A stretch of DNA of 64,000 nt from Verrucomicrobiia bacterium. Its GTDB lineage: Bacteria; Verrucomicrobiota; Verrucomicrobiia; Verrucomicrobiales; DEV007. Shown here one piece after another: positions 1 to 64,000 of this stretch; position 1 is the stretch's first letter; every line of letters starts with the position of its first letter. Under the pieces are notes generated by a model. The model did no database searches and had not been told where the DNA came from. It saw only the letters and a program-made list of their open reading frames with translations. The translations under genes and the position numbers were made by a program. The stretch lies in the NCBI GenBank assembly GCA_030427505.1, contig JAUICH010000012.1:1-64000 (forward strand). Reading direction: 5' to 3'.

Positions 1-100
1 AATTTTTTTAGCCGTTGAAAAACCGGCTCCGGCATCTGATCTGCTCGATGGACATCCATCCTTTACTATTTCGTAAAACTTAACATTCTCAACCACTTAT

Positions 101-119
101 ATTTGTCCACACTGCCTAG
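101..119. repeat. Terminal motif shared with the 55.9-kb element
   Basis: This 19-base stretch (ATTTGTCCACACTGCCTAG) matches the right arm of the inverted-repeat element at 56110-56128 with one mismatch. In random DNA of this length such a match is very unlikely. It is read as the right end of a second copy of the same repeat family, whose left end would lie before the window or has decayed. Confidence 0.6.
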
Positions 120-317
120 TGCACTGACCGCCTTAAAATGATGAGCGCTTGGTCTGAACAAAGAGCCGTTGGCAAAAGGACGCGACCCGGTCTTTTTGGC
201 TGGGGTCTTCGTTGCTCTTCAGTCAGTTATGATTCACATAGCCTCCTTCATCGCGCCTTGCCCCCAGCCAAAAATCCTCGCCAATCACCCATCATCTTAA
301 GGCGGTCACTGCCCTAG
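116..317. repeat. 202-bp MITE-like element with 28-bp inverted termini
   Basis: The arms 116-143 and 290-317 are inverted copies of each other over 28 bases with three mismatches. A second perfect inverted repeat of 13 bases (TTTTTGGCTGGGG at 193-205, complement at 262-274) is nested inside. The stretch between has no credible reading frame. The shape is that of a non-autonomous palindromic element or a large structured intergenic repeat. It directly abuts the motif at 101-119. The rest of 1-433 shows no gene. Confidence 0.6.
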
Positions 318-433
318 ACTCCAGGTAGCGGAACCCTACCGGTCAGCAAACCGGACCAGTTTTCCAGTCTGGACACTCCCGGTTCCTTCCGGGAGCATGC
401 CGAGGTTTACCCCCACCCCTGACTGACCCCGGA

Positions 434-2164
434 ATGCTCCCCAAGAACTCCCGTTTTTTCTCCGCCTCGCCCATCCGCCCCTCTTTCATCCCGCCAGTAT
501 GCTGGGCCCTGGCCGTGGGAACGGTGTTGGCGTTCTTCCTGTTTCCCTTCGAGGCGTGGGCGCAGGAGGCCGCGGCCGATGGGGAGTCCACCGCCGCCGC
601 CGGCCTTGCGGAGCCGCGCCACGGTTTGGTCTTGATTGACTGGATCATCATCGGCCTGTATGCCGCCGCCGTGGTGGTCATGGGCTGGTGGTTTGGGCGG
701 AAGCAGGAGAGCACGAAGGAATACTTCGTCGGCTCCGGTAAGATGAACCCCATCCTCATCGGCGTTTCTCTTTTTGCCACGCTGCTCAGCACCATTTCCT
801 ACCTCGCCTTTCCCGGCGAAACCCTCGGTAAAGGGCCGGCCTACATGAGCTTCATGCTGGCCTATCCCTTCATCTTCCTGATCGTCGGCTACTGGCTGCT
901 GCCCACCTACATGCGGAACAAGGTGGTGTCCGCCTACGAACTGCTGGAGATAAACCTGGGCCCCAGCGTCCGGGCCCTGGGTGTGGTGCTGTTTCTCTGC
1001 CTGCGGCTGGTGTGGATGTCCCTGCTCGTGAGCGTCACGTCCAAGGCCATCGTGGTGATGGCCGGCCTGGAGGACTCGTGGATTCCCTGGGTCGCCGCTA
1101 TCACCGGTCTTATCGCCATCACCTACACCTCGCTCGGAGGTCTGCGCGCGGTGGTCATCACGGACTTGCTCCAGACCATCCTCCTCTACGGCGGCGCGGT
1201 ATTGGTTCTCGTCACCATCACGGTGAAGATGGGCGGCTTCAGTTGGTTCCCCACGGAGTGGAGCCCACACTGGGACTCTCAGCCGATCTTCAGTCTCGAC
1301 CCCACCACCCGGGTCACGGTCTTTGGTTCCATCCTCTCTTTCCTGATCTGGAATGTCGCCACCGCCGGCGGAGACCAAGTGTCCGTGCAGCGTTTCATGG
1401 CCACGGAAAACGCCAAGGCCGCCCGTAGCGCGGTGCTCACCAACGTCATCGTCGGCCTCATCATCAACATCACGCTCGGTCTCGCGGGATTGGCGCTGCT
1501 CGGTTACTTCCAGGCGAATCCCGCCCAACTGGCGAACGGCCTGACCCTGGCCAACGACGCGGACAAGGTCTTCCCCCACTACATCGCCTATCACCTGCCT
1601 CCCATCATTTCCGGGTTGGTGGTCTCCGGGCTTTTCGCCGCCGCCATGTCCAGTGTGGACTCCGGGGTGAACTCCATTACCGCCGTGGTCATGACCGACG
1701 TGCTCGACCGCCTGGGGCTGAGGCCCAAGAACGAACGCACCCACGTCATCTTTGCCCGCATCCTGGCCTTCGTCATCGGCGCGGTGGTGGTGGTGGGCAG
1801 CCTGTCGGTGGACAAGGTGCCGGGCAACATCATTGCCGTGACTAACAAAACCGCCAACCTCCTGACGGTTCCCATCTTCTGCCTGTTCTTCTTCGCCCTG
1901 TTCGTGCGCCGTGCCTCTTCCCTGGCGGCGTGGCTCGGCGCCATCGCGGGCGTCACCGTGGCGGTACTGATTGCTTTTTCCTCCTACTTCCGTCCGTTTT
2001 ACGAAACCGTCTTCGGCATCACGACGGCGGCGGATGAGGACCCGGTCTCGTTCCAGTGGATGGCTCCCCTCTCCCTCGCGGCGAACATTGGGGTAGGCCT
2101 GCTGTTCTGCTTCATTTTCCCCAAAAAGAATAAGCCAGCCCCAACTCCCACCCCCGCTTCCTGA
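434..2164 (+). CDS. Sodium:solute symporter (SSS/SLC5 family)
   Basis: A 576-residue inner-membrane carrier predicted to couple solute uptake to sodium entry; the substrate cannot be told. After an N-terminal signal-like hydrophobic segment (about residues 20-43, ending AWAQ) there are about 13 membrane spans. Family landmarks are TSLGGLRAVVITDLLQT near residue 230 and the conserved loop AAMSSVDSGVNS near residue 410, which in the family lies close to the second sodium site. The length fits the family. The stop is followed after 4 bases by the start of a HEAT-like lipoprotein, so the two are probably co-transcribed. A cleavable leader ahead of an SSS core is less common but occurs in this phylum. 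Start codon is the only good ATG before the leader. Confidence 0.9.
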   Translation: MLPKNSRFFSASPIRPSFIPPVCWALAVGTVLAFFLFPFEAWAQEAAADGESTAAAGLAEPRHGLVLIDWIIIGLYAAAVVVMGWWFGRKQESTKEYFVGSGKMNPILIGVSLFATLLSTISYLAFPGETLGKGPAYMSFMLAYPFIFLIVGYWLLPTYMRNKVVSAYELLEINLGPSVRALGVVLFLCLRLVWMSLLVSVTSKAIVVMAGLEDSWIPWVAAITGLIAITYTSLGGLRAVVITDLLQTILLYGGAVLVLVTITVKMGGFSWFPTEWSPHWDSQPIFSLDPTTRVTVFGSILSFLIWNVATAGGDQVSVQRFMATENAKAARSAVLTNVIVGLIINITLGLAGLALLGYFQANPAQLANGLTLANDADKVFPHYIAYHLPPIISGLVVSGLFAAAMSSVDSGVNSITAVVMTDVLDRLGLRPKNERTHVIFARILAFVIGAVVVVGSLSVDKVPGNIIAVTNKTANLLTVPIFCLFFFALFVRRASSLAAWLGAIAGVTVAVLIAFSSYFRPFYETVFGITTAADEDPVSFQWMAPLSLAANIGVGLLFCFIFPKKNKPAPTPTPAS

Positions 2165-2168
2165 CCGC

Positions 2169-3056
2169 ATGAATCTCCTTCCCACCAGCCAGAGCTTCTT
2201 CCTCGCGCTCGCCACGGCCGCCGCCTTCACCCTGAACTCTTGCGATGACGAGCTTCTCAAGCAGAAAACCGTGGATCTAGACCCCGCGACTAAAGAGAAG
2301 TGTCTCGCCGTCCTCCGCGCCGGTCTCCATGGCGAGGACTTCTGGCCCTCCATCCACGCGGCGGAAGGGCTGACCCTGGGTGGCTACGGAGAGGAGGTCA
2401 TCCCCGTCCTCGAGCCCAAGCTCCAGGCTGTAACCGATGATCAGATGCTCTGCGGCGTGTCCCGCGAACTCGTCCGCGCCGGAGAGACGGACAAAGCCCA
2501 GGTCATGCTCAACATCCTGGAGAAACCCGACCAGTACGGCCACACCCACGCCGCCGAAAGCCTCTTCAAGGTAGATCAAGTGGGCGACAAAACTGGTCTC
2601 CGCCGCGCCTTTGAGAAGGGCGAGACCATCAAGCTCCGCCTCATGGCCGCCGCCGCCCTGGCCCGGGATGGAGACCAGGAGATGATGGCCTTCATCCGCG
2701 AAAACCTCCAGCAGTCCGAAAACGAAGAAGGCTTCCAGATCGCCGCCTGGATCCTGGGCCGCATCGGCGGCAAACAGGACATCCCCCACATGCGCGCCCG
2801 CATCCCGGACACGGACGATCCGCTCATCAAGGCCTACATGAACCACTCCATGGCCGCTCTGGGCGATAAGGAGGCCCTGGTGGAACTGGCCAAGAATCTC
2901 CAGTCCGAAGACCCCGCCATCCGCACCTACGCCGCTACTTTCGCTGGCGACGCCCGCGCCGGTTTCCTGAAAGATCAGCTCATCAAGATGCTGGACGACC
3001 CCCACCCCGACGCCAGCTACCGCGCCGCGCAAACGCTGCTGTTTCTTTCCAGATAG
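2169..3056 (+). CDS. HEAT-repeat-like lipoprotein
   Basis: A 295-residue protein with a lipoprotein leader: a hydrophobic stretch ends in LNSC near residue 25, so it is probably lipid-anchored after export. The mature part is a series of helical pairs of about 30 residues with alanine/leucine spacing and phrases such as AAALARDGD, AAWILGRIGG and MAALGDKEAL, typical of HEAT/PBS-lyase-like repeats that bind partner proteins. No catalytic motif is visible. It starts 4 bases after the symporter stop, so it is likely made with it and might be an accessory or scaffold for it; that link is inference. Confidence 0.78.
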   Translation: MNLLPTSQSFFLALATAAAFTLNSCDDELLKQKTVDLDPATKEKCLAVLRAGLHGEDFWPSIHAAEGLTLGGYGEEVIPVLEPKLQAVTDDQMLCGVSRELVRAGETDKAQVMLNILEKPDQYGHTHAAESLFKVDQVGDKTGLRRAFEKGETIKLRLMAAAALARDGDQEMMAFIRENLQQSENEEGFQIAAWILGRIGGKQDIPHMRARIPDTDDPLIKAYMNHSMAALGDKEALVELAKNLQSEDPAIRTYAATFAGDARAGFLKDQLIKMLDDPHPDASYRAAQTLLFLSR

Positions 3057-3488
3057 GCGTCCTGCTCGCGGTTCCCCGCTGCCATTGTCTCGGTAGTCAG
3101 AGTGGTCTGGCGGAGGGCTTAGGGTGTGTGGGCGGATGCCCCACCCGCCCGGATTCGTGGCGCATCCCCATGCGGAGTCCGGCGCATGTGCCACGATGTC
3201 AACTGGTAGGGCAGCTCTTTACCAACCCGCGTTGTTCCGCGCCGTTCGGTCTCTCCCCGGCCAAAATACGGTGGACACTCGAGGCTTTCGGTTCAACACT
3301 GCGACCGAAAATTGGTTAAAGGAATTTCAAGAAATACTGGAAAGAAGCAAAGCTCCCCGCGCTCCAGAAAATGAAGAGGCCTGCCGCAACGGCTGTCCCC
3401 ATACTTAGGACGTGACCTCTCAGGCCTCAGGCAAAGACTTCCCCGGCCACATCTCCCCCTCTTCCGCGTCCGTCCCTCTATCTCCCCC
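3057..3488. other. Non-coding gap before the sugar operon
   Basis: No convincing gene. It holds short hairpins: GGGCGG/CCGCCC at 3130-3135 and 3145-3150, a GTGGCGCAT/ATGTGCCAC pair at 3157-3165 and 3186-3194 (one G-T pair), and 8-base perfect arms at 3376-3383 and 3421-3428. None is followed by a clear T tract, so they are candidate RNA structures or degenerate repeats rather than secure terminators. The promoter of the following operon should lie near the downstream end, but no consensus is convincing. Confidence 0.5.
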
Positions 3489-4535
3489 ATGTCCGGCCCC
3501 ATATCCCCATTCAAAGGTAAGTCCATCCTCATTACCGGCGGCACCGGTTCGTTTGGGCGCACGGTGGTCAGCCGCTTCCTCCGGGAAGAGGTGGGTGAGA
3601 TTCGCATCTTCAGCCGGGACGAGTCCAAGCAAGACGACATGCGCCGGGAAACGCCCGATCCCCGGCTGAAGTTCTACATTGGAGATGTCCGCGACCCTAA
3701 CGCCCTCTCCAGTGCAATGCGGGGGGTGGATTTTGTCTTCAGTGCCGCGGCGCTCAAGCAGGTGCCCTCCTGCGAATTTCACCCCCTCGAAGCCGTCCAC
3801 ACCAATGTCCTCGGCACGGACAACACCCTGAACGCCGCCATCGAGAGAGGCATTCGCCACGTCATCGTCCTCAGCACGGACAAGGCCGTCTACCCCATCA
3901 ACGCCATGGGCATGTCCAAAGCGCTCATGGAAAAAGTGGCCGTCGCCAAGTCCCGCGACCTGTGCTCACCCAGCGACACCAAGATCTGTGTCACCCGTTA
4001 CGGCAATGTCATGGCTTCCCGCGGCTCCGTGATTCCTTTGTTCGTGGCGCAGATCAAACAGGGAGCGCCCCTGACCATTACCGATCCTGAGATGACGCGT
4101 TTCATGATGTCCCTGCCGGAAGCGGTGGACCTCGTCCTCTTCGCGTTCAATCGTGGCAGCGGCGGCGACCTCTTTATCCAGAAAGCGCCCGCCGCCACCA
4201 TCGGTCAGCTCGCCCGGGTGTTGAAAGCCATGTTCAATTCCCAATCCGAAATTCAGATCATTGGCACCCGGCACGGCGAAAAACGCCATGAAACCCTGAT
4301 GACCCGCGAGGAAATGATCCGGGCCGAAGACCTTGGAAACTACTACCGGATCCCGTCAGACTCCCGGGACCTGAACTACTCACTCTATTTCGATCAAGGG
4401 GAAGTCGAAGTGACCGAGGCCCACGACTACACCTCAGAAGTGACCCATCGTCTGAGCGACGAAGAACTGCACTCCATGCTCCTGAACCTGGATTTCATCC
4501 AGCGCGAGCTGAGCAATGAATCCAGCACGGCCTGA
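3489..4535 (+). CDS. UDP-GlcNAc 4,6-dehydratase/epimerase (CapE/WbjB-FnlA type)
   Basis: A 348-residue short-chain dehydrogenase/reductase of the polysaccharide-biosynthesis (CapD/FlaA1-like) family. It should use bound NADP to turn UDP-GlcNAc into a 4-keto-6-deoxy L-sugar nucleotide in the cytoplasm. The Rossmann motif GGTGSFG is at residues 17-23, an active-site region STDKAVYPINAMG at 129-141, and the MGMSK lysine at 144. The length matches the short soluble CapE/WbjB class and lacks the membrane part of long CapD enzymes. It is first of four genes: reductase, 2-epimerase and glycosyltransferase follow on the same strand, the order seen in capEFG/wbjBCD loci. Assignment to this class is firm; the exact product depends on the next enzyme. 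Confidence 0.88.
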   Translation: MSGPISPFKGKSILITGGTGSFGRTVVSRFLREEVGEIRIFSRDESKQDDMRRETPDPRLKFYIGDVRDPNALSSAMRGVDFVFSAAALKQVPSCEFHPLEAVHTNVLGTDNTLNAAIERGIRHVIVLSTDKAVYPINAMGMSKALMEKVAVAKSRDLCSPSDTKICVTRYGNVMASRGSVIPLFVAQIKQGAPLTITDPEMTRFMMSLPEAVDLVLFAFNRGSGGDLFIQKAPAATIGQLARVLKAMFNSQSEIQIIGTRHGEKRHETLMTREEMIRAEDLGNYYRIPSDSRDLNYSLYFDQGEVEVTEAHDYTSEVTHRLSDEELHSMLLNLDFIQRELSNESSTA

Positions 4536-4593
4536 GACATTACTCCGCGCCCCTTCTTCCTCAGCCGGCAATCTTGCCCCCGAGTCTTCCACC

Positions 4594-5385
4594 ATGAACC
4601 GAGTTTTTATCATTGGGCACCGGGGAATGCTGGGGCATACCGTCGCGGCATACCTGACGGCCGAAGGACACGAAGTAATAACCAATGACGCGCGCTATCT
4701 GGGCGAGCCTCTGGATCCCTTGCTGAGGGAGGTAAGGGAATCGGACTGTGACTGGGTCGTCAATGCCCTTGGCGCGATTCCCCAAAAGGGTTCCGATACA
4801 GCGGCCTTTATGCGGGCCAACGCCTTCTTTCCCCCGCACCTCGTCCACGAAATGGCGGACCACCAGCGCCTCATCCATGCCAGCACCGACTGTGTTTTCT
4901 CCGGCCGGCGGGGCCACTACCGGACCGGGGAACGGCCTGACGATGAGGAGCCCTACGGCCGCTCCAAGGCCATCGGCGAAACAGCCGCCCTCGACGAGCG
5001 AGTCATTTGTCTGCGCACCTCAGTGATTGGACCGTCCCTACCCGGTGGAGCCGGGCTCCTGAAATGGTTTCTCGACCAGGAAGGTCCGGTTCAGGGGTAT
5101 ACCAATCATATCTGGAACGGCATCACCACCCTGGAATGGGCCAAGGCAGCCGGCGAAATCATTCGCGGCACGGCGCCTTTCCAAAACGGCATCGTACAGT
5201 TGGGCTTCGAACCACCACTCAGCAAATTCGAATTGTTGAAACAGTTCGCCAGCGTCTGGCGGAAATCCATCGAGATCACTCCCACCCATACCGATCCCGG
5301 AGTTGACCGTTCCCTGATACCGGACTGGACTCGCGCTCCTATCCGGCAACAGTTGCAGGAACTTGAGGCCTGGATGAATTGCTAG
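4594..5385 (+). CDS. RmlD-like NDP-sugar 4-ketoreductase, without cupin domain
   Basis: A 263-residue SDR of the dTDP-4-dehydrorhamnose reductase type. The start at 4594 puts the Rossmann motif (GHRGMLG) eight residues in; an ATG at 4516 would add 26 low-complexity residues and overlap the previous gene. STDCVFSG and YGRSK (the YxxxK pair) are present. By position it is the reductase acting on the dehydratase product, as CapF/WbjC do in UDP-L-FucNAc synthesis. Those enzymes have about 370 residues with a C-terminal cupin that epimerises C3; here the protein ends right after the SDR fold. This resembles the shorter reductases of UDP-L-QuiNAc pathways (WbvR/QnlA type). That distinction is inference from length. 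Confidence 0.82.
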   Translation: MNRVFIIGHRGMLGHTVAAYLTAEGHEVITNDARYLGEPLDPLLREVRESDCDWVVNALGAIPQKGSDTAAFMRANAFFPPHLVHEMADHQRLIHASTDCVFSGRRGHYRTGERPDDEEPYGRSKAIGETAALDERVICLRTSVIGPSLPGGAGLLKWFLDQEGPVQGYTNHIWNGITTLEWAKAAGEIIRGTAPFQNGIVQLGFEPPLSKFELLKQFASVWRKSIEITPTHTDPGVDRSLIPDWTRAPIRQQLQELEAWMNC

Positions 5386-5436
5386 TACCTGGACTCACCG
5401 GTGCCGGAAAGAACTCACTGCCGCATGGAATCTCGA

Positions 5437-6555
5437 ATGAAAGTCATGACCGTGGCCGGAACCCGTCCGGAGTTGATCCGTCTATGCCGGGTCATCGCCG
5501 TCCTTGACTCCGTGTCCGACCACGTTCTCGTCCACACCGGACAAAACTTCGACTACGAGTTGAACGGCATCTTCTTCGACGAGCTCGGCATCCGGCGGCC
5601 AGACCACGCCCTCAATGTTGCCGGCAGAAACGCCGCCGATACCATCGCCAATACCATTCGCGAAGTGGACGGTCTCCTGGAAACCGTCCAGCCCGAGGCG
5701 CTCCTTGTCCTCGGCGATACCAATAGCTGCCTCTCGGTCATTCCCGCCAAGCGGCGGAAGATCCCCATCTTTCACATGGAAGCCGGCAACCGTTGCTTCG
5801 ACTCTCGCGTGCCGGAAGAGATCAATCGCCACATAGTCGATCACGTCAGCGACATCAATCTCTGCTACTCCGAGCACGCCCGCCGCAATCTCCTGCGCGA
5901 GGGCCTCCCGGAGGAGCGGGTCATCAAAACCGGTTCGCCCATGAAGGAGGTTATCGACTTTCACCTCCCCCGCATCCAGCAGTCCGATGTCCTCTCCCGC
6001 CTGGAGCTCGAGCCGGAGAAATACTTTGTCGTCAGTCTCCACCGGGAGGAAAACGTGGACGATCCAGCGCACCTCCAGTCTCTGCTGGATGCCCTTTCCG
6101 CCCTGGCGGAGGAGTACCGCCTGCCGCTGGTATTCTCCGTTCACCCGCGCACCCGCGCACGCCTGGACGGCATGCGGCAAGACCTGCACCCGCTGGTGCG
6201 CTCCATGCCTCCGCTGGGTTTCCCGGACTATATATCCCTGCAACGTAAGGCCTACTGCACCTTGTCCGACAGCGGCACCATTACCGAAGAGTCCGCGCTT
6301 CTCGGATTTCCCGCCGTGACCCTCAGAGAGGCCCAGGAACGCCCCGAAGGCATGGACGAAGGCGTCGTCATCATGACCGGTCTGCGCTCCGAGCGCATCC
6401 TTCAAGCCGTTCGGATTGCCGCCGCACAGCGTCAGGCCATGAACTCTCCCGCCGTGCCGCCGGATTACCAGACAGAGAATGTGTCGTGGAAGGTGGCCAA
6501 ACTCATCTGCGGCTATACTGATTTTGTGAACCGCACGGTTTGGAAAAAGACATAG
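5437..6555 (+). CDS. Non-hydrolysing UDP-GlcNAc 2-epimerase-like enzyme (CapG/WbjD type)
   Basis: A 372-residue WecB-family epimerase with the GT-B fold, expected to invert C2 of a UDP-N-acetyl sugar through an elimination/re-addition mechanism. The N terminus MKVMTVAGTRPE is the classic opening of the family, so 5437 is preferred over the GTG at 5401 or the ATG at 5425. HMEAGNRCFD near residue 115 and DSGTITEES with ERPEGMDEG near residues 280-310 are the conserved UDP-binding and catalytic segments and are intact. It follows the reductase by about 50 bases and completes the three-step conversion of UDP-GlcNAc to an L-sugar donor (FucNAc or QuiNAc type). Confidence 0.87.
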   Translation: MKVMTVAGTRPELIRLCRVIAVLDSVSDHVLVHTGQNFDYELNGIFFDELGIRRPDHALNVAGRNAADTIANTIREVDGLLETVQPEALLVLGDTNSCLSVIPAKRRKIPIFHMEAGNRCFDSRVPEEINRHIVDHVSDINLCYSEHARRNLLREGLPEERVIKTGSPMKEVIDFHLPRIQQSDVLSRLELEPEKYFVVSLHREENVDDPAHLQSLLDALSALAEEYRLPLVFSVHPRTRARLDGMRQDLHPLVRSMPPLGFPDYISLQRKAYCTLSDSGTITEESALLGFPAVTLREAQERPEGMDEGVVIMTGLRSERILQAVRIAAAQRQAMNSPAVPPDYQTENVSWKVAKLICGYTDFVNRTVWKKT

Positions 6556-6617
6556 TCCGCGGGCTCCCACCGGCAACTACGGCCTTCCCCAGGCGTCCGC
6601 CGCCCCGCCCCTTCTCC

Positions 6618-7916
6618 ATGATCTCCATTGTTACCGCTTATTATAACCGGAAGGACCTGTTCCAGCGCACTCTGGCCAGCCTTGAAGCCTCCGCCGTGAG
6701 CGACTTCGAGGTCATCGCCGTGGATGACGGAAGCGACGATTCCCACCGCCTCGAGGACCTGACGGACCGGTTTCCTTTCCTCCGTGTGCTTCGCCTGGAG
6801 AAGGACAAAAAGTGGTATCACAATCCCTGCATTCCTTTCAATTTCGGCTTCCGAGCCGCCCGCGGCGACCAGATCATTCTCCAGAATCCGGAGTGCCTCC
6901 ACACGGGAGACATCTTAGACCATGTCAGGACCTCCCTGGCCCCTGGGCGCTACCTGACCTTCGGTTGCTACTCCATCGATCAGGAGGACACGGACAGCCT
7001 CGACGGCGGTCCGGCCAGCATCGCGGCGCTGGCCGCCGATGTCTCCACCCGCACCGGCAGACCCATGCGGGATGGCGGTCCAGGGTGGTACAATCATTCC
7101 GTCGAAAACCCCCGGGCCTTCCACTTTTGTTGCGCCATCATGAAGAGCGACCTCGAACGGCTGGGCGGTTTCGACGAACGCTACGGCGGAGGCGTTGCCT
7201 TCGATGACAACGAACTGATTCACCGCATTCGGGTATCGGGCATGGAAGTCCGCTTTGTGGACACTCCATTCGTTTTTCACCAATATCACTACGGACCCGT
7301 CGTGAACATGCTGCCCGAGGCGTTACGTCCCCAGTGGCTTCGAAACCGGACACTGCTGCTCCACTTCACCGAACCCTCAACTCTAGACCGGGCCAATGGG
7401 GCCGATTGGGGAAATCCGGAGAGCGAAGCCACCATCCAGATAAACAAAGCGCTCGACGACCTGCTCCTGCCGGTCGTCGATCCACCGCCGCCCCCTGTCT
7501 CGGTGGAAGAATTCGAAGAAAACCTGCGCCACGCCACCGAATTGCGGGACACCCTCTGGTCGGAAGAAACCGCCACCATTTTCCAGACTTCCGTGGAGCA
7601 GGTCCTCGGCACCATTCAGGACGCCCGGAAATCGTGGCTCGGCCGTGTCGCCTGGCGCAGCCGGTTCGGGCGAAAGCTCGGGAAGATTCTCAAATGGAGT
7701 GACCACGCGAAAAGACGCCAGACCCGGGGGCGCCACCGCGAAGCCATTTCTGTCTGGGTGAAGACCCTCTCCGCCGCCTCCAGCTTAGTTGACGACATCC
7801 GTTCGGACTGGAGGTCATGCCGTCTTATCTCGCCTCGCCAGGCCGGTGACTTTCGCTCCCTGGCATCTTCCATGGAGGTTTGGTGGAAGAAGGCCGAGGA
7901 CGCCACCAAGAATTAG
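6618..7916 (+). CDS. Family 2 glycosyltransferase
   Basis: A 432-residue GT-A fold transferase. The N-terminal MISIVTAYYNR opening and the VDDGSDD motif near residue 37 bind the nucleotide sugar; GFDERYGGG with FDDNELIHRI near residues 185-205 is the C-terminal acceptor/metal region found in GT2 enzymes that make surface glycans. About 160 further residues, rich in charged helices, have no recognised domain. The start at 6618 was chosen because the fold begins there; an upstream TTG would overlap the preceding epimerase. As last gene of the sugar-nucleotide operon it may transfer the L-sugar made by the three enzymes before it, but the acceptor is unknown. Confidence 0.83.
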   Translation: MISIVTAYYNRKDLFQRTLASLEASAVSDFEVIAVDDGSDDSHRLEDLTDRFPFLRVLRLEKDKKWYHNPCIPFNFGFRAARGDQIILQNPECLHTGDILDHVRTSLAPGRYLTFGCYSIDQEDTDSLDGGPASIAALAADVSTRTGRPMRDGGPGWYNHSVENPRAFHFCCAIMKSDLERLGGFDERYGGGVAFDDNELIHRIRVSGMEVRFVDTPFVFHQYHYGPVVNMLPEALRPQWLRNRTLLLHFTEPSTLDRANGADWGNPESEATIQINKALDDLLLPVVDPPPPPVSVEEFEENLRHATELRDTLWSEETATIFQTSVEQVLGTIQDARKSWLGRVAWRSRFGRKLGKILKWSDHAKRRQTRGRHREAISVWVKTLSAASSLVDDIRSDWRSCRLISPRQAGDFRSLASSMEVWWKKAEDATKN

Positions 7917-8125
7917 AGACTCCCCCCTGGAGCGGTCCCGGATTCGTCGCGATTTTCCTACTGACCGGGTAAGGCAGGTTTGTTCACGATTCCACTCTAT
8001 CCGGTAAGTCCCCATCAACGCGCCATTGACCCCGGCGCTTCTAGACGGAACAATCCACAGCGTGCTTCCCCCTCCTGGGATGGCAGCGCCTTTCGAAATA
8101 CCTTTTCGCTTCAACCCTCTCGAAC

Positions 8126-9262
8126 ATGACCACCAGCATTAGCTCCTCCTCCCGTCTTCCCGTTCTCATCGTCGCGGCCCTCGTGGTCCTCGCGCTGCTG
8201 ATCGTATTCGCAGTGAAATTCGCGCCGGCTTCCTCCTCTCCGGAGAGCGCGTATTGGCTCCATTTCGAGGGCACACACGGCCCCGGCGAGGGCAAGCACA
8301 TTGTCCTGGTTTCCGGGGACGAAGAATACCGCTCTGAAGAAGCCTGCCCCATGCTCGCCAAGATTCTCAGCCAACACCATGGCTTCGATTGCACGGTTCT
8401 CTTCGCCATCAATCCGGAAAACGATCTCATCGACCCGAATTTTCAACACAACATCCCCGGCCTGGAGGCACTGGACTCCGCCGATCTCATGATCCTGTTT
8501 ACCCGATTCCGCGGGTTGCCGGACGAGCAGATGAAGCACATCGTGGACTACGTGAACGCCGGAAAGCCCATCATCGGCCTCCGCACTTCGACCCACGCCT
8601 TCAACTTCGCGGACGACTTTGAGACTTCCTACCGCGACTGGACCTGGACCAGCAAGGACTGGCCCGGCGGCTTTGGCCAGCAGATCCTGGGCGATACGTG
8701 GGTCAGCCACCACGGGAAACACAAACATGAAGCCACCCGCGCGGTCATCGAAGAGGCAAACGCTGAAAATGCCGTGCTGAAGGGCGTGGAGGACGTATTC
8801 GGACCGACTGATGTTTACGGAATCAACAAGCTGCCCGACAGCGCCACCATCCTGCTCCGCGGCCAGGTCCTCAGCGGAATGGAGCCGGACTCTCCGCCCG
8901 TGGAAGGCGAAAAGAACGATCCCATGATGCCGATCGCCTGGCTCAAACCCTACACCGCGCCGGACTCCGGCAAAGAGGGCCAAGTCTTCTGCACCACCAT
9001 GGGCGCTTCCATCGATCTGGAGAGCGAAGACCTTCGCCGCCTCATCGTGAATGCCGCCTACTACCTGACCGGCCTGGAAAGCAAGATTTCCGCTGAGGCA
9101 GACGTCGAACTGGTAGACCCCTTCGAACCCAGCTTTTACGGCTTCCAGAAGGCGGAGGGCTACTGGCAACACCGGGGTCTGGTCCCGGCCGACTTTGCGC
9201 TGGGCTCCGTGCCGCCAAAGGAGGAGCCCATGCCCGAGCCGGCCAAGAAAGAGCAGCAGTAA
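8126..9262 (+). CDS. ThuA-like domain protein, membrane-anchored
   Basis: A 378-residue protein with one N-terminal membrane span (about residues 11-31) and an extracytoplasmic ThuA-like (class I glutamine amidotransferase-like) fold. Landmarks are HIVLVSGDEEYRSEE near residue 57, an LMILFTRFRGLPDEQ segment near 125 and GKPIIGLRTSTHAF near 150. Members of this family are abundant in Planctomycetes and Verrucomicrobia beside oxidoreductases and sulfatases and are usually linked to carbohydrate use without a proven reaction. It stands alone between the sugar operon and the PAP2 gene. The tail after residue 330 is acidic and proline-rich. Confidence 0.82.
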   Translation: MTTSISSSSRLPVLIVAALVVLALLIVFAVKFAPASSSPESAYWLHFEGTHGPGEGKHIVLVSGDEEYRSEEACPMLAKILSQHHGFDCTVLFAINPENDLIDPNFQHNIPGLEALDSADLMILFTRFRGLPDEQMKHIVDYVNAGKPIIGLRTSTHAFNFADDFETSYRDWTWTSKDWPGGFGQQILGDTWVSHHGKHKHEATRAVIEEANAENAVLKGVEDVFGPTDVYGINKLPDSATILLRGQVLSGMEPDSPPVEGEKNDPMMPIAWLKPYTAPDSGKEGQVFCTTMGASIDLESEDLRRLIVNAAYYLTGLESKISAEADVELVDPFEPSFYGFQKAEGYWQHRGLVPADFALGSVPPKEEPMPEPAKKEQQ

Positions 9263-9463
9263 GGCCAATCAATATTCCCATCGCCCGCGATCAGCCCAAC
9301 AGGTGGAACGCGATCTCCGGGCGCGTTCGCGGAAGCAGAGCGAGGAAGCGGTTCGTCCGCGCTAGGCCATGAAGCTGCCGCCGTTGTAAATGGGTCGCGC
9401 GGCTCGCGCGTTCCTCGCCCGGAGGTCGAGGACCACCTTCCGCGACAGCTTTCTCTGGCGCGG
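9263..9463. repeat. Palindrome-rich intergenic segment
   Basis: A 201-base gap between two genes with several self-complementary stretches, including perfect arms GAACGCG (9306-9312) and CGCGTTC (9322-9328) around a 9-base loop, and further GC-rich half-repeats (CGCGCGGCTCGCGCG and CCTCGCCCGGAGGTCGAGG). No coding signal. The density of dyads suggests a REP-type repeat, but only one copy is seen here. Confidence 0.35.
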
Positions 9464-10948
9464 CTAGTTTTTCGCCGATTCGGGTGCTGCTGCCGCGCGA
9501 AATTCTATCTTCGCGGGCACTGCCTCCACCGACAGCGTGGTCACTCGGTCTCCATCCGGCTTTGTCGGCGTTTGAAGGACCTGGCTTGCCACGGACGGGT
9601 CCACGACCAACTCGTATGGCTCCGGTCCGTCCGGCGTTGCTTTCTGTTGATCGATCCATACCTGAGCGCCCGGCTCCAGGAGAAATGTGACCTTCGTTCC
9701 GTGCTCCCCGTAGAGGTCCAACACCTGATCGTTCCGGGGTTGGGGTAGCTGGATCACCGTCCCGGTCTCCGGTCCCAGCTCAAACTTCCCATAGCGGGCA
9801 TTGGCCAGGGGAATCTGGGCTTTGATGGTCTGCCGGATCTCTGTAAACCAACCGTTCAGGGACTGGTAGAACCGCGGACGGTAGAACCCGTCATCATCCG
9901 TCTCGTCTTTCCACCGGTCGCCGATATCGCTGGAGGGCATGCCGTGGCCATAGGCTTCCTTCACTACATGGTAGCGGTCTCCGGGCAGGATTTCGATCTC
10001 CCCTGTCACGGCGCCAAAGGTAAACTTCATTTCCGCCTCCGGACCGGAAACGCTTTTTTCAGCGGTGTACTCTCGCCGCTCCTCATAGGGCGTGGCCAAC
10101 AGCACTCCGGCGATGAGGCCGGCCGTCAAGATTCCGCCCCCGATTAGAACCGGTTTGGGAATCTTCCTTGCCTTCGCCGGAAACAATCCCAAGGGCGTGG
10201 TGGCATTCGTCAAAACTCCGCGGTGCAGACCAAGCAAATAGAACAGGCCCGCTGAAACCAGAAATACCACCCCGGCCGCCCAGACAACGTCACTGGCAAA
10301 GTGTCCGCCCTGCACGACACGGGCAACACCGATCGCGGTTCCGAAGGCGAGTGAGAAAACCAGCACCCCCACGGCCAGGCCGGGACGGCGGCGGCGCAGC
10401 AGAAAATACCCGCCAAAGAAGAAAAAGCCCATGGTGGCATGACCGCAGGGGAAAGATTTCCCCGGACTGCTGTCGTCCCGCCCCAGGATGGTTTCATAGG
10501 CGTAGCGGCCACCGAACTCCGTGACTTCCCGAGGCCGGGGGCGGCCCCAGTTGTCTTTCAGCCAAGTGTTGGTGACCAAGCCCGGTCCCACGATGAGGAT
10601 GGTCACGGCGAAGAGAAAGACCCGGCTCCATTTTGCCAGGCCTTCAAACTTGAACCCCAGGACGAGCCCCACCACGGAGCCCACCGCCACCAGGATGGCG
10701 GGCATGGCGCCCCAGTCATAAAGAAAGCCCCAGGGGAACTCATCCCCGTGCACCCAGCCCTGCTCCGCGACGTAGCAGTGGCTCTGGATGGCCAGGTCCA
10801 GCTCCCCCGTGAACCAGGCCCCGAGGATCACGGTAATCACGGCGGGCAGCACGAAGTCCAGCACCCCCCACAGTGCCCAGCGGCCCTTGGGCGCGGAAGA
10901 AGCGATAGCGGACGGTTCCGTGGCGGACGGGGTTTGAGGGGTGGACAT
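9464..10948 (-). CDS. PAP2-family phosphatase with C-terminal extension
   Basis: An inner-membrane phosphatase of the PAP2/type 2 phosphatidic acid phosphatase superfamily, 494 residues from the start used here (an ATG at 11011 is also possible). The three signature motifs are intact: KDNWGRPRP, SFPCGHATMG and the ARVVQGGHFASD segment with the catalytic histidine. About six spans precede residue 290. The remaining 190 residues are predicted extracytoplasmic and match no domain I know; this doubles the usual PAP2 length. It is divergent from a GT39/GT2/LAB_N set, so a role in dephosphorylating lipid A or an undecaprenyl carrier (LpxE/LpxT-like) is plausible but unproven. Confidence 0.82.
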   Translation of the reverse strand: MSTPQTPSATEPSAIASSAPKGRWALWGVLDFVLPAVITVILGAWFTGELDLAIQSHCYVAEQGWVHGDEFPWGFLYDWGAMPAILVAVGSVVGLVLGFKFEGLAKWSRVFLFAVTILIVGPGLVTNTWLKDNWGRPRPREVTEFGGRYAYETILGRDDSSPGKSFPCGHATMGFFFFGGYFLLRRRRPGLAVGVLVFSLAFGTAIGVARVVQGGHFASDVVWAAGVVFLVSAGLFYLLGLHRGVLTNATTPLGLFPAKARKIPKPVLIGGGILTAGLIAGVLLATPYEERREYTAEKSVSGPEAEMKFTFGAVTGEIEILPGDRYHVVKEAYGHGMPSSDIGDRWKDETDDDGFYRPRFYQSLNGWFTEIRQTIKAQIPLANARYGKFELGPETGTVIQLPQPRNDQVLDLYGEHGTKVTFLLEPGAQVWIDQQKATPDGPEPYELVVDPSVASQVLQTPTKPDGDRVTTLSVEAVPAKIEFRAAAAPESAKN

Positions 10949-11101
10949 GGCGCGCTTTTCCAGGGACGAAGGCACTTTCCGCGTCCGCCATGGCCATTGC
11001 AACCGCTTCATTTCACCCCGATTGGCGCTTTTCTTCGGACCGGGGCGCTTGAAACCCCGGTCACTCCGGTCCAAACTCCGGCTCCCTTGGCCCCATGCTT
11101 C

Positions 11102-12829
11102 ATGACTGACCCGGACGCCACCACCACCGACCGCCTCAGGACTTCAGGCTCCCGGACTCACGGCGCCTGGGTGTGGGGCATTCTGCTGGCGGTGCTGACA
11201 CTGCGGCTGATCTACGCCGCGTTCCAGCCTTTCGACCTGGTGGAGGATGAGTCCTACTACTGGGACTGGGGACGCCAGCTTTCCTGGGGCTACTACAGCA
11301 AGCCCCCGCTCATCGCCTGGACCATGGCCCTGGCCACGGGAATCGGGGGGGACAACGCGGTGGCCATCAAGTTCTGCGCCGCCCTCCTGGCCACGGCCGC
11401 GCTGGGATTCATCTACCTCGCGGGCCGCTCGCTCTATTCGCCGAAAGCGGGCTTCCTGGCGTTGCTGCTGGGCCTGGCCACGCCCGCGCAGGTGGCGCTG
11501 AGCTCCATGATGACCATCGATGTGCTACTGGTCTTTTTCTGGACGGCGGCCCTGTGGCTTTTTTGGCGCTGGGTGGACGGACAGGGCCCGGCAGGACTGA
11601 ATCTCGCGCTCCTGACGGTCTGCACGGGCCTGGGTATCCTGGCGAAGCAGATGATGATGCTCTTTCCCCTGCTAGCGCTCATCTACCTGGCGGTCACCCC
11701 TGACAAACGGGCCCTACTGAAGCGAGGCTCTCTGTGGGTGGCCTTTCTCCTGGCCTTTCTCTTCCTGGCGCCCACGGTGTGGTGGAATGCGCGGCACGAC
11801 TGGATCACCGTGCAGCACACCCAGCACCACTTCGAATCCGCCGAAGCGGAGTCCCTGGGCGTTTACCTGGCGAAAACTCCCCTGCGCGTGCTGGAGTTTT
11901 CCGGCATTCAGATGGCCCTACTGTCTCCGCTGACCTGGATCTTGCTAATCTGCCTGTACGTCGTGGCTCTATGGCAGTTCCGCCGCCTTTCCAGCCGGGG
12001 CCGCTACCTCGCCGTTTTTGGCGCGGTGCCCATCGTGGTCATTTACCTGATGTCGCTGCGTCAGGTCATGCAGCCAAACTGGCCGGCGGTCTACTACCTC
12101 CCCGGATTTCTCTTGCTGGCGGGGTGGTTTTCGGGAGAAGAACCGCTGCCTAAAATGCCCGCCGGGTTGAAGAAGTGGAAGAAACCGGCTCTGGCGGTGG
12201 GGTTCTGCCTGGTGGCCTTCGTCATGATCTATCCTCTGGCCCTGGGGCCGCTCGGCTATGCTGGCGACAAGCATCTGGACCCCCTGCACCGTCAGCGCGG
12301 CTGGAAGGAAGCGGGCACCGCGGTGGGCGAGTTACTAACCCAAGTGCCGAACCCGGAAAAGACCTTTGTGGTGGCGCTGAACCACCGCCTGAATGCCAGT
12401 CAGATGGCGTTCTACCTGCCCCAGCAGCCCCACGTCTACCGCTGGGAACCTACGGGGACCATCCGCTCTCAATATGAGTTGTGGCCTTCCCCCCAGGATA
12501 AAAAAGGCTGGGACGCCTTCATCATTCTCAATACTGACTTTGCCGCCGAAAAACGGGACGCCGAGAAGACCGGCAAGGATGAAAAGCGGGTGCCGCTGAC
12601 TCCGATCCGCCAGGCGTTCAAGAAATTCGAGGAATTCGGAGAAATTTCAGTTGAGATCAATCCGGAAAGGAGCCGTGATTACCGCGTTTTCCTGGGGCAT
12701 GATCTGATAGACTGGCCCCCCTACCATCCGGACTTCGTGGTCCGGCCTGAAGGAGAAGAGAAAGAAGACCACGGCGATAGCGGCCACCAAGCCTCCAACC
12801 CCGGAGACGCGGAACCCGAGCAGGAATGA
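11102..12829 (+). CDS. Family 39 glycosyltransferase (ArnT/PMT-like)
   Basis: A 575-residue polytopic transferase expected to move a sugar from a polyprenyl-phosphate donor to an acceptor on the periplasmic face. The first periplasmic loop carries the family signature [13 protein letters not shown] near residue 45, with its acidic DE pair, followed by [13 protein letters not shown]; about 11 spans follow and a soluble C-terminal domain. The reading frame is open for another 221 codons upstream, but that part is the complement of the PAP2 gene, so the ATG at 11102 just before the first span was chosen. Its stop overlaps the next start by 4 bases (ATGA), coupling it to the GT2 gene that would supply the lipid-linked donor. 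Confidence 0.88.
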
Positions 12830-13623
12830 ACACACCCATGGACCCACAGCACAGCTACCGCTCTACCTTCCCGCTGACAGCCGGTATCCGGCCAGACGCC
12901 GCGGACGATGCCACCCGCCAAGCCATCCCGGAAACGGGCGCCGGAGTTTCGGTGATCGTCCCTTTCTACAACGAAACGGAGTGCGTCCGCTTCGTGCTGG
13001 AAGAAATCCGCAGTGTGCTACCGGAGGCGGAAATCATCGCGATTGACGATGGCAGCTCGGACGATACCTGGACTCAGATCCAGGGCCTGGAAGGCATCAG
13101 CGGTCTTCATTTCACGAAAAACCGGGGCCAAAGCGCGGCGGTCTACGCGGGACTTCGCGCGGCGTCTAATCCTGTGTGCGTGCTGCTGGATGGGGACGGC
13201 CAGAACGATCCCGCCGACATCCCGAAACTGGTGGCCCTGCTGACAGAAGCGGATGTCGTCTGCGGCCGCCGCGCCAAGCGTCAGGATACCTGGAGCCGCC
13301 GCGCCGCTTCGCGTATCGCCAACAAGATTCGCCGCAGCATGCTCAACGACGGCGTGTCGGACACGGGTTGCTCCCTGAAGGCTTTTTCCAAGGACTGCGT
13401 GGAACTCCTCGTGCCCTTCAACGGCCTGCACCGGTTCCTCCCCGCCATTTTCACACAGGCGGGCCTCATCATCAAAGAAGTGGACGTGAACCACCGCTCC
13501 CGGAAGGCCGGCATCTCAAAATACACGAACTGGGAGCGGGCTCTGAGGGGGCTATACGACCTGTTCGGGGTAAGCTGGCTGCTGAAGCGGAAGGTGCTTT
13601 TCCCGCCGATTGAGAAGAAGTAG
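12826..13623 (+). CDS. Family 2 glycosyltransferase, polyprenyl-phosphate sugar synthase type
   Basis: A 265-residue DPM1/ArnC-like enzyme. It should transfer a sugar from a nucleotide donor to undecaprenyl phosphate on the cytoplasmic side. [10 protein letters not shown] near residue 41, the [10 protein letters not shown] motif near 68 and [10 protein letters not shown] near 121 (the DxD-type metal site) are textbook for this group; [11 protein letters not shown] near residue 225 also matches. It lacks the C-terminal membrane spans of ArnC and GtrB, as in soluble DPM1 forms. Translationally coupled to the GT39 transferase and followed by a LAB_N protein, an arrangement known from lipid A-modifying loci. 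Confidence 0.87.
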
Positions 13624-13762
13624 CCCTCAGGCGGGAAAAGGATTCAGGATTCACGCGGCGCGATGTGAAAGCGATTGAGCCAAAGGTGAGGGGTTGGTTG
13701 CGGAGATTCGACAAATAAATCCCCCTGTCATTCCTTGGGAATTCGCTTAAAGTCCGCCCGCT

Positions 13763-14128
13763 ATGGATACGACTGTTGCAGAGGGATTCATGAACGAAGA
13801 GATCCTCAATCTCTGGGGCTTGGTGGTGACGCCCTGGAAGATCATCGGATTTTTAGGAGTGGCTCTGTTTGCCGGGCGCTGGTTCGTCCAATTGCATTTT
13901 TCTCACAAGGCTAGAAAACCCACCTTCCCCCTCGCTTTCTGGTATATGAGCCTGTCAGGCAGTCTCCTGGTGCTCAGCTACTTCATCTTCGGCAAGAACG
14001 ACTCCGTCGGCATTCTTTCTAACCTAAGCCCAGCACTTATCGCCGGGTATAATCTGTTCCTGGAAGTGACGCACCGGAAGCGGACGCTGAATGGGAATGG
14101 GGACGAGACAGTGGAAAGCTCGCCCTGA
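13763..14128 (+). CDS. Lipid A biosynthesis N-terminal (LAB_N) domain membrane protein
   Basis: A 121-residue protein with three predicted spans and the LAB_N signature: WKIIGFLGVALFAGRW, QLHFSHKARKPTFPLAFWYMSL and a conserved glycine/tyrosine segment near residue 90. The domain is found at the N terminus of some lipid A disaccharide synthases and as small stand-alone proteins beside GT2 and GT39 genes, where a role in presenting lipid-linked sugars is suspected. It is third in the rightward group, 139 bases after the GT2 gene, and closes the lipid A/envelope cluster. A rho-independent terminator follows. Confidence 0.85.
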   Translation: MDTTVAEGFMNEEILNLWGLVVTPWKIIGFLGVALFAGRWFVQLHFSHKARKPTFPLAFWYMSLSGSLLVLSYFIFGKNDSVGILSNLSPALIAGYNLFLEVTHRKRTLNGNGDETVESSP

Positions 14129-14153
14129 AAGGCGAACTCAAGGATGACGCCAC

Positions 14154-14175
14154 GACCTGCTTCAGGTCAGTTTTT
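14154..14175 (+). terminator. Rho-independent terminator after LAB_N gene
   Basis: GACCTG and CAGGTC form a perfect 6-base stem with a 3-base loop at 14154-14168, followed by AG and five T residues. It lies 26 bases after the LAB_N stop and overlaps the stop codon of the convergent unknown gene. Confidence 0.65.
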
Positions 14176-14748
14176 CGCGTTCGTTGAGCGATAACTGAAA
14201 TCCAGAAAGCAGGCGTTCCGGTTGTCATCCGCATCCGGATTGACCATCATCATAAGCCAGCCACCATCCGGACCCGAACTAGTGGCTTGATGAGCGTTTA
14301 GATCCACGAATCCCCGTGGAATCTTCAGAGTGCCATACTGGGTTCGAGTTTCCCCGTTAGGTTCCTGAAATATCGGGCAGGTTTTCATGCCGTCCAGCCC
14401 TTCGCCCTGTTGATCGACCCAGGGGCGAAGCCAGACGAATACCTTTACGAGGTCGCCAGGTCGCGGGTCACGAATCTCCAGGCCGCCAGGCTCTACGCAA
14501 CTCTTCTCTCCGGACACCGTGGAGAAGGTCCAGTCCAGAGAGAGGTATTCTCCATCTTTCAGGTCCTCTGGAACCTCAATCCTCCAAGCCAGGATTCCCG
14601 CGGCATCCAGAAAGTCTTGCGCGGTGATTCTATTCTCATCAGTCTCTGCGCCTCTCGCGGCATTGTTTGTGGTGGCCAGGATAAAGCCAATGAAGAACAC
14701 GACGAGCGCCTCAAGACGCCAGTGATTTCGAGGGGTAATAGTGCTCAT
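14167..14748 (-). CDS. Secreted protein of unknown function
   Basis: A 193-residue protein with an N-terminal signal peptide (hydrophobic residues about 14-27, possible cleavage after ARG near 32). The ATG at 14748 is used; a TTG 12 bases upstream is a weaker choice. The mature part is a single beta-rich, acidic domain with aromatic residues and three cysteines and no known motif. It sits alone on the minus strand between the lipid A cluster and a divergent membrane protein, with 163 bases to the latter's start. I do not recognise it. Confidence 0.62.
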   Translation of the reverse strand: MSTITPRNHWRLEALVVFFIGFILATTNNAARGAETDENRITAQDFLDAAGILAWRIEVPEDLKDGEYLSLDWTFSTVSGEKSCVEPGGLEIRDPRPGDLVKVFVWLRPWVDQQGEGLDGMKTCPIFQEPNGETRTQYGTLKIPRGFVDLNAHQATSSGPDGGWLMMMVNPDADDNRNACFLDFSYRSTNAKN

Positions 14749-14911
14749 TTTGGCTGGCAAAAGTCGGATTCAATTAAGGCCAATGGAAAAGGAAGTAATC
14801 CGGCTCCCCTGCTGAGTTTCGTTGAGAGTTTCTACCCCGCCGAGTTATTACAAACGGCATGTCTGCTTATAATAGGACCTCACCGGGGACTTCCGTTAAT
14901 CTGCATCTGTC

Positions 14912-15673
14912 ATGACGCTCAATGTCCGCATGTGGTCTCGCCTGGGAAGTGCCGTGATCCCGGCACTCGTTCTTGGAACTGTCCTTCTTACGGGCTTCGA
15001 GGATTCGCCGGTTCTTTCGTGGGCGGGGTTCGCTTTTGTTGCTTCAGGCCTCGCTATTGTTGCCCTGGGAGTTGTCCACGGTCTGAAGCTGACGTTCGGC
15101 ATTTTAAGGATGAAGTGTCCTTTATGCAATGCCACGGGGAAAGTAATCGGTGGCAATGGAAACGGAATGCTTCTGGATTGCCCGAAGTGTGGCGAGCTGA
15201 GAGTTTCCAGCCGGTTTGGCTTCTCCTTAAAGGCCATCCGTGTGGGATCGGAGGAAGATGTGCTTCGCGATTGTCCGCCGCCGTCCGAAAACGTACTGAC
15301 TATCCCCCGGAAGTATCCCCTGCCGTTCGCCCTACTCTTTCTGCCCATGGTTGCGACGGTGGTGGTGGCTTCGGTGATCGATCAGTTCCGCTTCTTCTAT
15401 TTGCTGATACCGGGGTTCTTCTGCTACGGCGTCGCCTGCTGTCTGATCGAAGGGTACGTCATGGGCCGTCTGAGCGACAATTCCGGAACGGTAGTGCACT
15501 CACGGGAACCTTTCCGTTTCTGGCGAAAAGCAGGCGTCTGGCTGCTCGTCTATCTGTTCGCAACCGTCGCGCCGATTGGCTTTGCGATTCAGGAACGGGA
15601 GAAAACCCTAACCGGGAACGCGGCCCAGACGAGCCCCCAACTTCCAGAGACGAACCCAGAGACTTGTGAATAG
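14912..15673 (+). CDS. Membrane protein with zinc ribbon, unknown function
   Basis: A 253-residue protein: two spans near residues 13-60, then a cytoplasmic or exposed zinc-ribbon-like knuckle pair (Cys69, Cys72, Cys90, Cys93 in CPLC and CPKC), then three more spans at about 135-165 and 200-225. The cysteine spacing is that of a rubredoxin-like zinc ribbon, a fold that binds zinc structurally or contacts nucleic acids or proteins. No enzyme motif is seen. It ends about 50 bases before the convergent sulfatase. Confidence 0.6.
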   Translation: MTLNVRMWSRLGSAVIPALVLGTVLLTGFEDSPVLSWAGFAFVASGLAIVALGVVHGLKLTFGILRMKCPLCNATGKVIGGNGNGMLLDCPKCGELRVSSRFGFSLKAIRVGSEEDVLRDCPPPSENVLTIPRKYPLPFALLFLPMVATVVVASVIDQFRFFYLLIPGFFCYGVACCLIEGYVMGRLSDNSGTVVHSREPFRFWRKAGVWLLVYLFATVAPIGFAIQEREKTLTGNAAQTSPQLPETNPETCE

Positions 15674-15723
15674 AGAACCACTGAGCTCTCTAACGGCCTA
15701 TTCCACGAATAACCGTTTCAGTC

Positions 15724-17265
15724 TCACCGGCTGCGGCCGCTGTCGTGGATTTCTTGGTATTCGGCGGTCAGGGCTTTTACCTGGTCCGGGTTTTCCAGGT
15801 AGCGGTTGGTGGCTTCGCCAATATCGTCGCCCAGGTGGTAGAGCAGGCCGGGCGGCTGGGTGGGATCGATGGTTTCTTCGGCTTTGGCGCCGCCGCCGTT
15901 CTGACCCATGATGAGTTTCCACGGTCCGCGGCGGATGGCCATGCGCTCGATGTAGGAATCCATGACCAAAGATTCTCGCGGCGGCGTGCCGGGCTGGCGG
16001 TCCAAGAGGGCGCCGAGGAGGCTGAAGCTGTCTTCCGCCGCGTTTCCGGGCAGTGGTTTCTGGAAGAGTTCGGCGAAGGTGGCGAACACATCGGTCAAGG
16101 CGATCAGGGAGCTTTCGTCCACGCTGCCAGGAGCGACGTGGCCGGGCCAGCGGGCGAGCAGCGGCACGCGGACACCGCCTTCATACACGCTGGTCTTCTG
16201 CCCGCGCAGGGGGCCATTGATGGGGTGGCCTTCGATCTCGGGATGGTCGATGGGTTCGTAGCGGTAGATGCCTCCGTTGTCGGAGGAGAACATCACGATG
16301 GTGTTTTCCGTGAGGCCGTTGCGGTCCAGCGCGTCGAGCACCTGGCCGACAGACCAGTCCAGCTCGTTAACAAAATCGCCATACACGCCGATCTGGCTGG
16401 TGCCTTTAAAGCGCTCCGCCGGCGTGAGCGGGCCGTGGATGTTGCGGTGGGCCAGGTAGAGGAAGAAGGGCTCGCCGACCTGGTATTCGTCCAGCCATTT
16501 CACGGCGCGGGCGGTGAGCATGTCGCACAGTTTTTCGTTCTCGTAGAGGGCGGATTCGCCGCCCTCCTGCCCGAGCTTGGCCGCCAGGCCGGCGCGCGGG
16601 CGGTGCAGGTAGTCCAGCTCGAAGCCTTCCCGCGGATCGGGCGTGATGCGGATGGGGTCCTTCGGGTCGAGCCCGAGCACGCGGTGGTTTTCGATGATGA
16701 AATGCGGGTACTGGCCGACGTGGGGGAAGCCCCAGAAATAGTCGAAGCCCAGCTCCAGCGGACCGGGCTTAAGTTCCCGGTTATAGTCCGGCCCCAGCAC
16801 GTCGTCCCAGCCTTCCATGCCCGGCGTGCCGAAGCCGAGGTGCCACTTGCCCAGGCAGGCGGTGCGGTAGCCGTGTTCCTTGAAGAGATCGGCCAGGGTG
16901 TAGCGGTCCGGCTCAATGAGGAGCGGGTCGTTCGCCCATACCGTCCCGCCGCCGTCCCAGGTGCGCCAGCAATAGCGCCCGGTAATCAGATTGTAGCGGC
17001 TGGGGGTGCAGACGGAACAGGGCGAATGGGCATCGGTAAAACGGCGGCCCTCCTGGGCGAGCCGGTCGATGTGGGGCGTCCGCACTTTCACCGCGCCCTG
17101 GCAGCTCAGATCGCCATAGCCCAGGTCGTCCGCCAGGATGAAGAGGACGTTCGGACGGGGCTCCGTACTGGTGGCCCCCCGCCCCATGCACGGGATAGCG
17201 ATTACTCCCAGGATAAACAGGGCCATCAGAATCCCTGTAGGTGAAAATGTTAGGGCAGATTTCAT
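15724..17265 (-). CDS. Secreted sulfatase (FGly type)
   Basis: A 513-residue arylsulfatase-family enzyme, exported through a signal peptide at residues 7-27. It should hydrolyse sulfate esters, probably on sulfated polysaccharides. The maturation motif CTPSR begins at Cys86, which must be converted to formylglycine; the metal-binding DD is at 46-47 in ILADDLGYGD; GKWHLG and FSSDNGG, also characteristic, are present. The ATG at 17265 is preferred over one 54 bases upstream because it sits directly before the leader. Last gene of the leftward hydrolase block, 75 bases after the alpha/beta hydrolase. It belongs to the A-type sulfatases abundant in marine Planctomycetes and Verrucomicrobia. Confidence 0.9.
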   Translation of the reverse strand: MKSALTFSPTGILMALFILGVIAIPCMGRGATSTEPRPNVLFILADDLGYGDLSCQGAVKVRTPHIDRLAQEGRRFTDAHSPCSVCTPSRYNLITGRYCWRTWDGGGTVWANDPLLIEPDRYTLADLFKEHGYRTACLGKWHLGFGTPGMEGWDDVLGPDYNRELKPGPLELGFDYFWGFPHVGQYPHFIIENHRVLGLDPKDPIRITPDPREGFELDYLHRPRAGLAAKLGQEGGESALYENEKLCDMLTARAVKWLDEYQVGEPFFLYLAHRNIHGPLTPAERFKGTSQIGVYGDFVNELDWSVGQVLDALDRNGLTENTIVMFSSDNGGIYRYEPIDHPEIEGHPINGPLRGQKTSVYEGGVRVPLLARWPGHVAPGSVDESSLIALTDVFATFAELFQKPLPGNAAEDSFSLLGALLDRQPGTPPRESLVMDSYIERMAIRRGPWKLIMGQNGGGAKAEETIDPTQPPGLLYHLGDDIGEATNRYLENPDQVKALTAEYQEIHDSGRSR

Positions 17266-17339
17266 TGAAGAAAATATTTCGGGTGGATGAAAAGGAAGGC
17301 TGGCGGCCTTCCCTGTCAATTCCGGAAAGCCGCCTGAAC

Positions 17340-19400
17340 TTATCGAGCCGGAAGCTGTTCAAACAAGGGCGAGACGCGTTCGCGCTGGGTTTCCAGGATG
17401 CGGGCGGTGTCCTCGGGCAAAAGGTAGCGCCGCGCTTCATAGGCGTGGCATTGGGCTTCCAACTTTTCCATATAGGTTTCAAGCGTGCCGTAGCGTTCCT
17501 CCAGGGACAGGCGGGGATCGCCGCTTTTCTCGCGTTCTTCGCGGCTGAGGGGAAAGGGAATGTAGGAACCGGTCAGGCTCGCCAGTTCGCCGCCCGCGCC
17601 GGCTTCTTCACTACGCAGGCGCCAACTGGTGTAGGTGGCCACGGGCACGGCCACCTCTGGCGGCGGCAGGCAGCCCAGGTCATTTCCGTCCGCGTCCGAG
17701 CGGGGGACGCGCACCTGGTAGTCCCCGCGCGGCAGGGGCGGCTGGCGGTCCGCTATTTTTTCCGTCAGCCAGCGGGGGCCGAAGTCCAGGTAGGAGGGCT
17801 GCTGAATGACGCCCGGGTACTGGATGCCGGGCAGGTCCGGGAAGCCGGTGGCATTTTGCGTCCAGGCCACCAGGTCTCCGGTGCCGATCTTAGGATACAC
17901 GCTAGGCGGCGGCTCCTCTCCCGCCGCGTTCCAGCGGTCCAGCGCCAGGAGCAGGGCGCGGAGGAAGGGGTGGTAGTCCCCAGGATTGGCCGCGGTTTGG
18001 CCATCGCCGGCCTTGGGCGGGAATGAACTGGGCCCGTGCTGGGTGCCGCCGAAGATGTAGACCCGGACGTTGTCCGGCACCTCGGCATCGCGCTGGCCCA
18101 GCGGATCGGTCAGCACCAGGGAACCGCTACGGTGCCAGAATTCCGAGCTACTTTGGGTATGGAAGACCAGGGGCGCGGCGCCGCTTTCCGCGGCCCCGCG
18201 CAGGATGCCGTCCGTCTGGCCGGTCAAGGGATCGGTCTGCGTTTCGTAGGCAAAGGGGAAGCGGTCCGGCGGGTAGTCGTGATGATCGTGCTGCCCGGCG
18301 TGACGCGTGGGCTGGGCAAAGCGGTGATTGAACGAGCCCATGCCCCCGCCAGAAACGTGCGGGATGATGCCGTCGAATACTTTTTGTCCGGCCTCGTCCG
18401 CGTTGAAACCGCCGTGGACGAACTCCCGCAGGAAGCGCCCGCTTTGAGACACGCCAAAGCCATAGGTCCGCGCGACGGGCGGGAGCGGATTCCCCTCCCC
18501 CGTGCCGTGACGCAGGGCGGAAATGAGGTCCCGCACGGCGGTGAACCCGGCGCCCATGACGACGGGATCTTGAGCTTCGTAAATGACCTCGTAGATGTGG
18601 GCTTTTCTCAGCCCGGCGGGGTATTCCAGTTCTACCTTGGGTAGCTGTGCTGGGTGCTCGTCCTCCACCTCCGTCACCACCAGTCGCCACTGGCCGCGCG
18701 GGATTTCCACGCGGGGATGGCCGGGCAGGAGACGCTCCGTGAGGGTGGCGGTTTTCAGCCCCTCTTCCGTGGGGCGGTAGGAGCCGTGGTTCGCCCAGTT
18801 GATGACGGTCCGCTGCGTGCCGGAGGTGGGCACGATCTCGCAACGCACTGGCCCGGTAATGGGTTCTTTCGATTCGCTGGCCAGGGGCGGGAACAGCCGC
18901 AAACGATCACCGCCCGGCAGCAGTTCACCATCCCAGCCGCTCCACACCACCGTGTAGCCCTGCCGCAAGAGGAAGCCATTCCCGGCGTGCTCGGCGGTGG
19001 TGGGGTTGTTAGAGCTGGAGCCGCCGCAGAAGAAGCGTAGCGCCAGCTTGTTGCCGCGGTTGTTCACGTCATAGAGCAGGGCGCCATTCCCCTGCCCCGC
19101 GTCTTTCGGCGCGAGGATGAAAAGATCGGCGCTCACTTCGACCTTCCCGTCCGCGTTGCGCGGCGCCAGGCCGAGATCGACCACGGTGGCGTTGGCGGGC
19201 GCTTCGGGGTCGAGTTCGTAATAGACCCGGCCCACGATGCGCTCGTAGGGGCCGGTATCGCCAAACGCTTTTCCCTCCGCGAAGCTGGAGCGCTCGAGAA
19301 TTTCGAAACGGGTCACGCCGGCAAAGCCCAGGGTGGGCAGACAGGCGAGGAGGAGCAGCGGCAGACGGAACAGGGACCAGGGGGATGGGATTCGGTTCAT
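17340..19400 (-). CDS. Secreted alpha/beta hydrolase-domain protein
   Basis: A 686-residue exported protein (leader about residues 8-27) of the alpha/beta hydrolase domain family often annotated Abhydrolase_10. The probable nucleophile elbow GFGVSQSGRF lies near residue 320, and aromatic/histidine-rich segments (HAGQHDHHDYPP) follow. Substrate unknown; members are thought to be esterases. It is separated by 36 and 75 bases from the sialidase-like gene upstream and the sulfatase downstream, so all three probably belong to one transcript that degrades a decorated glycan or ester. Confidence 0.8.
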   Translation of the reverse strand: MNRIPSPWSLFRLPLLLLACLPTLGFAGVTRFEILERSSFAEGKAFGDTGPYERIVGRVYYELDPEAPANATVVDLGLAPRNADGKVEVSADLFILAPKDAGQGNGALLYDVNNRGNKLALRFFCGGSSSNNPTTAEHAGNGFLLRQGYTVVWSGWDGELLPGGDRLRLFPPLASESKEPITGPVRCEIVPTSGTQRTVINWANHGSYRPTEEGLKTATLTERLLPGHPRVEIPRGQWRLVVTEVEDEHPAQLPKVELEYPAGLRKAHIYEVIYEAQDPVVMGAGFTAVRDLISALRHGTGEGNPLPPVARTYGFGVSQSGRFLREFVHGGFNADEAGQKVFDGIIPHVSGGGMGSFNHRFAQPTRHAGQHDHHDYPPDRFPFAYETQTDPLTGQTDGILRGAAESGAAPLVFHTQSSSEFWHRSGSLVLTDPLGQRDAEVPDNVRVYIFGGTQHGPSSFPPKAGDGQTAANPGDYHPFLRALLLALDRWNAAGEEPPPSVYPKIGTGDLVAWTQNATGFPDLPGIQYPGVIQQPSYLDFGPRWLTEKIADRQPPLPRGDYQVRVPRSDADGNDLGCLPPPEVAVPVATYTSWRLRSEEAGAGGELASLTGSYIPFPLSREEREKSGDPRLSLEERYGTLETYMEKLEAQCHAYEARRYLLPEDTARILETQRERVSPLFEQLPAR

Positions 19401-19436
19401 GGGGGAAAAAACTGGGCGGGAGGAATGTTAGTGCCC

Positions 19437-20612
19437 TCAATTCGCGTCTGGGGCAACAAGAGACCCCGCCGTTTTCAGGCGATCCGTTTCGGACAACTTA
19501 AAGCGAGTGCTTACCACGGAGTTCTGTTCGGGACCGGGCCGGTACTTTACGTAGGTGGTGGCCACGAAGGTTCCGGCAGGGAGACGCTCCAGTCCTGGGT
19601 AACCGCAGTCGCTGCCTTTGTGGCTGTGGAGCAGCTTGATTTTGTATTCTCCGTCCCGCCCGCTGACGATGTCCTCATAGCGCCCGACCCAGGCGACGAA
19701 GTGGCTTCTTACCGGGCTGGTCTGGCCCATGTCCCGGAAACAAATGACGAGCCGGCCGTCCTCCGCATACTCCGCCTGGTGGCGGTCTCCATGAAGGCCG
19801 GGGGGCAGCGGCTTCAGATCCGACCAGGTCTGGCCCTCGTCCTCGCTGGTCATGTAGTGCGCGGGCTGGGTGCGCACGTTGTCGCGGATGAGGCAGAGCC
19901 ATTGCTTTCCATCGGGAGACCGGATCATCTCCGGTTCGCAGAGTTTCATTTCAGGACGATCCACGATGACGCGCAAGGGCGCCCAGGTCAGGCCGCCGTC
20001 GGTGGATTCGCTTTGGGCGATGACGTTGCTGAGTTTATCCCCGGTGTCCCCAGGGCGGCGCACATTGGTAAGGCCGACGTGTTTCGCGCCGTCTTCCGCC
20101 GCCAGGATGGAGCAAAAGGGCATGACGCACTCCAGGTCCAGGCTTTCCATGGGCGACCAGGTTTTCCCTTCGTCCAGCGAATAGGCGCGCTGCATGGTAC
20201 CATTGTCAGGCTGCCGGGTGCCGCCCGGCCCCTGACCCGCGAAGACGAACAAGCGGGAGACGCCGTGGGCATCGGTCAGGCGGTAGAGCGCCGGGCAGTT
20301 CCGCGCCGTCTTCCAGTTCTCCGGCACGGGTAAGATTCCGCTCCAGGTTCTGCCTCCGTCATCGCTCCGCTTCAGGGGACCACAGGGACCGCCGTGGCCG
20401 TTCGTCCACACGCAAAATAGGGTTTTCCCATCAGGGAGCAAAAGCGTGGTGGGGTGTCCCTGATAGTGATCTTCCGTGCCCCGTGCGATCACCACCTGCC
20501 GGGAAGTGTCGCCGGAAAGATCGACTACAGGGAGCGTCTCGCCCGCCTGAGACCTGGCGACCGCCGAAAGACAGAGAGTGAGAAAAAAGGAAAGCCGATA
20601 CGGTAAGCGCAT
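19437..20612 (-). CDS. Secreted sialidase/BNR-repeat-like protein
   Basis: A 391-residue protein with a signal peptide (residues 1-24) and a six-bladed propeller of the sialidase superfamily. Four Asp-box motifs are visible: SDDGGRTW, SLDEGKTW, STDGGLTW and SEDEGQTW. Conserved arginines that would bind a carboxylate (for example in IARGTEDH, LIRDN and CFRDM) occur in positions compatible with an exo-sialidase, but the catalytic set cannot be confirmed by eye. Many relatives in this phylum are of unknown specificity. It lies 31 bases after the CocE-type gene and 36 bases before the next, hence in the same operon. Confidence 0.8.
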   Translation of the reverse strand: MRLPYRLSFFLTLCLSAVARSQAGETLPVVDLSGDTSRQVVIARGTEDHYQGHPTTLLLPDGKTLFCVWTNGHGGPCGPLKRSDDGGRTWSGILPVPENWKTARNCPALYRLTDAHGVSRLFVFAGQGPGGTRQPDNGTMQRAYSLDEGKTWSPMESLDLECVMPFCSILAAEDGAKHVGLTNVRRPGDTGDKLSNVIAQSESTDGGLTWAPLRVIVDRPEMKLCEPEMIRSPDGKQWLCLIRDNVRTQPAHYMTSEDEGQTWSDLKPLPPGLHGDRHQAEYAEDGRLVICFRDMGQTSPVRSHFVAWVGRYEDIVSGRDGEYKIKLLHSHKGSDCGYPGLERLPAGTFVATTYVKYRPGPEQNSVVSTRFKLSETDRLKTAGSLVAPDAN

Positions 20613-20643
20613 AGAAGGTTAGTATAGAAGTTAATCGCTGAGG

Positions 20644-22539
20644 TCACTCTTTTCCGTCCGCCGGCACGAGCGGCAGAATGATGTGGGAAGGGTGCTTGCT
20701 GTCGTGATAGATCGTGTTCGTCGCGACAACTTTCCGGCGGTAATCGTTGGGCGGCTCGCCGGTGTTCGGGTTGACGTCGAAGCGCGGGAAGTTGCTGCTG
20801 GAGATGTCCACCCGGATGCGGTGCCCTTTCTTGAACACGTTTCCGCAGGGGTCGAGCTTGATCTCGAATTCATAAATGCCGCCCGGCTCCAGCTGGGGCG
20901 CTTCCTCACCGGTGCTTCGGTCGTTCCGGTAGCGAGCCCGGACGATGCCATCGCCCAGGAGGAGATCGAACCCGGCGGGAAAGTCCGGGCTGGAGGGATA
21001 GACATCGATCAGCTTGGCGGTGAAGTCCGTGTCCACGGCGGAGGAGGAAGCCCATAGCTTCACCCGGACGGGGCCGGTGGCTTCGGTGTCCTGCTCCAGG
21101 GGAGGCGTCATGAAAACGAGCACGTCGTTCCGCGAGGAAAGCGGCATGGCGTCTTTGAAATTCCAGATGTGCGAGCCGCCCCACTGGTTCCAGGCGCCCG
21201 CGATGGAGCCCACCGTGCAGCCGCCGATGGTGGGCACGGGGTTCTCGGGATCGAACTCATAGGCCGTGGAGGCATCTGCCCCGGCGGGCGGCGCGGTGGA
21301 CAGCCCTCCCCCCGGCTGGAGATAGTAGGGCGTTTCCACGGCTCGCGGCAGCGGGTAGTCCGGCTCGTCCCGCCAGTAGCCGCCGTGGTAGAGCAGGCCG
21401 TCCTCCGTCTTGTGGCCGTCGCCCGTTCCCATAACGAAAATCCTCACCGGCGCACGGAACGGCGCCTCCTGGCCAAAGCGGCTGGTGTCTTCTTTGAGCC
21501 AGCGGTCGAACCAGGCGCGCTGGATGGCGTTCATGTCCAGGGCCGCGTCCGGGCCGAAGTCTACCTGGCCGTGGGACCGCTTTTGCGAACAATGCGGCCA
21601 CGGCCCCAGGATGAGATACGTGGGCGCTCCGCCCCTCCCCTTCAGTGCCCTATAGGTTTCCGAAGTGCTGGTGCTGAAGAGATCGTACCAGCCGCCCACC
21701 ATGAAGACGGGAATGTCCTTGTGCTCGCCGATGTGGCCGGTGATGTCGCTGAAGCGCCAGAACTCGCCATTCTGGCGGTGCTCCATCATCTCGATCAGCA
21801 TGGTTTCGTACTCCGGCGCGAGCCGCAGCGGCGTGAGGCCCGGGCGGATGGGCAGATTTTCCAGGTAGTAGCGCCAGTTGTCCGATTGTTTCTGGAGGAT
21901 CTCCCGCACGGCCGGGTCGCGCGACTGGGTGCTGCCCTTCGCGGCGTTGCCCAGGATCCACTTCACGATCCGCAAGCGGAAGGCGCCATCGTAGATGACG
22001 CCGCCGGTCCCGTGATTGATGGAGGGGTTCGAGGGGATGATGGTGGTCAGGTGCGGCGGGCGCGTCATGGCGGCGAGATGTTGCGTGGCCCCGACGTAGG
22101 AGCAGCCCATCATGCCGACTTTCCCATTCGACCACGGCTGCGCCGCGATCCACTCGATGGCGTCGTAGCCGTCCAGCCGGTCGTCGCTCATCCAGGTCCA
22201 CTGCCCTTCTGAGTTCCCCCGCCCGCGCGTGTCCTGAAACACCACGGCGTAGCCATAAGGCACGTAATACTTTGCCGCCGAGGACGACTTCCCATAAGGC
22301 GTCCGGGAAAGGATGACCGGAAACGGTCCCTCCAGCGCTTTCCCATCCCGAGCGGGCAGGTAAATATCCGTGGCCAGCTTCACCCCGTCCCGCATCGGCA
22401 CCATGACATCCTTCTCCGTGTAGATGGTGTCCGCCGCTGGCTCTGCGTACAACATTGTCGCGAGCAGTAAGAGCCATGTGGCGACAAACGCGACATTGAG
22501 AAAATGACGGAGCGGATGAAAGCGAAGGGAGTTCTTCAT
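20644..22539 (-). CDS. CocE/NonD (X-Pro dipeptidyl-peptidase S15) family hydrolase
   Basis: A 631-residue exported hydrolase; the leader covers residues 12-34 when starting at the ATG at 22539 (25 residues shorter than the longest frame). It combines an S15-type alpha/beta hydrolase with nucleophile motif GCSYVGATQ near residue 150 and PWSNGKVGMMG just before it, and a C-terminal jelly-roll domain (from about residue 450) typical of the cocaine esterase/glutaryl acylase group. Such enzymes cleave esters or amides of bulky acids. It opens the second half of the leftward block, separated from the DUF1501 gene by about 210 bases holding a hairpin. Confidence 0.85.
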   Translation of the reverse strand: MKNSLRFHPLRHFLNVAFVATWLLLLATMLYAEPAADTIYTEKDVMVPMRDGVKLATDIYLPARDGKALEGPFPVILSRTPYGKSSSAAKYYVPYGYAVVFQDTRGRGNSEGQWTWMSDDRLDGYDAIEWIAAQPWSNGKVGMMGCSYVGATQHLAAMTRPPHLTTIIPSNPSINHGTGGVIYDGAFRLRIVKWILGNAAKGSTQSRDPAVREILQKQSDNWRYYLENLPIRPGLTPLRLAPEYETMLIEMMEHRQNGEFWRFSDITGHIGEHKDIPVFMVGGWYDLFSTSTSETYRALKGRGGAPTYLILGPWPHCSQKRSHGQVDFGPDAALDMNAIQRAWFDRWLKEDTSRFGQEAPFRAPVRIFVMGTGDGHKTEDGLLYHGGYWRDEPDYPLPRAVETPYYLQPGGGLSTAPPAGADASTAYEFDPENPVPTIGGCTVGSIAGAWNQWGGSHIWNFKDAMPLSSRNDVLVFMTPPLEQDTEATGPVRVKLWASSSAVDTDFTAKLIDVYPSSPDFPAGFDLLLGDGIVRARYRNDRSTGEEAPQLEPGGIYEFEIKLDPCGNVFKKGHRIRVDISSSNFPRFDVNPNTGEPPNDYRRKVVATNTIYHDSKHPSHIILPLVPADGKE

Positions 22540-22684
22540 GGGTGGGGATTTCGCTGTTGCGACTAAAGCGCATAGCTTTGAAAGCAAGAGAAAGCTCGCG
22601 TTCGAGAAACGCATTCCCTATTTCGGATAGACGGCGAACAGCGGCATGCCGCCAATCGAGTCAGGGCCACTACCCGCCAACACA

Positions 22685-22716
22685 AACACCGCCATCCTTT
22701 TGGGAGTGGCGGTGTT
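22685..22716 (-). terminator. Hairpin between DUF1501 gene and hydrolase operon
   Basis: AACACCGCCAT (22685-22695) pairs with GTGGCGGTGTT (22706-22716), ten of eleven bases complementary, with a 10-base loop. It lies about 30 bases beyond the stop of the leftward DUF1501 gene. The T-run after the stem is weak, so it may attenuate rather than stop transcription. Confidence 0.45.
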
Positions 22717-22748
22717 CTTCTAACCGTTCTCCGGCGGGGACCACGGCG

Positions 22749-24209
22749 CTACGCCAGCGCCACCTTCTTCATCGGGTGCCCTTCATTCAGGTCCACCCGT
22801 TCCGGGCGGCCTTTGTGATTGTAGATGAGCTTGGTGTGATCCACGCCCAACAGGTAAAGCACCGTGGCGTGTAGATCGTGGACGTGAACTTTGTCTTCCA
22901 CGGCGTAAAGGCCGAGTTCGTCCGTGGCGCCCACGTAATGGCCGCCCTGGACGCCGCCGCCGGCCATCCACATGGTAAAGCCGGTGGGGTTATGGTCGCG
23001 GCCGTCGCCTTTTTCCGACATGGGCGTGCGGCCAAACTCACCGCCCCAGATGACGAGAGTCTCGTCGAGGAGACCGCGTTGCTTAAGATCCTGGATCAGA
23101 CCGGCAATGGGTTTGTCCACGGCCGCGCAGAGCTTGGAGTGCTTGTCTTCGATATTGCTGTGGCTGTCCCACTTGCTGCCGGCCCCGGAATAGAGCTGCA
23201 CGAAACGCACGCCACGCTCGACCAGGCGGCGGGCCAGCAGGCAGTTACGGCCATAAGTTTCGGTTTCCTTCTGGTCCATGCCGTAGAGCTGCTTGATGTG
23301 CTCGGGCTCCTCGTCCAAGTCGATGGCTTCCGGCGCGTTGGCCTGCATGCGGAAGGCCAGTTCATAGCTGCGAATGCGGGCTTCCAGATCGGTATTGGAA
23401 GTGCGTTCGGCTTCGTGGCGGCGATTGATTTCGCCCAGGAAATCCAGCTTGTTCTGCTGACGGCGATTGCTGACGTCTTTAGGATTGTTCAGGAAAGAAA
23501 TGGGTTCGTCACCCGGTTCGAAAAGCGTGCCCTGATAGCCCGCGGGCATGAAACCGGAGCCCCAGGCGCGCACGCCATTCACCACCATGCTGTTGCTGTC
23601 CTTGATGACGACGAAGCCGGGGAGGTTCTGGTTTTCCGTGCCAAGGCCATAGGACACCCACGCGCCCAGGGAGGGCCGGCCGCCAAAGACGGAGCCGGTG
23701 TTCATCTGGCAGACACCGCCGGCGTGGTTAATGCCGTCGGACACGCAGGAACGGATGACGCAAAGATCGTCCGCCACTCCTCCAACGTGCGGCATCCAGT
23801 CAGACACCCAAAGGCCGCTCTGGCCGTGCTGTTTCCAACTGCGTTTCGACTCCAGGATGGGCGAGTTCTGTTCGCCCATGGCGGTAACGGGACGCGGAAA
23901 GCTGTCGGGCAGTGGCTGACCGGCCAGCTTGTTCACGAGCGGCTTGTAGTCGAAGAGATCGAGGTGGCTGGGGCCGCCTTCCATGAAGAGGAAGATCACG
24001 TTCTTCGCCTTGCCCAGGGAATGGGGCAGCTTGGCCGCCATGGGGTCAGCCGGTTTGCCATCGGCATCGCCCAGCGCGGCCAGGAGGGACCGGTCGCCCA
24101 TCAGCGAGGCCAAGGCTACGGCTCCAAACCCGGCGCCGCCGCGGCGCAACATATCCCGGCGGGTGTGAAGCGTTTCGTGATGAGGAATGAAGGAACGTGA
24201 TGTTTTCAT
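22749..24209 (-). CDS. DUF1501 protein with Tat-like leader
   Basis: A 486-residue protein of the DUF1501 family, related in fold to sulfatases/alkaline phosphatases and very frequent in Planctomycetes and Verrucomicrobia. A twin-arginine leader (TRRDMLRRGG, residues 16-25, then a hydrophobic stretch) predicts folded export. FLFMEGGPSHLDLFD near residue 75 and WGGEFGRTPMSEKGDGRDHNP with its HNP near residue 395 are the hallmark segments. No reaction is established. It follows the DUF1549/DUF1553 gene by 55 bases, the usual partner arrangement in these phyla. Confidence 0.9.
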   Translation of the reverse strand: MKTSRSFIPHHETLHTRRDMLRRGGAGFGAVALASLMGDRSLLAALGDADGKPADPMAAKLPHSLGKAKNVIFLFMEGGPSHLDLFDYKPLVNKLAGQPLPDSFPRPVTAMGEQNSPILESKRSWKQHGQSGLWVSDWMPHVGGVADDLCVIRSCVSDGINHAGGVCQMNTGSVFGGRPSLGAWVSYGLGTENQNLPGFVVIKDSNSMVVNGVRAWGSGFMPAGYQGTLFEPGDEPISFLNNPKDVSNRRQQNKLDFLGEINRRHEAERTSNTDLEARIRSYELAFRMQANAPEAIDLDEEPEHIKQLYGMDQKETETYGRNCLLARRLVERGVRFVQLYSGAGSKWDSHSNIEDKHSKLCAAVDKPIAGLIQDLKQRGLLDETLVIWGGEFGRTPMSEKGDGRDHNPTGFTMWMAGGGVQGGHYVGATDELGLYAVEDKVHVHDLHATVLYLLGVDHTKLIYNHKGRPERVDLNEGHPMKKVALA

Positions 24210-24264
24210 GGGAAAAGGTATTGGGGGAATTTGGTATCCCGGTTAGGACAAGGTCTTCCGTTTC

Positions 24265-27200
24265 TTACTGGAGGTAGAGGAATTCGTTGGCATTCATGAG
24301 GGCGTGACAGAAGTCCGTCACGGCGGAATACACCGGCAGCGGCACCCCGCCCGGACCGTTCGCGGGAGCGCTCCGGACCCACTGGCCTCCGGGGATGGGT
24401 TGCTCGCCCTTCGTGTCCGCCTGGAAGACCCAGTCGCCATAGCGATCCGCCGCGGCCGGGCGCGCCTGGATGAGAAGCTGTTCGGGCTTCAAAGCTCCGG
24501 GAGCCATGGAGAAGCGGGCCACCTGGCCGTCCCACAACGAACGCCCGGTCTGACCGCGGCCGCCCAGGATGAGGGGCTCCTTGGGATTATTCAGACGCTG
24601 CATGATGGGGTGCCGGACCTGCTTTACTTGCAGCGGAGAGTCCGGATCGGACAGGTCTTTCATATAGAAGGTGACCACACCCTCCGTCTTATGTTCCGGG
24701 GTAGGCGTCACGGAGACCGTGGCGGCCAGGTAGGTGGGCTTGTTCAACGGGACGCGCAGGTCCGAAGCCACTACCTCGTAAACGACAGCTCCCTGGAAGT
24801 CTTCTCCGATGAGCTGCATGATGAAGTTCCGGGGATCGTAGCGGGACTTCTCGCTGGTGACGCCGAAGGTCCAGCCGGAGTGCTTCTGGTCGCCATCCCA
24901 GCGGGCGGCCAGGGTGCGGACGTCCGCGGAATCATACAACGCGTCGAGGTTCACGACGGCTTCGACGGTAAACTCGTCCGTATCCGCCGGAATACCGCTA
25001 AGCTGGAGGCGTTCGAAACGGCTGCCAGGCTGAAGCCAGAGAGCCTGATCCGACAGCAGTCCGCTTGGCTGGGCGGCGGAGAACATCTGCTTGATGGGAC
25101 GCAGGCCGTTCTCGCCGGGGTACTTTGGTGCCGGCGACTCCCCTTCCCCAAGCGCGATCTGTTCCTTCAGGAAGGCGTGAGCCAGTTGGCGTTCGTCCGC
25201 CGAGGGTGGCCGGCTGAAAGCCAGCGCATAGGCGCGGTCCACCAGTTCGGGGCTCACGTCCTTGGACGAGTCCAGAAGGCGCTCCGCGAAGGCTTTGGCC
25301 CGGTTCAAGGGCCAGTCTCCGTTCACCATCAGAAGCGACTGCGTGGCGGTGGTGGTGGCGTTCCGTTCGGGCGCTGAGGCAAAGCCAGGAGGCGCGTCAA
25401 AGGCCTTGAGCAATTCGTCCGGCCGGTTGCGCATTTTCTTAACATAGATACTGCGACGCGGCTGATCTCCGTCCACCGAGACCGTGCCGGGACCGGTGGT
25501 CTCCAGTTCGCCGGAGACGGCTAGCATGGCATCGCGCACTTCTTCGGCCTGAAGACGGCGCACCGGGAAGCGCCAGAGCAGGCGATTTTCCGGGTCCTTC
25601 ATCTTCGCCACCATGTTAGGCTCCACACGGGCGGTCTGCTGATAAGCGGCGGAGGTCATGATGAGCCGGTGCAGCGGCTTCATCTTCCAACCGCCCTCCA
25701 CGAAACGCAGCGCCAGGTAGTCGAGCAGTTCGGGATGCGTGGGTTCCTCGCCGAGGTGACCGAAGTCGTTCGGTGTGCGGACGATGCCGTAGCCGAAATG
25801 GTGTTGCCAGACCCGGTTCGCAATGACCCGGGTGGAAAGCTGGTTGTCCGGGCGGGTGATCCAGTTTGCCAGCGCCAGACGGCGCCCGGTGGTGTTTTCG
25901 ATGCCTTCCGGTTTCGGAATGTCCGGCGTGCCGGGCTGGATGAGCGTCATGAAGCCGGGGCCGATCTTCTTTTCGCCCTTCCGGGATTTCAGCAACACGT
26001 CCGGCGCTTCCGGTCCGACGTCCGTGGCGACGAAGGCCACCGGCAGAGGCTTGGGCTTCAAGTCTTCGAAAGGCTTCAACTGCTCGCGCAGTGCTTTGAG
26101 TTTCTCCTTCTCCTCCGGTTTCAGCGACTTCTCCTCCGAAAAACGCTCCCGCTCGTAGCGCACCTGGATTTCCATCAAGTCCACCAGTTGCTGCTCGTAG
26201 GGAGTACGCTCCGACTCCGGTTTCGCCCTCATGGCTTTGATGTCGTCCGGGAACATCTTCGCGTTGCCCTCTTGCTTGGAGATAATCTTCGGCTCCAGGA
26301 TGGCGTCGATCTGCTCCTGAATCTCTTTGGTGGCTTCTTTGTACTTCGCCAGTTTGGCCTCGTATTCCGCCTCGGTTTTTGGGTCGGTCAGGGGCAGGTC
26401 AAAGCGCCACTTTACCGGGGCGAGGAAAGCTTTCAGGCGGTAGTAGTCTTCTTGGAGAATGGGGTCGAACTTGTGGTCGTGGCACTGGGCACACTGGACG
26501 CTGAGACCCAGGAAGGCTTCACCGGTCAGGGCCGTGAGTTCGTCCACGATGAGTTCCCAGTGCATCCGGACGTTGCGCTGATTGTATTCGTAGATGCCAT
26601 TGCGCAGGTAGGCGGTGCCAATCATGACATCCGGGTTGTCCGGATCGATCTGGTCGCCAGCCAGTTGCTCCCGCACGAACTGGTCGTAGGGCTTGTCGTT
26701 GTTGAAGGATTGCACCACGAAGTCGCGATACGGCCAGGCATCCGGGCGGAAGGCATCCTGGTTGTACCCGTCGGACTCCGCGTAGCGCACCACGTCCAGC
26801 CAGTGTTGACCCCAGCGCTCCCCGTAACGCGGGTCTTCCAGCAGCGCGTCGATCAGCCGCGGCCAGGCATCCGGGCGCTTATCAATCACGAAAGCTTCCA
26901 CTGCCTCCGGTGAAGGCGGCAAGCCGATGAGGTCGAAATACGCCCGCCGGATCAGTTCCCTCCGGTCCGCTTGAGGCGCGGGTTCCAGGCCGGCCTCGGC
27001 CAGTTCCCGGTAAACGAAGCGGTCGATGTCATTCTTGGCCCACTCGCCACCCGCTTTCGCGGGCACGGCGGCTTTCTTGAGCGGTTGATAGGACCACCAG
27101 CTCCGTTCCTCATCGGTAAACTCATGCTCTTCCTCCCCTTTCTGCGCTTTGGTAAGCTTCAGATCCGCATCCACGCCCGGCCAGGGCGCTCCCAGGCTTA

Positions 27201-27549
27201 CCCATTCAGTCAGGCTCTGAATCTCCCGCTCCGTCAGCGGTTTCTTCGGCGGCATTTCGAAGTCCGGATCTTCCCGGCGAATGGCGTGAACAAGTAGCGA
27301 TTCGTCCGCCTTTCCCGGCACGAGCGCCGCGCCGCTTTCGCCCCCCGAAAGGATGGCTTCGAGGCTATCGAGCCGCAGGCCGCCCTTCTGCTTGTCCGCG
27401 CCATGGCATTCATAGCAGTTCTCCGCCAGCACCGGCCGTACTTCCTTTTCAAAGAAGGCCATGTGATCTTTCGACTCACTGTGCGAAGGCACGGCCGTGG
27501 CCAGCAAACAACCCACGGTCAGAAAAGGGGTGTAAATCAGGGATTTCAT
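24265..27549 (-). CDS. PSCyt1-PSCyt2 (DUF1549)-PSD1 (DUF1553) protein with LamG-like tail
   Basis: A 1094-residue exported protein. After a leader (residues 1-24) comes a planctomycete-type cytochrome c domain with haem motif CYECH at residues 45-49 and the distal MPP segment near 100; then DUF1549 (about 155-360), including the SVQCAQCHDHKFDP segment with a second CxxCH, a coiled insertion (about 390-490), and DUF1553 (about 545-790). The last 300 residues resemble a LamG/concanavalin-like domain with a tidy jelly-roll pattern, an addition that could bind sugar. Partner of the DUF1501 gene downstream. Probably an electron-transfer linked periplasmic enzyme of unknown reaction. Confidence 0.88.
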   Translation of the reverse strand: MKSLIYTPFLTVGCLLATAVPSHSESKDHMAFFEKEVRPVLAENCYECHGADKQKGGLRLDSLEAILSGGESGAALVPGKADESLLVHAIRREDPDFEMPPKKPLTEREIQSLTEWVSLGAPWPGVDADLKLTKAQKGEEEHEFTDEERSWWSYQPLKKAAVPAKAGGEWAKNDIDRFVYRELAEAGLEPAPQADRRELIRRAYFDLIGLPPSPEAVEAFVIDKRPDAWPRLIDALLEDPRYGERWGQHWLDVVRYAESDGYNQDAFRPDAWPYRDFVVQSFNNDKPYDQFVREQLAGDQIDPDNPDVMIGTAYLRNGIYEYNQRNVRMHWELIVDELTALTGEAFLGLSVQCAQCHDHKFDPILQEDYYRLKAFLAPVKWRFDLPLTDPKTEAEYEAKLAKYKEATKEIQEQIDAILEPKIISKQEGNAKMFPDDIKAMRAKPESERTPYEQQLVDLMEIQVRYERERFSEEKSLKPEEKEKLKALREQLKPFEDLKPKPLPVAFVATDVGPEAPDVLLKSRKGEKKIGPGFMTLIQPGTPDIPKPEGIENTTGRRLALANWITRPDNQLSTRVIANRVWQHHFGYGIVRTPNDFGHLGEEPTHPELLDYLALRFVEGGWKMKPLHRLIMTSAAYQQTARVEPNMVAKMKDPENRLLWRFPVRRLQAEEVRDAMLAVSGELETTGPGTVSVDGDQPRRSIYVKKMRNRPDELLKAFDAPPGFASAPERNATTTATQSLLMVNGDWPLNRAKAFAERLLDSSKDVSPELVDRAYALAFSRPPSADERQLAHAFLKEQIALGEGESPAPKYPGENGLRPIKQMFSAAQPSGLLSDQALWLQPGSRFERLQLSGIPADTDEFTVEAVVNLDALYDSADVRTLAARWDGDQKHSGWTFGVTSEKSRYDPRNFIMQLIGEDFQGAVVYEVVASDLRVPLNKPTYLAATVSVTPTPEHKTEGVVTFYMKDLSDPDSPLQVKQVRHPIMQRLNNPKEPLILGGRGQTGRSLWDGQVARFSMAPGALKPEQLLIQARPAAADRYGDWVFQADTKGEQPIPGGQWVRSAPANGPGGVPLPVYSAVTDFCHALMNANEFLYLQ

Positions 27550-27622
27550 AAGCTTATCAAACAGGAAAATAGAAAGTCTCAGGTGAACCGCCGGAGCACG
27601 TTTCGGGCGGCAAGGTGAAGGG

Positions 27623-29212
27623 TTACCGGTTTTCTTTGTCGAACTTCAACCGGAGGGTCGGCGGCATGGCGGTGGGATGTTCTTTGCTGGCGAAGGCGTG
27701 AACCAGCCCCATGGAATCCATTTCGTCCGTCTCGCGAATGATGATGAAAGTGACCATTCCATTGGTGTCGGCGTTCAAGAATTTCGCCAACTCCGGTCCT
27801 TTGATCGTCCGCGTGCCGGAGCAAACCCCCTGCGCGATGTCAAACCGGCCCAGGGGAACAGTCTGTTCCGGGTTCAGGCCCATGGCCTCTTCCACATTCG
27901 CCGGAGCGTTGTCCCAGTGCAGTTGGTGCTCCGGCCAGTCATCCAGCGTTTCGTCCGTCAGGCCATAGACCACGAAGTAGGAGTCCTCCACCAGCGATGC
28001 ATAACCGAGACCGCTGGGCCGTATCTCCAGCGCCAGTTCGGCCTCTGTAATCTCCCGGTCGCGCACCCGGCTGAGATCGAAGCCCAGGTAAGCCTTGCGC
28101 CGGTTGCCGTCGCGGGCGGTGCTCCACTTCGACATTACCAGCGGCGAGCGTCCAAACTCAGGGTTCGGTTTCTCGGTTTTTCGGATATAATTGTCCCGGC
28201 CCCGTCCCATGGCGGTGGTGATGACGGTCCACGAACCGTCTTCCGGCTTCACGTGAGTTTCCGGGCCGCGCCCCACTTCATCCGCGCCGCCCACCACCGA
28301 CTCCAGCCGGTCGCGGTCGTACCGTACGAGGTCCCCCGTGAAGAGACGCCGTTCGTCCGGCAGCGAGGAGTGCGCCACGCCGACTTCTCCTTCCAAGACG
28401 AGGACTTCCGACGGGCCGCCGTCACTAGCGGTCACGCCAAAACGCGTGCCGTAGTCCGTCAGCAGGGCGTCATTCGTCACGATCTGAAAGCCCCGGGCCC
28501 GCTCGGGCACCCAGGCCACCGCCGCTCCCTGAATGAGGCGGCAGCGTTTGGCGCTTTCAATCTCGATCTCCACCGGTCCCTCCAGGTTCAGGCTGGCGCC
28601 GCCGTCAAACTGGATGGCCGCCAAACCTTCCAGCAAGCTCAGACGCCCCGGCGCCAACCGGGCGCCCTGCGCGGTGGGCAAGGTGCCGCTGCCCCATTTA
28701 CAGGCGCGGGTGTCCGCCAGCCGCGCCACCGTGGCATCCTTCTTCGATGCTTCGGCGACCGTCTCTTCCACGGGTTTCGCTGGCGCATCCTGGACCGGAG
28801 GAGTTACCGGAGACGGCGCCACCGTTTCCGGCTTAGCTTCCTCAATAGGCAACCGCGGCGCTTCCACCGTGTTCGCATACTTCGCCGGATGCAGCAGCCA
28901 CCAGGTGGACACCGCCGTCACCGTCACCACGGCCGCGTAACCCACTGCCACATGCCACCACTGACGGTTTGGAAAGGCCACCACTTTGTTTTCGCTGGAG
29001 GTATTCCCCCTGCTATCGTCACCGGCCTCATTCAGCCAGTCCCCGGCCTGGGCACTGAGCGTGCCGTGCAGGTGCAACTGATCCGCCACCAGTTCGTAGG
29101 CGTTCAGCTCGGCCACGCGCGCTTCGAAGGCGTCGCGCTCGGCTTCGGTCAAGCGCCCTTCCAGGTAACGCTCCACCTGTTCCAGAATTTCGTTTCGTTC
29201 TTCCGCAGTCAT
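27623..29212 (-). CDS. FecR-like anti-sigma/sensor protein with DNRLRE-like tail
   Basis: A 529-residue single-span protein. The N-terminal 80 residues are cytoplasmic and helical, as in anti-sigma regions; one span follows at about residues 86-107; a proline-rich linker leads to a FecR-type domain (about 190-310, with LTDYGTRFGV). From about 325 to the end there is a beta-rich module resembling DNRLRE/CBM-like domains. The start overlaps the sigma factor stop by one base (TGATG), so the pair is translationally coupled. It likely holds the sigma factor inactive until an external cue is sensed; the lectin-like tail could be the sensor. The role is inferred from the family. Confidence 0.83.
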   Translation of the reverse strand: MTAEERNEILEQVERYLEGRLTEAERDAFEARVAELNAYELVADQLHLHGTLSAQAGDWLNEAGDDSRGNTSSENKVVAFPNRQWWHVAVGYAAVVTVTAVSTWWLLHPAKYANTVEAPRLPIEEAKPETVAPSPVTPPVQDAPAKPVEETVAEASKKDATVARLADTRACKWGSGTLPTAQGARLAPGRLSLLEGLAAIQFDGGASLNLEGPVEIEIESAKRCRLIQGAAVAWVPERARGFQIVTNDALLTDYGTRFGVTASDGGPSEVLVLEGEVGVAHSSLPDERRLFTGDLVRYDRDRLESVVGGADEVGRGPETHVKPEDGSWTVITTAMGRGRDNYIRKTEKPNPEFGRSPLVMSKWSTARDGNRRKAYLGFDLSRVRDREITEAELALEIRPSGLGYASLVEDSYFVVYGLTDETLDDWPEHQLHWDNAPANVEEAMGLNPEQTVPLGRFDIAQGVCSGTRTIKGPELAKFLNADTNGMVTFIIIRETDEMDSMGLVHAFASKEHPTAMPPTLRLKFDKENR

Positions 29213-29760
29213 CAGGCGGCACCTCCTTGTATAGGGTTCGCCATCCGGCGAGTCACACAGTCTTGTAAAGAAAGCCGGATCCGGCTGAGCAGGCGATAAA
29301 CCGCCCCCTCCGTCCGCTCCACCGCCTCAGCGATTTCCTCGATGCCCATGTCCCGCGAGTAGCGCATGAAGAGCACCCGCCGGTGGGGCCGGGACAGTTT
29401 CTTGACGCAGTATTTCAGCGCTTCCGCGCGGCGGTCGTAGCGCTTGCCGTTCTCCGTCAGTTCGGCGGCCACGCTTTCCAGAAAGGCTTCGCTGAGTTCC
29501 GTTTCCGGGCGCTTCGCCTTCCGGCGGTAGGTCAGGATCTGGTAGAAGGCCACCTTCTTGGCCCAGGCGGCAAAATTCGTTCCCGGCTCAAATTGATCGA
29601 AACCGCGCCACAGCACCAGCCGCGTTTCCTGCAGCACGTCCAGCGCGTCCGCCGCCGGGCGCACCAGGCTGTGGACGAAGGCGCTCAACACGGCTTCGTG
29701 CGCGTTCAACAACGTCAGAAACTCTTCCGTGCGATCGGTTCTTTCGGGGTTCGCATCCAT
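29212..29760 (-). CDS. ECF-type RNA polymerase sigma factor (Rhodopirellula/Verrucomicrobium family)
   Basis: A 182-residue sigma-70 family protein with region 2 (about residues 20-90, including DVLQETRLVLWRGFDQFEPG) and region 4 (about 115-170, with a helix-turn-helix in YSRDMGIEEIAEAVERTEGAVYRLLSRIR). Length and sequence fit the family typical of Planctomycetes and Verrucomicrobia that is followed by a FecR-like gene and PSD1/DUF1501 genes, exactly as here. It should direct polymerase to the promoter of its own block. A possible ECF promoter precedes it. Confidence 0.9.
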   Translation of the reverse strand: MDANPERTDRTEEFLTLLNAHEAVLSAFVHSLVRPAADALDVLQETRLVLWRGFDQFEPGTNFAAWAKKVAFYQILTYRRKAKRPETELSEAFLESVAAELTENGKRYDRRAEALKYCVKKLSRPHRRVLFMRYSRDMGIEEIAEAVERTEGAVYRLLSRIRLSLQDCVTRRMANPIQGGAA

Positions 29761-29820
29761 TACTGGTTATCCCTAAAGGCGGGACGGCCGGGATATTGGA
29801 CAGTTTTTCTCAACTTTTTT

Positions 29821-29847
29821 CGAGATTCTTTCGCACCTGGCAGTTCC
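29821..29847 (-). promoter_or_regulatory. Possible ECF promoter of the sigma factor operon
   Basis: On the minus strand GGAACT (29847-29842) is followed after 16 bases by TCTCG (29825-29821), a spacing and -35 box like those of many ECF sigma promoters. The predicted start of transcription would be near 29813, about 50 bases before the sigma factor ATG, allowing autoregulation. Single instance, found by eye. Confidence 0.3.
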
Positions 29848-29954
29848 CGCCCCGAGCCCGGGAGCATTTTTCGTGTCTTTCCCGGCATGGCACTGTATAG
29901 CGAAATACCCCTCTCCCCTCTACGGCCCGCCCCCACTTTCCCATCCATTCTATC

Positions 29955-31799
29955 ATGATGACCACAATCCTCCGCGCCGCCGCCGCCTCTTTCCTGGGGC
30001 TGGCACTGCTCACCCTGGCCCCTGACACTCTAGGCGATGAAATCTCCCTCCTCGCCGGGACCGGCGAGAAAGGCTACTCCGGCGAGGGCGGTCCCGCCGC
30101 GGAAGCGCGGCTGAACAACCCCTACGGCATCATCGTGGGGCCGGACGGTGACATCTACTTCTGTGACATCGGGAATCATGTGGTCCGCAAGATCAGCCGC
30201 AAGACCGGAGTCATCACCACCGTGGCGGGCACCGGAAAACAGGGCTACAGCGGCGACGGCGGCCCGGCGCTGGAAGCGGATCTGAACGAACCCTACGAGG
30301 TGCGCTTCGCGCCGAATGGCGATCTCTATTTCGTGGAGATGAAAAACCACATCGTGCGGAAAATCGACGGCCGCACCGGCCTCATCTCCACCGTGGCGGG
30401 TACGGGTGAGGCGGGCTTCGGCGGCGACGGCGGGCCCGCCACGGAAGCGCGGCTCAACCAACCGCACAGCATCCAGTTCGACGCGGAGGGAAATCTCTAC
30501 ATCTGCGACATTAAGAACCATCGCGTCCGTAAGGTCAGTACCAACACCGGCACGATCGAGACCTTCTGTGGGAACGGGAAAGCGCAGCCCACGCCGGACG
30601 GCGCGCCCATCGGTCCTGACACGCCCCTCAAAGGCCCCCGCGCGCTGGACATCGATCAGGACGGCAACCTTTGGCTGGCCCTGCGCGAAGGGAACTCGGT
30701 CTATAAGATGAACCTGAAAACGGGTAAACTCGAGCACATGGCGGGTACTGGCGAGAAGGGCTTTACCGGTAACGGCGGTCCGGCGAAAGACGCCACGCTC
30801 TCCGGCCCAAAGGGGGTTGCCATTGCGCCAGACGGAAACGTCTATCTGGCCGACACGGAAAGCCACAGTGTCCGCATGATCGATCCATCTAAGAATCCGC
30901 CCACGCTGGAACTCATCGCGGGCGATGGCAAACGGGGCGACGGCCCAGACGAAGGCGATCCCCTGAAGTGCCAGATGGCGCGACTCCACGGCATCGGGGT
31001 CGATCCCCACACTGGCGAGGTGTTCGTCGGCGATAGCGAAACGAACAAGCTGCGCGTCATCACTCCGGACGGCGCTCCGGGCGCGGAGGCGAAGAGCCGC
31101 TTCCATCTGGAAGATCACGCCGTGGAGGAGTTCGAGATCGCCGGTCACCGCGCCCTGGTCGTGAAGCCAGAGAAACCCCTCGCCGGAAATCCCTGGATCT
31201 GGCGCTGCCGCTTTCTCGGCGCCTTCGCCCAGGCGGACACGGCTTTGCTGGAACGCGGCTACCACCTCGGCTTCGTGGACGTGGCCAACCTCTTCGGCGG
31301 GCCGGAGGCGATGAACCTCTACGAACAGTTCTACAACATGGTAACCAAAGAGTTCAGCCTGGCACCAAAGGCGGTGATGGAAGGCTTCAGCCGCGGCGGC
31401 CTGCCCGCCATGAACTGGTCCATCCTTCACCCAGACCGCGTGTCCGGCATCTACCTGGACGCCCCCGTACAGGACATCCGCTCCTGGCCCAAGCCCGCCT
31501 CCGAAAAACTCTGGGACACCTGCCTCGAAGCCTACGGCCTGACCCGAGAAACGGCGGAGACTTGGAAGGGACCGCTGGACACTCTAGCCCCCCTGGCCAA
31601 AGCCGGCGTCCCCATCCTCTCCATCTGCGGCGGCGCGGACGCCGTCGTCCCCTTCGCCGAAAACTCCGCGATCCTGGAGGAGCGCTACCAGGCATTGGGC
31701 GGATCTATCGAGGTTATTGTGAAAGCGACCTGCGATCATCATCCGCATTCTCTGCACGATCCGGCAAGGATCGTGGAATGGATCGAAAGTCTGCAATAA
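29955..31799 (+). CDS. Secreted NHL-repeat propeller fused to an alpha/beta hydrolase
   Basis: A 614-residue protein with a signal peptide (residues 4-27). Residues 30-375 are six NHL-type blades with the recurring phrases AGTG.G(Y/F)(S/G)G(D/E)GGPA, LN.P and DG(N/D)(L/I)Y. From about 385 to 614 the sequence is an alpha/beta hydrolase: nucleophile elbow GFSRGG with Ser479, acid candidate Asp562 in GGADAVVPF, and a histidine cluster CDHHPHS at 594-599. All three catalytic residues are therefore plausible. It is divergent from the sigma factor gene across 194 bases, so it may belong to the same programme. Substrate unknown; the propeller may bind or position it. Confidence 0.85.
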   Translation: MMTTILRAAAASFLGLALLTLAPDTLGDEISLLAGTGEKGYSGEGGPAAEARLNNPYGIIVGPDGDIYFCDIGNHVVRKISRKTGVITTVAGTGKQGYSGDGGPALEADLNEPYEVRFAPNGDLYFVEMKNHIVRKIDGRTGLISTVAGTGEAGFGGDGGPATEARLNQPHSIQFDAEGNLYICDIKNHRVRKVSTNTGTIETFCGNGKAQPTPDGAPIGPDTPLKGPRALDIDQDGNLWLALREGNSVYKMNLKTGKLEHMAGTGEKGFTGNGGPAKDATLSGPKGVAIAPDGNVYLADTESHSVRMIDPSKNPPTLELIAGDGKRGDGPDEGDPLKCQMARLHGIGVDPHTGEVFVGDSETNKLRVITPDGAPGAEAKSRFHLEDHAVEEFEIAGHRALVVKPEKPLAGNPWIWRCRFLGAFAQADTALLERGYHLGFVDVANLFGGPEAMNLYEQFYNMVTKEFSLAPKAVMEGFSRGGLPAMNWSILHPDRVSGIYLDAPVQDIRSWPKPASEKLWDTCLEAYGLTRETAETWKGPLDTLAPLAKAGVPILSICGGADAVVPFAENSAILEERYQALGGSIEVIVKATCDHHPHSLHDPARIVEWIESLQ

Positions 31800-31849
31800 G
31801 AAGCCATGGAAAGCCTCCGTACGGTTTTGAAACCGAGAACCTCCCCCCT

Positions 31850-33775
31850 CTACAGTAGCACGTCGTAGGGCCGGCCTTCCTGCTTGTCGATGTATTGCAT
31901 GAAGGCCCGGTTCACGACTTTATACCCTCCGGGGGTGGGGTAATTGCCCGTGAAATACCAGTCGCCACAATGCTCGGGAATGGAGGCACGCAGGTTTTCG
32001 ATGGTTTGGAATATCACTTCCACCTCCCCTTTCCACGTCGTGTCTTCGGGGTAAACCATGGCAGCGATCTCTTCAGAGATTTCGCCATCCGTGAAGGGCT
32101 CGTAAATCGCCTTCACGCAGTTGCGCATTTCGGACACCGGTTTCGCCAGTTCTTCTTTGCACGCATTGTAGGTGTCCACCACGATGCGCGACTTCCGCCG
32201 TTTCTTCAGCAGATTGATAGCCGCCTGAAAGGCGATGAATTTGCCCAGTTCGGACATGTCGATCCCGTAGCAGTCGGGGTAGCGGATCTGGGGCGCGGTG
32301 GAGGCGATGATAATCTTCTTCGGATTCGTCCGCGCCAAGATCTTCAGGATGGACTGCCGTAGGGTCGTGCCGCGCACGATGGAGTCATCGATCACCACCA
32401 GGTTATCCTTTGGCTGCACCACGTTATAGGTGATGTCATAGACGTGCGACACCAACTGCTTCCGCCCCTTTTCCTGGCTGATAAAGGTGCGCATCTTCTG
32501 GTCCTTGTGGGCGATCTTCTCGCCTCGCGGCCAGTTCTGCATGATCAGCTCGTCCAACGCCTCTTCGTCCAGCGTGCCTTCCTGGAGGCGCTGCAAAACG
32601 CGCTTTTTCACCTGCTTCCGGCGATGCATCCGCAGGCCCCACATCACCCCCTGGTAGGCGATCTCCGCCGTGTTAGGGATGAAGCTGATGACGGTGTCCT
32701 CCAGGTTGTCTTCAATGCTCTCAATCAGTTGAGGCACAAGCTGGGAGCCCAGCTTTTTCCGTTCCTGGTAGATATCGGGATCGTTCCCGCGAGAGAAGTA
32801 AATCCGCTCGAACGAGCAAGGCGTCAGCGACCGGTCCTCGGCAAAGCGCTCGATGGACAGCCCGCCACTGGCCTTCATCACCGCCACATGCGCGGCGGGC
32901 AGTTCCCGCACCGCTTCCTGCTCCACTCCAAAGACGGTCATCAGCGGGACGCGCTCCGAGGCAAAGGCGATCAGTTCGTCGTCTTCATAGTAAAAACACG
33001 GCCGGATGCCGCTGGGGTCCCGCAGCACAAAGCCGTCGCCATTACCAATGACTCCCGCGATGGTGTAACCGCCGTCCCAGATCTTGGCGCACTGCCGGAT
33101 GATATCGGCCACATCCAGCCTTTTGGCGATGATCTCGGGAATCTCTTTTCCCGGCACCCCCTTGTCCCGGCATTCGTGATAAATGCCGTCGTGCTGCTCG
33201 TCCAGGTGGAACCCGATCTCCTCCAGCACGGTCTGCGTGTCCGTGCTGAACACGGGGTGCTGCCCGCGGTCGATGAGGTGGTGGTTGAGGTCCGAGGCAT
33301 TCGTCATGTTGAAGTTGCCCAGGACCATGAGCGTCTTCGTCGGCCAGCTGGTGCGGCGCAGGTGCGGGTGGCAGGAGCCCGTGCCGAAGCCGCCGGAGGT
33401 GCCGTAGCGCAGGTGCCCCAGCAGGATCTCCCCACCGAAGTCCCAGTGCTTCTTCACGCTGGCCGGATCGTCCGGATCGATGATCTTCCGTTCGACCAAC
33501 TCGTCAAAGGCCTGCTTCTGCCCCTGAGTCACCCGGCTCAGGCCGGTCTTCTTGGCGGAACGATCACGGAACAGGTAAGGCTCGCCCAGCGGCATGTTCA
33601 GCTTGCAGCAACCAATGCCCGCACCGTCCTGGCCACGGTTGTGCTGCTTTTCCATCAGCAGGAAAAGCTTGTTAAAGCCATGCAGCGAATGGCCGTAGCG
33701 GTCGTGGTAGTACTCCCACGGCTTTTTCAGCCGGATGAAAGCGACACCGCATTCGTGCCCGATAAAGTCGCTCAT
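31850..33775 (-). CDS. purF: Amidophosphoribosyltransferase, long form
   Basis: First committed step of purine synthesis: PRPP plus glutamine gives phosphoribosylamine. 641 residues, against about 500 in Bacillus or E. coli, but like the long forms of some Bacteroidetes-type enzymes. The N-terminal nucleophile hydrolase domain begins with the catalytic cysteine at position 9 (HECGVAF), which would need removal of a short propeptide. The PRPP-binding loop VVIDDSIVRGTT lies near residue 470. An insertion of about 60 residues (near 390-450) and a C-terminal extension account for the extra length. Last gene of the leftward purine operon, 49 bases after purM. Confidence 0.92.
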   Translation of the reverse strand: MSDFIGHECGVAFIRLKKPWEYYHDRYGHSLHGFNKLFLLMEKQHNRGQDGAGIGCCKLNMPLGEPYLFRDRSAKKTGLSRVTQGQKQAFDELVERKIIDPDDPASVKKHWDFGGEILLGHLRYGTSGGFGTGSCHPHLRRTSWPTKTLMVLGNFNMTNASDLNHHLIDRGQHPVFSTDTQTVLEEIGFHLDEQHDGIYHECRDKGVPGKEIPEIIAKRLDVADIIRQCAKIWDGGYTIAGVIGNGDGFVLRDPSGIRPCFYYEDDELIAFASERVPLMTVFGVEQEAVRELPAAHVAVMKASGGLSIERFAEDRSLTPCSFERIYFSRGNDPDIYQERKKLGSQLVPQLIESIEDNLEDTVISFIPNTAEIAYQGVMWGLRMHRRKQVKKRVLQRLQEGTLDEEALDELIMQNWPRGEKIAHKDQKMRTFISQEKGRKQLVSHVYDITYNVVQPKDNLVVIDDSIVRGTTLRQSILKILARTNPKKIIIASTAPQIRYPDCYGIDMSELGKFIAFQAAINLLKKRRKSRIVVDTYNACKEELAKPVSEMRNCVKAIYEPFTDGEISEEIAAMVYPEDTTWKGEVEVIFQTIENLRASIPEHCGDWYFTGNYPTPGGYKVVNRAFMQYIDKQEGRPYDVLL

Positions 33776-33824
33776 CGGTGGATCAACATCTCGAAGGAAA
33801 GGAAGGGGCTAGTCTCGCAGGCTC

Positions 33825-34811
33825 TCAAGAGATTGCAACCCGCACCCCCTGGCGGTCCGTCACCGTGCCCAGCGCGAGCGCTCCGGGGCCGGAAGCCAGC
33901 GCCTCCGGGACTTCCTCCGGGGCCACGATCGCTACCCAGCCGATGCCGAGGTTGAAGGTGTTCGCCGCCTCAGCGTCTTCCACATGGCGGAGAATTTTCT
34001 GGATGGCGCCCTTTGTCCAACGCGGCACGGTCAGGTCCGCGCCGTTCTCGCCCAGCAGGCGCTCGAGATTCTCCGGCAGCCCGCCGCCGGTGATGTGGGC
34101 CATGGCCTTCACGTCCACGCCCCGGTCGCGCAGGGCCCACACCACGTCGTGGTAGAGCCGGGTGGGGGCCAGCATCTCGGCCATCTCCTCGCGGGTCACG
34201 TCGTCCGGGTAGGCTTTCAAAATCTTGCGGACCAGGCTCCACCCGTTGGCGTGAAAGCCATCGGACGCATAGCCCACCAGCACGTCCCCCGGCGCCACGC
34301 GGCTGGGATCGATAAGGCTCTTTTTCTCGGCCGCGCCCACGCAGAAGCCGGACAGCTCGATGACGCCCTCCGGCACGATGCCGGGCATCTCCGCCGTCTC
34401 GCCGCCGGCCAGGATGCAATCGCAGCTTTCCAGGTATTCCGCCATGCCGGCGATGAGCCGTTTGATCTGGGTTTTGTCGATGTGGCCTATGCCCACGTAG
34501 TCCAGGAACATCAAGGGGTCCGCCCCCGTGGTCAGCACGTCGTTCACGTTCATGGCCACGAGGTCCTTGCCCGCGATTTCCAGGAGATCGTGCTCCAGCA
34601 GCAGTTCCAGCTTTGTCCCCACCCCGTCGCAGCCGGTGACGATGACGGGCTCTTTATACCCGCTCAGATCGTAGGTGGCGGCAAACAGGCCAAAGGACTG
34701 CATCAGGCGCCGCTTGCCCTCCGTCCGTTGCCGCAGTTCGCCGATGTCGCCCACCAGCGCGGCTGCTTCGTGGATGTCGACCCCGGCTTCTTTGTATGTG
34801 AATTGTCCCAT
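33825..34811 (-). CDS. purM: Phosphoribosylformylglycinamidine cyclo-ligase
   Basis: AIR synthetase, the ATP-dependent ring closure of FGAM to AIR in purine synthesis. 328 residues, close to the usual 330-350. It has the family's GCDGVGTKLEL segment (residues 60-70), MNVNDVLTTGADP near 92 with the ATP-binding aspartate, LAGGETAEMPG near 133 and AHITGGGLPENL near 235. It follows purQ after 55 bases and precedes purF, the order expected for an operon. Confidence 0.96.
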   Translation of the reverse strand: MGQFTYKEAGVDIHEAAALVGDIGELRQRTEGKRRLMQSFGLFAATYDLSGYKEPVIVTGCDGVGTKLELLLEHDLLEIAGKDLVAMNVNDVLTTGADPLMFLDYVGIGHIDKTQIKRLIAGMAEYLESCDCILAGGETAEMPGIVPEGVIELSGFCVGAAEKKSLIDPSRVAPGDVLVGYASDGFHANGWSLVRKILKAYPDDVTREEMAEMLAPTRLYHDVVWALRDRGVDVKAMAHITGGGLPENLERLLGENGADLTVPRWTKGAIQKILRHVEDAEAANTFNLGIGWVAIVAPEEVPEALASGPGALALGTVTDRQGVRVAIS

Positions 34812-34866
34812 CTTGGGGCGGTAGGGTGAAGTGTGGTTAGGTGGATCAAAAAAAACGGCAAAGGCA

Positions 34867-35616
34867 CTACGCCTCCGCTCCGGCCAAGGCTGGCTCGTTC
34901 ACGATGGCCTCATACACGGAGCGGAAAAAGTAGTAGCCCCAGCCCCACTCGGCGTCGCCGTTCCAGTCGGGATCGTAGTGATGGCGGCGATAGAGAAAGC
35001 GCTCCGGGTGCGGCATCAGGCCCAAAACGCGGCCGGTCTCGTCCTGAAGCGCGGCGATCGCCTCGAAGCTGCCGTTCACGTTGTCCACATAGGTCAGCGC
35101 GGCGAACTCCTGCTCCACCAGCGCTTTCGCCTGCTCCGACGTCTCAGTCACCAGGCGGCCTTCCGCGTTGGCGATGGGCAGTTCGAACTCTTCGGGCAAC
35201 AATTTGAGATAGGGGCTGCGGTCCCCGTGTTTCGCCAGCTTCACCCAGGTGCACTGGAAGCGGCCGGAAATGGTGTCCACCAGGCTGGTGTGAGGCAAAA
35301 GGTCCAGCTTCGTCAGGATCTGGAAGCCGTTGCAGATGCCCAGGAGGTAGCCGCCCCGGTCGCGGAAGCGCCGCAGCGCGTCGCCCAGTTTCTGCCGAGT
35401 CACCAGTTGAGCCAGGCGCCCAGCCATCACGTAGTCGCCATAGCTGAAGCCGCCGGACAGCACCACCAGGCTCACCCCGTCCAAGTCGTCCGGCGTGGCG
35501 GTGGAAATCGGCACCACGCGCGGCGCGAACCCAACGGTTTCCAGCGCGCGGGCGGTCTCCCCGTCGCAGTTCGTGCCGGGGAACTTTAATAGTAGGGCGT
35601 TAGGCCGTTCTTCCAT
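34867..35616 (-). CDS. purQ: FGAM synthase glutaminase subunit
   Basis: Class I glutamine amidotransferase subunit that releases ammonia for the conversion of FGAR to FGAM. 249 residues, slightly longer than usual. The nucleophile Cys95 sits in LGICNGFQ and the His203/Glu205 pair in MPHPERF. It overlaps the end of purL by 31 bases in another frame, indicating tight co-translation with the synthase subunit it works with. The N terminus NALLLKFPGTNCD is typical of PurQ, so the start is secure. Confidence 0.95.
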   Translation of the reverse strand: MEERPNALLLKFPGTNCDGETARALETVGFAPRVVPISTATPDDLDGVSLVVLSGGFSYGDYVMAGRLAQLVTRQKLGDALRRFRDRGGYLLGICNGFQILTKLDLLPHTSLVDTISGRFQCTWVKLAKHGDRSPYLKLLPEEFELPIANAEGRLVTETSEQAKALVEQEFAALTYVDNVNGSFEAIAALQDETGRVLGLMPHPERFLYRRHHYDPDWNGDAEWGWGYYFFRSVYEAIVNEPALAGAEA

Positions 35617-38018
35617 AGAGACTTCAGTTCGCTGATGGACGTGTGGAGAAGGGTTTCCTTACCCCACTCCACCCGGAGGTCGCAGTGACCGCCGGTGGCG
35701 CGCCCGAGTATGGCGAAGGGCACTCCGGAAAAGTGCTCCGTGGCGGCGTCCAACTGTTCGGCGGGAATCTCAAGAACCAGGCGGCTGGAGTTTTCAGCAA
35801 AAAGCCGGGCCGCCGCGCCAACCTCTCCGTTCACGGGCAGATTGTCCAGAGAGATCTCCAGACCCGCCTTTCCGGAAAAGGCCATCTCCGCCAGGGCTAC
35901 GGCCAGGCCGCCTTCGGACACGTCGTGCGCCGCCAGGATCAACCCTTTGCCGAGCGCGCCGTGGTAACGGCGATAGAGGTCCAGCGCCGCCGCGCAGTCC
36001 GTGCCCGGTACCGCCAGCCGGTCCCCCAGCCCCCGCACCCGGGCAAACACGCTGCCGCCCAGCGCCGCGTCCGTGGTGCCCAGGATGGCCAGGTAGCTGT
36101 CCGCCCGCCGCAGGGAAGCCCCGGTCACGTGCGCCGCGTCTTCCACGATGCCGATGCCGCTGATGAGCGCCGTGGTGGGAATGGAAACGGGGCCTTCCGA
36201 GGTCTCGAAGTAGTTGTAAAACGAATCTTTCCCGGAAACGAAGGGCGCGTTAAATGCGTCCGCCGCGTCGGCCAGGCCTTTCACGCTTTCCACCAGCGCA
36301 CCCAGCTCTGCCGGGTCGTGCGGGTTGCCCACGCAGAAATTGTCCAGCAGCGCGATTTTGTCCGGGTTCGCCCCGGCGGCCACCAGTTGGCGAAAGCACT
36401 CGTCCATGCAGGCCTGCCCCATGGCGTAGGGATCGGTCTTGCCCCACTCGGGCAGGAGGGACTGGCTCATCGCCATGAGCCGCTCGCTGCCGTCGATGAG
36501 CATCACCGCCGCGTCCTGCGGCGCGTCGCCCGCAGCCCCGGCCAGCGGCTTCAGCACGGTATTGCCCTGCACTTCGTGATCGTATTCCCGGATGATGGGC
36601 TCGCGGGACACGATGGCGAAGTCCGCGAAAATCGCCTTCAAGTCCTCCGCCCAAGACGCGGACGTCACCGCCCCCGCGCTCTCCGTGGCGGTCAGGGTGA
36701 AGGTCGAGGCCAGATGCTTCGTCGGCGCGGTGTGCAAGCGGGCGCAGTCCAGCTCGCACACGGTCTCGCCATGGTGCAGCACCTTCAGGATGCCGGAGCC
36801 GTCGGCCACGCCCAGCTCGGTCAGCTCGGTTTCGTAAATGTCCGCCAGCTCTTTCAGGCGAGGCAGGCTCTCTTCCTTCACCGCCAGCACCATGCGCTCC
36901 TGGCTTTCGGAAATGAAAATCTCCCAACTGATCAAGCCGGGCTCTTTCAGGGGCACGTTGTCCAGCCAGATCTCTCCTCCGCACTCACTGAGCATCTCGC
37001 CCGCCGCGCTGGAAAAGCCGCCCGCTCCGCAGTCGGTAACGAACTCGATAAGCCCCTCTTCCCGCGCCGCCAGGATGAAGTCGCTGACCTTCTTTTCCTC
37101 GATCGGGTTGCCGATCTGGACCGCCTGTTGGTCTTCCTCGTGGCTCTCGGTGTCCAGCGCCGCAGAGGAAAACGTGGCCCCGTGCAACCCGTCCCGGCCC
37201 GTGCGTCCCCCGGCGGCGATCACTCGCAGCCCATTGGACATCGTTTTGTCGATGTCGGGAATCGGAATCACCCCTGCCGTACCGCAGAACACCAGGGGAT
37301 TGTAAATGTAGGCAGGGTCGAACTGAATCGCGCCACTCACCGTCGGGATGCCCATGCGGTTTCCGTAGTCGCGCACGCCCCGCACGACGCCACGCATGAT
37401 GCCCAGCGGGTGGATCACGTCGTCCGCCTTGATCTCTTCCGGTTTCGTGTCCGGCGCGCCAAAGCAGAACACATCCAGCGAGGCAATGGGTTTCGCCCCC
37501 TTCCCCGCGCCCAGGATGTCACGGATTACGCCGCCCAGGCCCGTATTCGCCCCGGCGTAGGGTTCGATGGCACTGGGGTGATTGTGCGTCTCCACCTTCA
37601 GACAGACCGCCTTGTCTTCGTCCAACTGGATGAAGCCCGCGTTGTCATGAAAGGCGGACAACACGAAGCCCGGCTTCCGCGCCATGATGCGCTCGCTCAC
37701 GCCCTTGATGTAAGTGCTGAAAAGAGAGTGGATCGTCTCAGTGCCGGAGGCCGTGGTGTGCTCGATGGTCGCGCCAAAGATGCGGTGCTTGCAGTGCTCG
37801 CTCCAAGTCTGGGCGATGACCTCCAGTTCCACGTCCGTGGGCTCCCGGCCCCAGTCCTGGAAGATCTTCTGCACCGCCAGCATGTCCTCCCCCGACAGGG
37901 AGAGTTTCATGCGCCCGCTCAGGTCCACCAGTTCCGCTTCCGTCAGGTGCAGGAAGGGAATGTGCTGGTACGTCGGCTTCTTAGGCTGGATAGAAGTGGC
38001 AGAGGCGGCTTCAGGCAT
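35586..38018 (-). CDS. purL: FGAM synthase large subunit (small-type PurL)
   Basis: An 810-residue PurL of the multi-subunit type: linker domain with EHCKHRIFG near residue 72, then tandem AIRS-like ATP-binding halves, with KVETHNHPSAIEPY near 138 and a second half starting near 440 (NFCVGNPHD, GKDSFYNY). It uses ATP and ammonia from PurQ to make FGAM. Unlike long PurL it has no glutaminase and no N-terminal PurS-like domain; these are supplied by the genes on either side. It overlaps both neighbours (31 bases with purQ, 8 with the PurS-like gene), which would help assembly of the complex. Confidence 0.96.
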   Translation of the reverse strand: MPEAASATSIQPKKPTYQHIPFLHLTEAELVDLSGRMKLSLSGEDMLAVQKIFQDWGREPTDVELEVIAQTWSEHCKHRIFGATIEHTTASGTETIHSLFSTYIKGVSERIMARKPGFVLSAFHDNAGFIQLDEDKAVCLKVETHNHPSAIEPYAGANTGLGGVIRDILGAGKGAKPIASLDVFCFGAPDTKPEEIKADDVIHPLGIMRGVVRGVRDYGNRMGIPTVSGAIQFDPAYIYNPLVFCGTAGVIPIPDIDKTMSNGLRVIAAGGRTGRDGLHGATFSSAALDTESHEEDQQAVQIGNPIEEKKVSDFILAAREEGLIEFVTDCGAGGFSSAAGEMLSECGGEIWLDNVPLKEPGLISWEIFISESQERMVLAVKEESLPRLKELADIYETELTELGVADGSGILKVLHHGETVCELDCARLHTAPTKHLASTFTLTATESAGAVTSASWAEDLKAIFADFAIVSREPIIREYDHEVQGNTVLKPLAGAAGDAPQDAAVMLIDGSERLMAMSQSLLPEWGKTDPYAMGQACMDECFRQLVAAGANPDKIALLDNFCVGNPHDPAELGALVESVKGLADAADAFNAPFVSGKDSFYNYFETSEGPVSIPTTALISGIGIVEDAAHVTGASLRRADSYLAILGTTDAALGGSVFARVRGLGDRLAVPGTDCAAALDLYRRYHGALGKGLILAAHDVSEGGLAVALAEMAFSGKAGLEISLDNLPVNGEVGAAARLFAENSSRLVLEIPAEQLDAATEHFSGVPFAILGRATGGHCDLRVEWGKETLLHTSISELKSLWKNGLTPYY

Positions 38019-38469
38019 GGATCACGTTCCAGGTATGAATGGCCGGGTTGCAGATGTCGCGTACAAATCGCTCCGGCTGCGCGGCGGCGTCTCCAAAAAT
38101 GTAAATCCGGTGGCGCAGCGTGAACTGCTCCAGGTGAAAGCCCGGTTCCTCCGCCAGCCCCCGGTAGTAGGCCAGCACGGCCTCTTTTTCCAAGTCTAGC
38201 GCGCCGGGTTTCATCCCGTAATCCAGGGCGAAAAGATACCCGCTCAGCGCGGCGTCTTCCCCGATGTGCATCTCCTGGGAAACCCCGTCCAGCAGCGTGG
38301 CCCGCATGAAGGCGTCCACCGCCACCTGCTCCCCGCCCGTCCAAGCCACAGTGTAGCGCCGTGTGGCACGATACGTCAAGGTCAGGTCCAGTGGCGCATA
38401 CAGCAGCGCGCTACAGTCCCCCGGCTCCTTGTAGCGGTCGACGATTTCGTAAGTGGCGGTGGCAGTCAC
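38011..38469 (-). CDS. Double-length PurS-like FGAM synthase subunit (predicted)
   Basis: A 152-residue cytoplasmic protein between purC and purL. The GTG at 38469 has a good ribosome site (AGGGA about 10 bases before); a TTG at 38496 would overlap purC. Its second half reads like PurS: GMKPGALDLEKEA, then IYIFGD, then NPAIHTWNVI at the C terminus. The first half has a weaker echo (RRYTVAW, ATLLDGVSQEMHI). Ordinary PurS is about 80 residues and works as a dimer; long PurL proteins carry a fused duplicate at their N terminus. A free-standing tandem PurS is the best explanation. The 8-base overlap with purL supports it. Not certain by sequence alone. Confidence 0.7.
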   Translation of the reverse strand: MTATATYEIVDRYKEPGDCSALLYAPLDLTLTYRATRRYTVAWTGGEQVAVDAFMRATLLDGVSQEMHIGEDAALSGYLFALDYGMKPGALDLEKEAVLAYYRGLAEEPGFHLEQFTLRHRIYIFGDAAAQPERFVRDICNPAIHTWNVIHA

Positions 38470-38483
38470 TCGATACAGGTTCC

Positions 38484-39776
38484 CTAGTCGATACAATTGA
38501 GTTTGGCAAATGCCTCCAGGTGCCCAGCAGTGTCATAAAAGGCAATCTCTTCCTCGCCCGCACGCTGGAGGGCTTCTTTCACCTCTTCCGAACCCTTCCG
38601 GCCCAGCATGTATTCCTGGATCAAATGCGTCTTCTGGACCTGAATGACGGTAAAGTCCACCGGCACGTCCGGCGTGGCCGCGTAGGTGCCTGCTTCCTGG
38701 CCCGCTTTCAAGATCTCCGTGAACGGCACCCCGGCGTCCGCGGCACGCTTCTTCGCGTCGTCTATGGCTGCAATCCAGTCCGTACAGGCGATTCGGAAGT
38801 AGTCCCGCATCGACTGCTTATTGAAGTTCATCACGAAGGTGTGACCGCAATACTCGATAAAGCTCGTCGCCCGGAAAGAATCGGTATCGATCGTGTCCAC
38901 AAAGACCAGATCGTCTCCATCCTTGGCAAACTCCCACTTTAGGTCCCAGAGCCTCAGACCGATGCCTTCCAACAGGTGCCTCACCACCCAGCCGCCCAGG
39001 ATACCCAGCTTTGCGCTCTCCACGAACTGGGCCCCGGGAATGCCCGACATCACCAGCGCCTCCTGCTTGCTGACCATCCGGTCTTCCGGCTCGAACTTGC
39101 TGGTGAAGTCCGTAATCGGGCGCTCCAGCATCTGCCAGGCCTCCAAGGGCTTGCTCACGCCCAGCTCTTTTTCGAAAGCTTTCTTCTCTCCCTCTCCCAT
39201 CTTCTGGTACTTCCGGAAGACGGAAGACCCGCTCGTGATGCCGAAGCGCACGATGTACTCCAGCGGAATCACAAAACCGTCCTCGTGCGGGAACTGGGAA
39301 TAGTCGAACAGATGCGCGTCAAAAAGGTGATCCCGTGTCGGTTTCAAAATCTGGAAACGGCGCACGATGTTGAAAGCGCTCGGGTTAGCCGGCAGGCCCT
39401 TTTCACACACTTCGCCCGTGGCCGCGTCCAGCATTCCGCGGTGGTGGGTCCGCGCTCCCTCCTCCAGGCACCTTTCCAAGGGCCCGGAAAGCAGTTCCTT
39501 CCGGTAAGCTTCATCCATCTCCGGAGCCGACTGGATGGCTTCCGCCGCCTGCTGCCAGGTTTCCGGCTGGCCCAGTTTGGTAAACAACACATGCCGGAAC
39601 ACCGCCCGCGCCACGTCATTGCCCGGAATCTCAAACAAGGCCCCCACATCAAAGACCGACCCCCTCAAAGTCGTCTGCGTGACCATGATGGAATCGTCCC
39701 CCGGTACCGCGTACAAACGCTGTACCGACCCGCTGTAAAACGGCTCGCCTAGCTCATCCGGAGGAATGGTCTTCAT
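38484..39776 (-). CDS. purC: SAICAR synthetase, long divergent form
   Basis: Phosphoribosylaminoimidazole-succinocarboxamide synthase, joining CAIR and aspartate with ATP. 430 residues from the ATG at 39776, well above the usual 240-300. Recognisable family segments are FYSGSVQRLY near residue 13 (phosphate-binding loop position), PLEYIVRFGITSGSS near 180, LRLWDLKWEF near 295 and VFVDTIDTDSFR near 312, followed by NKQSMRDY. Insertions near residues 75-165 and a C-terminal 70-residue extension make up the extra length. First gene of the purine operon; the downstream PurS-like gene begins within or just after its end. Confidence 0.85.
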   Translation of the reverse strand: MKTIPPDELGEPFYSGSVQRLYAVPGDDSIMVTQTTLRGSVFDVGALFEIPGNDVARAVFRHVLFTKLGQPETWQQAAEAIQSAPEMDEAYRKELLSGPLERCLEEGARTHHRGMLDAATGEVCEKGLPANPSAFNIVRRFQILKPTRDHLFDAHLFDYSQFPHEDGFVIPLEYIVRFGITSGSSVFRKYQKMGEGEKKAFEKELGVSKPLEAWQMLERPITDFTSKFEPEDRMVSKQEALVMSGIPGAQFVESAKLGILGGWVVRHLLEGIGLRLWDLKWEFAKDGDDLVFVDTIDTDSFRATSFIEYCGHTFVMNFNKQSMRDYFRIACTDWIAAIDDAKKRAADAGVPFTEILKAGQEAGTYAATPDVPVDFTVIQVQKTHLIQEYMLGRKGSEEVKEALQRAGEEEIAFYDTAGHLEAFAKLNCID

Positions 39777-39782
39777 ACCCAA

Positions 39783-40294
39783 ATTGCTAATACGAACTAT
39801 TCTAAATTTGTTTAACGACCTAACTGCTCACTGAAATCTTCCGCATAAAGGCGCCTCCCCTAAAAACTCAGCCCAACACGCCAAAAACTACCCAAAGGAA
39901 GCGCAGCATCTTTGGACTGCGGAGATTCTTCGCCGCTTTCGCCACTCGAAAACCGCCACCCAAAACACCTGGCGCCCCAGTTCCTTCACCCGCCTCCTAA
40001 GCGGTGTCGCGCTACGCTTTGCCACCGCACTCCAAAACCGCTTCCCCTCTATAGGACCTTCACCCTCCATCGCTGCCGCACTCTCTTTGCCACCGGCGCG
40101 CCACTCTGCCCGAAGCTTCGGGCACCCCGCTTCTTCAAGGCTCATGCTGGATTCTGGTCGTTGCGCCATCCCTCCTGTCATTCCGGGTATGCTGGCTGAA
40201 AAAAGGCGCTACACTTCGCCTTGTCACGAAAAATTCAACATCCTTCCGATGTTTTGTCCGCACTCTAAAATTTCTTCAAAATTCACCTCGACCG
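39783..40294. other. Non-coding divergent spacer with palindromes
   Basis: A 512-base gap between the leftward purine operon and the rightward pyrD. The first 60 bases are AT-rich and should hold the purine operon promoter. The middle holds repeat-like, C-rich sequence with several dyads: GCGGTG/CACCGC arms at 40001-40006 and 40023-40028, and a perfect 18-base palindrome at 40105-40122 (TGCCCGAAGCTTCGGGCA). Open frames here are short and have no family resemblance, so I call none. The pyrD promoter would be in the AT-rich stretch 40200-40290. Confidence 0.5.
40105..40122. repeat. Perfect 18-bp palindrome
   Basis: TGCCCGAAGCTTCGGGCA reads the same on both strands. It lies between purC and pyrD inside sequence that looks like a dispersed intergenic repeat, so a structural or repeat origin is likelier than a regulator site, but both are open. 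Confidence 0.45.
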
Positions 40295-41341
40295 ATGCCT
40301 GATTTTTACAAAGTCGCGCGGAAAATTTTATTCTCACTAGACGCTGAACGCGCCCACCACTGGACCCTGGAGGGGCTACGTCTGGCGCACCGTTCCGGGT
40401 TGCTCCCATTTTTCACCCCCCACGTTCCCGATGGCACGGATCCCGTGACCGTCATGGGCCTGACCTTCCCCAACCGCGTCGGCTTGGCCGCGGGAATGGA
40501 CAAAGGCGCCCGCGCCGTCGCCGCCTTTGGCGCCTTGGGATTCGGTCATGTGGAGGTTGGCACCGTCACGCCCCGCCCCCAGCCCGGCAACCCCACACCC
40601 CGGCTCTTCCGCCTCATTGAGCACCGCGCCATCATCAACCGCATGGGTTTTAATAACCCCGGCATCGACCAACTCCTCCACAACCTGGCCGAAAGCCGCT
40701 ACGGCTACCGCGGCATCGTCGGCGTCAACCTCGGCAAGAACTTCGACACCCCCAACGAAAACGCGATCAGCGACTACGTGACCGGCTTCCGCAAAGCCTA
40801 CGGCGCCGCCGGCTACATCGCCGTCAACCTCTCCTCCCCCAACACCAAAGGCCTGCGCGACCTTCAGACCGTCGATACCTGCCGCAGCCTCATCGGCGCT
40901 CTGCAGGAAGAACGCGAACAACTCAAAGCCCAGCACGGCGGCAAACACGTGCCTATCGCCATCAAGATCGCCCCCGACCTGGCGGACGACGCCATCCGCG
41001 ATCTCGCCGGTGTGTTTAATGAACTAAGCCTGGACGGCGTCATCGCCACCAACACCACTATCGCCCGCGACGCCGTGCAGGGCCACGTCCTCGCCCACGA
41101 AACCGGCGGCCTCAGCGGCGCCCCCCTCACGAAACGCGCCACCGAAGTCATCGCCCACCTCCGCCAGCACCTCGCCCCCACCATCCCCATCATCGGCGTC
41201 GGCGGCATCCTCACTGCCCAAGACGCTCAGGAAAAACTCCAGGCCGGCGCCGCCCTGGTGCAGGTTTACACGGGTCTGGTGTATCGCGGTCCGGCGCTGC
41301 TGAGGGACATTGTGGTGGGAAGTCGGCAAGCGAGACAATAA
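40295..41341 (+). CDS. pyrD: Dihydroorotate dehydrogenase, class 2 (quinone)
   Basis: Fourth step of pyrimidine synthesis: oxidation of dihydroorotate to orotate with FMN and membrane quinone. 348 residues, the class 2 length, with the N-terminal helical extension for membrane association (YKVARKILFSLDAERAHHW). FMN/active-site segments are VGLAAGMDKGA near residue 63, INRMGFNNPG near 110, GVNLGKN near 140, NLSSPNT with the class 2 catalytic serine near 178, and IGVGGI near 302. Single gene, divergent from the purine operon. Confidence 0.96.
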   Translation: MPDFYKVARKILFSLDAERAHHWTLEGLRLAHRSGLLPFFTPHVPDGTDPVTVMGLTFPNRVGLAAGMDKGARAVAAFGALGFGHVEVGTVTPRPQPGNPTPRLFRLIEHRAIINRMGFNNPGIDQLLHNLAESRYGYRGIVGVNLGKNFDTPNENAISDYVTGFRKAYGAAGYIAVNLSSPNTKGLRDLQTVDTCRSLIGALQEEREQLKAQHGGKHVPIAIKIAPDLADDAIRDLAGVFNELSLDGVIATNTTIARDAVQGHVLAHETGGLSGAPLTKRATEVIAHLRQHLAPTIPIIGVGGILTAQDAQEKLQAGAALVQVYTGLVYRGPALLRDIVVGSRQARQ

Positions 41342-41359
41342 CGGCCTCTGGTTTCGAAC

Positions 41360-42847
41360 CTACCCAAACACCAAGATCAGCCCCACCACCAGCAGCGCGT
41401 TGTTCAGCGAATGGGCCGTCATGGAGGCAATCAGGGAATGGCGCCATTCGCGGATGCAGGCGAAGCCAAAGCCGATGGCGCTGAGGGCGGGAATGGCGTA
41501 GACGCCCTGGGGATGGACCACGGCAAAGATGAAACAGCTCAGCAGGCCCGCGCTCACCAGGCTCATCCGGCCGCGGAGCGAGGCAAAGAACGCCCCGCGA
41601 AACACTGTCTCTTCAAACACCGGGGCCATGCCCGCCGCCAGGACAAAAAGAAAGAGCGAAACGCCCAGGTTCCCCTCCGCCAGGCCTTCCACGATGGGGT
41701 GCATGACCGGGCTCGTGTCCTTCCCACCGGTCAGGCTAGACACCGCGCCCATGAGCAGGAGCGTGACGGCTAGTCCGGTGAGGATGATGGGCACCATCGC
41801 CACATAACCCGTCAGCCCGGCCGCGATCTCCCGCCACACGCCTTTCCCCCGCGTCCAGCCCATCTGGGCCCGCGCCTCCGCCTTGGGCACGCCACGCAGC
41901 AGCGGCCAGTTCAGCGCCAGCAGGAATGGCATGAACAGGCTGAAGACATACAGACCGAACGGCAGCGGAATTCCGGCCAGCGGCAGCACCGTCATCACGA
42001 TATCCAGCAGCGCCATCGCCAGCAGATAGACGGCAAAGGCTTCCAGATAGACCGGCGCAAACGCTGGGCTGGGCGCGGAAAACCGGAAGTGAAACCGTCC
42101 CTCCCGCACCCGCAGGAGAACAAAGATCAACAGCCCCACCCCCGCCAGCCCGGCGGTGATTACCGTCAAGATACCCAGATTGCTCACCACGGTCACCAGC
42201 AGAGCCTTTGCCACCAGCGCCTGTCGCTCCGGGTCATCCTCCGGAAGCGCGGACACTTCCAGCAATTCGGCAAACCAGCCGAAGCTCGCTTCCAGCTTTG
42301 TCCGTTCCTCTTCGCTGAGTCCCGCCGGATCTTCGATGCCCTTCCGCGCCAGCGCCAGCAGCGCCGCCTGGTCTTCACTCTTCCCTTCGGCTTCGCCCGT
42401 GGCTTGCGGAGCCTCCTCCGGCAAGCTGTCCAAAACCTCCAGCGCCTTTTCCTCCCCCTGCCCCTCTGTATCCAGAAAACGATATACCATCGCTACCGCC
42501 GCCACCGGGTGCAGGCCCTCGGCACTCTCCCGGATCTCTCCAAGCGCTTCGGTCGCTTTTACCGGATCTACCTTGGCGACCGCCACAATCTGTTTGGCCG
42601 CGACTTCGTAGTCCACCAGCCCCGCCCGAGCCGCCGCTCCCGTGGCGGCATCCTTGTCTGACTCGCCATTCTCTCCACCGATCACGAGCGGAAAGCCCAC
42701 GATCAGGAGAATGGAAACCGCGATCACCCCCCACGAAATTCGGGACGTGTCTCGCGGTACTGGATGAAGAGGCGCGCCGCCATCCGAAACCGAATCGGGT
42801 TCAGGCATCGGAACAGGCGACGAATCGTGCACGGGCGGATCTTCCAT
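41360..42847 (-). CDS. CPBP-family intramembrane metalloprotease
   Basis: A 495-residue polytopic protein. An N-terminal span (about 35-55), a periplasmic helical region (about 65-215) and then a membrane core of about eight spans with the CPBP (Abi) motifs: FEETVFRGAFF (the EExxxR glutamates and arginine), FAVVHPQG with the histidine near 440, and a HSLNNAL segment. These residues form the site of glutamate-type intramembrane proteases such as Rce1 and MroQ. Bacterial roles include prenyl-protein or peptide processing and bacteriocin self-protection; none can be assigned. The start is placed at 42847 rather than 57 bases upstream. Convergent with pyrD. Confidence 0.83.
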   Translation of the reverse strand: MEDPPVHDSSPVPMPEPDSVSDGGAPLHPVPRDTSRISWGVIAVSILLIVGFPLVIGGENGESDKDAATGAAARAGLVDYEVAAKQIVAVAKVDPVKATEALGEIRESAEGLHPVAAVAMVYRFLDTEGQGEEKALEVLDSLPEEAPQATGEAEGKSEDQAALLALARKGIEDPAGLSEEERTKLEASFGWFAELLEVSALPEDDPERQALVAKALLVTVVSNLGILTVITAGLAGVGLLIFVLLRVREGRFHFRFSAPSPAFAPVYLEAFAVYLLAMALLDIVMTVLPLAGIPLPFGLYVFSLFMPFLLALNWPLLRGVPKAEARAQMGWTRGKGVWREIAAGLTGYVAMVPIILTGLAVTLLLMGAVSSLTGGKDTSPVMHPIVEGLAEGNLGVSLFLFVLAAGMAPVFEETVFRGAFFASLRGRMSLVSAGLLSCFIFAVVHPQGVYAIPALSAIGFGFACIREWRHSLIASMTAHSLNNALLVVGLILVFG

Positions 42848-42985
42848 GGGCGAGATAGACGAGCATACAAACGGTTGCGATTTCGCAAAAACGGCGGCCA
42901 ACACTTGACCGCCGCCTCAGGAAATCATTTCAGCCGACTATGCCCGCCAAACGCGGCGGAATCAACCGCTACCGCTCCGTCCAAA

Positions 42986-44488
42986 TCACGTATCCGACTT
43001 TACGTCGTAGCAGTGAATGTACTGCTGATCCCGCAGATAGAGCTTGCCGTTGATCACGACCGGGTGCGTCCACACGCGGCCTTGGGGGCTGCGCTCCTCG
43101 CTTTGCGGATCCAGTTGGAATTGGCCGTGAGACTTGAAGCCCTTCGGGTTCGCCTCCACCAGGGACACCAGCCCTTCCTGCTCGTCCAGGCAGTAGAGCA
43201 TGCCGTCCGCCGCGTGCACCGCGCCCTTTGTCATACCCCGCCCTTTTTCGTTCCACACGAGTTCCCCGCTTTTCAGGTCCTGACAAATCAGCCCCGCGCC
43301 GTCGGAGAAACCGTAGACATAGCCATCAATGTGGACCACGCCGCCGTGGTGGTTCTTCATCTCCGAGTTCACCCACACGTCCTTGACCGAGTTATCAGGG
43401 CCCACTTCAAACATCTTGCTGCCCGCGCCATAGCCGGAGGTCACGTAAACTTGGTTACCCACCACTACCGGCGTCGGGATGACCGCCGTCTTGCCGTTGG
43501 GCCATTCCGCCCGCCACAATACCGAGCCGTCTTCTGCTCTTACGGACACCACTTCCGTTTCAAAAAAGCGGATGTATTGGCGCACCCCGTTCATTTCCGA
43601 GATCATCAGGGTGGCATACTCCGCCTTGCCCGGTTTCACGTCCTCCGCCTTCCAGATGGTTGCGCCTGTATCCTTATTCAGCGCCACAATGCCTGCTTCG
43701 TTCCCGCCGGGGCAGATCATGACCTTGTCCCCATCCACCAGGGGAGATTCCGCGAAGCCCCAGCCCCCGAACTTACCTCCGAAGTCCGTGATCAGGTCTT
43801 TCGACCACACCACTTTCCCGTCTTCCGAACTCACACAGGCAAAGGAGCCCTCCGGTCCCAACGCATAGACTTTTCCGTCCGCGTAGGTAGGCGTGCTGCG
43901 AGGGCCGTTCCCCCACTTCGTTGTGTAGCCCTTCGGATCTCCCTTGCCCAGGTTCGGGTCGTCCGTGCCGATCTTTGTGGCCCAGAGTTCATTGCCCGTG
44001 TTCGCGTCCAGGGCGATGACCATGATGTCCTCTCCCCGTGACCCCATCGTGAAAAGCTTCCCTTCCGCAAAGGAGTAGCCGCTGTAGCCCATGCCCGCGC
44101 CGTCATACACCCAAAGCTGTTCCGGTCCTTTCGAGGGCCAACTTGTCAGCAATCCCGTCTCAGGCGAAATATCCGTCTGGTCCGGCCCGCGCCACTGCGG
44201 CCAGTCCGCGGCGCCGCCAGAGCCCGCAACCTCGCCCCTGCTACCGGCGGCCAACTGTTCCTGAACAAAGGCCTGATCCTCCGCGCTGAAGCGGCTCAGA
44301 TCCGCCTCGGCGACCTGGCCGTTCGCCATCTTCAGCTTTACCTTGTTGCCATTCATCCCGGCGTAGTCCGCCTGAATGGTTTTGCCACTGGCCGCTTCCG
44401 TCCAGGTCCGGGCCCAAAGAACGCCCGCGCCCCCAAAAGAAAGGAAAGCTACGGCCGAAAATGTAAGAAGGAGGGTTTTCAAGTGCAT
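42986..44488 (-). CDS. Secreted PQQ-like beta-propeller protein with SHD1 domain
   Basis: A 500-residue protein with a signal peptide (residues 1-26). It is followed by an SHD1 domain (about 27-82, beginning RTWTEAASGKTIQADY), a small beta-barrel common in planctomycete-type secreted proteins. The remainder is an eight-bladed PQQ-like propeller with recurring ALDANTGNELWATK, W-type blades ending in tryptophan, and no PQQ-binding cysteine pair. Such proteins are probably scaffolds or outer membrane assembly factors rather than dehydrogenases. It is alone on its strand, 138 bases from the CPBP gene. Confidence 0.84.
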   Translation of the reverse strand: MHLKTLLLTFSAVAFLSFGGAGVLWARTWTEAASGKTIQADYAGMNGNKVKLKMANGQVAEADLSRFSAEDQAFVQEQLAAGSRGEVAGSGGAADWPQWRGPDQTDISPETGLLTSWPSKGPEQLWVYDGAGMGYSGYSFAEGKLFTMGSRGEDIMVIALDANTGNELWATKIGTDDPNLGKGDPKGYTTKWGNGPRSTPTYADGKVYALGPEGSFACVSSEDGKVVWSKDLITDFGGKFGGWGFAESPLVDGDKVMICPGGNEAGIVALNKDTGATIWKAEDVKPGKAEYATLMISEMNGVRQYIRFFETEVVSVRAEDGSVLWRAEWPNGKTAVIPTPVVVGNQVYVTSGYGAGSKMFEVGPDNSVKDVWVNSEMKNHHGGVVHIDGYVYGFSDGAGLICQDLKSGELVWNEKGRGMTKGAVHAADGMLYCLDEQEGLVSLVEANPKGFKSHGQFQLDPQSEERSPQGRVWTHPVVINGKLYLRDQQYIHCYDVKSDT

Positions 44489-44596
44489 GACACGAGGATT
44501 GTGACTTCAGCCCCTCACAATAGCAACCCAAGACCACCCGTGGCATAGCGTGATCGCGCCTTTCGTCTCCGGCGTGGCCCAAACCGAGGGAACAGG

Positions 44597-44890
44597 CTAC
44601 TTCCCCTTTCGTGCCTTGGCCTCGCGCGCTTCGCGCTCCTTACGCCGCCGTTCCCGTTGCTTTTCCAGAATGGCTTCCCGGTTACGCTCATAGTAGCTGC
44701 GCGCCGCCGCGTTGTGGCGCTCCCGCGGCCCTGGTTCCTTCTGGCGCTCCAGAATCTGCTCCCGGTTTTCCCGGTAAAACTCCGCTTTCCGCTCTGCCTC
44801 AGACTCGCGAAACTTCTTGTCGCTTTGATAGCGCTTCCGCATGTATTCTCTCATGTAGGCGCGGTACTCTTCCGGATTGGCACGGGGCAT
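44597..44890 (-). CDS. Small highly charged helical protein with internal duplication
   Basis: A 97-residue basic protein, almost wholly predicted helical, with no hydrophobic core. It repeats one motif: FYRENREQILERQKE (about 38-52) and YYERNREAILEKQRE (about 66-80), then a run of lysine and arginine. The pattern suggests a nucleic-acid or coiled-coil binding protein and is shared by small phage and plasmid-like proteins. Coding signal is moderate; the ATG and length are consistent. Function unknown. Confidence 0.5.
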   Translation of the reverse strand: MPRANPEEYRAYMREYMRKRYQSDKKFRESEAERKAEFYRENREQILERQKEPGPRERHNAAARSYYERNREAILEKQRERRRKEREAREAKARKGK

Positions 44891-45112
44891 GCCGCTATGA
44901 TAAGTTATGAAGTTGGGCGGTCAAGAATCCCTGCCAGCCGAGGGTGCCAGCGGCTATTGTATCACCCCAATTTTCCCAGTCCGCTATCCATCAACGTTCA
45001 GCTCGATGCCTGAAATATTGCTTTTCTAACATCACCAAGACCTCGACTCGCTCTACCCTTGATACCGCGATTTCTTAGCTGATACTGCTTCTCCTTTCCG
45101 CCAGCACTCACC

Positions 45113-45553
45113 ATGAATCGAACTTCGTCTCCATTCGTGCCGGCTCTCGCCGCCGCTGCCTTCCTTTCTCTCCTGTCCAGCTGTGGCGTGATGGAAGTCA
45201 TCAATCCCGTCCGGTACCTGTCGAGTTTCAGTGTCAACCCAAAGGATGACGACCAGCTTCACCACGTCGTCCTCGTCTGGCTGAAACTGTCCGGAAATCC
45301 CACCTACCGTTCTCAGGTCATGGACGCCGCGGAAGGCCTTTCCAACCTGCCCGGCGTGAAATCCGTGAAAGTCGGCAAAGCCGTATTCACCGACCAGCCC
45401 ACGGTGGACAAGAGCTTCGACGTGGCCCTGGACCTCACCTTCGAGGACTACGAAACTCTCCAGGAGTTCCTCGCCCACCCCGTCCAGCAGCAGATCATGA
45501 ACGACGTGCTCCCCAAGCTCTCGAGCCGTATCGTGGTATACGACTTTCAATAA
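45113..45553 (+). CDS. Dabb-domain lipoprotein
   Basis: A 146-residue protein with a lipoprotein leader ending LSSC near residue 24 and a stress-responsive alpha/beta barrel (Dabb) domain from about residue 47: HHVVLVWLK, EGLSNLPGVKSVKVGK and SFDVALDLTFEDYETLQEFLAHP. Dabb proteins form dimeric ferredoxin-like barrels; some bind small aromatic ligands or protect against stress. Membrane-anchored versions are frequent in Planctomycetes and Verrucomicrobia beside sulfatases and sugar genes, and a sulfatase follows here. Function unproven. Confidence 0.83.
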   Translation: MNRTSSPFVPALAAAAFLSLLSSCGVMEVINPVRYLSSFSVNPKDDDQLHHVVLVWLKLSGNPTYRSQVMDAAEGLSNLPGVKSVKVGKAVFTDQPTVDKSFDVALDLTFEDYETLQEFLAHPVQQQIMNDVLPKLSSRIVVYDFQ

Positions 45554-45563
45554 CTTTCGCGAC

Positions 45564-45586
45564 ACCCGCGCAAGCTGCCCGCGGGT
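45564..45586 (+). terminator. Weak hairpin after Dabb gene
   Basis: ACCCGCG (45564-45570) and CGCGGGT (45580-45586) form a perfect 7-base stem with a 9-base loop, 10 bases after the stop codon. No T-run follows, so termination is uncertain. Confidence 0.3.
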
Positions 45587-45787
45587 CTGCGAACAGACAA
45601 CTCTGCTAAGATTCGCGCGAGAAGGCCTACCCGCTTCCGCGACGGTCGTCAGTTACGAACGCCTTTGCGCTCCTCTTAGCCCCAACCAGCCAGGGAGACT
45701 GGACTTCAGCCGGTGGCGTTTCACCAGACGCAATGCCGCCGCGATCCTCCCTTGCGCCCCTCTATGCCGGGTTCTAAGACTGAAGAC

Positions 45788-47329
45788 ATGAAGGAAACCC
45801 GCTTCACCCCCTTTGTATCCACCCTTCGCTCCCACCTCTTTCCGGCACGGCAAGGATTGCCCTCTGGGCTACCCAGGATTGTCACCGCAATCGCGATTCT
45901 GTTTCTCGCCGCCGCCGTGCCCAGTGGCGCCAAAGCCGCTGGCGCGGATGCCGGCGCCGATGCCCGCCCCAATCTCATCATGATCATCGCCGATGACATG
46001 GCGTGGAATGACTCCACCCCCTACGGCCATCCCCACATCCAGACCCCCAATCTCGAACGGCTCGCCGCCGAAGGCATGCGATTCGATCAGGCCTTCCTGA
46101 CTTGTAGTTCCTGTAGCCCCAGCCGTTGTTCCATCATCACGGGCCGCTACCCTCACGCTACCGGCGCGGCGGAATTGCACATGCCCCTGCCAGATCAGCC
46201 CACCTACCCCAGCCTCCTGAAAGCCGCCGGCTACTACACCGCCCAGGCGGGGAAATGGCACCTCGGCAACGAAGTCCGCGACCACTTCGACCGGGTCGAG
46301 GAAATGGATAAAGCCACCAACCCCAGTGGCTGCGGCCAGTGGGTCGAAGTCCTTCAGGAACGCCCCAAAGACAAGCCCTTCTTCCTCTGGCTCGCCTCCT
46401 CAGACCCTCACCGCTCCTACGAAGAAGGCGCCATCCCCACTCCTCATACCGCTGAAGATATCGTCGTGCCGCCTTTCTTCCCAGACACGCCCGAAGTCCG
46501 CGCCGATCTCGGCCTCTACTACGACGAAATCTCTCGCCTGGACAGCTTCGTGGGTAAGGTGCTCGACGAGCTTGACGCCCAAGGCGTCGCCGAGAATACC
46601 TTCATCGTCTTCCTCTCCGATAACGGCCGGCCCTTTCCCCGCTGCAAGACGACCATCTACGACAGCGGCGTGAAGACCCCTTTCATCGTCCGTTGGCCCG
46701 CTGGCCTCAAAGCCGGCCAGTCCACCGGCAGCTTGGTCAGTTCCATCGACATTGCTCCCACCTTCCTCGAACTCGCCGGCGTCACCCCGCCTGAAGGCCG
46801 CCTCCAAGGCGTCTCCTTTCTCCCCATCCTCAAAGATCCTCAGGCCGAAACGCGGGACTACATTTATGCCGAACACAACTGGCACGACTACCAGGCCCAC
46901 AAACGCTCCGTCCGCTCCAAGGACTACCTCTACATCTACGATTCGCTGCCCTTTCTGAATCTCTCTCCACCCGCTGACGCCGTCCGCAGCCCCACCTATG
47001 TCACCATGATGAAGCTGCGCGACCAGGGGAAACTCAACATCAACCAGATGCAGTGTTTCCTCGTCCCTCGTCCTCCGAAAGAACTTTACGACGTAAAGGC
47101 CGACCCCTACCAGTTCCACAACCTGGCCGCTGAAGAAGAGTTTTCATACATGCTCAACCAGATGCGCGAGATCCAGTCCGAGTGGGCCAACAAATACCAG
47201 GACCCTAAGCCCGACCTCCAAACCCTCACCCCCGACGGCTTCGACCGCATCACTGGCGAAAGATTCCGCCAACCCAAAAACAAAGCCAAGACCTCATCAC
47301 AGGACAAAGGAAAGGCAAAGACCGAGTAG
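45788..47329 (+). CDS. Secreted sulfatase (FGly type)
   Basis: A 513-residue sulfatase with a signal peptide (about residues 28-50). The maturation motif CSPSR begins at Cys109, preceded by a second and third cysteine (TCSSCSPSRCS), and the metal pair DD is at 69-70 in MIIADDMAWND. GKWHLG near 160 and FLSDNGRPFPRCKT near 278 are also present. Spacing and size resemble heparan-type or choline-sulfatase-like members. The start at 45788 is chosen because the leader begins there; 25 codons upstream remain open. Differs from the sulfatase at 15.7 kb in most positions outside the motifs, so the pair probably targets different substrates. Confidence 0.88.
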   Translation: MKETRFTPFVSTLRSHLFPARQGLPSGLPRIVTAIAILFLAAAVPSGAKAAGADAGADARPNLIMIIADDMAWNDSTPYGHPHIQTPNLERLAAEGMRFDQAFLTCSSCSPSRCSIITGRYPHATGAAELHMPLPDQPTYPSLLKAAGYYTAQAGKWHLGNEVRDHFDRVEEMDKATNPSGCGQWVEVLQERPKDKPFFLWLASSDPHRSYEEGAIPTPHTAEDIVVPPFFPDTPEVRADLGLYYDEISRLDSFVGKVLDELDAQGVAENTFIVFLSDNGRPFPRCKTTIYDSGVKTPFIVRWPAGLKAGQSTGSLVSSIDIAPTFLELAGVTPPEGRLQGVSFLPILKDPQAETRDYIYAEHNWHDYQAHKRSVRSKDYLYIYDSLPFLNLSPPADAVRSPTYVTMMKLRDQGKLNINQMQCFLVPRPPKELYDVKADPYQFHNLAAEEEFSYMLNQMREIQSEWANKYQDPKPDLQTLTPDGFDRITGERFRQPKNKAKTSSQDKGKAKTE

Positions 47330-47350
47330 CATACTCGCCTCGCGAGCATC

Positions 47351-47388
47351 CTGTCTCCCTGTCTCCCTGTCTCCCTGTCTCCCTGTCT
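47351..47388. repeat. Short tandem repeat (8-bp unit)
   Basis: The unit CTGTCTCC is repeated four times and then CTGTCT, directly after the sulfatase stop. It lies in a 95-base gap before the end of the convergent nitrilase-family gene, so length changes would not break a coding region. Possible slippage site. Confidence 0.8.
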
Positions 47389-47424
47389 GACGCCACGCCC
47401 CAACGCCAACCTTTACCTCCAAAC

Positions 47425-48195
47425 CTAAATCTCCACCCTATCCGCCAACGCTGGAAACTCCGCCCGCCAGTCCAGCAGCACCCGCCGCTCCAGCTCAGCC
47501 TCCAAGAGCCCCTCCCCATCCTCCGCGTCCGCCACGATCTTTCCGTGCGGATCCACCACGATGCTTCGGCCTGGATAGGCTAGATTCGGGTCGCTGCCAC
47601 AGCGGTTTACCCCAACCACATAAGCCTGATTCTCGATGGCCCGCGCCCGCAGGAGCGTCACCCAGTGGTCCACCCGCGCTGCCGGCCAACTCGCAATCAC
47701 CACAAAGAGCTCCGCGCCTTGCGCCACTCCCCGGCGGAACAGCTCAGGGAACCGCAGGTCATAGCAGATCAACGGGCACACCTTCCACCCCTGCCAGCCA
47801 AAGAGCACCAACTCCTTGCCCGGCACATAGTGGTCGCTTTCCTTTGTGTAGGTAAAGGTGCGGATCTTCTGGTAACGCGCCAGCCGGTCTCTTTCCGGCC
47901 CATACACCACCAGCTCATTTCGCCCCATGCGCTCCGGCGTCTGCGTCACCAGCCCGCCCAGCACCGCCGCGCCCGACTGTGCCGCCAGGTCCGCCAAAAA
48001 GGCCTCCGTCGCGGAATCCGGTTCCTGCTCACGGATCTTCTCCACATTCATTGAAAACCCTGTCGAAAACATCTCCGGTAACACAATCAGCCCCCCTTCC
48101 GCCGGAAACGCGGGCCGCACCAGTTCCGTCACCCGCGAAAAATTCGCCAGGCGATCTTCCCAAACCGGAGAAAACTGACAGCCAAGAATCCGCAT
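47425..48195 (-). CDS. Carbon-nitrogen hydrolase (omega-amidase/Nit2-like)
   Basis: A 256-residue nitrilase-superfamily amidase. The start at 48195 puts the family beginning MRILGCQFSP at residue 1. The catalytic triad is visible: Glu41 in VLPEMFSTG, Lys110 in YQKIRTF and Cys144 in LICYDLRFPE. The segment FSTGFSMN and the size are those of omega-amidases (Nit2/YafV type) that hydrolyse alpha-ketoglutaramate and other monoamides. No neighbouring gene supports a pathway: it is convergent with the sulfatase and divergent from a lipoprotein gene. Confidence 0.86.
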   Translation of the reverse strand: MRILGCQFSPVWEDRLANFSRVTELVRPAFPAEGGLIVLPEMFSTGFSMNVEKIREQEPDSATEAFLADLAAQSGAAVLGGLVTQTPERMGRNELVVYGPERDRLARYQKIRTFTYTKESDHYVPGKELVLFGWQGWKVCPLICYDLRFPELFRRGVAQGAELFVVIASWPAARVDHWVTLLRARAIENQAYVVGVNRCGSDPNLAYPGRSIVVDPHGKIVADAEDGEGLLEAELERRVLLDWRAEFPALADRVEI

Positions 48196-48380
48196 ACGGA
48201 ACTGAAAGGAAGTAGATTGGTTAAGATAGAGAACTGCGACAGGGAACCGCTGCAAGCATAGCCCCCACGCCCTCCCCGTCCACGGAATTCCCCGCTCTCT
48301 CTGTTGAACTTCACCTCGTTCTGCCCGTGCCGCGTTCCGGCTCCTTGTCTCTCCACCTCACTTCTGCCACACTTCTCCCC

Positions 48381-49370
48381 ATGACCCTTTCCCCCCGCTG
48401 CCGCTTTGCCTTTGCTGCTCTCGTCCGCGCTATCGCCACGGTGACCATCCTTTGCGCCTTGGCCCTGCTGACCTCCTGCGTAGAGATCGCTACTCACTAC
48501 GAACTGAACGCCGACGGCACTGGCCGCGTCACCCTCGTCCAATCCATTCCCCGGAACGGCGTGCCCGAAGACACCGCGCGCAAATTCGGCAAAGAAATCC
48601 TCGGCGCCATGCTCGCCAGCCAGACCGGTGTCGACGCTTGGAGCCAAGCCGAACTCGAACTGACCGATGCCGCCGTCACCGTCCGCGCCACTGGTCTTTT
48701 CCCTGACGTCACCAAACTCGGGCAGCGCACCGATCTCGACTCGCTGGCCTACTCCGCCGCCGCCCTCAAAATGGATACCAATCCCGCGGAGGGCACCGTT
48801 AAGGTCACCCTGCCCAGCGCTTGGGAGACCGTCATCGCCCCCTCCCAAAAACCCTCCGCCTACATGAGCGAAGGCGAACGCTGGACCGAAGTCCTCGTCA
48901 TCAAAGAGCAACTCCCCGCCAGTTGGTCCAAGGTTCGTCCCGACTACGAAGGGTTCTCCAGCACCGTCAGCATCCAGATGGCCGGCGAACTGAGTCAAAC
49001 CGTCAACCTAAACGGCACCAGCGCTCATGAAGCGACTCTCAAAACCACGGTCACCGAACTGGATGCCCTCATGAAGCGAATGAAAAACGACGACCTCTTC
49101 GCCGAACTCTACGCCCGCGCCCAGATGGACCTCCTGAGCGGCGCCGAACTCGCCGCCCTCGCCAAAGCCGTCAACGGCGTCCTCTACGGAAGAGCCTCCG
49201 AAAACTACGCCGTCTTCAACACAGATCCCAACAGCTCCGGCAGCCCCTTGTTCGACTACCCCGCAACCCTCAAAGCCGCCCAGGACAGCCCCGATCCCCT
49301 CGTCTCCGAAGTTCTCGACATGCTACCCGAAGGGGTGAAAGAGAAACTGAATGGCGAAGCCCAGCCGTGA
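48381..49370 (+). CDS. Lipoprotein of unknown function
   Basis: A 329-residue protein with a lipoprotein leader ending LTSC near residue 33. The mature start ATHYELNADGTGRVTLVQ resembles the beginning of lipoproteins with an extracellular DUF of the LppM type, but I cannot assign a family with confidence. The rest is a helix-rich acidic domain without cysteines or motifs. It stands alone on the plus strand. The ATG at 48381 is used; an upstream start would add 18 residues that spoil the leader. Confidence 0.7.
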   Translation: MTLSPRCRFAFAALVRAIATVTILCALALLTSCVEIATHYELNADGTGRVTLVQSIPRNGVPEDTARKFGKEILGAMLASQTGVDAWSQAELELTDAAVTVRATGLFPDVTKLGQRTDLDSLAYSAAALKMDTNPAEGTVKVTLPSAWETVIAPSQKPSAYMSEGERWTEVLVIKEQLPASWSKVRPDYEGFSSTVSIQMAGELSQTVNLNGTSAHEATLKTTVTELDALMKRMKNDDLFAELYARAQMDLLSGAELAALAKAVNGVLYGRASENYAVFNTDPNSSGSPLFDYPATLKAAQDSPDPLVSEVLDMLPEGVKEKLNGEAQP

Positions 49371-49567
49371 AAGAGAACTCAAACACGGCAAATGGTCCCC
49401 GGCGCCCCCCCTTCTATCCCCTGCATGGGAGATTCTTGTGACACCAGAAAACTACTTTCGATCCTAAGCCTTATCCCTAAAGCGCGCCGATTTCTTTTTG
49501 CCGCCCGGAAAGCTGACACCGCGTAATGCCGGCAGTTCCGAACCCATGAGGTTTTTTGTCTTTCCTC
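49371..49567. other. Intergenic gap without a recognised feature
   Basis: A 197-base convergent gap between the lipoprotein and asnB. No gene, no clear hairpin with a T-run and no repeat shared with other parts of the window could be found. Confidence 0.4.
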
Positions 49568-51538
49568 TCAACAGCTTCCCGGCCGCGCCCCGGTGATGAA
49601 TTTGTCGTGCATGATCTGGAGGCACAGCATGTGGTTCAGCAGCGTGTCCTTCCGCACCAGGGAGACCGGATCTTTGTCCGTCTCATAGTCCTTCAAAAAC
49701 GCCGTCACCCGTCCGGCGTCCAGGATGCCCGCGTCTTCCACCGCTTGTTTGTTCATGAAGGCGTCCGTCAATTCCCTTAACTTGGCTCGCTTGGACTCGT
49801 CTGTATGGGCGGGCGGGGCCATGAAGGCGAATTTTTCGCGCTTGTAGAGCACTTCGGGGAGGACGCCTTTGACCGCTTCGCGGAGGACCCATTTTTCGAT
49901 GTTGCCCTTGATCCTCAGATGCGGCGGCACACGCGTGGCGGCCTCCGCTACATGATGATCCAGGAACGCGGGGCGCGATTCCATGGAGTTCGCCATGTCC
50001 ACCCGGTCGCCGCCCCAGTTCAGAATCTGACCTTCCAGTTGGCACTTGCTCCAGGTGTACTGCGCTTTGTCCAAGGGGTGCCGCCCCTCCAGCGCCTCCG
50101 GCCGGATCTGTGCCGCGATGGCAGCGATGGGGTCGTAGTCCCGGATGGAATGCGCCACGTCATCCGCCAAGAGCGGACGCGCCAGGTCCAGCGTATCCAT
50201 CCATGGCTGAATCCACGAAGGCGTAAACCCGCACAGCGCGTCCCACGCGGGATGATGCCGCACGTTCTCCGCCAGGATGGCCCCCTTGAAAATCTTGTTC
50301 GTCCGCTCCAGGGCCGCCTGGTACTCCTGCCGCTGGGCTTCCGGGACGTGGTCCAGCCCGTGGAGGAACATGTCGCGCTTCAGCGCCGGGTACCCGGCGA
50401 ACAGCTCGTCCGCCCCTTCCCCGGTAATCACGGACTTGTAGTTGCATTCCCGCACCCGGCGGCTCATCAGATTTTTCGCCACGCCCAGGGTGTTGTAAAA
50501 CGTGCGCTCCGCGTGCCACACGGTGTCGATGTAGTTCTGGCCGTAGAGATCCTCCGCCTTCAGGTGGATCATCTCGTGGTCCGCCTCCGTGCTCTTGGCC
50601 ATTTCCAGGGCAATAGCTGACTCGTCATAGTCCGCGTCGTCAAAGCTGATGGTGAAGGCTTTCACCGAACTCTGCATGGCTCCGCTGGCCAAGCCGAGAA
50701 TGCAGCAACTGTCGATTCCTCCAGATAGGTAGCACCCCACCGGTACATCCGCCTCTAGGCGGAAGACGATGGCCTTGATCAGTTCCGTACGAATCCGCTC
50801 GATGTGTTCTTGCGGGTCCGCCTCCAAGTCGTGCTCGGACTCGTGGGGAAAGAGAAAGTCCCAGTAGTAGTGCCGGTTCACCTCCAGGCGGTCGCCACGC
50901 TTGCGGACGATCATCATCTCACCAGGATTCAGCGCTTCGATGCCCTCAAAGGCACTCGTCCCCGGCACAATGGTCTGCATCAACTGGTTCAGCGAAGCCT
51001 CCGGCGACAGACGGCGCGGCACATTCGGGTGCGCCAGCAGCGCCTTCACTTCGGACCCGTAGTAGAGGGTATCATCCGTCAGGTGAAAGAACATGGGGCG
51101 GATGCCGAAGCGGTCCCGCACCAGGATCATCTCCTGCTTGTCCCGGTCATACAGCGCAAAGGCAAACTCCCCGCGCAGTTCCTGGACGAAGTCCGTGCCC
51201 AGCCGCTGGTGCAGGCCCAGGGCGATCTCGCTGTCCGAGTGCGTGCGAAACCGCTCGCCCAGCGCCATCAGGTTCGAGCGGCGGCGTTTGAAATCGTAAA
51301 ACTCCCCATTCACCGTCAGCACCCGCCGTCCGGGCAGGTCATACAGCGGCTGGGCCCCACCCTCCAGGTCGTTGATGGAAAGGCGGGTATGCCCCATGGC
51401 AATGCCCTCCTTCCGCTCCAGGAACTCATTGGTCGAATCCGGCCCGCGGTGCTGGATGGCGCGGAGCATGCACTCCAGGCGGGCGGGGGTTTCGTCGTGA
51501 AGGGGCTTGGCTGAAAAGATGCCGGCGATTCCGCACAT
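49568..51538 (-). CDS. asnB: Asparagine synthase (glutamine-hydrolysing)
   Basis: Converts aspartate to asparagine using glutamine and ATP. 656 residues. The N-terminal class II amidotransferase domain starts with the catalytic Cys2 (MCGIAGIF), followed by the RGPDS and NGEFY segments. The C-terminal synthetase domain has the ATP pyrophosphatase loop SGGIDSCC near residue 268 and GEGADELFAGY near 375. The size and features fit the AsnB type that also occurs in glycan or secondary-metabolite clusters as amidotransferase, but the full ATP and aspartate sites favour a true asparagine synthase. It follows the carbamoyltransferase by 68 bases. Confidence 0.93.
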   Translation of the reverse strand: MCGIAGIFSAKPLHDETPARLECMLRAIQHRGPDSTNEFLERKEGIAMGHTRLSINDLEGGAQPLYDLPGRRVLTVNGEFYDFKRRRSNLMALGERFRTHSDSEIALGLHQRLGTDFVQELRGEFAFALYDRDKQEMILVRDRFGIRPMFFHLTDDTLYYGSEVKALLAHPNVPRRLSPEASLNQLMQTIVPGTSAFEGIEALNPGEMMIVRKRGDRLEVNRHYYWDFLFPHESEHDLEADPQEHIERIRTELIKAIVFRLEADVPVGCYLSGGIDSCCILGLASGAMQSSVKAFTISFDDADYDESAIALEMAKSTEADHEMIHLKAEDLYGQNYIDTVWHAERTFYNTLGVAKNLMSRRVRECNYKSVITGEGADELFAGYPALKRDMFLHGLDHVPEAQRQEYQAALERTNKIFKGAILAENVRHHPAWDALCGFTPSWIQPWMDTLDLARPLLADDVAHSIRDYDPIAAIAAQIRPEALEGRHPLDKAQYTWSKCQLEGQILNWGGDRVDMANSMESRPAFLDHHVAEAATRVPPHLRIKGNIEKWVLREAVKGVLPEVLYKREKFAFMAPPAHTDESKRAKLRELTDAFMNKQAVEDAGILDAGRVTAFLKDYETDKDPVSLVRKDTLLNHMLCLQIMHDKFITGARPGSC

Positions 51539-51606
51539 GATGGACTGCTGTCGTCTCCTTAGGTGGTAGTGTTAGTATAAAGTTTGGAAATTTGTCAGGG
51601 CCCTTC

Positions 51607-52710
51607 TCAGCCCTCGGTCGGGATCTGCCCGGGTAGACGGTCCAGCCGGTTGAACATACACATCAGCAGTGCCTGGCGGATGAAGACCGCCCCGTGCGCC
51701 TGGGAGAAATACAGATTGTGCGAGGTCTTATCCAGCGAACGGTCCAGCTCATCCAGCCGGGCCAGCGGGTGCAGAATGACAGCGCTTTCCTTCATCTGGC
51801 TCTCCGCGTCCAGCTTGTAGCGGCTGTCCAGCGTCTTGTAGCTGTCCCCCAGAAAGGTAATGGAGTTCATGTAAATGATGTCCAACTGCGGGAGAAACTC
51901 CTGGATGTCATTCGTCACATGGTAGTCGATCCCCGCGTTGATGATGTCTTCCCGCACGTCCGCGCCAAAGGGGTCCGCCATCTCGGAAATCACCGTCACC
52001 TGGCCGATCTGCTCTTTGAAAAGCAGCGCCATCAGTAGAAAGCTTTTCACCGCGCGCATGCTGCCGGGCGTGCCCAGGATGCCCAGGTGAAGCCGCTGCT
52101 TCTTCGCCTGTCCCTTCTTTGGCAGGCGGCTCATCTGGCGGTTCCACTTCAGCAGCGCGTACCAGTCCGCCAGCGCCTGGGTGGGGTGCTCGCCCGTGCC
52201 GTTGCCGGCATTGATCAGCGGTACCCGCAGATTTTGCATGATCTCGTCCACCGAGCGCGTCTCCGTATGCCGCATCACCACCAGGTCACAATACGCGTTA
52301 AACATTTCGCCAATGTCCGCCAGCGACTCGCCCTTAGCGGCGCCCGTTACTTTCCCATCGGGAATGGAAATAATCTTGCCGTCCAAGCGCAGCACCGCGC
52401 TCTCAAAAGACGTCCGCGTCCGGGTGCTGGCTTCAAAGAAGGCCGTGATCACCAGCTTCCCCCCCAGGGGACGATAGGGCGTAATCTCCGTCTTCTCCAG
52501 GACAGCGGCCAGCTTCGCCAGCTCGATGACTTGCTCCCGGGTAAACTGCCGGGCTGTAAGAATGGACTCCCCGGCGAGTTCCCTCAGCACGTTGAGTTTG
52601 ATGGGGTTGTCTTCCACCAAATCGCCCGGTTCCGGGCGAAGCGACTCTGAATCCTGGGGCGGATCCAGAACCTGCTGCATCTGGTTGGGCGGGAGTGGGG
52701 TATCGGTCAT
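51607..52710 (-). CDS. pyrB: Aspartate carbamoyltransferase-like protein
   Basis: A 367-residue carbamoyltransferase. Carbamoyl phosphate motif STRTRTSFE is at 95-103, Lys126 in AAKGESLAD corresponds to the mobile loop lysine, HPTQA is at 175-179 and HPLAR at 314-318. These make the second step of pyrimidine synthesis the likely role. It has a 50-residue N-terminal extension. The canonical RxQxER aspartate loop near residue 285 is replaced by MNSITFLGDS, and the usual HPLPR is HPLAR, so aspartate as acceptor is not proven. Neighbours are asnB downstream and a small membrane protein upstream. Confidence 0.75.
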   Translation of the reverse strand: MTDTPLPPNQMQQVLDPPQDSESLRPEPGDLVEDNPIKLNVLRELAGESILTARQFTREQVIELAKLAAVLEKTEITPYRPLGGKLVITAFFEASTRTRTSFESAVLRLDGKIISIPDGKVTGAAKGESLADIGEMFNAYCDLVVMRHTETRSVDEIMQNLRVPLINAGNGTGEHPTQALADWYALLKWNRQMSRLPKKGQAKKQRLHLGILGTPGSMRAVKSFLLMALLFKEQIGQVTVISEMADPFGADVREDIINAGIDYHVTNDIQEFLPQLDIIYMNSITFLGDSYKTLDSRYKLDAESQMKESAVILHPLARLDELDRSLDKTSHNLYFSQAHGAVFIRQALLMCMFNRLDRLPGQIPTEG

Positions 52711-52729
52711 GTTCCGGTTGTTAAAAGAC

Positions 52730-52849
52730 TTACCAAAGTTTCCCGCTGAGGCAGTCCTTCACGAACAACACCACCAACAGCACCACCCCAAGGGTGGTGA
52801 GAACCAACGCGCCGGTCACCAACACGGCAAAGATAGATTCTGAAAACAT
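52730..52849 (-). CDS. 39-residue membrane protein, likely symporter small accessory subunit
   Basis: A small open frame with ATG at 52849 and TAA at 52730, between the symporter and the carbamoyltransferase. It encodes one long hydrophobic helix: MFSESIFAVLVTGALV, then a leucine/valine stretch, ending KDCLSGKLW on the positive side. Small single-span partners of about 30-60 residues accompany several SSS carriers (for example MetS with MetP, and PanF/YhdT-type pairs). Gaps of 55 and 19 bases to the neighbours on the same strand support co-transcription. Too short for homology by eye; no strong ribosome site is seen. Confidence 0.65.
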   Translation of the reverse strand: MFSESIFAVLVTGALVLTTLGVVLLVVLFVKDCLSGKLW

Positions 52850-52904
52850 GGATACGCTTGGTTGAGAATGAATTGACGCAGGTTTCGGCCCAAGGGCCCT
52901 GCAT

Positions 52905-54344
52905 TCAGTGATTTTGATCCTCGCTAGGCAGGCGGTTCCAGTCGAACGGCTCTTCGGAACGAAGCTTCGTCCCAATCAGCACCACGGCCATCGACACCAC
53001 GGCGCCCACCAGAGCGCCGGAGAACCAGCCTATCTGAAAATAGGCCACCACGCCAAGCACACTGCCTGACAGCATGGCATAGAACGCCGCCTCGCGGCTG
53101 GTCCGTTTCCAGTACAGTCCCAGGATGATGGGCCAGATGGTGCTCGCCACCAGCCCTCCAGACAGGAACAGCACCAGCAGGATGTCCTGAGTACTCACCG
53201 CGCACAGCATCCACGTCACCGCGCCCAGGCCCAGCACGGAAAACAGGGCCGCCTTCCGCACCGTGGCATCATTCGCGCGGGGGTTGAACAGCCGCCGGTA
53301 GATATCCTCCGCCATCAAATCGGATGTGGCTGCCAGCAGGCTGTCCACGCTGGAAGCCAGCGAACAAAACACCACGATGAAAACCAGCACCGCGCCCGCC
53401 TGACCCAGCACATTGCCCGCCACCACCGGTCCCGCCGTGTTCGGGTCCGTCACGTTGATCCCCAGCGGTCCCGCTGACAACGCGATGAACCCGGCGGCAA
53501 TCGGGATGGGCAGCCACAAGAACCCGGCGAGAGCAAAGGCCTTCGGCGCCACGTCTTTCCGCAGCGCGTAGGCGCGGCTCCACCACACATTATTGTGAAA
53601 CACTTCTCCCAAGCCAAAGAAGAGATTGTTAAAGAGCGAAAGCAGCGCCGGCGCCAGCATGACCTTCATCAACATCGGCGAGTGTGTCTCCACATGCTGG
53701 TAGGAATCCGCCAGCCCGCCTTTATCGATCACGAGCCAGCCGACGAGCGCCACCCCTATCAGGATAATGACACTCTGCACGAAATCCGTGCCGATCACCG
53801 CGTACAGCCCGCCGAACAAGGTGTAGGCCACGCAGACAAAGAGAATCACGCTCATCCCCCATACATAGGGAATACCCGCCAAGTCATGCAGAAGAATGCC
53901 GCCCGCAATGCCCATGCTTACCAGCCAAGCCATGGAGTAAATAATCGTGATGACCAGGAAAAGAATCCACGCCTTCCGCCCGTAACGGATCCTGACAAAG
54001 TCACCACTGGTGAAGCCTTTGGGAAGGATCTGGTGAATCCGTTTCGTCACCGGCGCGAACAGAAAAAGGCCGAAACTGGCCGTGCAGTAGGCCACCATGC
54101 CCCATATCCCCGCCTTCAAGGCAAAGGCCGGCGCCAGCATTACCGTGTTGGAAGTTACCCACGTGGCCATGGCCGTGGCCGCGCCCAGCGCCATGCCCAC
54201 GTTCCGGCCCGCCAGCAGGTACCCTTCCAGGTTGCTGGCCTTGCGCCCTAACAAAATTCCGATAACGATCCACGCCGTTCCAAAGATGGCCAGGCAAATC
54301 CAGCCCGTGACGGGACTTAATACTGAGACGGTGTCGGTTTCCAT
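52905..54344 (-). CDS. Sodium:solute symporter (SSS family)
   Basis: A 479-residue carrier with about 13 spans and no leader. It opens with a periplasmic-face helix and LLGRKASNLEGYLLAGRNVG (a family beginning), the segment AYTLFGGLYAVIGTDFVQS near residue 180 and a CSLASSVDSLLAATSDL loop near 330 that corresponds to the second sodium site. It lacks the long hydrophilic tail of urea or proline types, so a substrate cannot be named. It begins 3 bases after the stop of an FN3-like membrane protein and is followed by a 39-residue membrane protein: all three are probably one transport unit. Confidence 0.9.
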   Translation of the reverse strand: METDTVSVLSPVTGWICLAIFGTAWIVIGILLGRKASNLEGYLLAGRNVGMALGAATAMATWVTSNTVMLAPAFALKAGIWGMVAYCTASFGLFLFAPVTKRIHQILPKGFTSGDFVRIRYGRKAWILFLVITIIYSMAWLVSMGIAGGILLHDLAGIPYVWGMSVILFVCVAYTLFGGLYAVIGTDFVQSVIILIGVALVGWLVIDKGGLADSYQHVETHSPMLMKVMLAPALLSLFNNLFFGLGEVFHNNVWWSRAYALRKDVAPKAFALAGFLWLPIPIAAGFIALSAGPLGINVTDPNTAGPVVAGNVLGQAGAVLVFIVVFCSLASSVDSLLAATSDLMAEDIYRRLFNPRANDATVRKAALFSVLGLGAVTWMLCAVSTQDILLVLFLSGGLVASTIWPIILGLYWKRTSREAAFYAMLSGSVLGVVAYFQIGWFSGALVGAVVSMAVVLIGTKLRSEEPFDWNRLPSEDQNH

Positions 54345-54347
54345 GGC

Positions 54348-55268
54348 TTAGCCGGCGTTTTCTTTCACTGCGTCTGGTACTTCCCGGTTTGCCCGTGCCG
54401 CGCCCAGGATTACCGCGATCACCGTGGCTACAAAGACCACCGCGCCCAGCCCCATCAACGTCCACACCTTCCACCACGCCACGTAGTTGACTTTCACCCA
54501 CAGCGGCTTCGACCATGGCGTGACAGTGCCTCCTTCAAACACGGCCCTCACCCGGATGAAATGGTCCCCTTCCTCCAGGCCGGAGAGAAACGACTCCGTA
54601 TCCAGCCCGGGCTGATAGGTAACTGGCTCGGAGAACTTCCGGTCGCGCGCCCGTTCCAGTTCAAACCGCTCCAAGGTCCGGTCTTCCGTATCAGGCTCAT
54701 AGCTCCACTCCAGAGGCACGATGCCTTCCTCGTTCAAATAGTCTTCCTTGTCCCCTTCCAGACTGGATGCCGGCTCGACGAATACTGGCGCGAAGCTCAC
54801 TTCCACGGTCAAAGTCTCCGACCACGGCCCCGGCTGGTCTTCTTTTTGCTGTCCTTCTGTCAGAATGGCCCTGACGCGAAAGTGATGTACGCCCTCCTTT
54901 AGACCCGTAACCTCGAAAGCCGTCTCCTGATCCGGCTCAAAGGTGTCCGGATTGGTGAATTTGGGATTGTCCGCCCTTTCCAGCTCGAAACGCTGCAACG
55001 TTTCTTTTTCACCCGACGCTTCAAATTTCCATTCTAATGATAAGACCCCCTCACCAATCAAGCGCGCATCTTTCCCCGGCTGGGTGAAAACAGGGCTTTT
55101 TTGCGTCACACCCGACGAAAAGGCCACGAATAGCCATGAAAGCCACACACAAAACGCGACTAATGAGACAGGCGGGGAGTACAGGGGACCGATTCCTCCG
55201 ATGGCGTGGGCCACTGGCTTTTGTTGAATCACTACTCTATCAATTATACGGCGACGTTTTTTAGGCAA
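54348..55268 (-). CDS. FN3-like repeat membrane protein next to symporter
   Basis: A 306-residue protein with an N-terminal signal-anchor (about residues 33-52) and a C-terminal span (about 272-292). In between are two related beta-rich units of about 90 residues with matching strands: RFELERADNPKF / RFELERARDRKF and HHFRVRAI / HFIRVRAV, consistent with fibronectin type III-like domains. No ATG precedes the anchor; TTG at 55268 or GTG at 55232 or 55214 are the possible starts. It ends 3 bases before the symporter start, so is likely a partner. Function unknown. Confidence 0.75.
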   Translation of the reverse strand: MPKKRRRIIDRVVIQQKPVAHAIGGIGPLYSPPVSLVAFCVWLSWLFVAFSSGVTQKSPVFTQPGKDARLIGEGVLSLEWKFEASGEKETLQRFELERADNPKFTNPDTFEPDQETAFEVTGLKEGVHHFRVRAILTEGQQKEDQPGPWSETLTVEVSFAPVFVEPASSLEGDKEDYLNEEGIVPLEWSYEPDTEDRTLERFELERARDRKFSEPVTYQPGLDTESFLSGLEEGDHFIRVRAVFEGGTVTPWSKPLWVKVNYVAWWKVWTLMGLGAVVFVATVIAVILGAARANREVPDAVKENAG

Positions 55269-55291
55269 ATCGTTTTTGTACGAACAGTTTC

Positions 55292-55332
55292 AACCCCGAT
55301 CAGTCAAGCAGGCATTGCGATTTACCGGGGTT
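55292..55332. promoter_or_regulatory. Dyad between FN3-like gene and MarR gene
   Basis: AACCCCG (55292-55298) and CGGGGTT (55326-55332) are perfect complements 27 bases apart in the 91-base divergent spacer. The position suits a site read by the MarR-type regulator that begins at 55360, but the arm spacing is wide for one dimer and a hairpin is equally possible. Confidence 0.3.
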
Positions 55333-55359
55333 AGAGTATTTTACCTCTCTTAGATTTCC

Positions 55360-55914
55360 GTGAGCTCACCCAAAAATACGGTCCCTTCCATCCCCACTGA
55401 TCGTTACGACCTGCGAATCCTGCGCGCCATGCGCCGGATCATTCGTGCGGCAGACATTTTTTCCCATCGCCTGGCCAGCCAGCATGGGGTTACCGTGCCC
55501 CAATTGATCTGCCTGACCCGCATCGTTGAGGCGGATGGCATTACGATCAAAAAGCTTTCCAATGAGGTTTTCCTGAGCCCCAGCACCGTGGTCGGCATTA
55601 TCGACCGCTTGGAGACCCGGAAACTCGTCCAACGGCAGCGCTCCGGCTCCGACCGGCGTCTGGTTCACCTTCTGCCCACGGATCTCGGGAAACAGATGGC
55701 CGCTCAGTGCCCCTCCCCGCTTCAGGACGCCCTGGCCACCGCGCTCCAATCCTTGCCCGATGACGATCAGCAGTCCGTCGCCATGGCGCTCGAGCGTCTC
55801 GTCTCCCTCATGGAGATCGATAAAGTGGACGCGGCCCCTATCCTGGAAACCCTGGACAACCTCACCGGCACCGCGGCCGATGTGGAAGACCACACCTTGG
55901 GCGGCGTACTTTAG
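55360..55914 (+). CDS. MarR-family transcriptional regulator
   Basis: A 184-residue winged-helix repressor with GTG start. Residues 17-150 hold the MarR fold: VTVPQLICLTRI, the recognition helix in LSNEVFLSPSTVVGIIDRLETRKLV and the wing RQRSGSDRRLVHL. MarR proteins bind DNA as dimers and usually respond to small molecules such as phenolics. It is divergent from the FN3-like/symporter operon and may control it. Its stop codon TAG lies within the left arm of the inverted-repeat element beginning at 55912; the C-terminal sequence may thus be cut or set by that element. Confidence 0.88.
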   Translation: MSSPKNTVPSIPTDRYDLRILRAMRRIIRAADIFSHRLASQHGVTVPQLICLTRIVEADGITIKKLSNEVFLSPSTVVGIIDRLETRKLVQRQRSGSDRRLVHLLPTDLGKQMAAQCPSPLQDALATALQSLPDDDQQSVAMALERLVSLMEIDKVDAAPILETLDNLTGTAADVEDHTLGGVL

Positions 55915-56128
55915 GCAGTGTGGACAAATTGGAGAACGGACCGGAAGTGAAGAAAAGGAAAGAGAACTCAGCGCCGCGAAGCGGCGAATACCTGGAGACG
56001 CGGCCCATTTTTCGCCTGGCTTCGTTCCCGCTCACTCTATTGGGGGTAGACCCAATGCCGTTCGCGGCGCCTTGCCAGACAAAAAATGCTCTCGCGCCGG
56101 GCCGCCCCCAATTTGTCCACATTGCCTA
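55912..56128. repeat. 217-bp inverted-repeat element
   Basis: Left arm 55912-55932 and right arm 56108-56128 are inverted copies over 21 bases with one mismatch (TAGGCAGTGTGGACAAATTGG versus TAGGCAATGTGGACAAATTGG on the opposite strand). The core includes an ATTGGG/CCCAAT stem around 56040 and GC-rich half repeats. Its end motif recurs at 101-119. No open frame. The left arm contributes the stop codon of the MarR gene. Confidence 0.65.
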
Positions 56129-56272
56129 GGCAGTGCCTCCGCCTCCGGGCCGATTTAAGAGCACCCGGTTGACCTCACCGGATTCCGGTGGCAACCATTG
56201 CGCCTCCGGCCCCCTCACATTGCTACCCGGCTTCGGGTTATTGCCCCCTTGTTGTCCTTCCTCCCCGGTTTC

Positions 56273-57232
56273 ATGACTCCCTCTGTCTTGGTCACTTTGC
56301 CGCTGCCGCCCGACCACCTCGCGCCGCTCGACGGCTTGGCGGCTCTCCTCATGCCGGACCCCACGGGTTCCTTCATGCCCCGCGCCGAAATTCTGGAGAA
56401 GATCGGCGCCTGCCAGGGCCTCATCACCTTTGGCGAAACCCGCGTGGACGGCGCCCTGCTCGCCGCCGCTCCCAATCTCCGCGTCGTGGCCAACGTGGCC
56501 ATGGGGATCGACAATTTCGATCTCCCCACCCTCACCTCTCGCGGCATCTGGGCCACCAACACGCCTGACGCTTTTGCCGAGTCCACCGCGGACTGCACCT
56601 TGGCCCTCATCCTGGCCGTCACGCGAAACGTCGTTTCGGGAGACCGCTTCGTACGCTCCGGAGACTGGGCCACGAAGTCCGTCCATCCCGCCTTCTGGGA
56701 AGGCACGCTCCTGGGCGGAAAGACCCTGGGACTGGTGGGCTACGGCCGCATTGCCAAAGCCGTGGAAAAGCGTGCCCTCGCCTTCGGCATGCGCGTCCTT
56801 TTCAATCGCTCCCACGCGGATCCTTCGCCAAACTACCGGCCTCTGGACACCCTCTTGGCGGAGTCCGACATCGTCTCCCTCCACACGCCGCTTACCGAGG
56901 CTACCCGGCATCTCCTCCACGCTGGCGCCTTCGCCCGGATGAAGCCCGGCGCGGTGCTCATCAATATGGCGCGGGGCAAAGTGGTGGACGAAGCCGCCCT
57001 CGTGGCGGCCCTGCAAAGCGGACACCTTGGCGGCGCGGGCCTGGACGTTTTTGAGGAAGAGCCCAAGGTCCACCCGGCTCTGATTGAAATGCAAAACGTG
57101 GTTCTCACCCCCCACTTCGCCGGCAGCACCCGCGAAGAACGCCGCAACGGCCGTCTCCAGGCGGCGGAAAATGTCGCCCGCGTCCTGCGCGGTGAAACGC
57201 CCGTGACCCCGGTCAATCAACCAGAGGCATAA
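56273..57232 (+). CDS. D-isomer-specific 2-hydroxyacid dehydrogenase
   Basis: A 319-residue NAD(P)-dependent oxidoreductase related to phosphoglycerate and glyoxylate reductases. The nucleotide-binding motif GLVGYGRIAKAV is near residue 150, the catalytic arginine is in INMARGKVVDE near 236, the glutamate in DVFEEEP near 265 and the histidine in LTPHFAGS near 283. It would reduce a 2-keto acid or oxidise a D-2-hydroxyacid. The ATG at 56273 is used because the open frame upstream lies in repeat DNA. It ends 5 bases before the M56 gene on the opposite strand. Confidence 0.9.
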   Translation: MTPSVLVTLPLPPDHLAPLDGLAALLMPDPTGSFMPRAEILEKIGACQGLITFGETRVDGALLAAAPNLRVVANVAMGIDNFDLPTLTSRGIWATNTPDAFAESTADCTLALILAVTRNVVSGDRFVRSGDWATKSVHPAFWEGTLLGGKTLGLVGYGRIAKAVEKRALAFGMRVLFNRSHADPSPNYRPLDTLLAESDIVSLHTPLTEATRHLLHAGAFARMKPGAVLINMARGKVVDEAALVAALQSGHLGGAGLDVFEEEPKVHPALIEMQNVVLTPHFAGSTREERRNGRLQAAENVARVLRGETPVTPVNQPEA

Positions 57233-57237
57233 CGTCC

Positions 57238-58329
57238 CTACTCTCCTGGAAAGGGATCGGCGGCCAGCCGCAACTGGATCTCCTCCTCCGTCCACGGTCC
57301 GCCCGCCAGGCTTTGCCGCACTGGCGAGACCATCGTGCAGGCAGCCAGCGCCAAAGTCACGCCACCCAGGAACAGCACGGCCACCCGCCGCCATCCCCGC
57401 CGCCGCGAACGGCCTTCCAGAATCTCCCGCACCCGGTCCTCCAGGCCACCCGTCGCCCCTAACATCGAAGGTTGTAACAAAAGACCTCGTCTCCTCCGTG
57501 AAGCCCTCGCGTGCCCCGGCCGCGCCGCCTCCGTCGCGATCGCCAGCAGGTGCCGCGCATAGTCCCCCGGCCTGCCGCCGGTGCTCTGCAAGACCCAGTC
57601 GTCCACCAGGTACTCCCGGTCCACCGTCAGCCGCCGGGACAGCCACCAGGCGAAGGGGTTAAACCAATAGCAAATGCACAACACGCGCGTAAACAGTTGC
57701 CACCACAGGTCCCGCCGCGCCAGGTGCGCCACCTCGTGGCAGATCACGTAACGCCAGCGATCCTCCGGCCAGTCCGAGGCGGACTCCGGCAGCAGGATCG
57801 CCGGGCGGAACCAGCCCATCACCACCGGACGGCTTACATCCCTGGAAAGAAACACCCTGACAGAACCCCGAAACGCGTCTCGCCCTCCGGTACCTTTTCG
57901 GCCCTCCGCCAGTGCCAGGGTTTCCCGAACTGCATTCAAAAAGCGTCCCCGCGCTACCGGCCGCGCCTTCTTTACCAGTTGGTTCGCCGCCCGGGACAGA
58001 CAGATCAGTTGCCCCATCCCCAGACCCACTCCGGCCAACCACAGCAAGGCGAGCGCCATTCCCCAACCCGGTCCGGCAATCGCTCCCGCGTTGACGGTTC
58101 CCGCGCCAGGCATGGATCCTAACAAAGGCATCACCACTTCCCACCGTGGCGCCCAGGCGGTAGCCACGGGCAGCAGCGTCAGCCCGGCCAGACCGCACAG
58201 CACCACCGCCATCCGCAGGGGTGCGGACGAAGTCCTCCGCGCGAGAGCATACAGAAGCGCCACCGCGGCGCCAAACCCCAGGCTCCGCCAGCCCACCTCC
58301 ATCCAGAAGCCCTCGCCAAGACCGCTCAT
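57238..58329 (-). CDS. M56-family (BlaR1-like) membrane metallopeptidase
   Basis: A 363-residue protein with four membrane spans and a gluzincin site HEVAH at 198-202, with the third ligand glutamate probably in the DREYLVDDW segment near 235. This is the protease half of BlaR1/MecR1. The extracellular penicillin-binding sensor domain of those proteins is missing, so the signal is not read as beta-lactam. The start overlaps the end of the BlaI-type repressor by 4 bases (ATGA), a coupling typical of such pairs. Activation should lead to repressor removal. Confidence 0.86.
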   Translation of the reverse strand: MSGLGEGFWMEVGWRSLGFGAAVALLYALARRTSSAPLRMAVVLCGLAGLTLLPVATAWAPRWEVVMPLLGSMPGAGTVNAGAIAGPGWGMALALLWLAGVGLGMGQLICLSRAANQLVKKARPVARGRFLNAVRETLALAEGRKGTGGRDAFRGSVRVFLSRDVSRPVVMGWFRPAILLPESASDWPEDRWRYVICHEVAHLARRDLWWQLFTRVLCICYWFNPFAWWLSRRLTVDREYLVDDWVLQSTGGRPGDYARHLLAIATEAARPGHARASRRRRGLLLQPSMLGATGGLEDRVREILEGRSRRRGWRRVAVLFLGGVTLALAACTMVSPVRQSLAGGPWTEEEIQLRLAADPFPGE

Positions 58330-58751
58330 GATCTGCCTTTCCGTTTCTTAGCAGGAGCGTCAGCGACATCGCCTTCTTCATGCTCCGCGATAAGCTGCCG
58401 GATGCGGTCAATCTGTTCGGAGGACAGCTTCTGGTCGTCCGGGTCCAAAAGAGAAGCCACCAGCTTCTCTGGCGAGCCCTCGAAAAATGTCTTCAGCAGA
58501 TTCTTCAGCGCCAGCCGCTTCGCCCGCGGCTGCGCCATCGTGGGCTGGTAGATGTATTTACGTGACACACGCTGGTGTTTGACAAAGCCCTTGTCCTCCA
58601 GAATCGCCAGCATGGCGCGCACCGCCGAGTAACTGGGCGGATCCGGAATCGACTCCTGCACCTCTTTCGCGGAGGCATTTCCCAGCCGGAAGAGCGCCTC
58701 CATGATCTGGCGTTCCCGGCGGGACAACTGGCTGGCTTCAAGCGCTTCCAC
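58326..58751 (-). CDS. BlaI/MecI/CopY-family repressor
   Basis: A 141-residue winged-helix repressor: SRRERQIMEALFRLGNASAKEVQESIP near residue 9, then the recognition helix in YSAVRAMLAILEDKGFVKHQRVSRKYIYQP and a dimer-forming helical tail. Together with the overlapping M56 protease it forms a two-part sensor found widely in this phylum, often without any lactamase. The targets probably include its own operon and perhaps the divergent lipoprotein. No consensus BlaI operator (TACA-TGTA) is seen in the spacer. Confidence 0.9.
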   Translation of the reverse strand: MEALEASQLSRRERQIMEALFRLGNASAKEVQESIPDPPSYSAVRAMLAILEDKGFVKHQRVSRKYIYQPTMAQPRAKRLALKNLLKTFFEGSPEKLVASLLDPDDQKLSSEQIDRIRQLIAEHEEGDVADAPAKKRKGRS

Positions 58752-58822
58752 GAAGTTAATTTTTCAGCAGTTCAGGCGTAGTGACAACTTATTTTCTCCA
58801 CATTGGGCTTGCCTTCAAGTTC

Positions 58823-58846
58823 ATTGTGCTATTTTTTTAGCATAAT
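58823..58846. promoter_or_regulatory. AT-rich dyad at start of lipoprotein gene
   Basis: ATTGTGCTA and TAGCATAAT are complementary in 8 of 9 positions around a T-rich core of six. The dyad ends on the ATG of the lipoprotein gene, where a bound repressor, or an RNA stem, would block initiation. It might be a target of the BlaI-type repressor encoded divergently, though it does not match the classical BlaI site. Confidence 0.35.
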
Positions 58847-59768
58847 GAAAACTTCACGCCTTCGCCCCTGGCTGGCTCGTGTTCTTCGAGCCTTCACCTA
58901 CCGCGCGCTCCCCCTCTCTCCTCTCGTCCTCCTCGCCTTTGCCTCCCTTTCGGGGCTTTGGCTCACCGGTTGCGCCACCAGGGGACCTTACGCCTACGAT
59001 GCCGGTTCCCATGCTTCTAAGCAAAACGCCGCTCCAGCCTCCCGGGCTGCAAAAGTAGAGAGTGGAATTGTGGCGGAATCTTCCCCCGCCTATTCCCCGG
59101 CGCCCGCGCGCAATGAGCGCCCTGGTCTTGGCACGAAATGGGGAGAAGACCGCCGCTCCCCCGTCAGCTATTCCAACTTCCATCGCGGCAATGCCAGCCG
59201 TCCCTGGGCCACCGGCAAGCTCTTCTACAACGACGCCGCCGGCGCCGCCGCCATGGCGAACCACACCGGCTTCACCTGGCGCGCCAGCGGCCCCGTGTCC
59301 GTCGGCCGCCTCGTCACCATCGGCCTGAAAGACAGCCGGGGCCGCTACCTGAAAAGTTATGAAGCCGGCGGAAACCGCTACTTCGTGGGCGATGCTGGCG
59401 ACCGCTACTCCATCTACCTCCACAACCAGAGCCCCGCCCGCCTGGAACTCGTCGTCTCCGTCGATGGTCTGGACGTCATGGACGGCAAGTCCGCCTCCTA
59501 CGGCAAGCGCGGCTACCTCGTTCCGTCCCACGGCTCCCTGGAAATTGACGGCTTCCGCCAAAGCGCCCGCGAAGTCGCCGCCTTTCGCTTCAGTTCCGTC
59601 CGCGACTCCTACGCCAACCGCAAACATGGCGATTCCCGAAACGTTGGCGTCATCGGCCTCGCTATCTTCACCGAGCATGGCAAAAATCCCTGGCACGCGC
59701 CTGACGTCGCCCGCCGCCAGAACGCCAACCCCTTCCCGGAAGCCGCCTTCGCCACCCCACCCCAGTAA
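58845..59768 (+). CDS. Lipoprotein with conserved C-terminal domain, unknown function
   Basis: A 307-residue lipoprotein: a long leader ends LTGC near residue 42. After a low-complexity linker rich in alanine and proline, a domain of about 160 residues (from FYNDAAGAAAM to IGLAIFTEHG) carries phrases such as YSIYLHNQSPARLELVVSVDGLDVMDGK and SRNVGVIGLAIF that I have seen in uncharacterised bacterial lipoproteins. No catalytic residues stand out. It is divergent from the BlaI/M56 pair and convergent with the histidine kinase gene. Confidence 0.75.
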   Translation: MKTSRLRPWLARVLRAFTYRALPLSPLVLLAFASLSGLWLTGCATRGPYAYDAGSHASKQNAAPASRAAKVESGIVAESSPAYSPAPARNERPGLGTKWGEDRRSPVSYSNFHRGNASRPWATGKLFYNDAAGAAAMANHTGFTWRASGPVSVGRLVTIGLKDSRGRYLKSYEAGGNRYFVGDAGDRYSIYLHNQSPARLELVVSVDGLDVMDGKSASYGKRGYLVPSHGSLEIDGFRQSAREVAAFRFSSVRDSYANRKHGDSRNVGVIGLAIFTEHGKNPWHAPDVARRQNANPFPEAAFATPPQ

Positions 59769-59840
59769 AGCGACGCCCGTGAGAAAGCCACCCGCTTCGC
59801 TCCCCCGCGTGGAAACTTGAGTCTCACAAGCCTGTCACCT

Positions 59841-62411
59841 TCACCTCGCCGCGTCCACCCGCGCGCTGCGGCCCATGGCCAGCTTGCCGAAGTTGTCGGA
59901 TATCGTCTCTTTCACCCGCACCACGGAAATGGGCTTGGTCATGTAGTCATCCATGCCCGCCTCCAGGCAGGACTCCCGCACGCCGGCCAGGGCATGTCCC
60001 GTCATGGCAATGATCAAAGGCTGGCGCGGCAGATGAAAATTGCTGCGAATGCGCTTGGTGGCTTCTATTCCGCCCATCACGGGCATCTGAAGATCCATGA
60101 ACACCACGTCTATTTCGCCCGAATTCACAATCTCCACCCCTTCCTGGCCATTTTGGGCGATTTGGACGGACTTGTAGCCTAGTTTCTTCAGGATCATGGC
60201 GGCAATGCGCTGGTTCGTCAGCACATCTTCCACCAACAGCACCCGGGCCGGAAAGTCCTCCGCGAAGAGCCGGTTGCTCGGGGCTTCCGTCTGAAGGATC
60301 GAGTTCAACCTCGCCTCATCCGTCAGACCGCTTCGCCGCAGAACAATCTCCGCCAAAGATGTCGCCAGCTTCAATTCGCTCAACGGCTTATACGTGAACC
60401 GGATGGGCGCCGCCTGGTTGTCCCTGAGTTCCTCGGGCTTTTCCTCTCCCACCGCCAACAGTCCGATCCAGGACAGGCCGTGCTGCTCCATCGTCCGGCA
60501 CAGCAAACCCACCATTTCCCGGTCCTGAGAACGCGGATCTATCAGCACCACGTCCGGAGCCCAGCCGGTCAATTGCGCGATGAACCCGGACTCGATTGAG
60601 GGCACAACATGCACCGCCGCGCTCCAAATCTGGCAGTAGTGAGAGATCAGGCTCCCCAGGGATTCGTTCCGGCACACCACTACGACCCGCCGGCCATTCA
60701 GAGGAGCGAGCAGTTCCGGATTCTCCGCCGGCTTCTTGGCGCCCTGCTGGGGCACTTCGCGGAAGCTCAGTTCGAAGAAAAAGTTCGATCCCCGCCCCTG
60801 CTCGCTCTCCACCATGAGGTCCCCGCCCATCAGGCGGCAGAGCTGGCGGCTGATGGCCAGTCCCAGCCCGGTTCCGCCATACTGCCGGGTCGTGGAGGCA
60901 TCCGCCTGAGTAAACGCTTCGAAGATCCGCTCCTTATTCTCCGGTGAAATCCCAATGCCGGTGTCCTGGACGGAAAATTTCACCACCGGCAGCTCGCCCC
61001 GGTCCACATTCCGGCTGCCGCTCAATACCCTTACCACGATCTCTCCCGCCTCCGTGAACTTCAGGGCGTTCCCTATCAGGTTTACCAGGATCTGTTTGAT
61101 GCGTTCGTAGTCCCCAAAGATGACGTCCGGCACGGCTTTATCGATGAAATAGATCAATTCGATATTTTTCTCCGTTGCCGTGTAAACAAACAGTTCAATC
61201 GTATCTTCAATGAGTTGCGGTAGATTGACTGGAGCATTTTCAATCTCCATCTTCGCGGATTCAATCTTGGAAAAGTCCAGCACGTCATTGATCAAATGGA
61301 CCAGCGACTCCCCGCTGCTCCGCATGATGTAGACCAGTTCCTTCTGTTCATCGGTCAGCTTGGTCTCCAGGAGCAAGTGAGTCGTGCCGATGATGCCGTT
61401 CATCGGGGTGCGGATTTCATGGCTGATGTTGGCCAGGAAATCGGACTTCGCCTGTTGGGCGTCTTCCGCCTGTTTCTTCGCCACCTGCATCTCTTGGTAG
61501 CTGACCCGCACCCGATTGTAGGTCTGCTCCAGCCCAGAGGTCATCTGGTTGAACGACCGCTCGAGTTTGACGAACTCCCCGCCTCCACTGCCCAAGTTCA
61601 GCCGCAAGTCGTAGCGCCCCTGTCCTACCTGGGCCATTTCCGTCGTGAGCTTGAGTAGCCGCTTGGCCCAGTCTCGCCCCACCCAAAAGACCACCAGAAA
61701 GGCAGGCGCCACACCACACAGGCCGGCCAGGAAGATGCCCCCACCCAGGTTCCAGAAATTGTAGGGAGCCGCGGCGGTAGTGCCCTCCATCTGTAGGAGA
61801 CCCACCACCTCGTTCTCAGCATTGCGGATCGGCGCGGCCAGCTGGATCGAGTAGTCCCGATTCCAGGAATTCAAAAAAGCGTTCCCAAAAATGGCCGTCA
61901 GGCGCTCCAGGGATAGAGGGTCGTCCGGCACCCCGCCAACGTCAAAGCCCGTGGAGTTCGGGGTCCCGTTCATCGCCATGGCCAGGTAGAGCGCCATGGG
62001 AACCAACTCCAGCCCCTCCGCATACCCAGGTCTCGCCAGGATTTCGGGCTCAGCCAGCACGACAATCCCATCCTCCGGTTCGTGAACCACCCCAAGCACG
62101 CGAATCAAGGGCGTGAAGGGTTGCAGCGCGTCGGAGGCACTCAGTTGCGCGACCTGCTGATTCAACTGGCGAACCGCCTCCTCATCGACCGGTTCGGTCC
62201 CGAGCGTTGCCGCCACCCGCGATACCACGGAGGCATCCAGAGACGCCGCTGCCGCGCTGACCGTCGACTCCAGCCGCTCCGACACGGCGGTCAACTCATG
62301 CTCCCGAAGGCGGAAATAGACGAAGTACGCACTGACACAGACGCCCATTATCAAGGCAGCCGCGGTCATGATAAGCAATCTCAGCGATATCGAGAAACTT
62401 GGGAGCGCCAT
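59841..62411 (-). CDS. Hybrid sensor histidine kinase
   Basis: An 856-residue kinase. First span at about residues 9-32, an extracytoplasmic sensor region (33-220, helical then beta-rich, no recognised fold), second span 221-245, HAMP 246-300, coiled segment, HisKA with phospho-acceptor His331 in [10 protein letters not shown], HATPase (about 440-565 with DTGIGI and [12 protein letters not shown]), a degenerate receiver-like domain (about 575-690, with VLIDPRSQ but without the usual lysine/threonine set) and a complete receiver with Asp773 in [10 protein letters not shown]. It resembles BarA/GacS-type kinases without the final Hpt. No response regulator gene is adjacent, so the partner lies elsewhere. 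Confidence 0.93.
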
Positions 62412-62450
62412 ATTCCCGTGAACAATAGATCAGGTATGATAGACCCAAAT

Positions 62451-62491
62451 TTTACCATAATTTCTATTTTTTTAAAATTTATTATAGTAAA
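62451..62491. promoter_or_regulatory. Imperfect dyad in AT-rich kinase/isomerase spacer
   Basis: TTTACCATAAT (62451-62461) and ATTATAGTAAA (62481-62491) match as inverted copies in 10 of 11 positions, centred in the AT-richest part of the window (62430-62505). This is the divergent spacer between the histidine kinase and the isomerase-like gene, so it probably contains both promoters and possibly a shared operator. Confidence 0.4.
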
Positions 62492-62612
62492 GGAATTGTA
62501 AATCCGGGGGCAGCTACCGCAGGTCTGCCATTCCTAATTCGTTGATCCCCAAGGGCATTTTCTGGCTTCTTCCTGTTCCTCTTGCCTGAACGATCCCGTC
62601 TGGTGTATCCGA

Positions 62613-63512
62613 ATGAAGGCCAAACACCCCACCATGACCGAAATCCCCCATTCTTCCCGCCGCGCCTTTCTCAGATCGTGCGCGTTCACCGCCACCGCCG
62701 CCGTCATCTCCCCCTGCTTCGGGGCATCCGATTCTTCATCTGGCATGCGTATGGGCCTGGTCACTTACCTGTGGGGACAGCACTGGGACCTGGAGACCCT
62801 CATCAAGAACTGCGAAGCTTCCGGCCTTCTGGGTGTCGAGCTTCGCACCACGCATGCCCACGGCGTGGAGCCGGAACTTTCCAAGGCCCAACGGGAAGAG
62901 GTGAAAAAGCGCTTCGCGGACAGTTCCGTGGAATGTCTGGGACCCGGCAGCAATGAAAACTTCGACAGCCCGGACCCCGCCAAGCTGAAGGAAGCCATCC
63001 GCCACGCGAAGGATTTCCTCCAGCTCAGTCATGACATTGGCGCCAGCGGCGTCAAAGTGAAGCCCAACAGTTTTCACAAGGAAGTCCCCAAAGAGAAAAC
63101 GCTCGAACAGATCGGGCTTTCCTTGAAAGAGCTGGCCGGCTTTGCCGGCGGCCTGGGTCAGGAAGTGCGCTTGGAAGTTCACGGCCAATGCGCCGAACTC
63201 CCCTACATCCGGACCATCATGGAGATCGCGGACCATCCGAGAGCACGTGTCTGCTGGAACTCAAACGACCAGGATTTGCTGGGTGAAGGTCTGGAGGCGA
63301 ATTTCCGGATGGTGCGTCCCTGGTTTGGTCAAACGGCCCACGTCCGCGAGTTGAACATCGGCGACTACCCCTATCCCCAGCTCATGAAGCTGATGGCGGA
63401 AACCCACTACGAGGGCTGGGTACTCCTGGAAGCCCGCACCGATCCCGCCAAACCCGTGGAGGCCATGATCGAACAGCGGGAAGTATTCGAGAGTCTTACC
63501 CAATCATCCTGA
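62613..63512 (+). CDS. Sugar phosphate isomerase/epimerase-like protein with twin-arginine leader
   Basis: A 299-residue TIM-barrel protein of the xylose isomerase-like (AP endonuclease 2) family. The leader SSRRAFLRSCAF near residue 15 predicts Tat export. Barrel landmarks are LLGVELRTTHAHGVE near 70, GASGVKVKPNSF near 148, RLEVHGQ near 188, WNSNDQD near 212 and EGWVLLEARTD near 270; the metal-binding Glu/His positions seem kept. Such proteins occur in pairs with exported Gfo/Idh/MocA oxidoreductases in these phyla, and one follows after 112 bases, pointing to periplasmic sugar or inositol conversion. Confidence 0.86.
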   Translation: MKAKHPTMTEIPHSSRRAFLRSCAFTATAAVISPCFGASDSSSGMRMGLVTYLWGQHWDLETLIKNCEASGLLGVELRTTHAHGVEPELSKAQREEVKKRFADSSVECLGPGSNENFDSPDPAKLKEAIRHAKDFLQLSHDIGASGVKVKPNSFHKEVPKEKTLEQIGLSLKELAGFAGGLGQEVRLEVHGQCAELPYIRTIMEIADHPRARVCWNSNDQDLLGEGLEANFRMVRPWFGQTAHVRELNIGDYPYPQLMKLMAETHYEGWVLLEARTDPAKPVEAMIEQREVFESLTQSS

Positions 63513-63624
63513 TTACCCCCAGAGTTTTCCTCAGAGGAACTTCAGCCCACCACCTTCGATCAAATTTTCCCGCCAACCCAATGAGGCCGGGGCTAAGCCT
63601 TGGCCAGATGTTTCCATAGCCTTA

Positions 63625-64000
63625 TGACGACCCGCCGAACCTCCCTGAAAACCCTCGCCGTGGCCGGTGCCTCACTGGTTCCAGCGGCCCGCCTGCTGGC
63701 CCAAGCCGGCAAACCAAAAATCAAGATCGGCCAGATAGGCGTGGGCCACGCCCATGCCGCCGGAAAAATGAAGGTCTACCGGAGCTCGGAAGACTACGAA
63801 GTGGTGGGCGTATTCGAGCCGGACGATCAGCGCTGGGAGTCCGCCAGCCAAAGCGATACCTACCAGGGCCTGAAACGCCTTTCCCAAGACGACCTGCTTT
63901 CCACCCCGGGGCTCCAGGCCGTGGCGGTGGAGACGGAGGTCAAGGACCTGCTCGGCTACGCGGAAACCTGTGTCGACGCAGGCTTCCACATCCACCTCGA
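63625..64000 (+). CDS. Gfo/Idh/MocA-family oxidoreductase, truncated by window end
   Basis: The first 125 residues of an NAD(P)-dependent oxidoreductase. The leader TRRTSLKTLAVAGAS marks Tat export, and the mature start KIKIGQIGVGHAHAAG carries the Rossmann glycine motif. VVGVFEPDDQRW and VAVETEVKDLLGYAETCVDAG follow, typical of the family. The catalytic lysine and C-terminal domain lie beyond the window. Partner of the isomerase-like gene before it. Confidence 0.87.

Follow-up and report, generated by a model that had tools for sequence, protein, structure and literature searches.

A conserved FN3, sodium symporter and mini-protein unit in a likely osmolyte gene set of Verrucomicrobiota and other bacteria

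Why should a sodium:solute symporter (SSS) family carrier be encoded with an FN3-like membrane protein and a protein of 39 residues, and what might such a unit transport? This question is raised by a locus in the 64,000-nucleotide stretch of verrucomicrobial DNA analysed here (the window). The four genes named by the original prediction were all located. The minus strand carries the FN3-like gene (54348..55268, 306 amino acids from a TTG start, the true start codon being uncertain), the SSS carrier gene (52905..54344, 479 amino acids) and the gene for the single-span mini-protein (52730..52849), which ends in a conserved (R/K)D....LW motif. A MarR-family regulator gene (55360..55914, Pfam MarR E 8.8e-13) diverges from them on the plus strand. 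The FN3 stop codon lies exactly three bases (54345-54347) before the SSS ATG, as the original prediction had it. The minus-strand order continues with the gene for a carbamoyltransferase (ATC, 51607..52710), which appears to form a subfamily distinct from canonical ATCase, and the gene for an AsnB-type glutamine-dependent amidotransferase (49568..51538, 656 amino acids); the gaps after the mini-protein gene's upstream neighbour, after the mini-protein gene itself and after the carbamoyltransferase gene are 55, 19 and 68 bases. This order and these short gaps make it very likely that the operon extends past the first three genes into the carbamoyltransferase and AsnB.

Beyond AsnB lie a 347-amino-acid ORF with a lipoprotein-like start (48327-49370, plus strand) and a CN-hydrolase gene (47425-48255, minus strand) whose product resembles the PRK10438 amidohydrolase below that model's cut-off. 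The CN-hydrolase was set aside as part of a breakdown path, given the intervening opposite-strand gene. On the other side of the locus, inspection by eye identified an M56/BlaR-like membrane peptidase (57238-58751, minus strand) together with a BlaI-like repressor gene that overlaps the start of the peptidase gene, and a large hybrid sensor histidine kinase with a receiver domain (59841-62411, minus strand).

We examined how far this arrangement is conserved. A direct pattern search for related loci with the FN3 protein as query returned no matches because the protein is too divergent, and the carrier was used as query instead. This gave 80 loci with a related SSS carrier, from Verrucomicrobiota, Bacteroidota, Alpha-, Beta- and Gammaproteobacteria, Planctomycetota and others, with Chitinophaga japonensis and a Novosphingobium strain among the hosts. 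By family HMM, an FN3-family gene lies upstream of the SSS gene in 79 of the 80, and the remaining locus (L076) has a P1-family peptidase gene in its place. The mini-protein, placed after the symporter by the original prediction, occupies the same position in 74 loci. Of the enzyme genes, that for the carbamoyltransferase occurs in 73 loci and that for AsnB in 71, usually in the order SSS-mini-ATC-AsnB and in one direction, and many loci also encode an N-carbamoyl-amino-acid hydrolase (HyuC, 38/80) and an isochorismatase-type amidase (ISO, 30/80). These tallies are lower bounds because several loci end at contig edges. In at least four phyla both small proteins recur in this position, and their ORFs are therefore not chance.

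Surveys for the FN3 family itself gave a similar picture. Among near relatives the gene occurs in 8 of 57, each time beside an SSS gene, and a survey of 388 genomes of the phylum found eight full-length members, seven of them beside SSS; weak matches in very large proteins were discarded as generic FN3 domains. The sole exception (L149, 3365-6112) has an AsnB-like gene, FN3 and a P1-family peptidase at the end of a contig that carries no SSS. In L076 (1-750) a peptidase closely resembling this one stands immediately before SSS and the mini-protein, and the two loci are probably halves of one variant arrangement, in the order AsnB-like gene, FN3, P1-family peptidase, SSS, mini-protein. By eye this peptidase is DmpA-like. 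No carbamoyltransferase was seen on either contig, both of which are short. Fifteen of 274 gammaproteobacterial genomes carry FN3, which adjoins SSS directly in three and mostly (12/15) adjoins HyuC of a HyuC-amidase pair; in the loci that were fully read, this pair is followed by SSS-mini-ATC-AsnB. The co-occurrence of FN3 and SSS genes in other genomes, on which the original prediction staked its case, is thus borne out in the carrier loci, the near relatives and the phylum survey, and every gammaproteobacterial FN3 gene lies beside SSS or HyuC-amidase genes.

The strongest evidence that FN3, SSS and the mini-protein form one transport unit comes from three genomes in which the enzymes lie elsewhere. 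Ectothiorhodospira haloalkaliphila and Thioalkalivibrio denitrificans have the enzymes in an operon of their own, MarR-HyuC-ISO-ATC-AsnB (L102, L103), while FN3-SSS-mini stay together (L064, L073), and in a third genome (L078) the three genes are together with no ATC nearby, the ATC being on another contig. The proposal that the three genes act as one unit is well supported by this conserved gene order, although the larger operon with carbamoyltransferase and amidotransferase had been missed.

The link to the MarR regulator is looser. In the window the FN3 and MarR starts are 91 bases apart on opposite strands, and an imperfect inverted repeat of 14 nt, AACCCCGATCAGTC / GATTTACCGGGGTT, lies between the genes (55292..55332) as a candidate regulator site. 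A MarR homologue was found in 11 of the 80 loci. The linkage on which regulation of the set had been suggested is real but patchy, and MarR may control the genes where it is present.

We next considered the FN3-like protein. A family HMM trained on 74 single-domain homologues detected the FN3 domain twice in the window protein, in agreement with the two beta-domain repeats first described: domain 1 (54786..55112, 61.5 bits) and domain 2 (54483..54782, 111.2 bits), all features of the protein being on the minus strand. Pfam fn3 scored below threshold (E 0.0025, 18.4 bits against a gathering score of 25). Among the family members examined, only the window protein has two domains; domain 2 is the counterpart of the single domain of the homologues, and domain 1 is therefore an extra copy. 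In an AlphaFold2 model of the window protein domain 2 was modelled well and the N-terminal domain was unfolded, because the homologues have one domain only, and the single-domain homologue L009 was therefore used for the fold search. Its model (43 sequences, mean pLDDT 88.7) is an FN3 beta sandwich with one C-terminal helix, and Foldseek against the PDB placed FN3 domains and chains that contain them at the top (E 1e-5, TM by target up to 0.75). Structure prediction thus shows an FN3 fold for the family. The C-terminal transmembrane helix, with conserved glycines, spans residues 265-295 in the model of the window protein (54393..54479). The N-terminal hydrophobic stretch (55113..55172, residues 33-52), judged by sequence inspection and by homologue N-termini that to the eye mostly resemble signal peptides, is probably a signal peptide or anchor. 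The protein therefore probably has one span; the extracytoplasmic FN3 domain of the original prediction stands, but its placement between two spans probably does not.

Conservation within the family falls on the FN3 core, a Y-x-G-x-D...SGL loop and the glycines of the membrane helix (G132 in 74/74 and G146 in 69/74, L009 numbering). It had been suggested that the FN3 protein could hand substrate to the carrier on its outer side, as an extracytoplasmic domain tethered beside a carrier could do, and the conserved loop could bind something. However, no binding site or pocket was evident, the membrane-helix positions are conserved to the same degree as the domain, and FN3 domains usually bind proteins or serve structural roles; we regard presentation as distinctly unlikely. 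A role in sensing the osmotic state or the state of the cell wall and in regulating the carrier accordingly, in place of a structural one, would suit the osmotic context of the cluster (see below) and the short cytoplasmic tail, yet the protein has no signalling domain and the tail varies in length and is weakly conserved in the alignment, making this reading rather unlikely too. A structural subunit is the likelier role than substrate presentation.

The carrier itself is covered in full by Pfam SSF (PF00474, E 5.8e-31, residues 42-427). Its TM8 sequence LASSVDS aligns with LMSSLTS of SGLT1 and keeps the serine pair that we take to be sodium-site residues in SSS carriers. No NCBIfam model assigned a substrate at its cut-off. 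Among solved proteins, DUR3 urea carriers are nearest to it (E 1.8e-25), and since these carry urea, the transported solute might be a ureido compound of smaller size. The mini-protein matched no Pfam or NCBIfam model.

What the unit might carry is best approached through the linked enzymes. In 88 aligned members the carbamoyltransferase keeps STRT, K84, R105, HPTQ and R167 invariant or nearly so; by analogy with E. coli ATCase we take the first four to form the carbamoyl-phosphate site and R167 to be the alpha-carboxylate arginine. The positions of ATCase R229 and Q231, presumably the pair that binds the aspartate side chain, are replaced in 87 of the 88 by S/A/T and A/T/V within an N-[SA]-I-A-[FWY]-L-G-D-like motif, whereas the pyrB genes compared keep both. 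With the aspartate side-chain site lost, the cluster enzyme is, as far as sequence can tell, not an aspartate carbamoyltransferase. Glutamine is our best guess for the acceptor, and only a guess because loss of the aspartate site also fits other neutral amino acids. The AsnB protein has an MCGIAG start with the N-terminal Cys and both GATase and Asn_synthase domains. Generic models would name the two enzymes aspartate carbamoyltransferase (TIGR00670, 173 bits, below cut-off) and asparagine synthase (TIGR01536, 386 bits, above cut-off), and the carrier might on that basis be placed in general amino-acid or pyrimidine metabolism. The R229/Q231 replacements speak against this, as does a separate canonical pyrB near other pyrimidine genes in the same genome (L104), and a pyrimidine role leaves it unexplained why the genes are linked with those for SSS, FN3, the carbamoylase and the amidase. 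We consider such an ordinary pair of enzymes very improbable. At L104, on contig C19 of this genome, HyuC and isochorismatase-type genes are only a few kilobases away from pyrB and further genes of pyrimidine type (L104 positions 5443-7555 and 10181-12986).

The hydrolases allow another reading. HyuC is an M20-family protein that matches carbamoylase/allantoate amidohydrolase models, and ISO is closest to biuret amidohydrolase. In the host genome copies of HyuC and ISO (61% identical) lie side by side at C19:79535-81542, so that genes for all four steps appear to be present in this organism. At one other locus (L026, 7603-10500) a 965-amino-acid ORF between carbamoyltransferase and AsnB grouped with HyuC in an all-against-all comparison, below the score used for HyuC in the tally. 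Such hydrolases, in or near many clusters, together with a carrier closest to urea carriers, would fit nitrogen scavenging, in which SSS imports external ureido compounds (N-carbamoyl amino acids, hydantoin or allantoin products) and the amidase and carbamoylase degrade them. Scavenging, however, needs neither an ATP-dependent amidotransferase nor a carbamoyltransferase, and yet these two are steadier members of the clusters (71-73 of 80 loci) than the hydrolases; osmotic neighbour genes also count against it, and we think it unlikely.

These neighbours include glycine/sarcosine and sarcosine/dimethylglycine methyltransferases (the former an N-methyltransferase; L059, L060), OtsA and OtsB (L068), TrkH (L037, L064), BCCT (L030, L037) and MscS (L103). 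Betaine, trehalose, K+ and mechanosensitive-channel genes of this kind occur in only about five independent lineages; fewer would probably be expected by chance, on a rough count from general knowledge. An osmolyte role for the locus is likely, and the product is most likely N-carbamoyl-glutamine amide (CGA). CGA was reportedly recognised in 1991 as a compatible solute. It was discovered in Ectothiorhodospira, in E. marismortui (PMC1224877), and a review of phototroph genomes lists it as a candidate solute, in passages that name no genes (PMC7824335). No CGA gene was reported in the literature we searched on CGA genes and on salt stress with the genes found here. All ten genomes of the E. haloalkaliphila genus carry the ATC, 60-65% identical to a cluster copy from gammaproteobacteria and distinct from pyrB and argF, the ten possibly including E. 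marismortui. In one of these genomes (L113, L114) the carbamoyltransferase is split in two frames, by decay or sequencing error.

We therefore favour, as moderately probable, a reading of the locus as an osmolyte gene set in which CGA is made, taken up and broken down, with FN3 and the mini-protein as partners of the carrier. The carbamoyltransferase, with glutamine as acceptor, and the AsnB-type amidotransferase would make CGA. The hydrolase pair, at C19 in the host and within the cluster elsewhere, would strip the amide and the carbamoyl group. The SSS carrier would use sodium to take up the solute or to recover what has leaked, inward transport being the presumed direction. The FN3 protein, with a single C-terminal helix as its anchor and its domain outside the membrane, and the single-span mini-protein would be membrane partners of the carrier; both may contact it as structural subunits and stabilise or gate it through packing between membrane helices, and not by presenting substrate. 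Genes for making, importing and degrading CGA would open the pathway to testing. The wider claim, that this is the first genetic basis of CGA, present also in Verrucomicrobiota, Bacteroidota, Pseudomonadota and Planctomycetota and accompanied by a three-part sodium carrier whose FN3 and mini-proteins are new families, seems to us evenly balanced. If true, an osmolyte known from one genus would be widespread, annotation as aspartate carbamoyltransferase and asparagine synthase would need correcting, and two new small membrane-protein families would be associated with a single type of carrier, which would help in understanding why SSS carriers take single-span partners.

Carriers with small membrane partners have precedents. 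Monocarboxylate transporters have basigin, an Ig-like, single-span, extracellular partner that acts as chaperone or subunit. The FN3-SSS pair would likewise join a carrier to a single-span partner with an extracellular domain, but the carrier superfamily differs, its domain is FN3 and not Ig, and the origins are unrelated. Small membrane proteins are also encoded beside sodium symporters in ActP-YjcH, VC_2705-type SSS carriers with a small subunit, and MetP-MetS, whereas the present mini-protein has no Pfam or NCBIfam assignment. SGLT1 and SGLT2 with MAP17 combine an SSS-family carrier with a small single-span partner, although this is a eukaryotic sugar carrier with no FN3 domain, and the comparison is one of arrangement and not of sequence (PMC10803289, PMC9616851). 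Among solved proteins DUR3 urea symporters come closest to the carrier in sequence and make a ureido-like cargo plausible, but the similarity is distant and their chains are longer (704-773 residues). CGA of Ectothiorhodospira, the product predicted here, is known as a compound, in contrast to the genes proposed for it. The nearest biosynthetic parallel is the gene set for N-acetylglutaminylglutamine amide (NAGGN), where the amino and carboxyl ends of glutamine are also masked and an AsnB-type amidotransferase (AsnO) is also used. The AsnO model (TIGR03104) gave the cluster AsnB proteins about 266.6-312 bits, below its cut-off of 570.1, and the NAGGN set relies on acetyl and dipeptide chemistry, whereas the present one has a carbamoyltransferase and an SSS carrier with FN3 and mini-protein.
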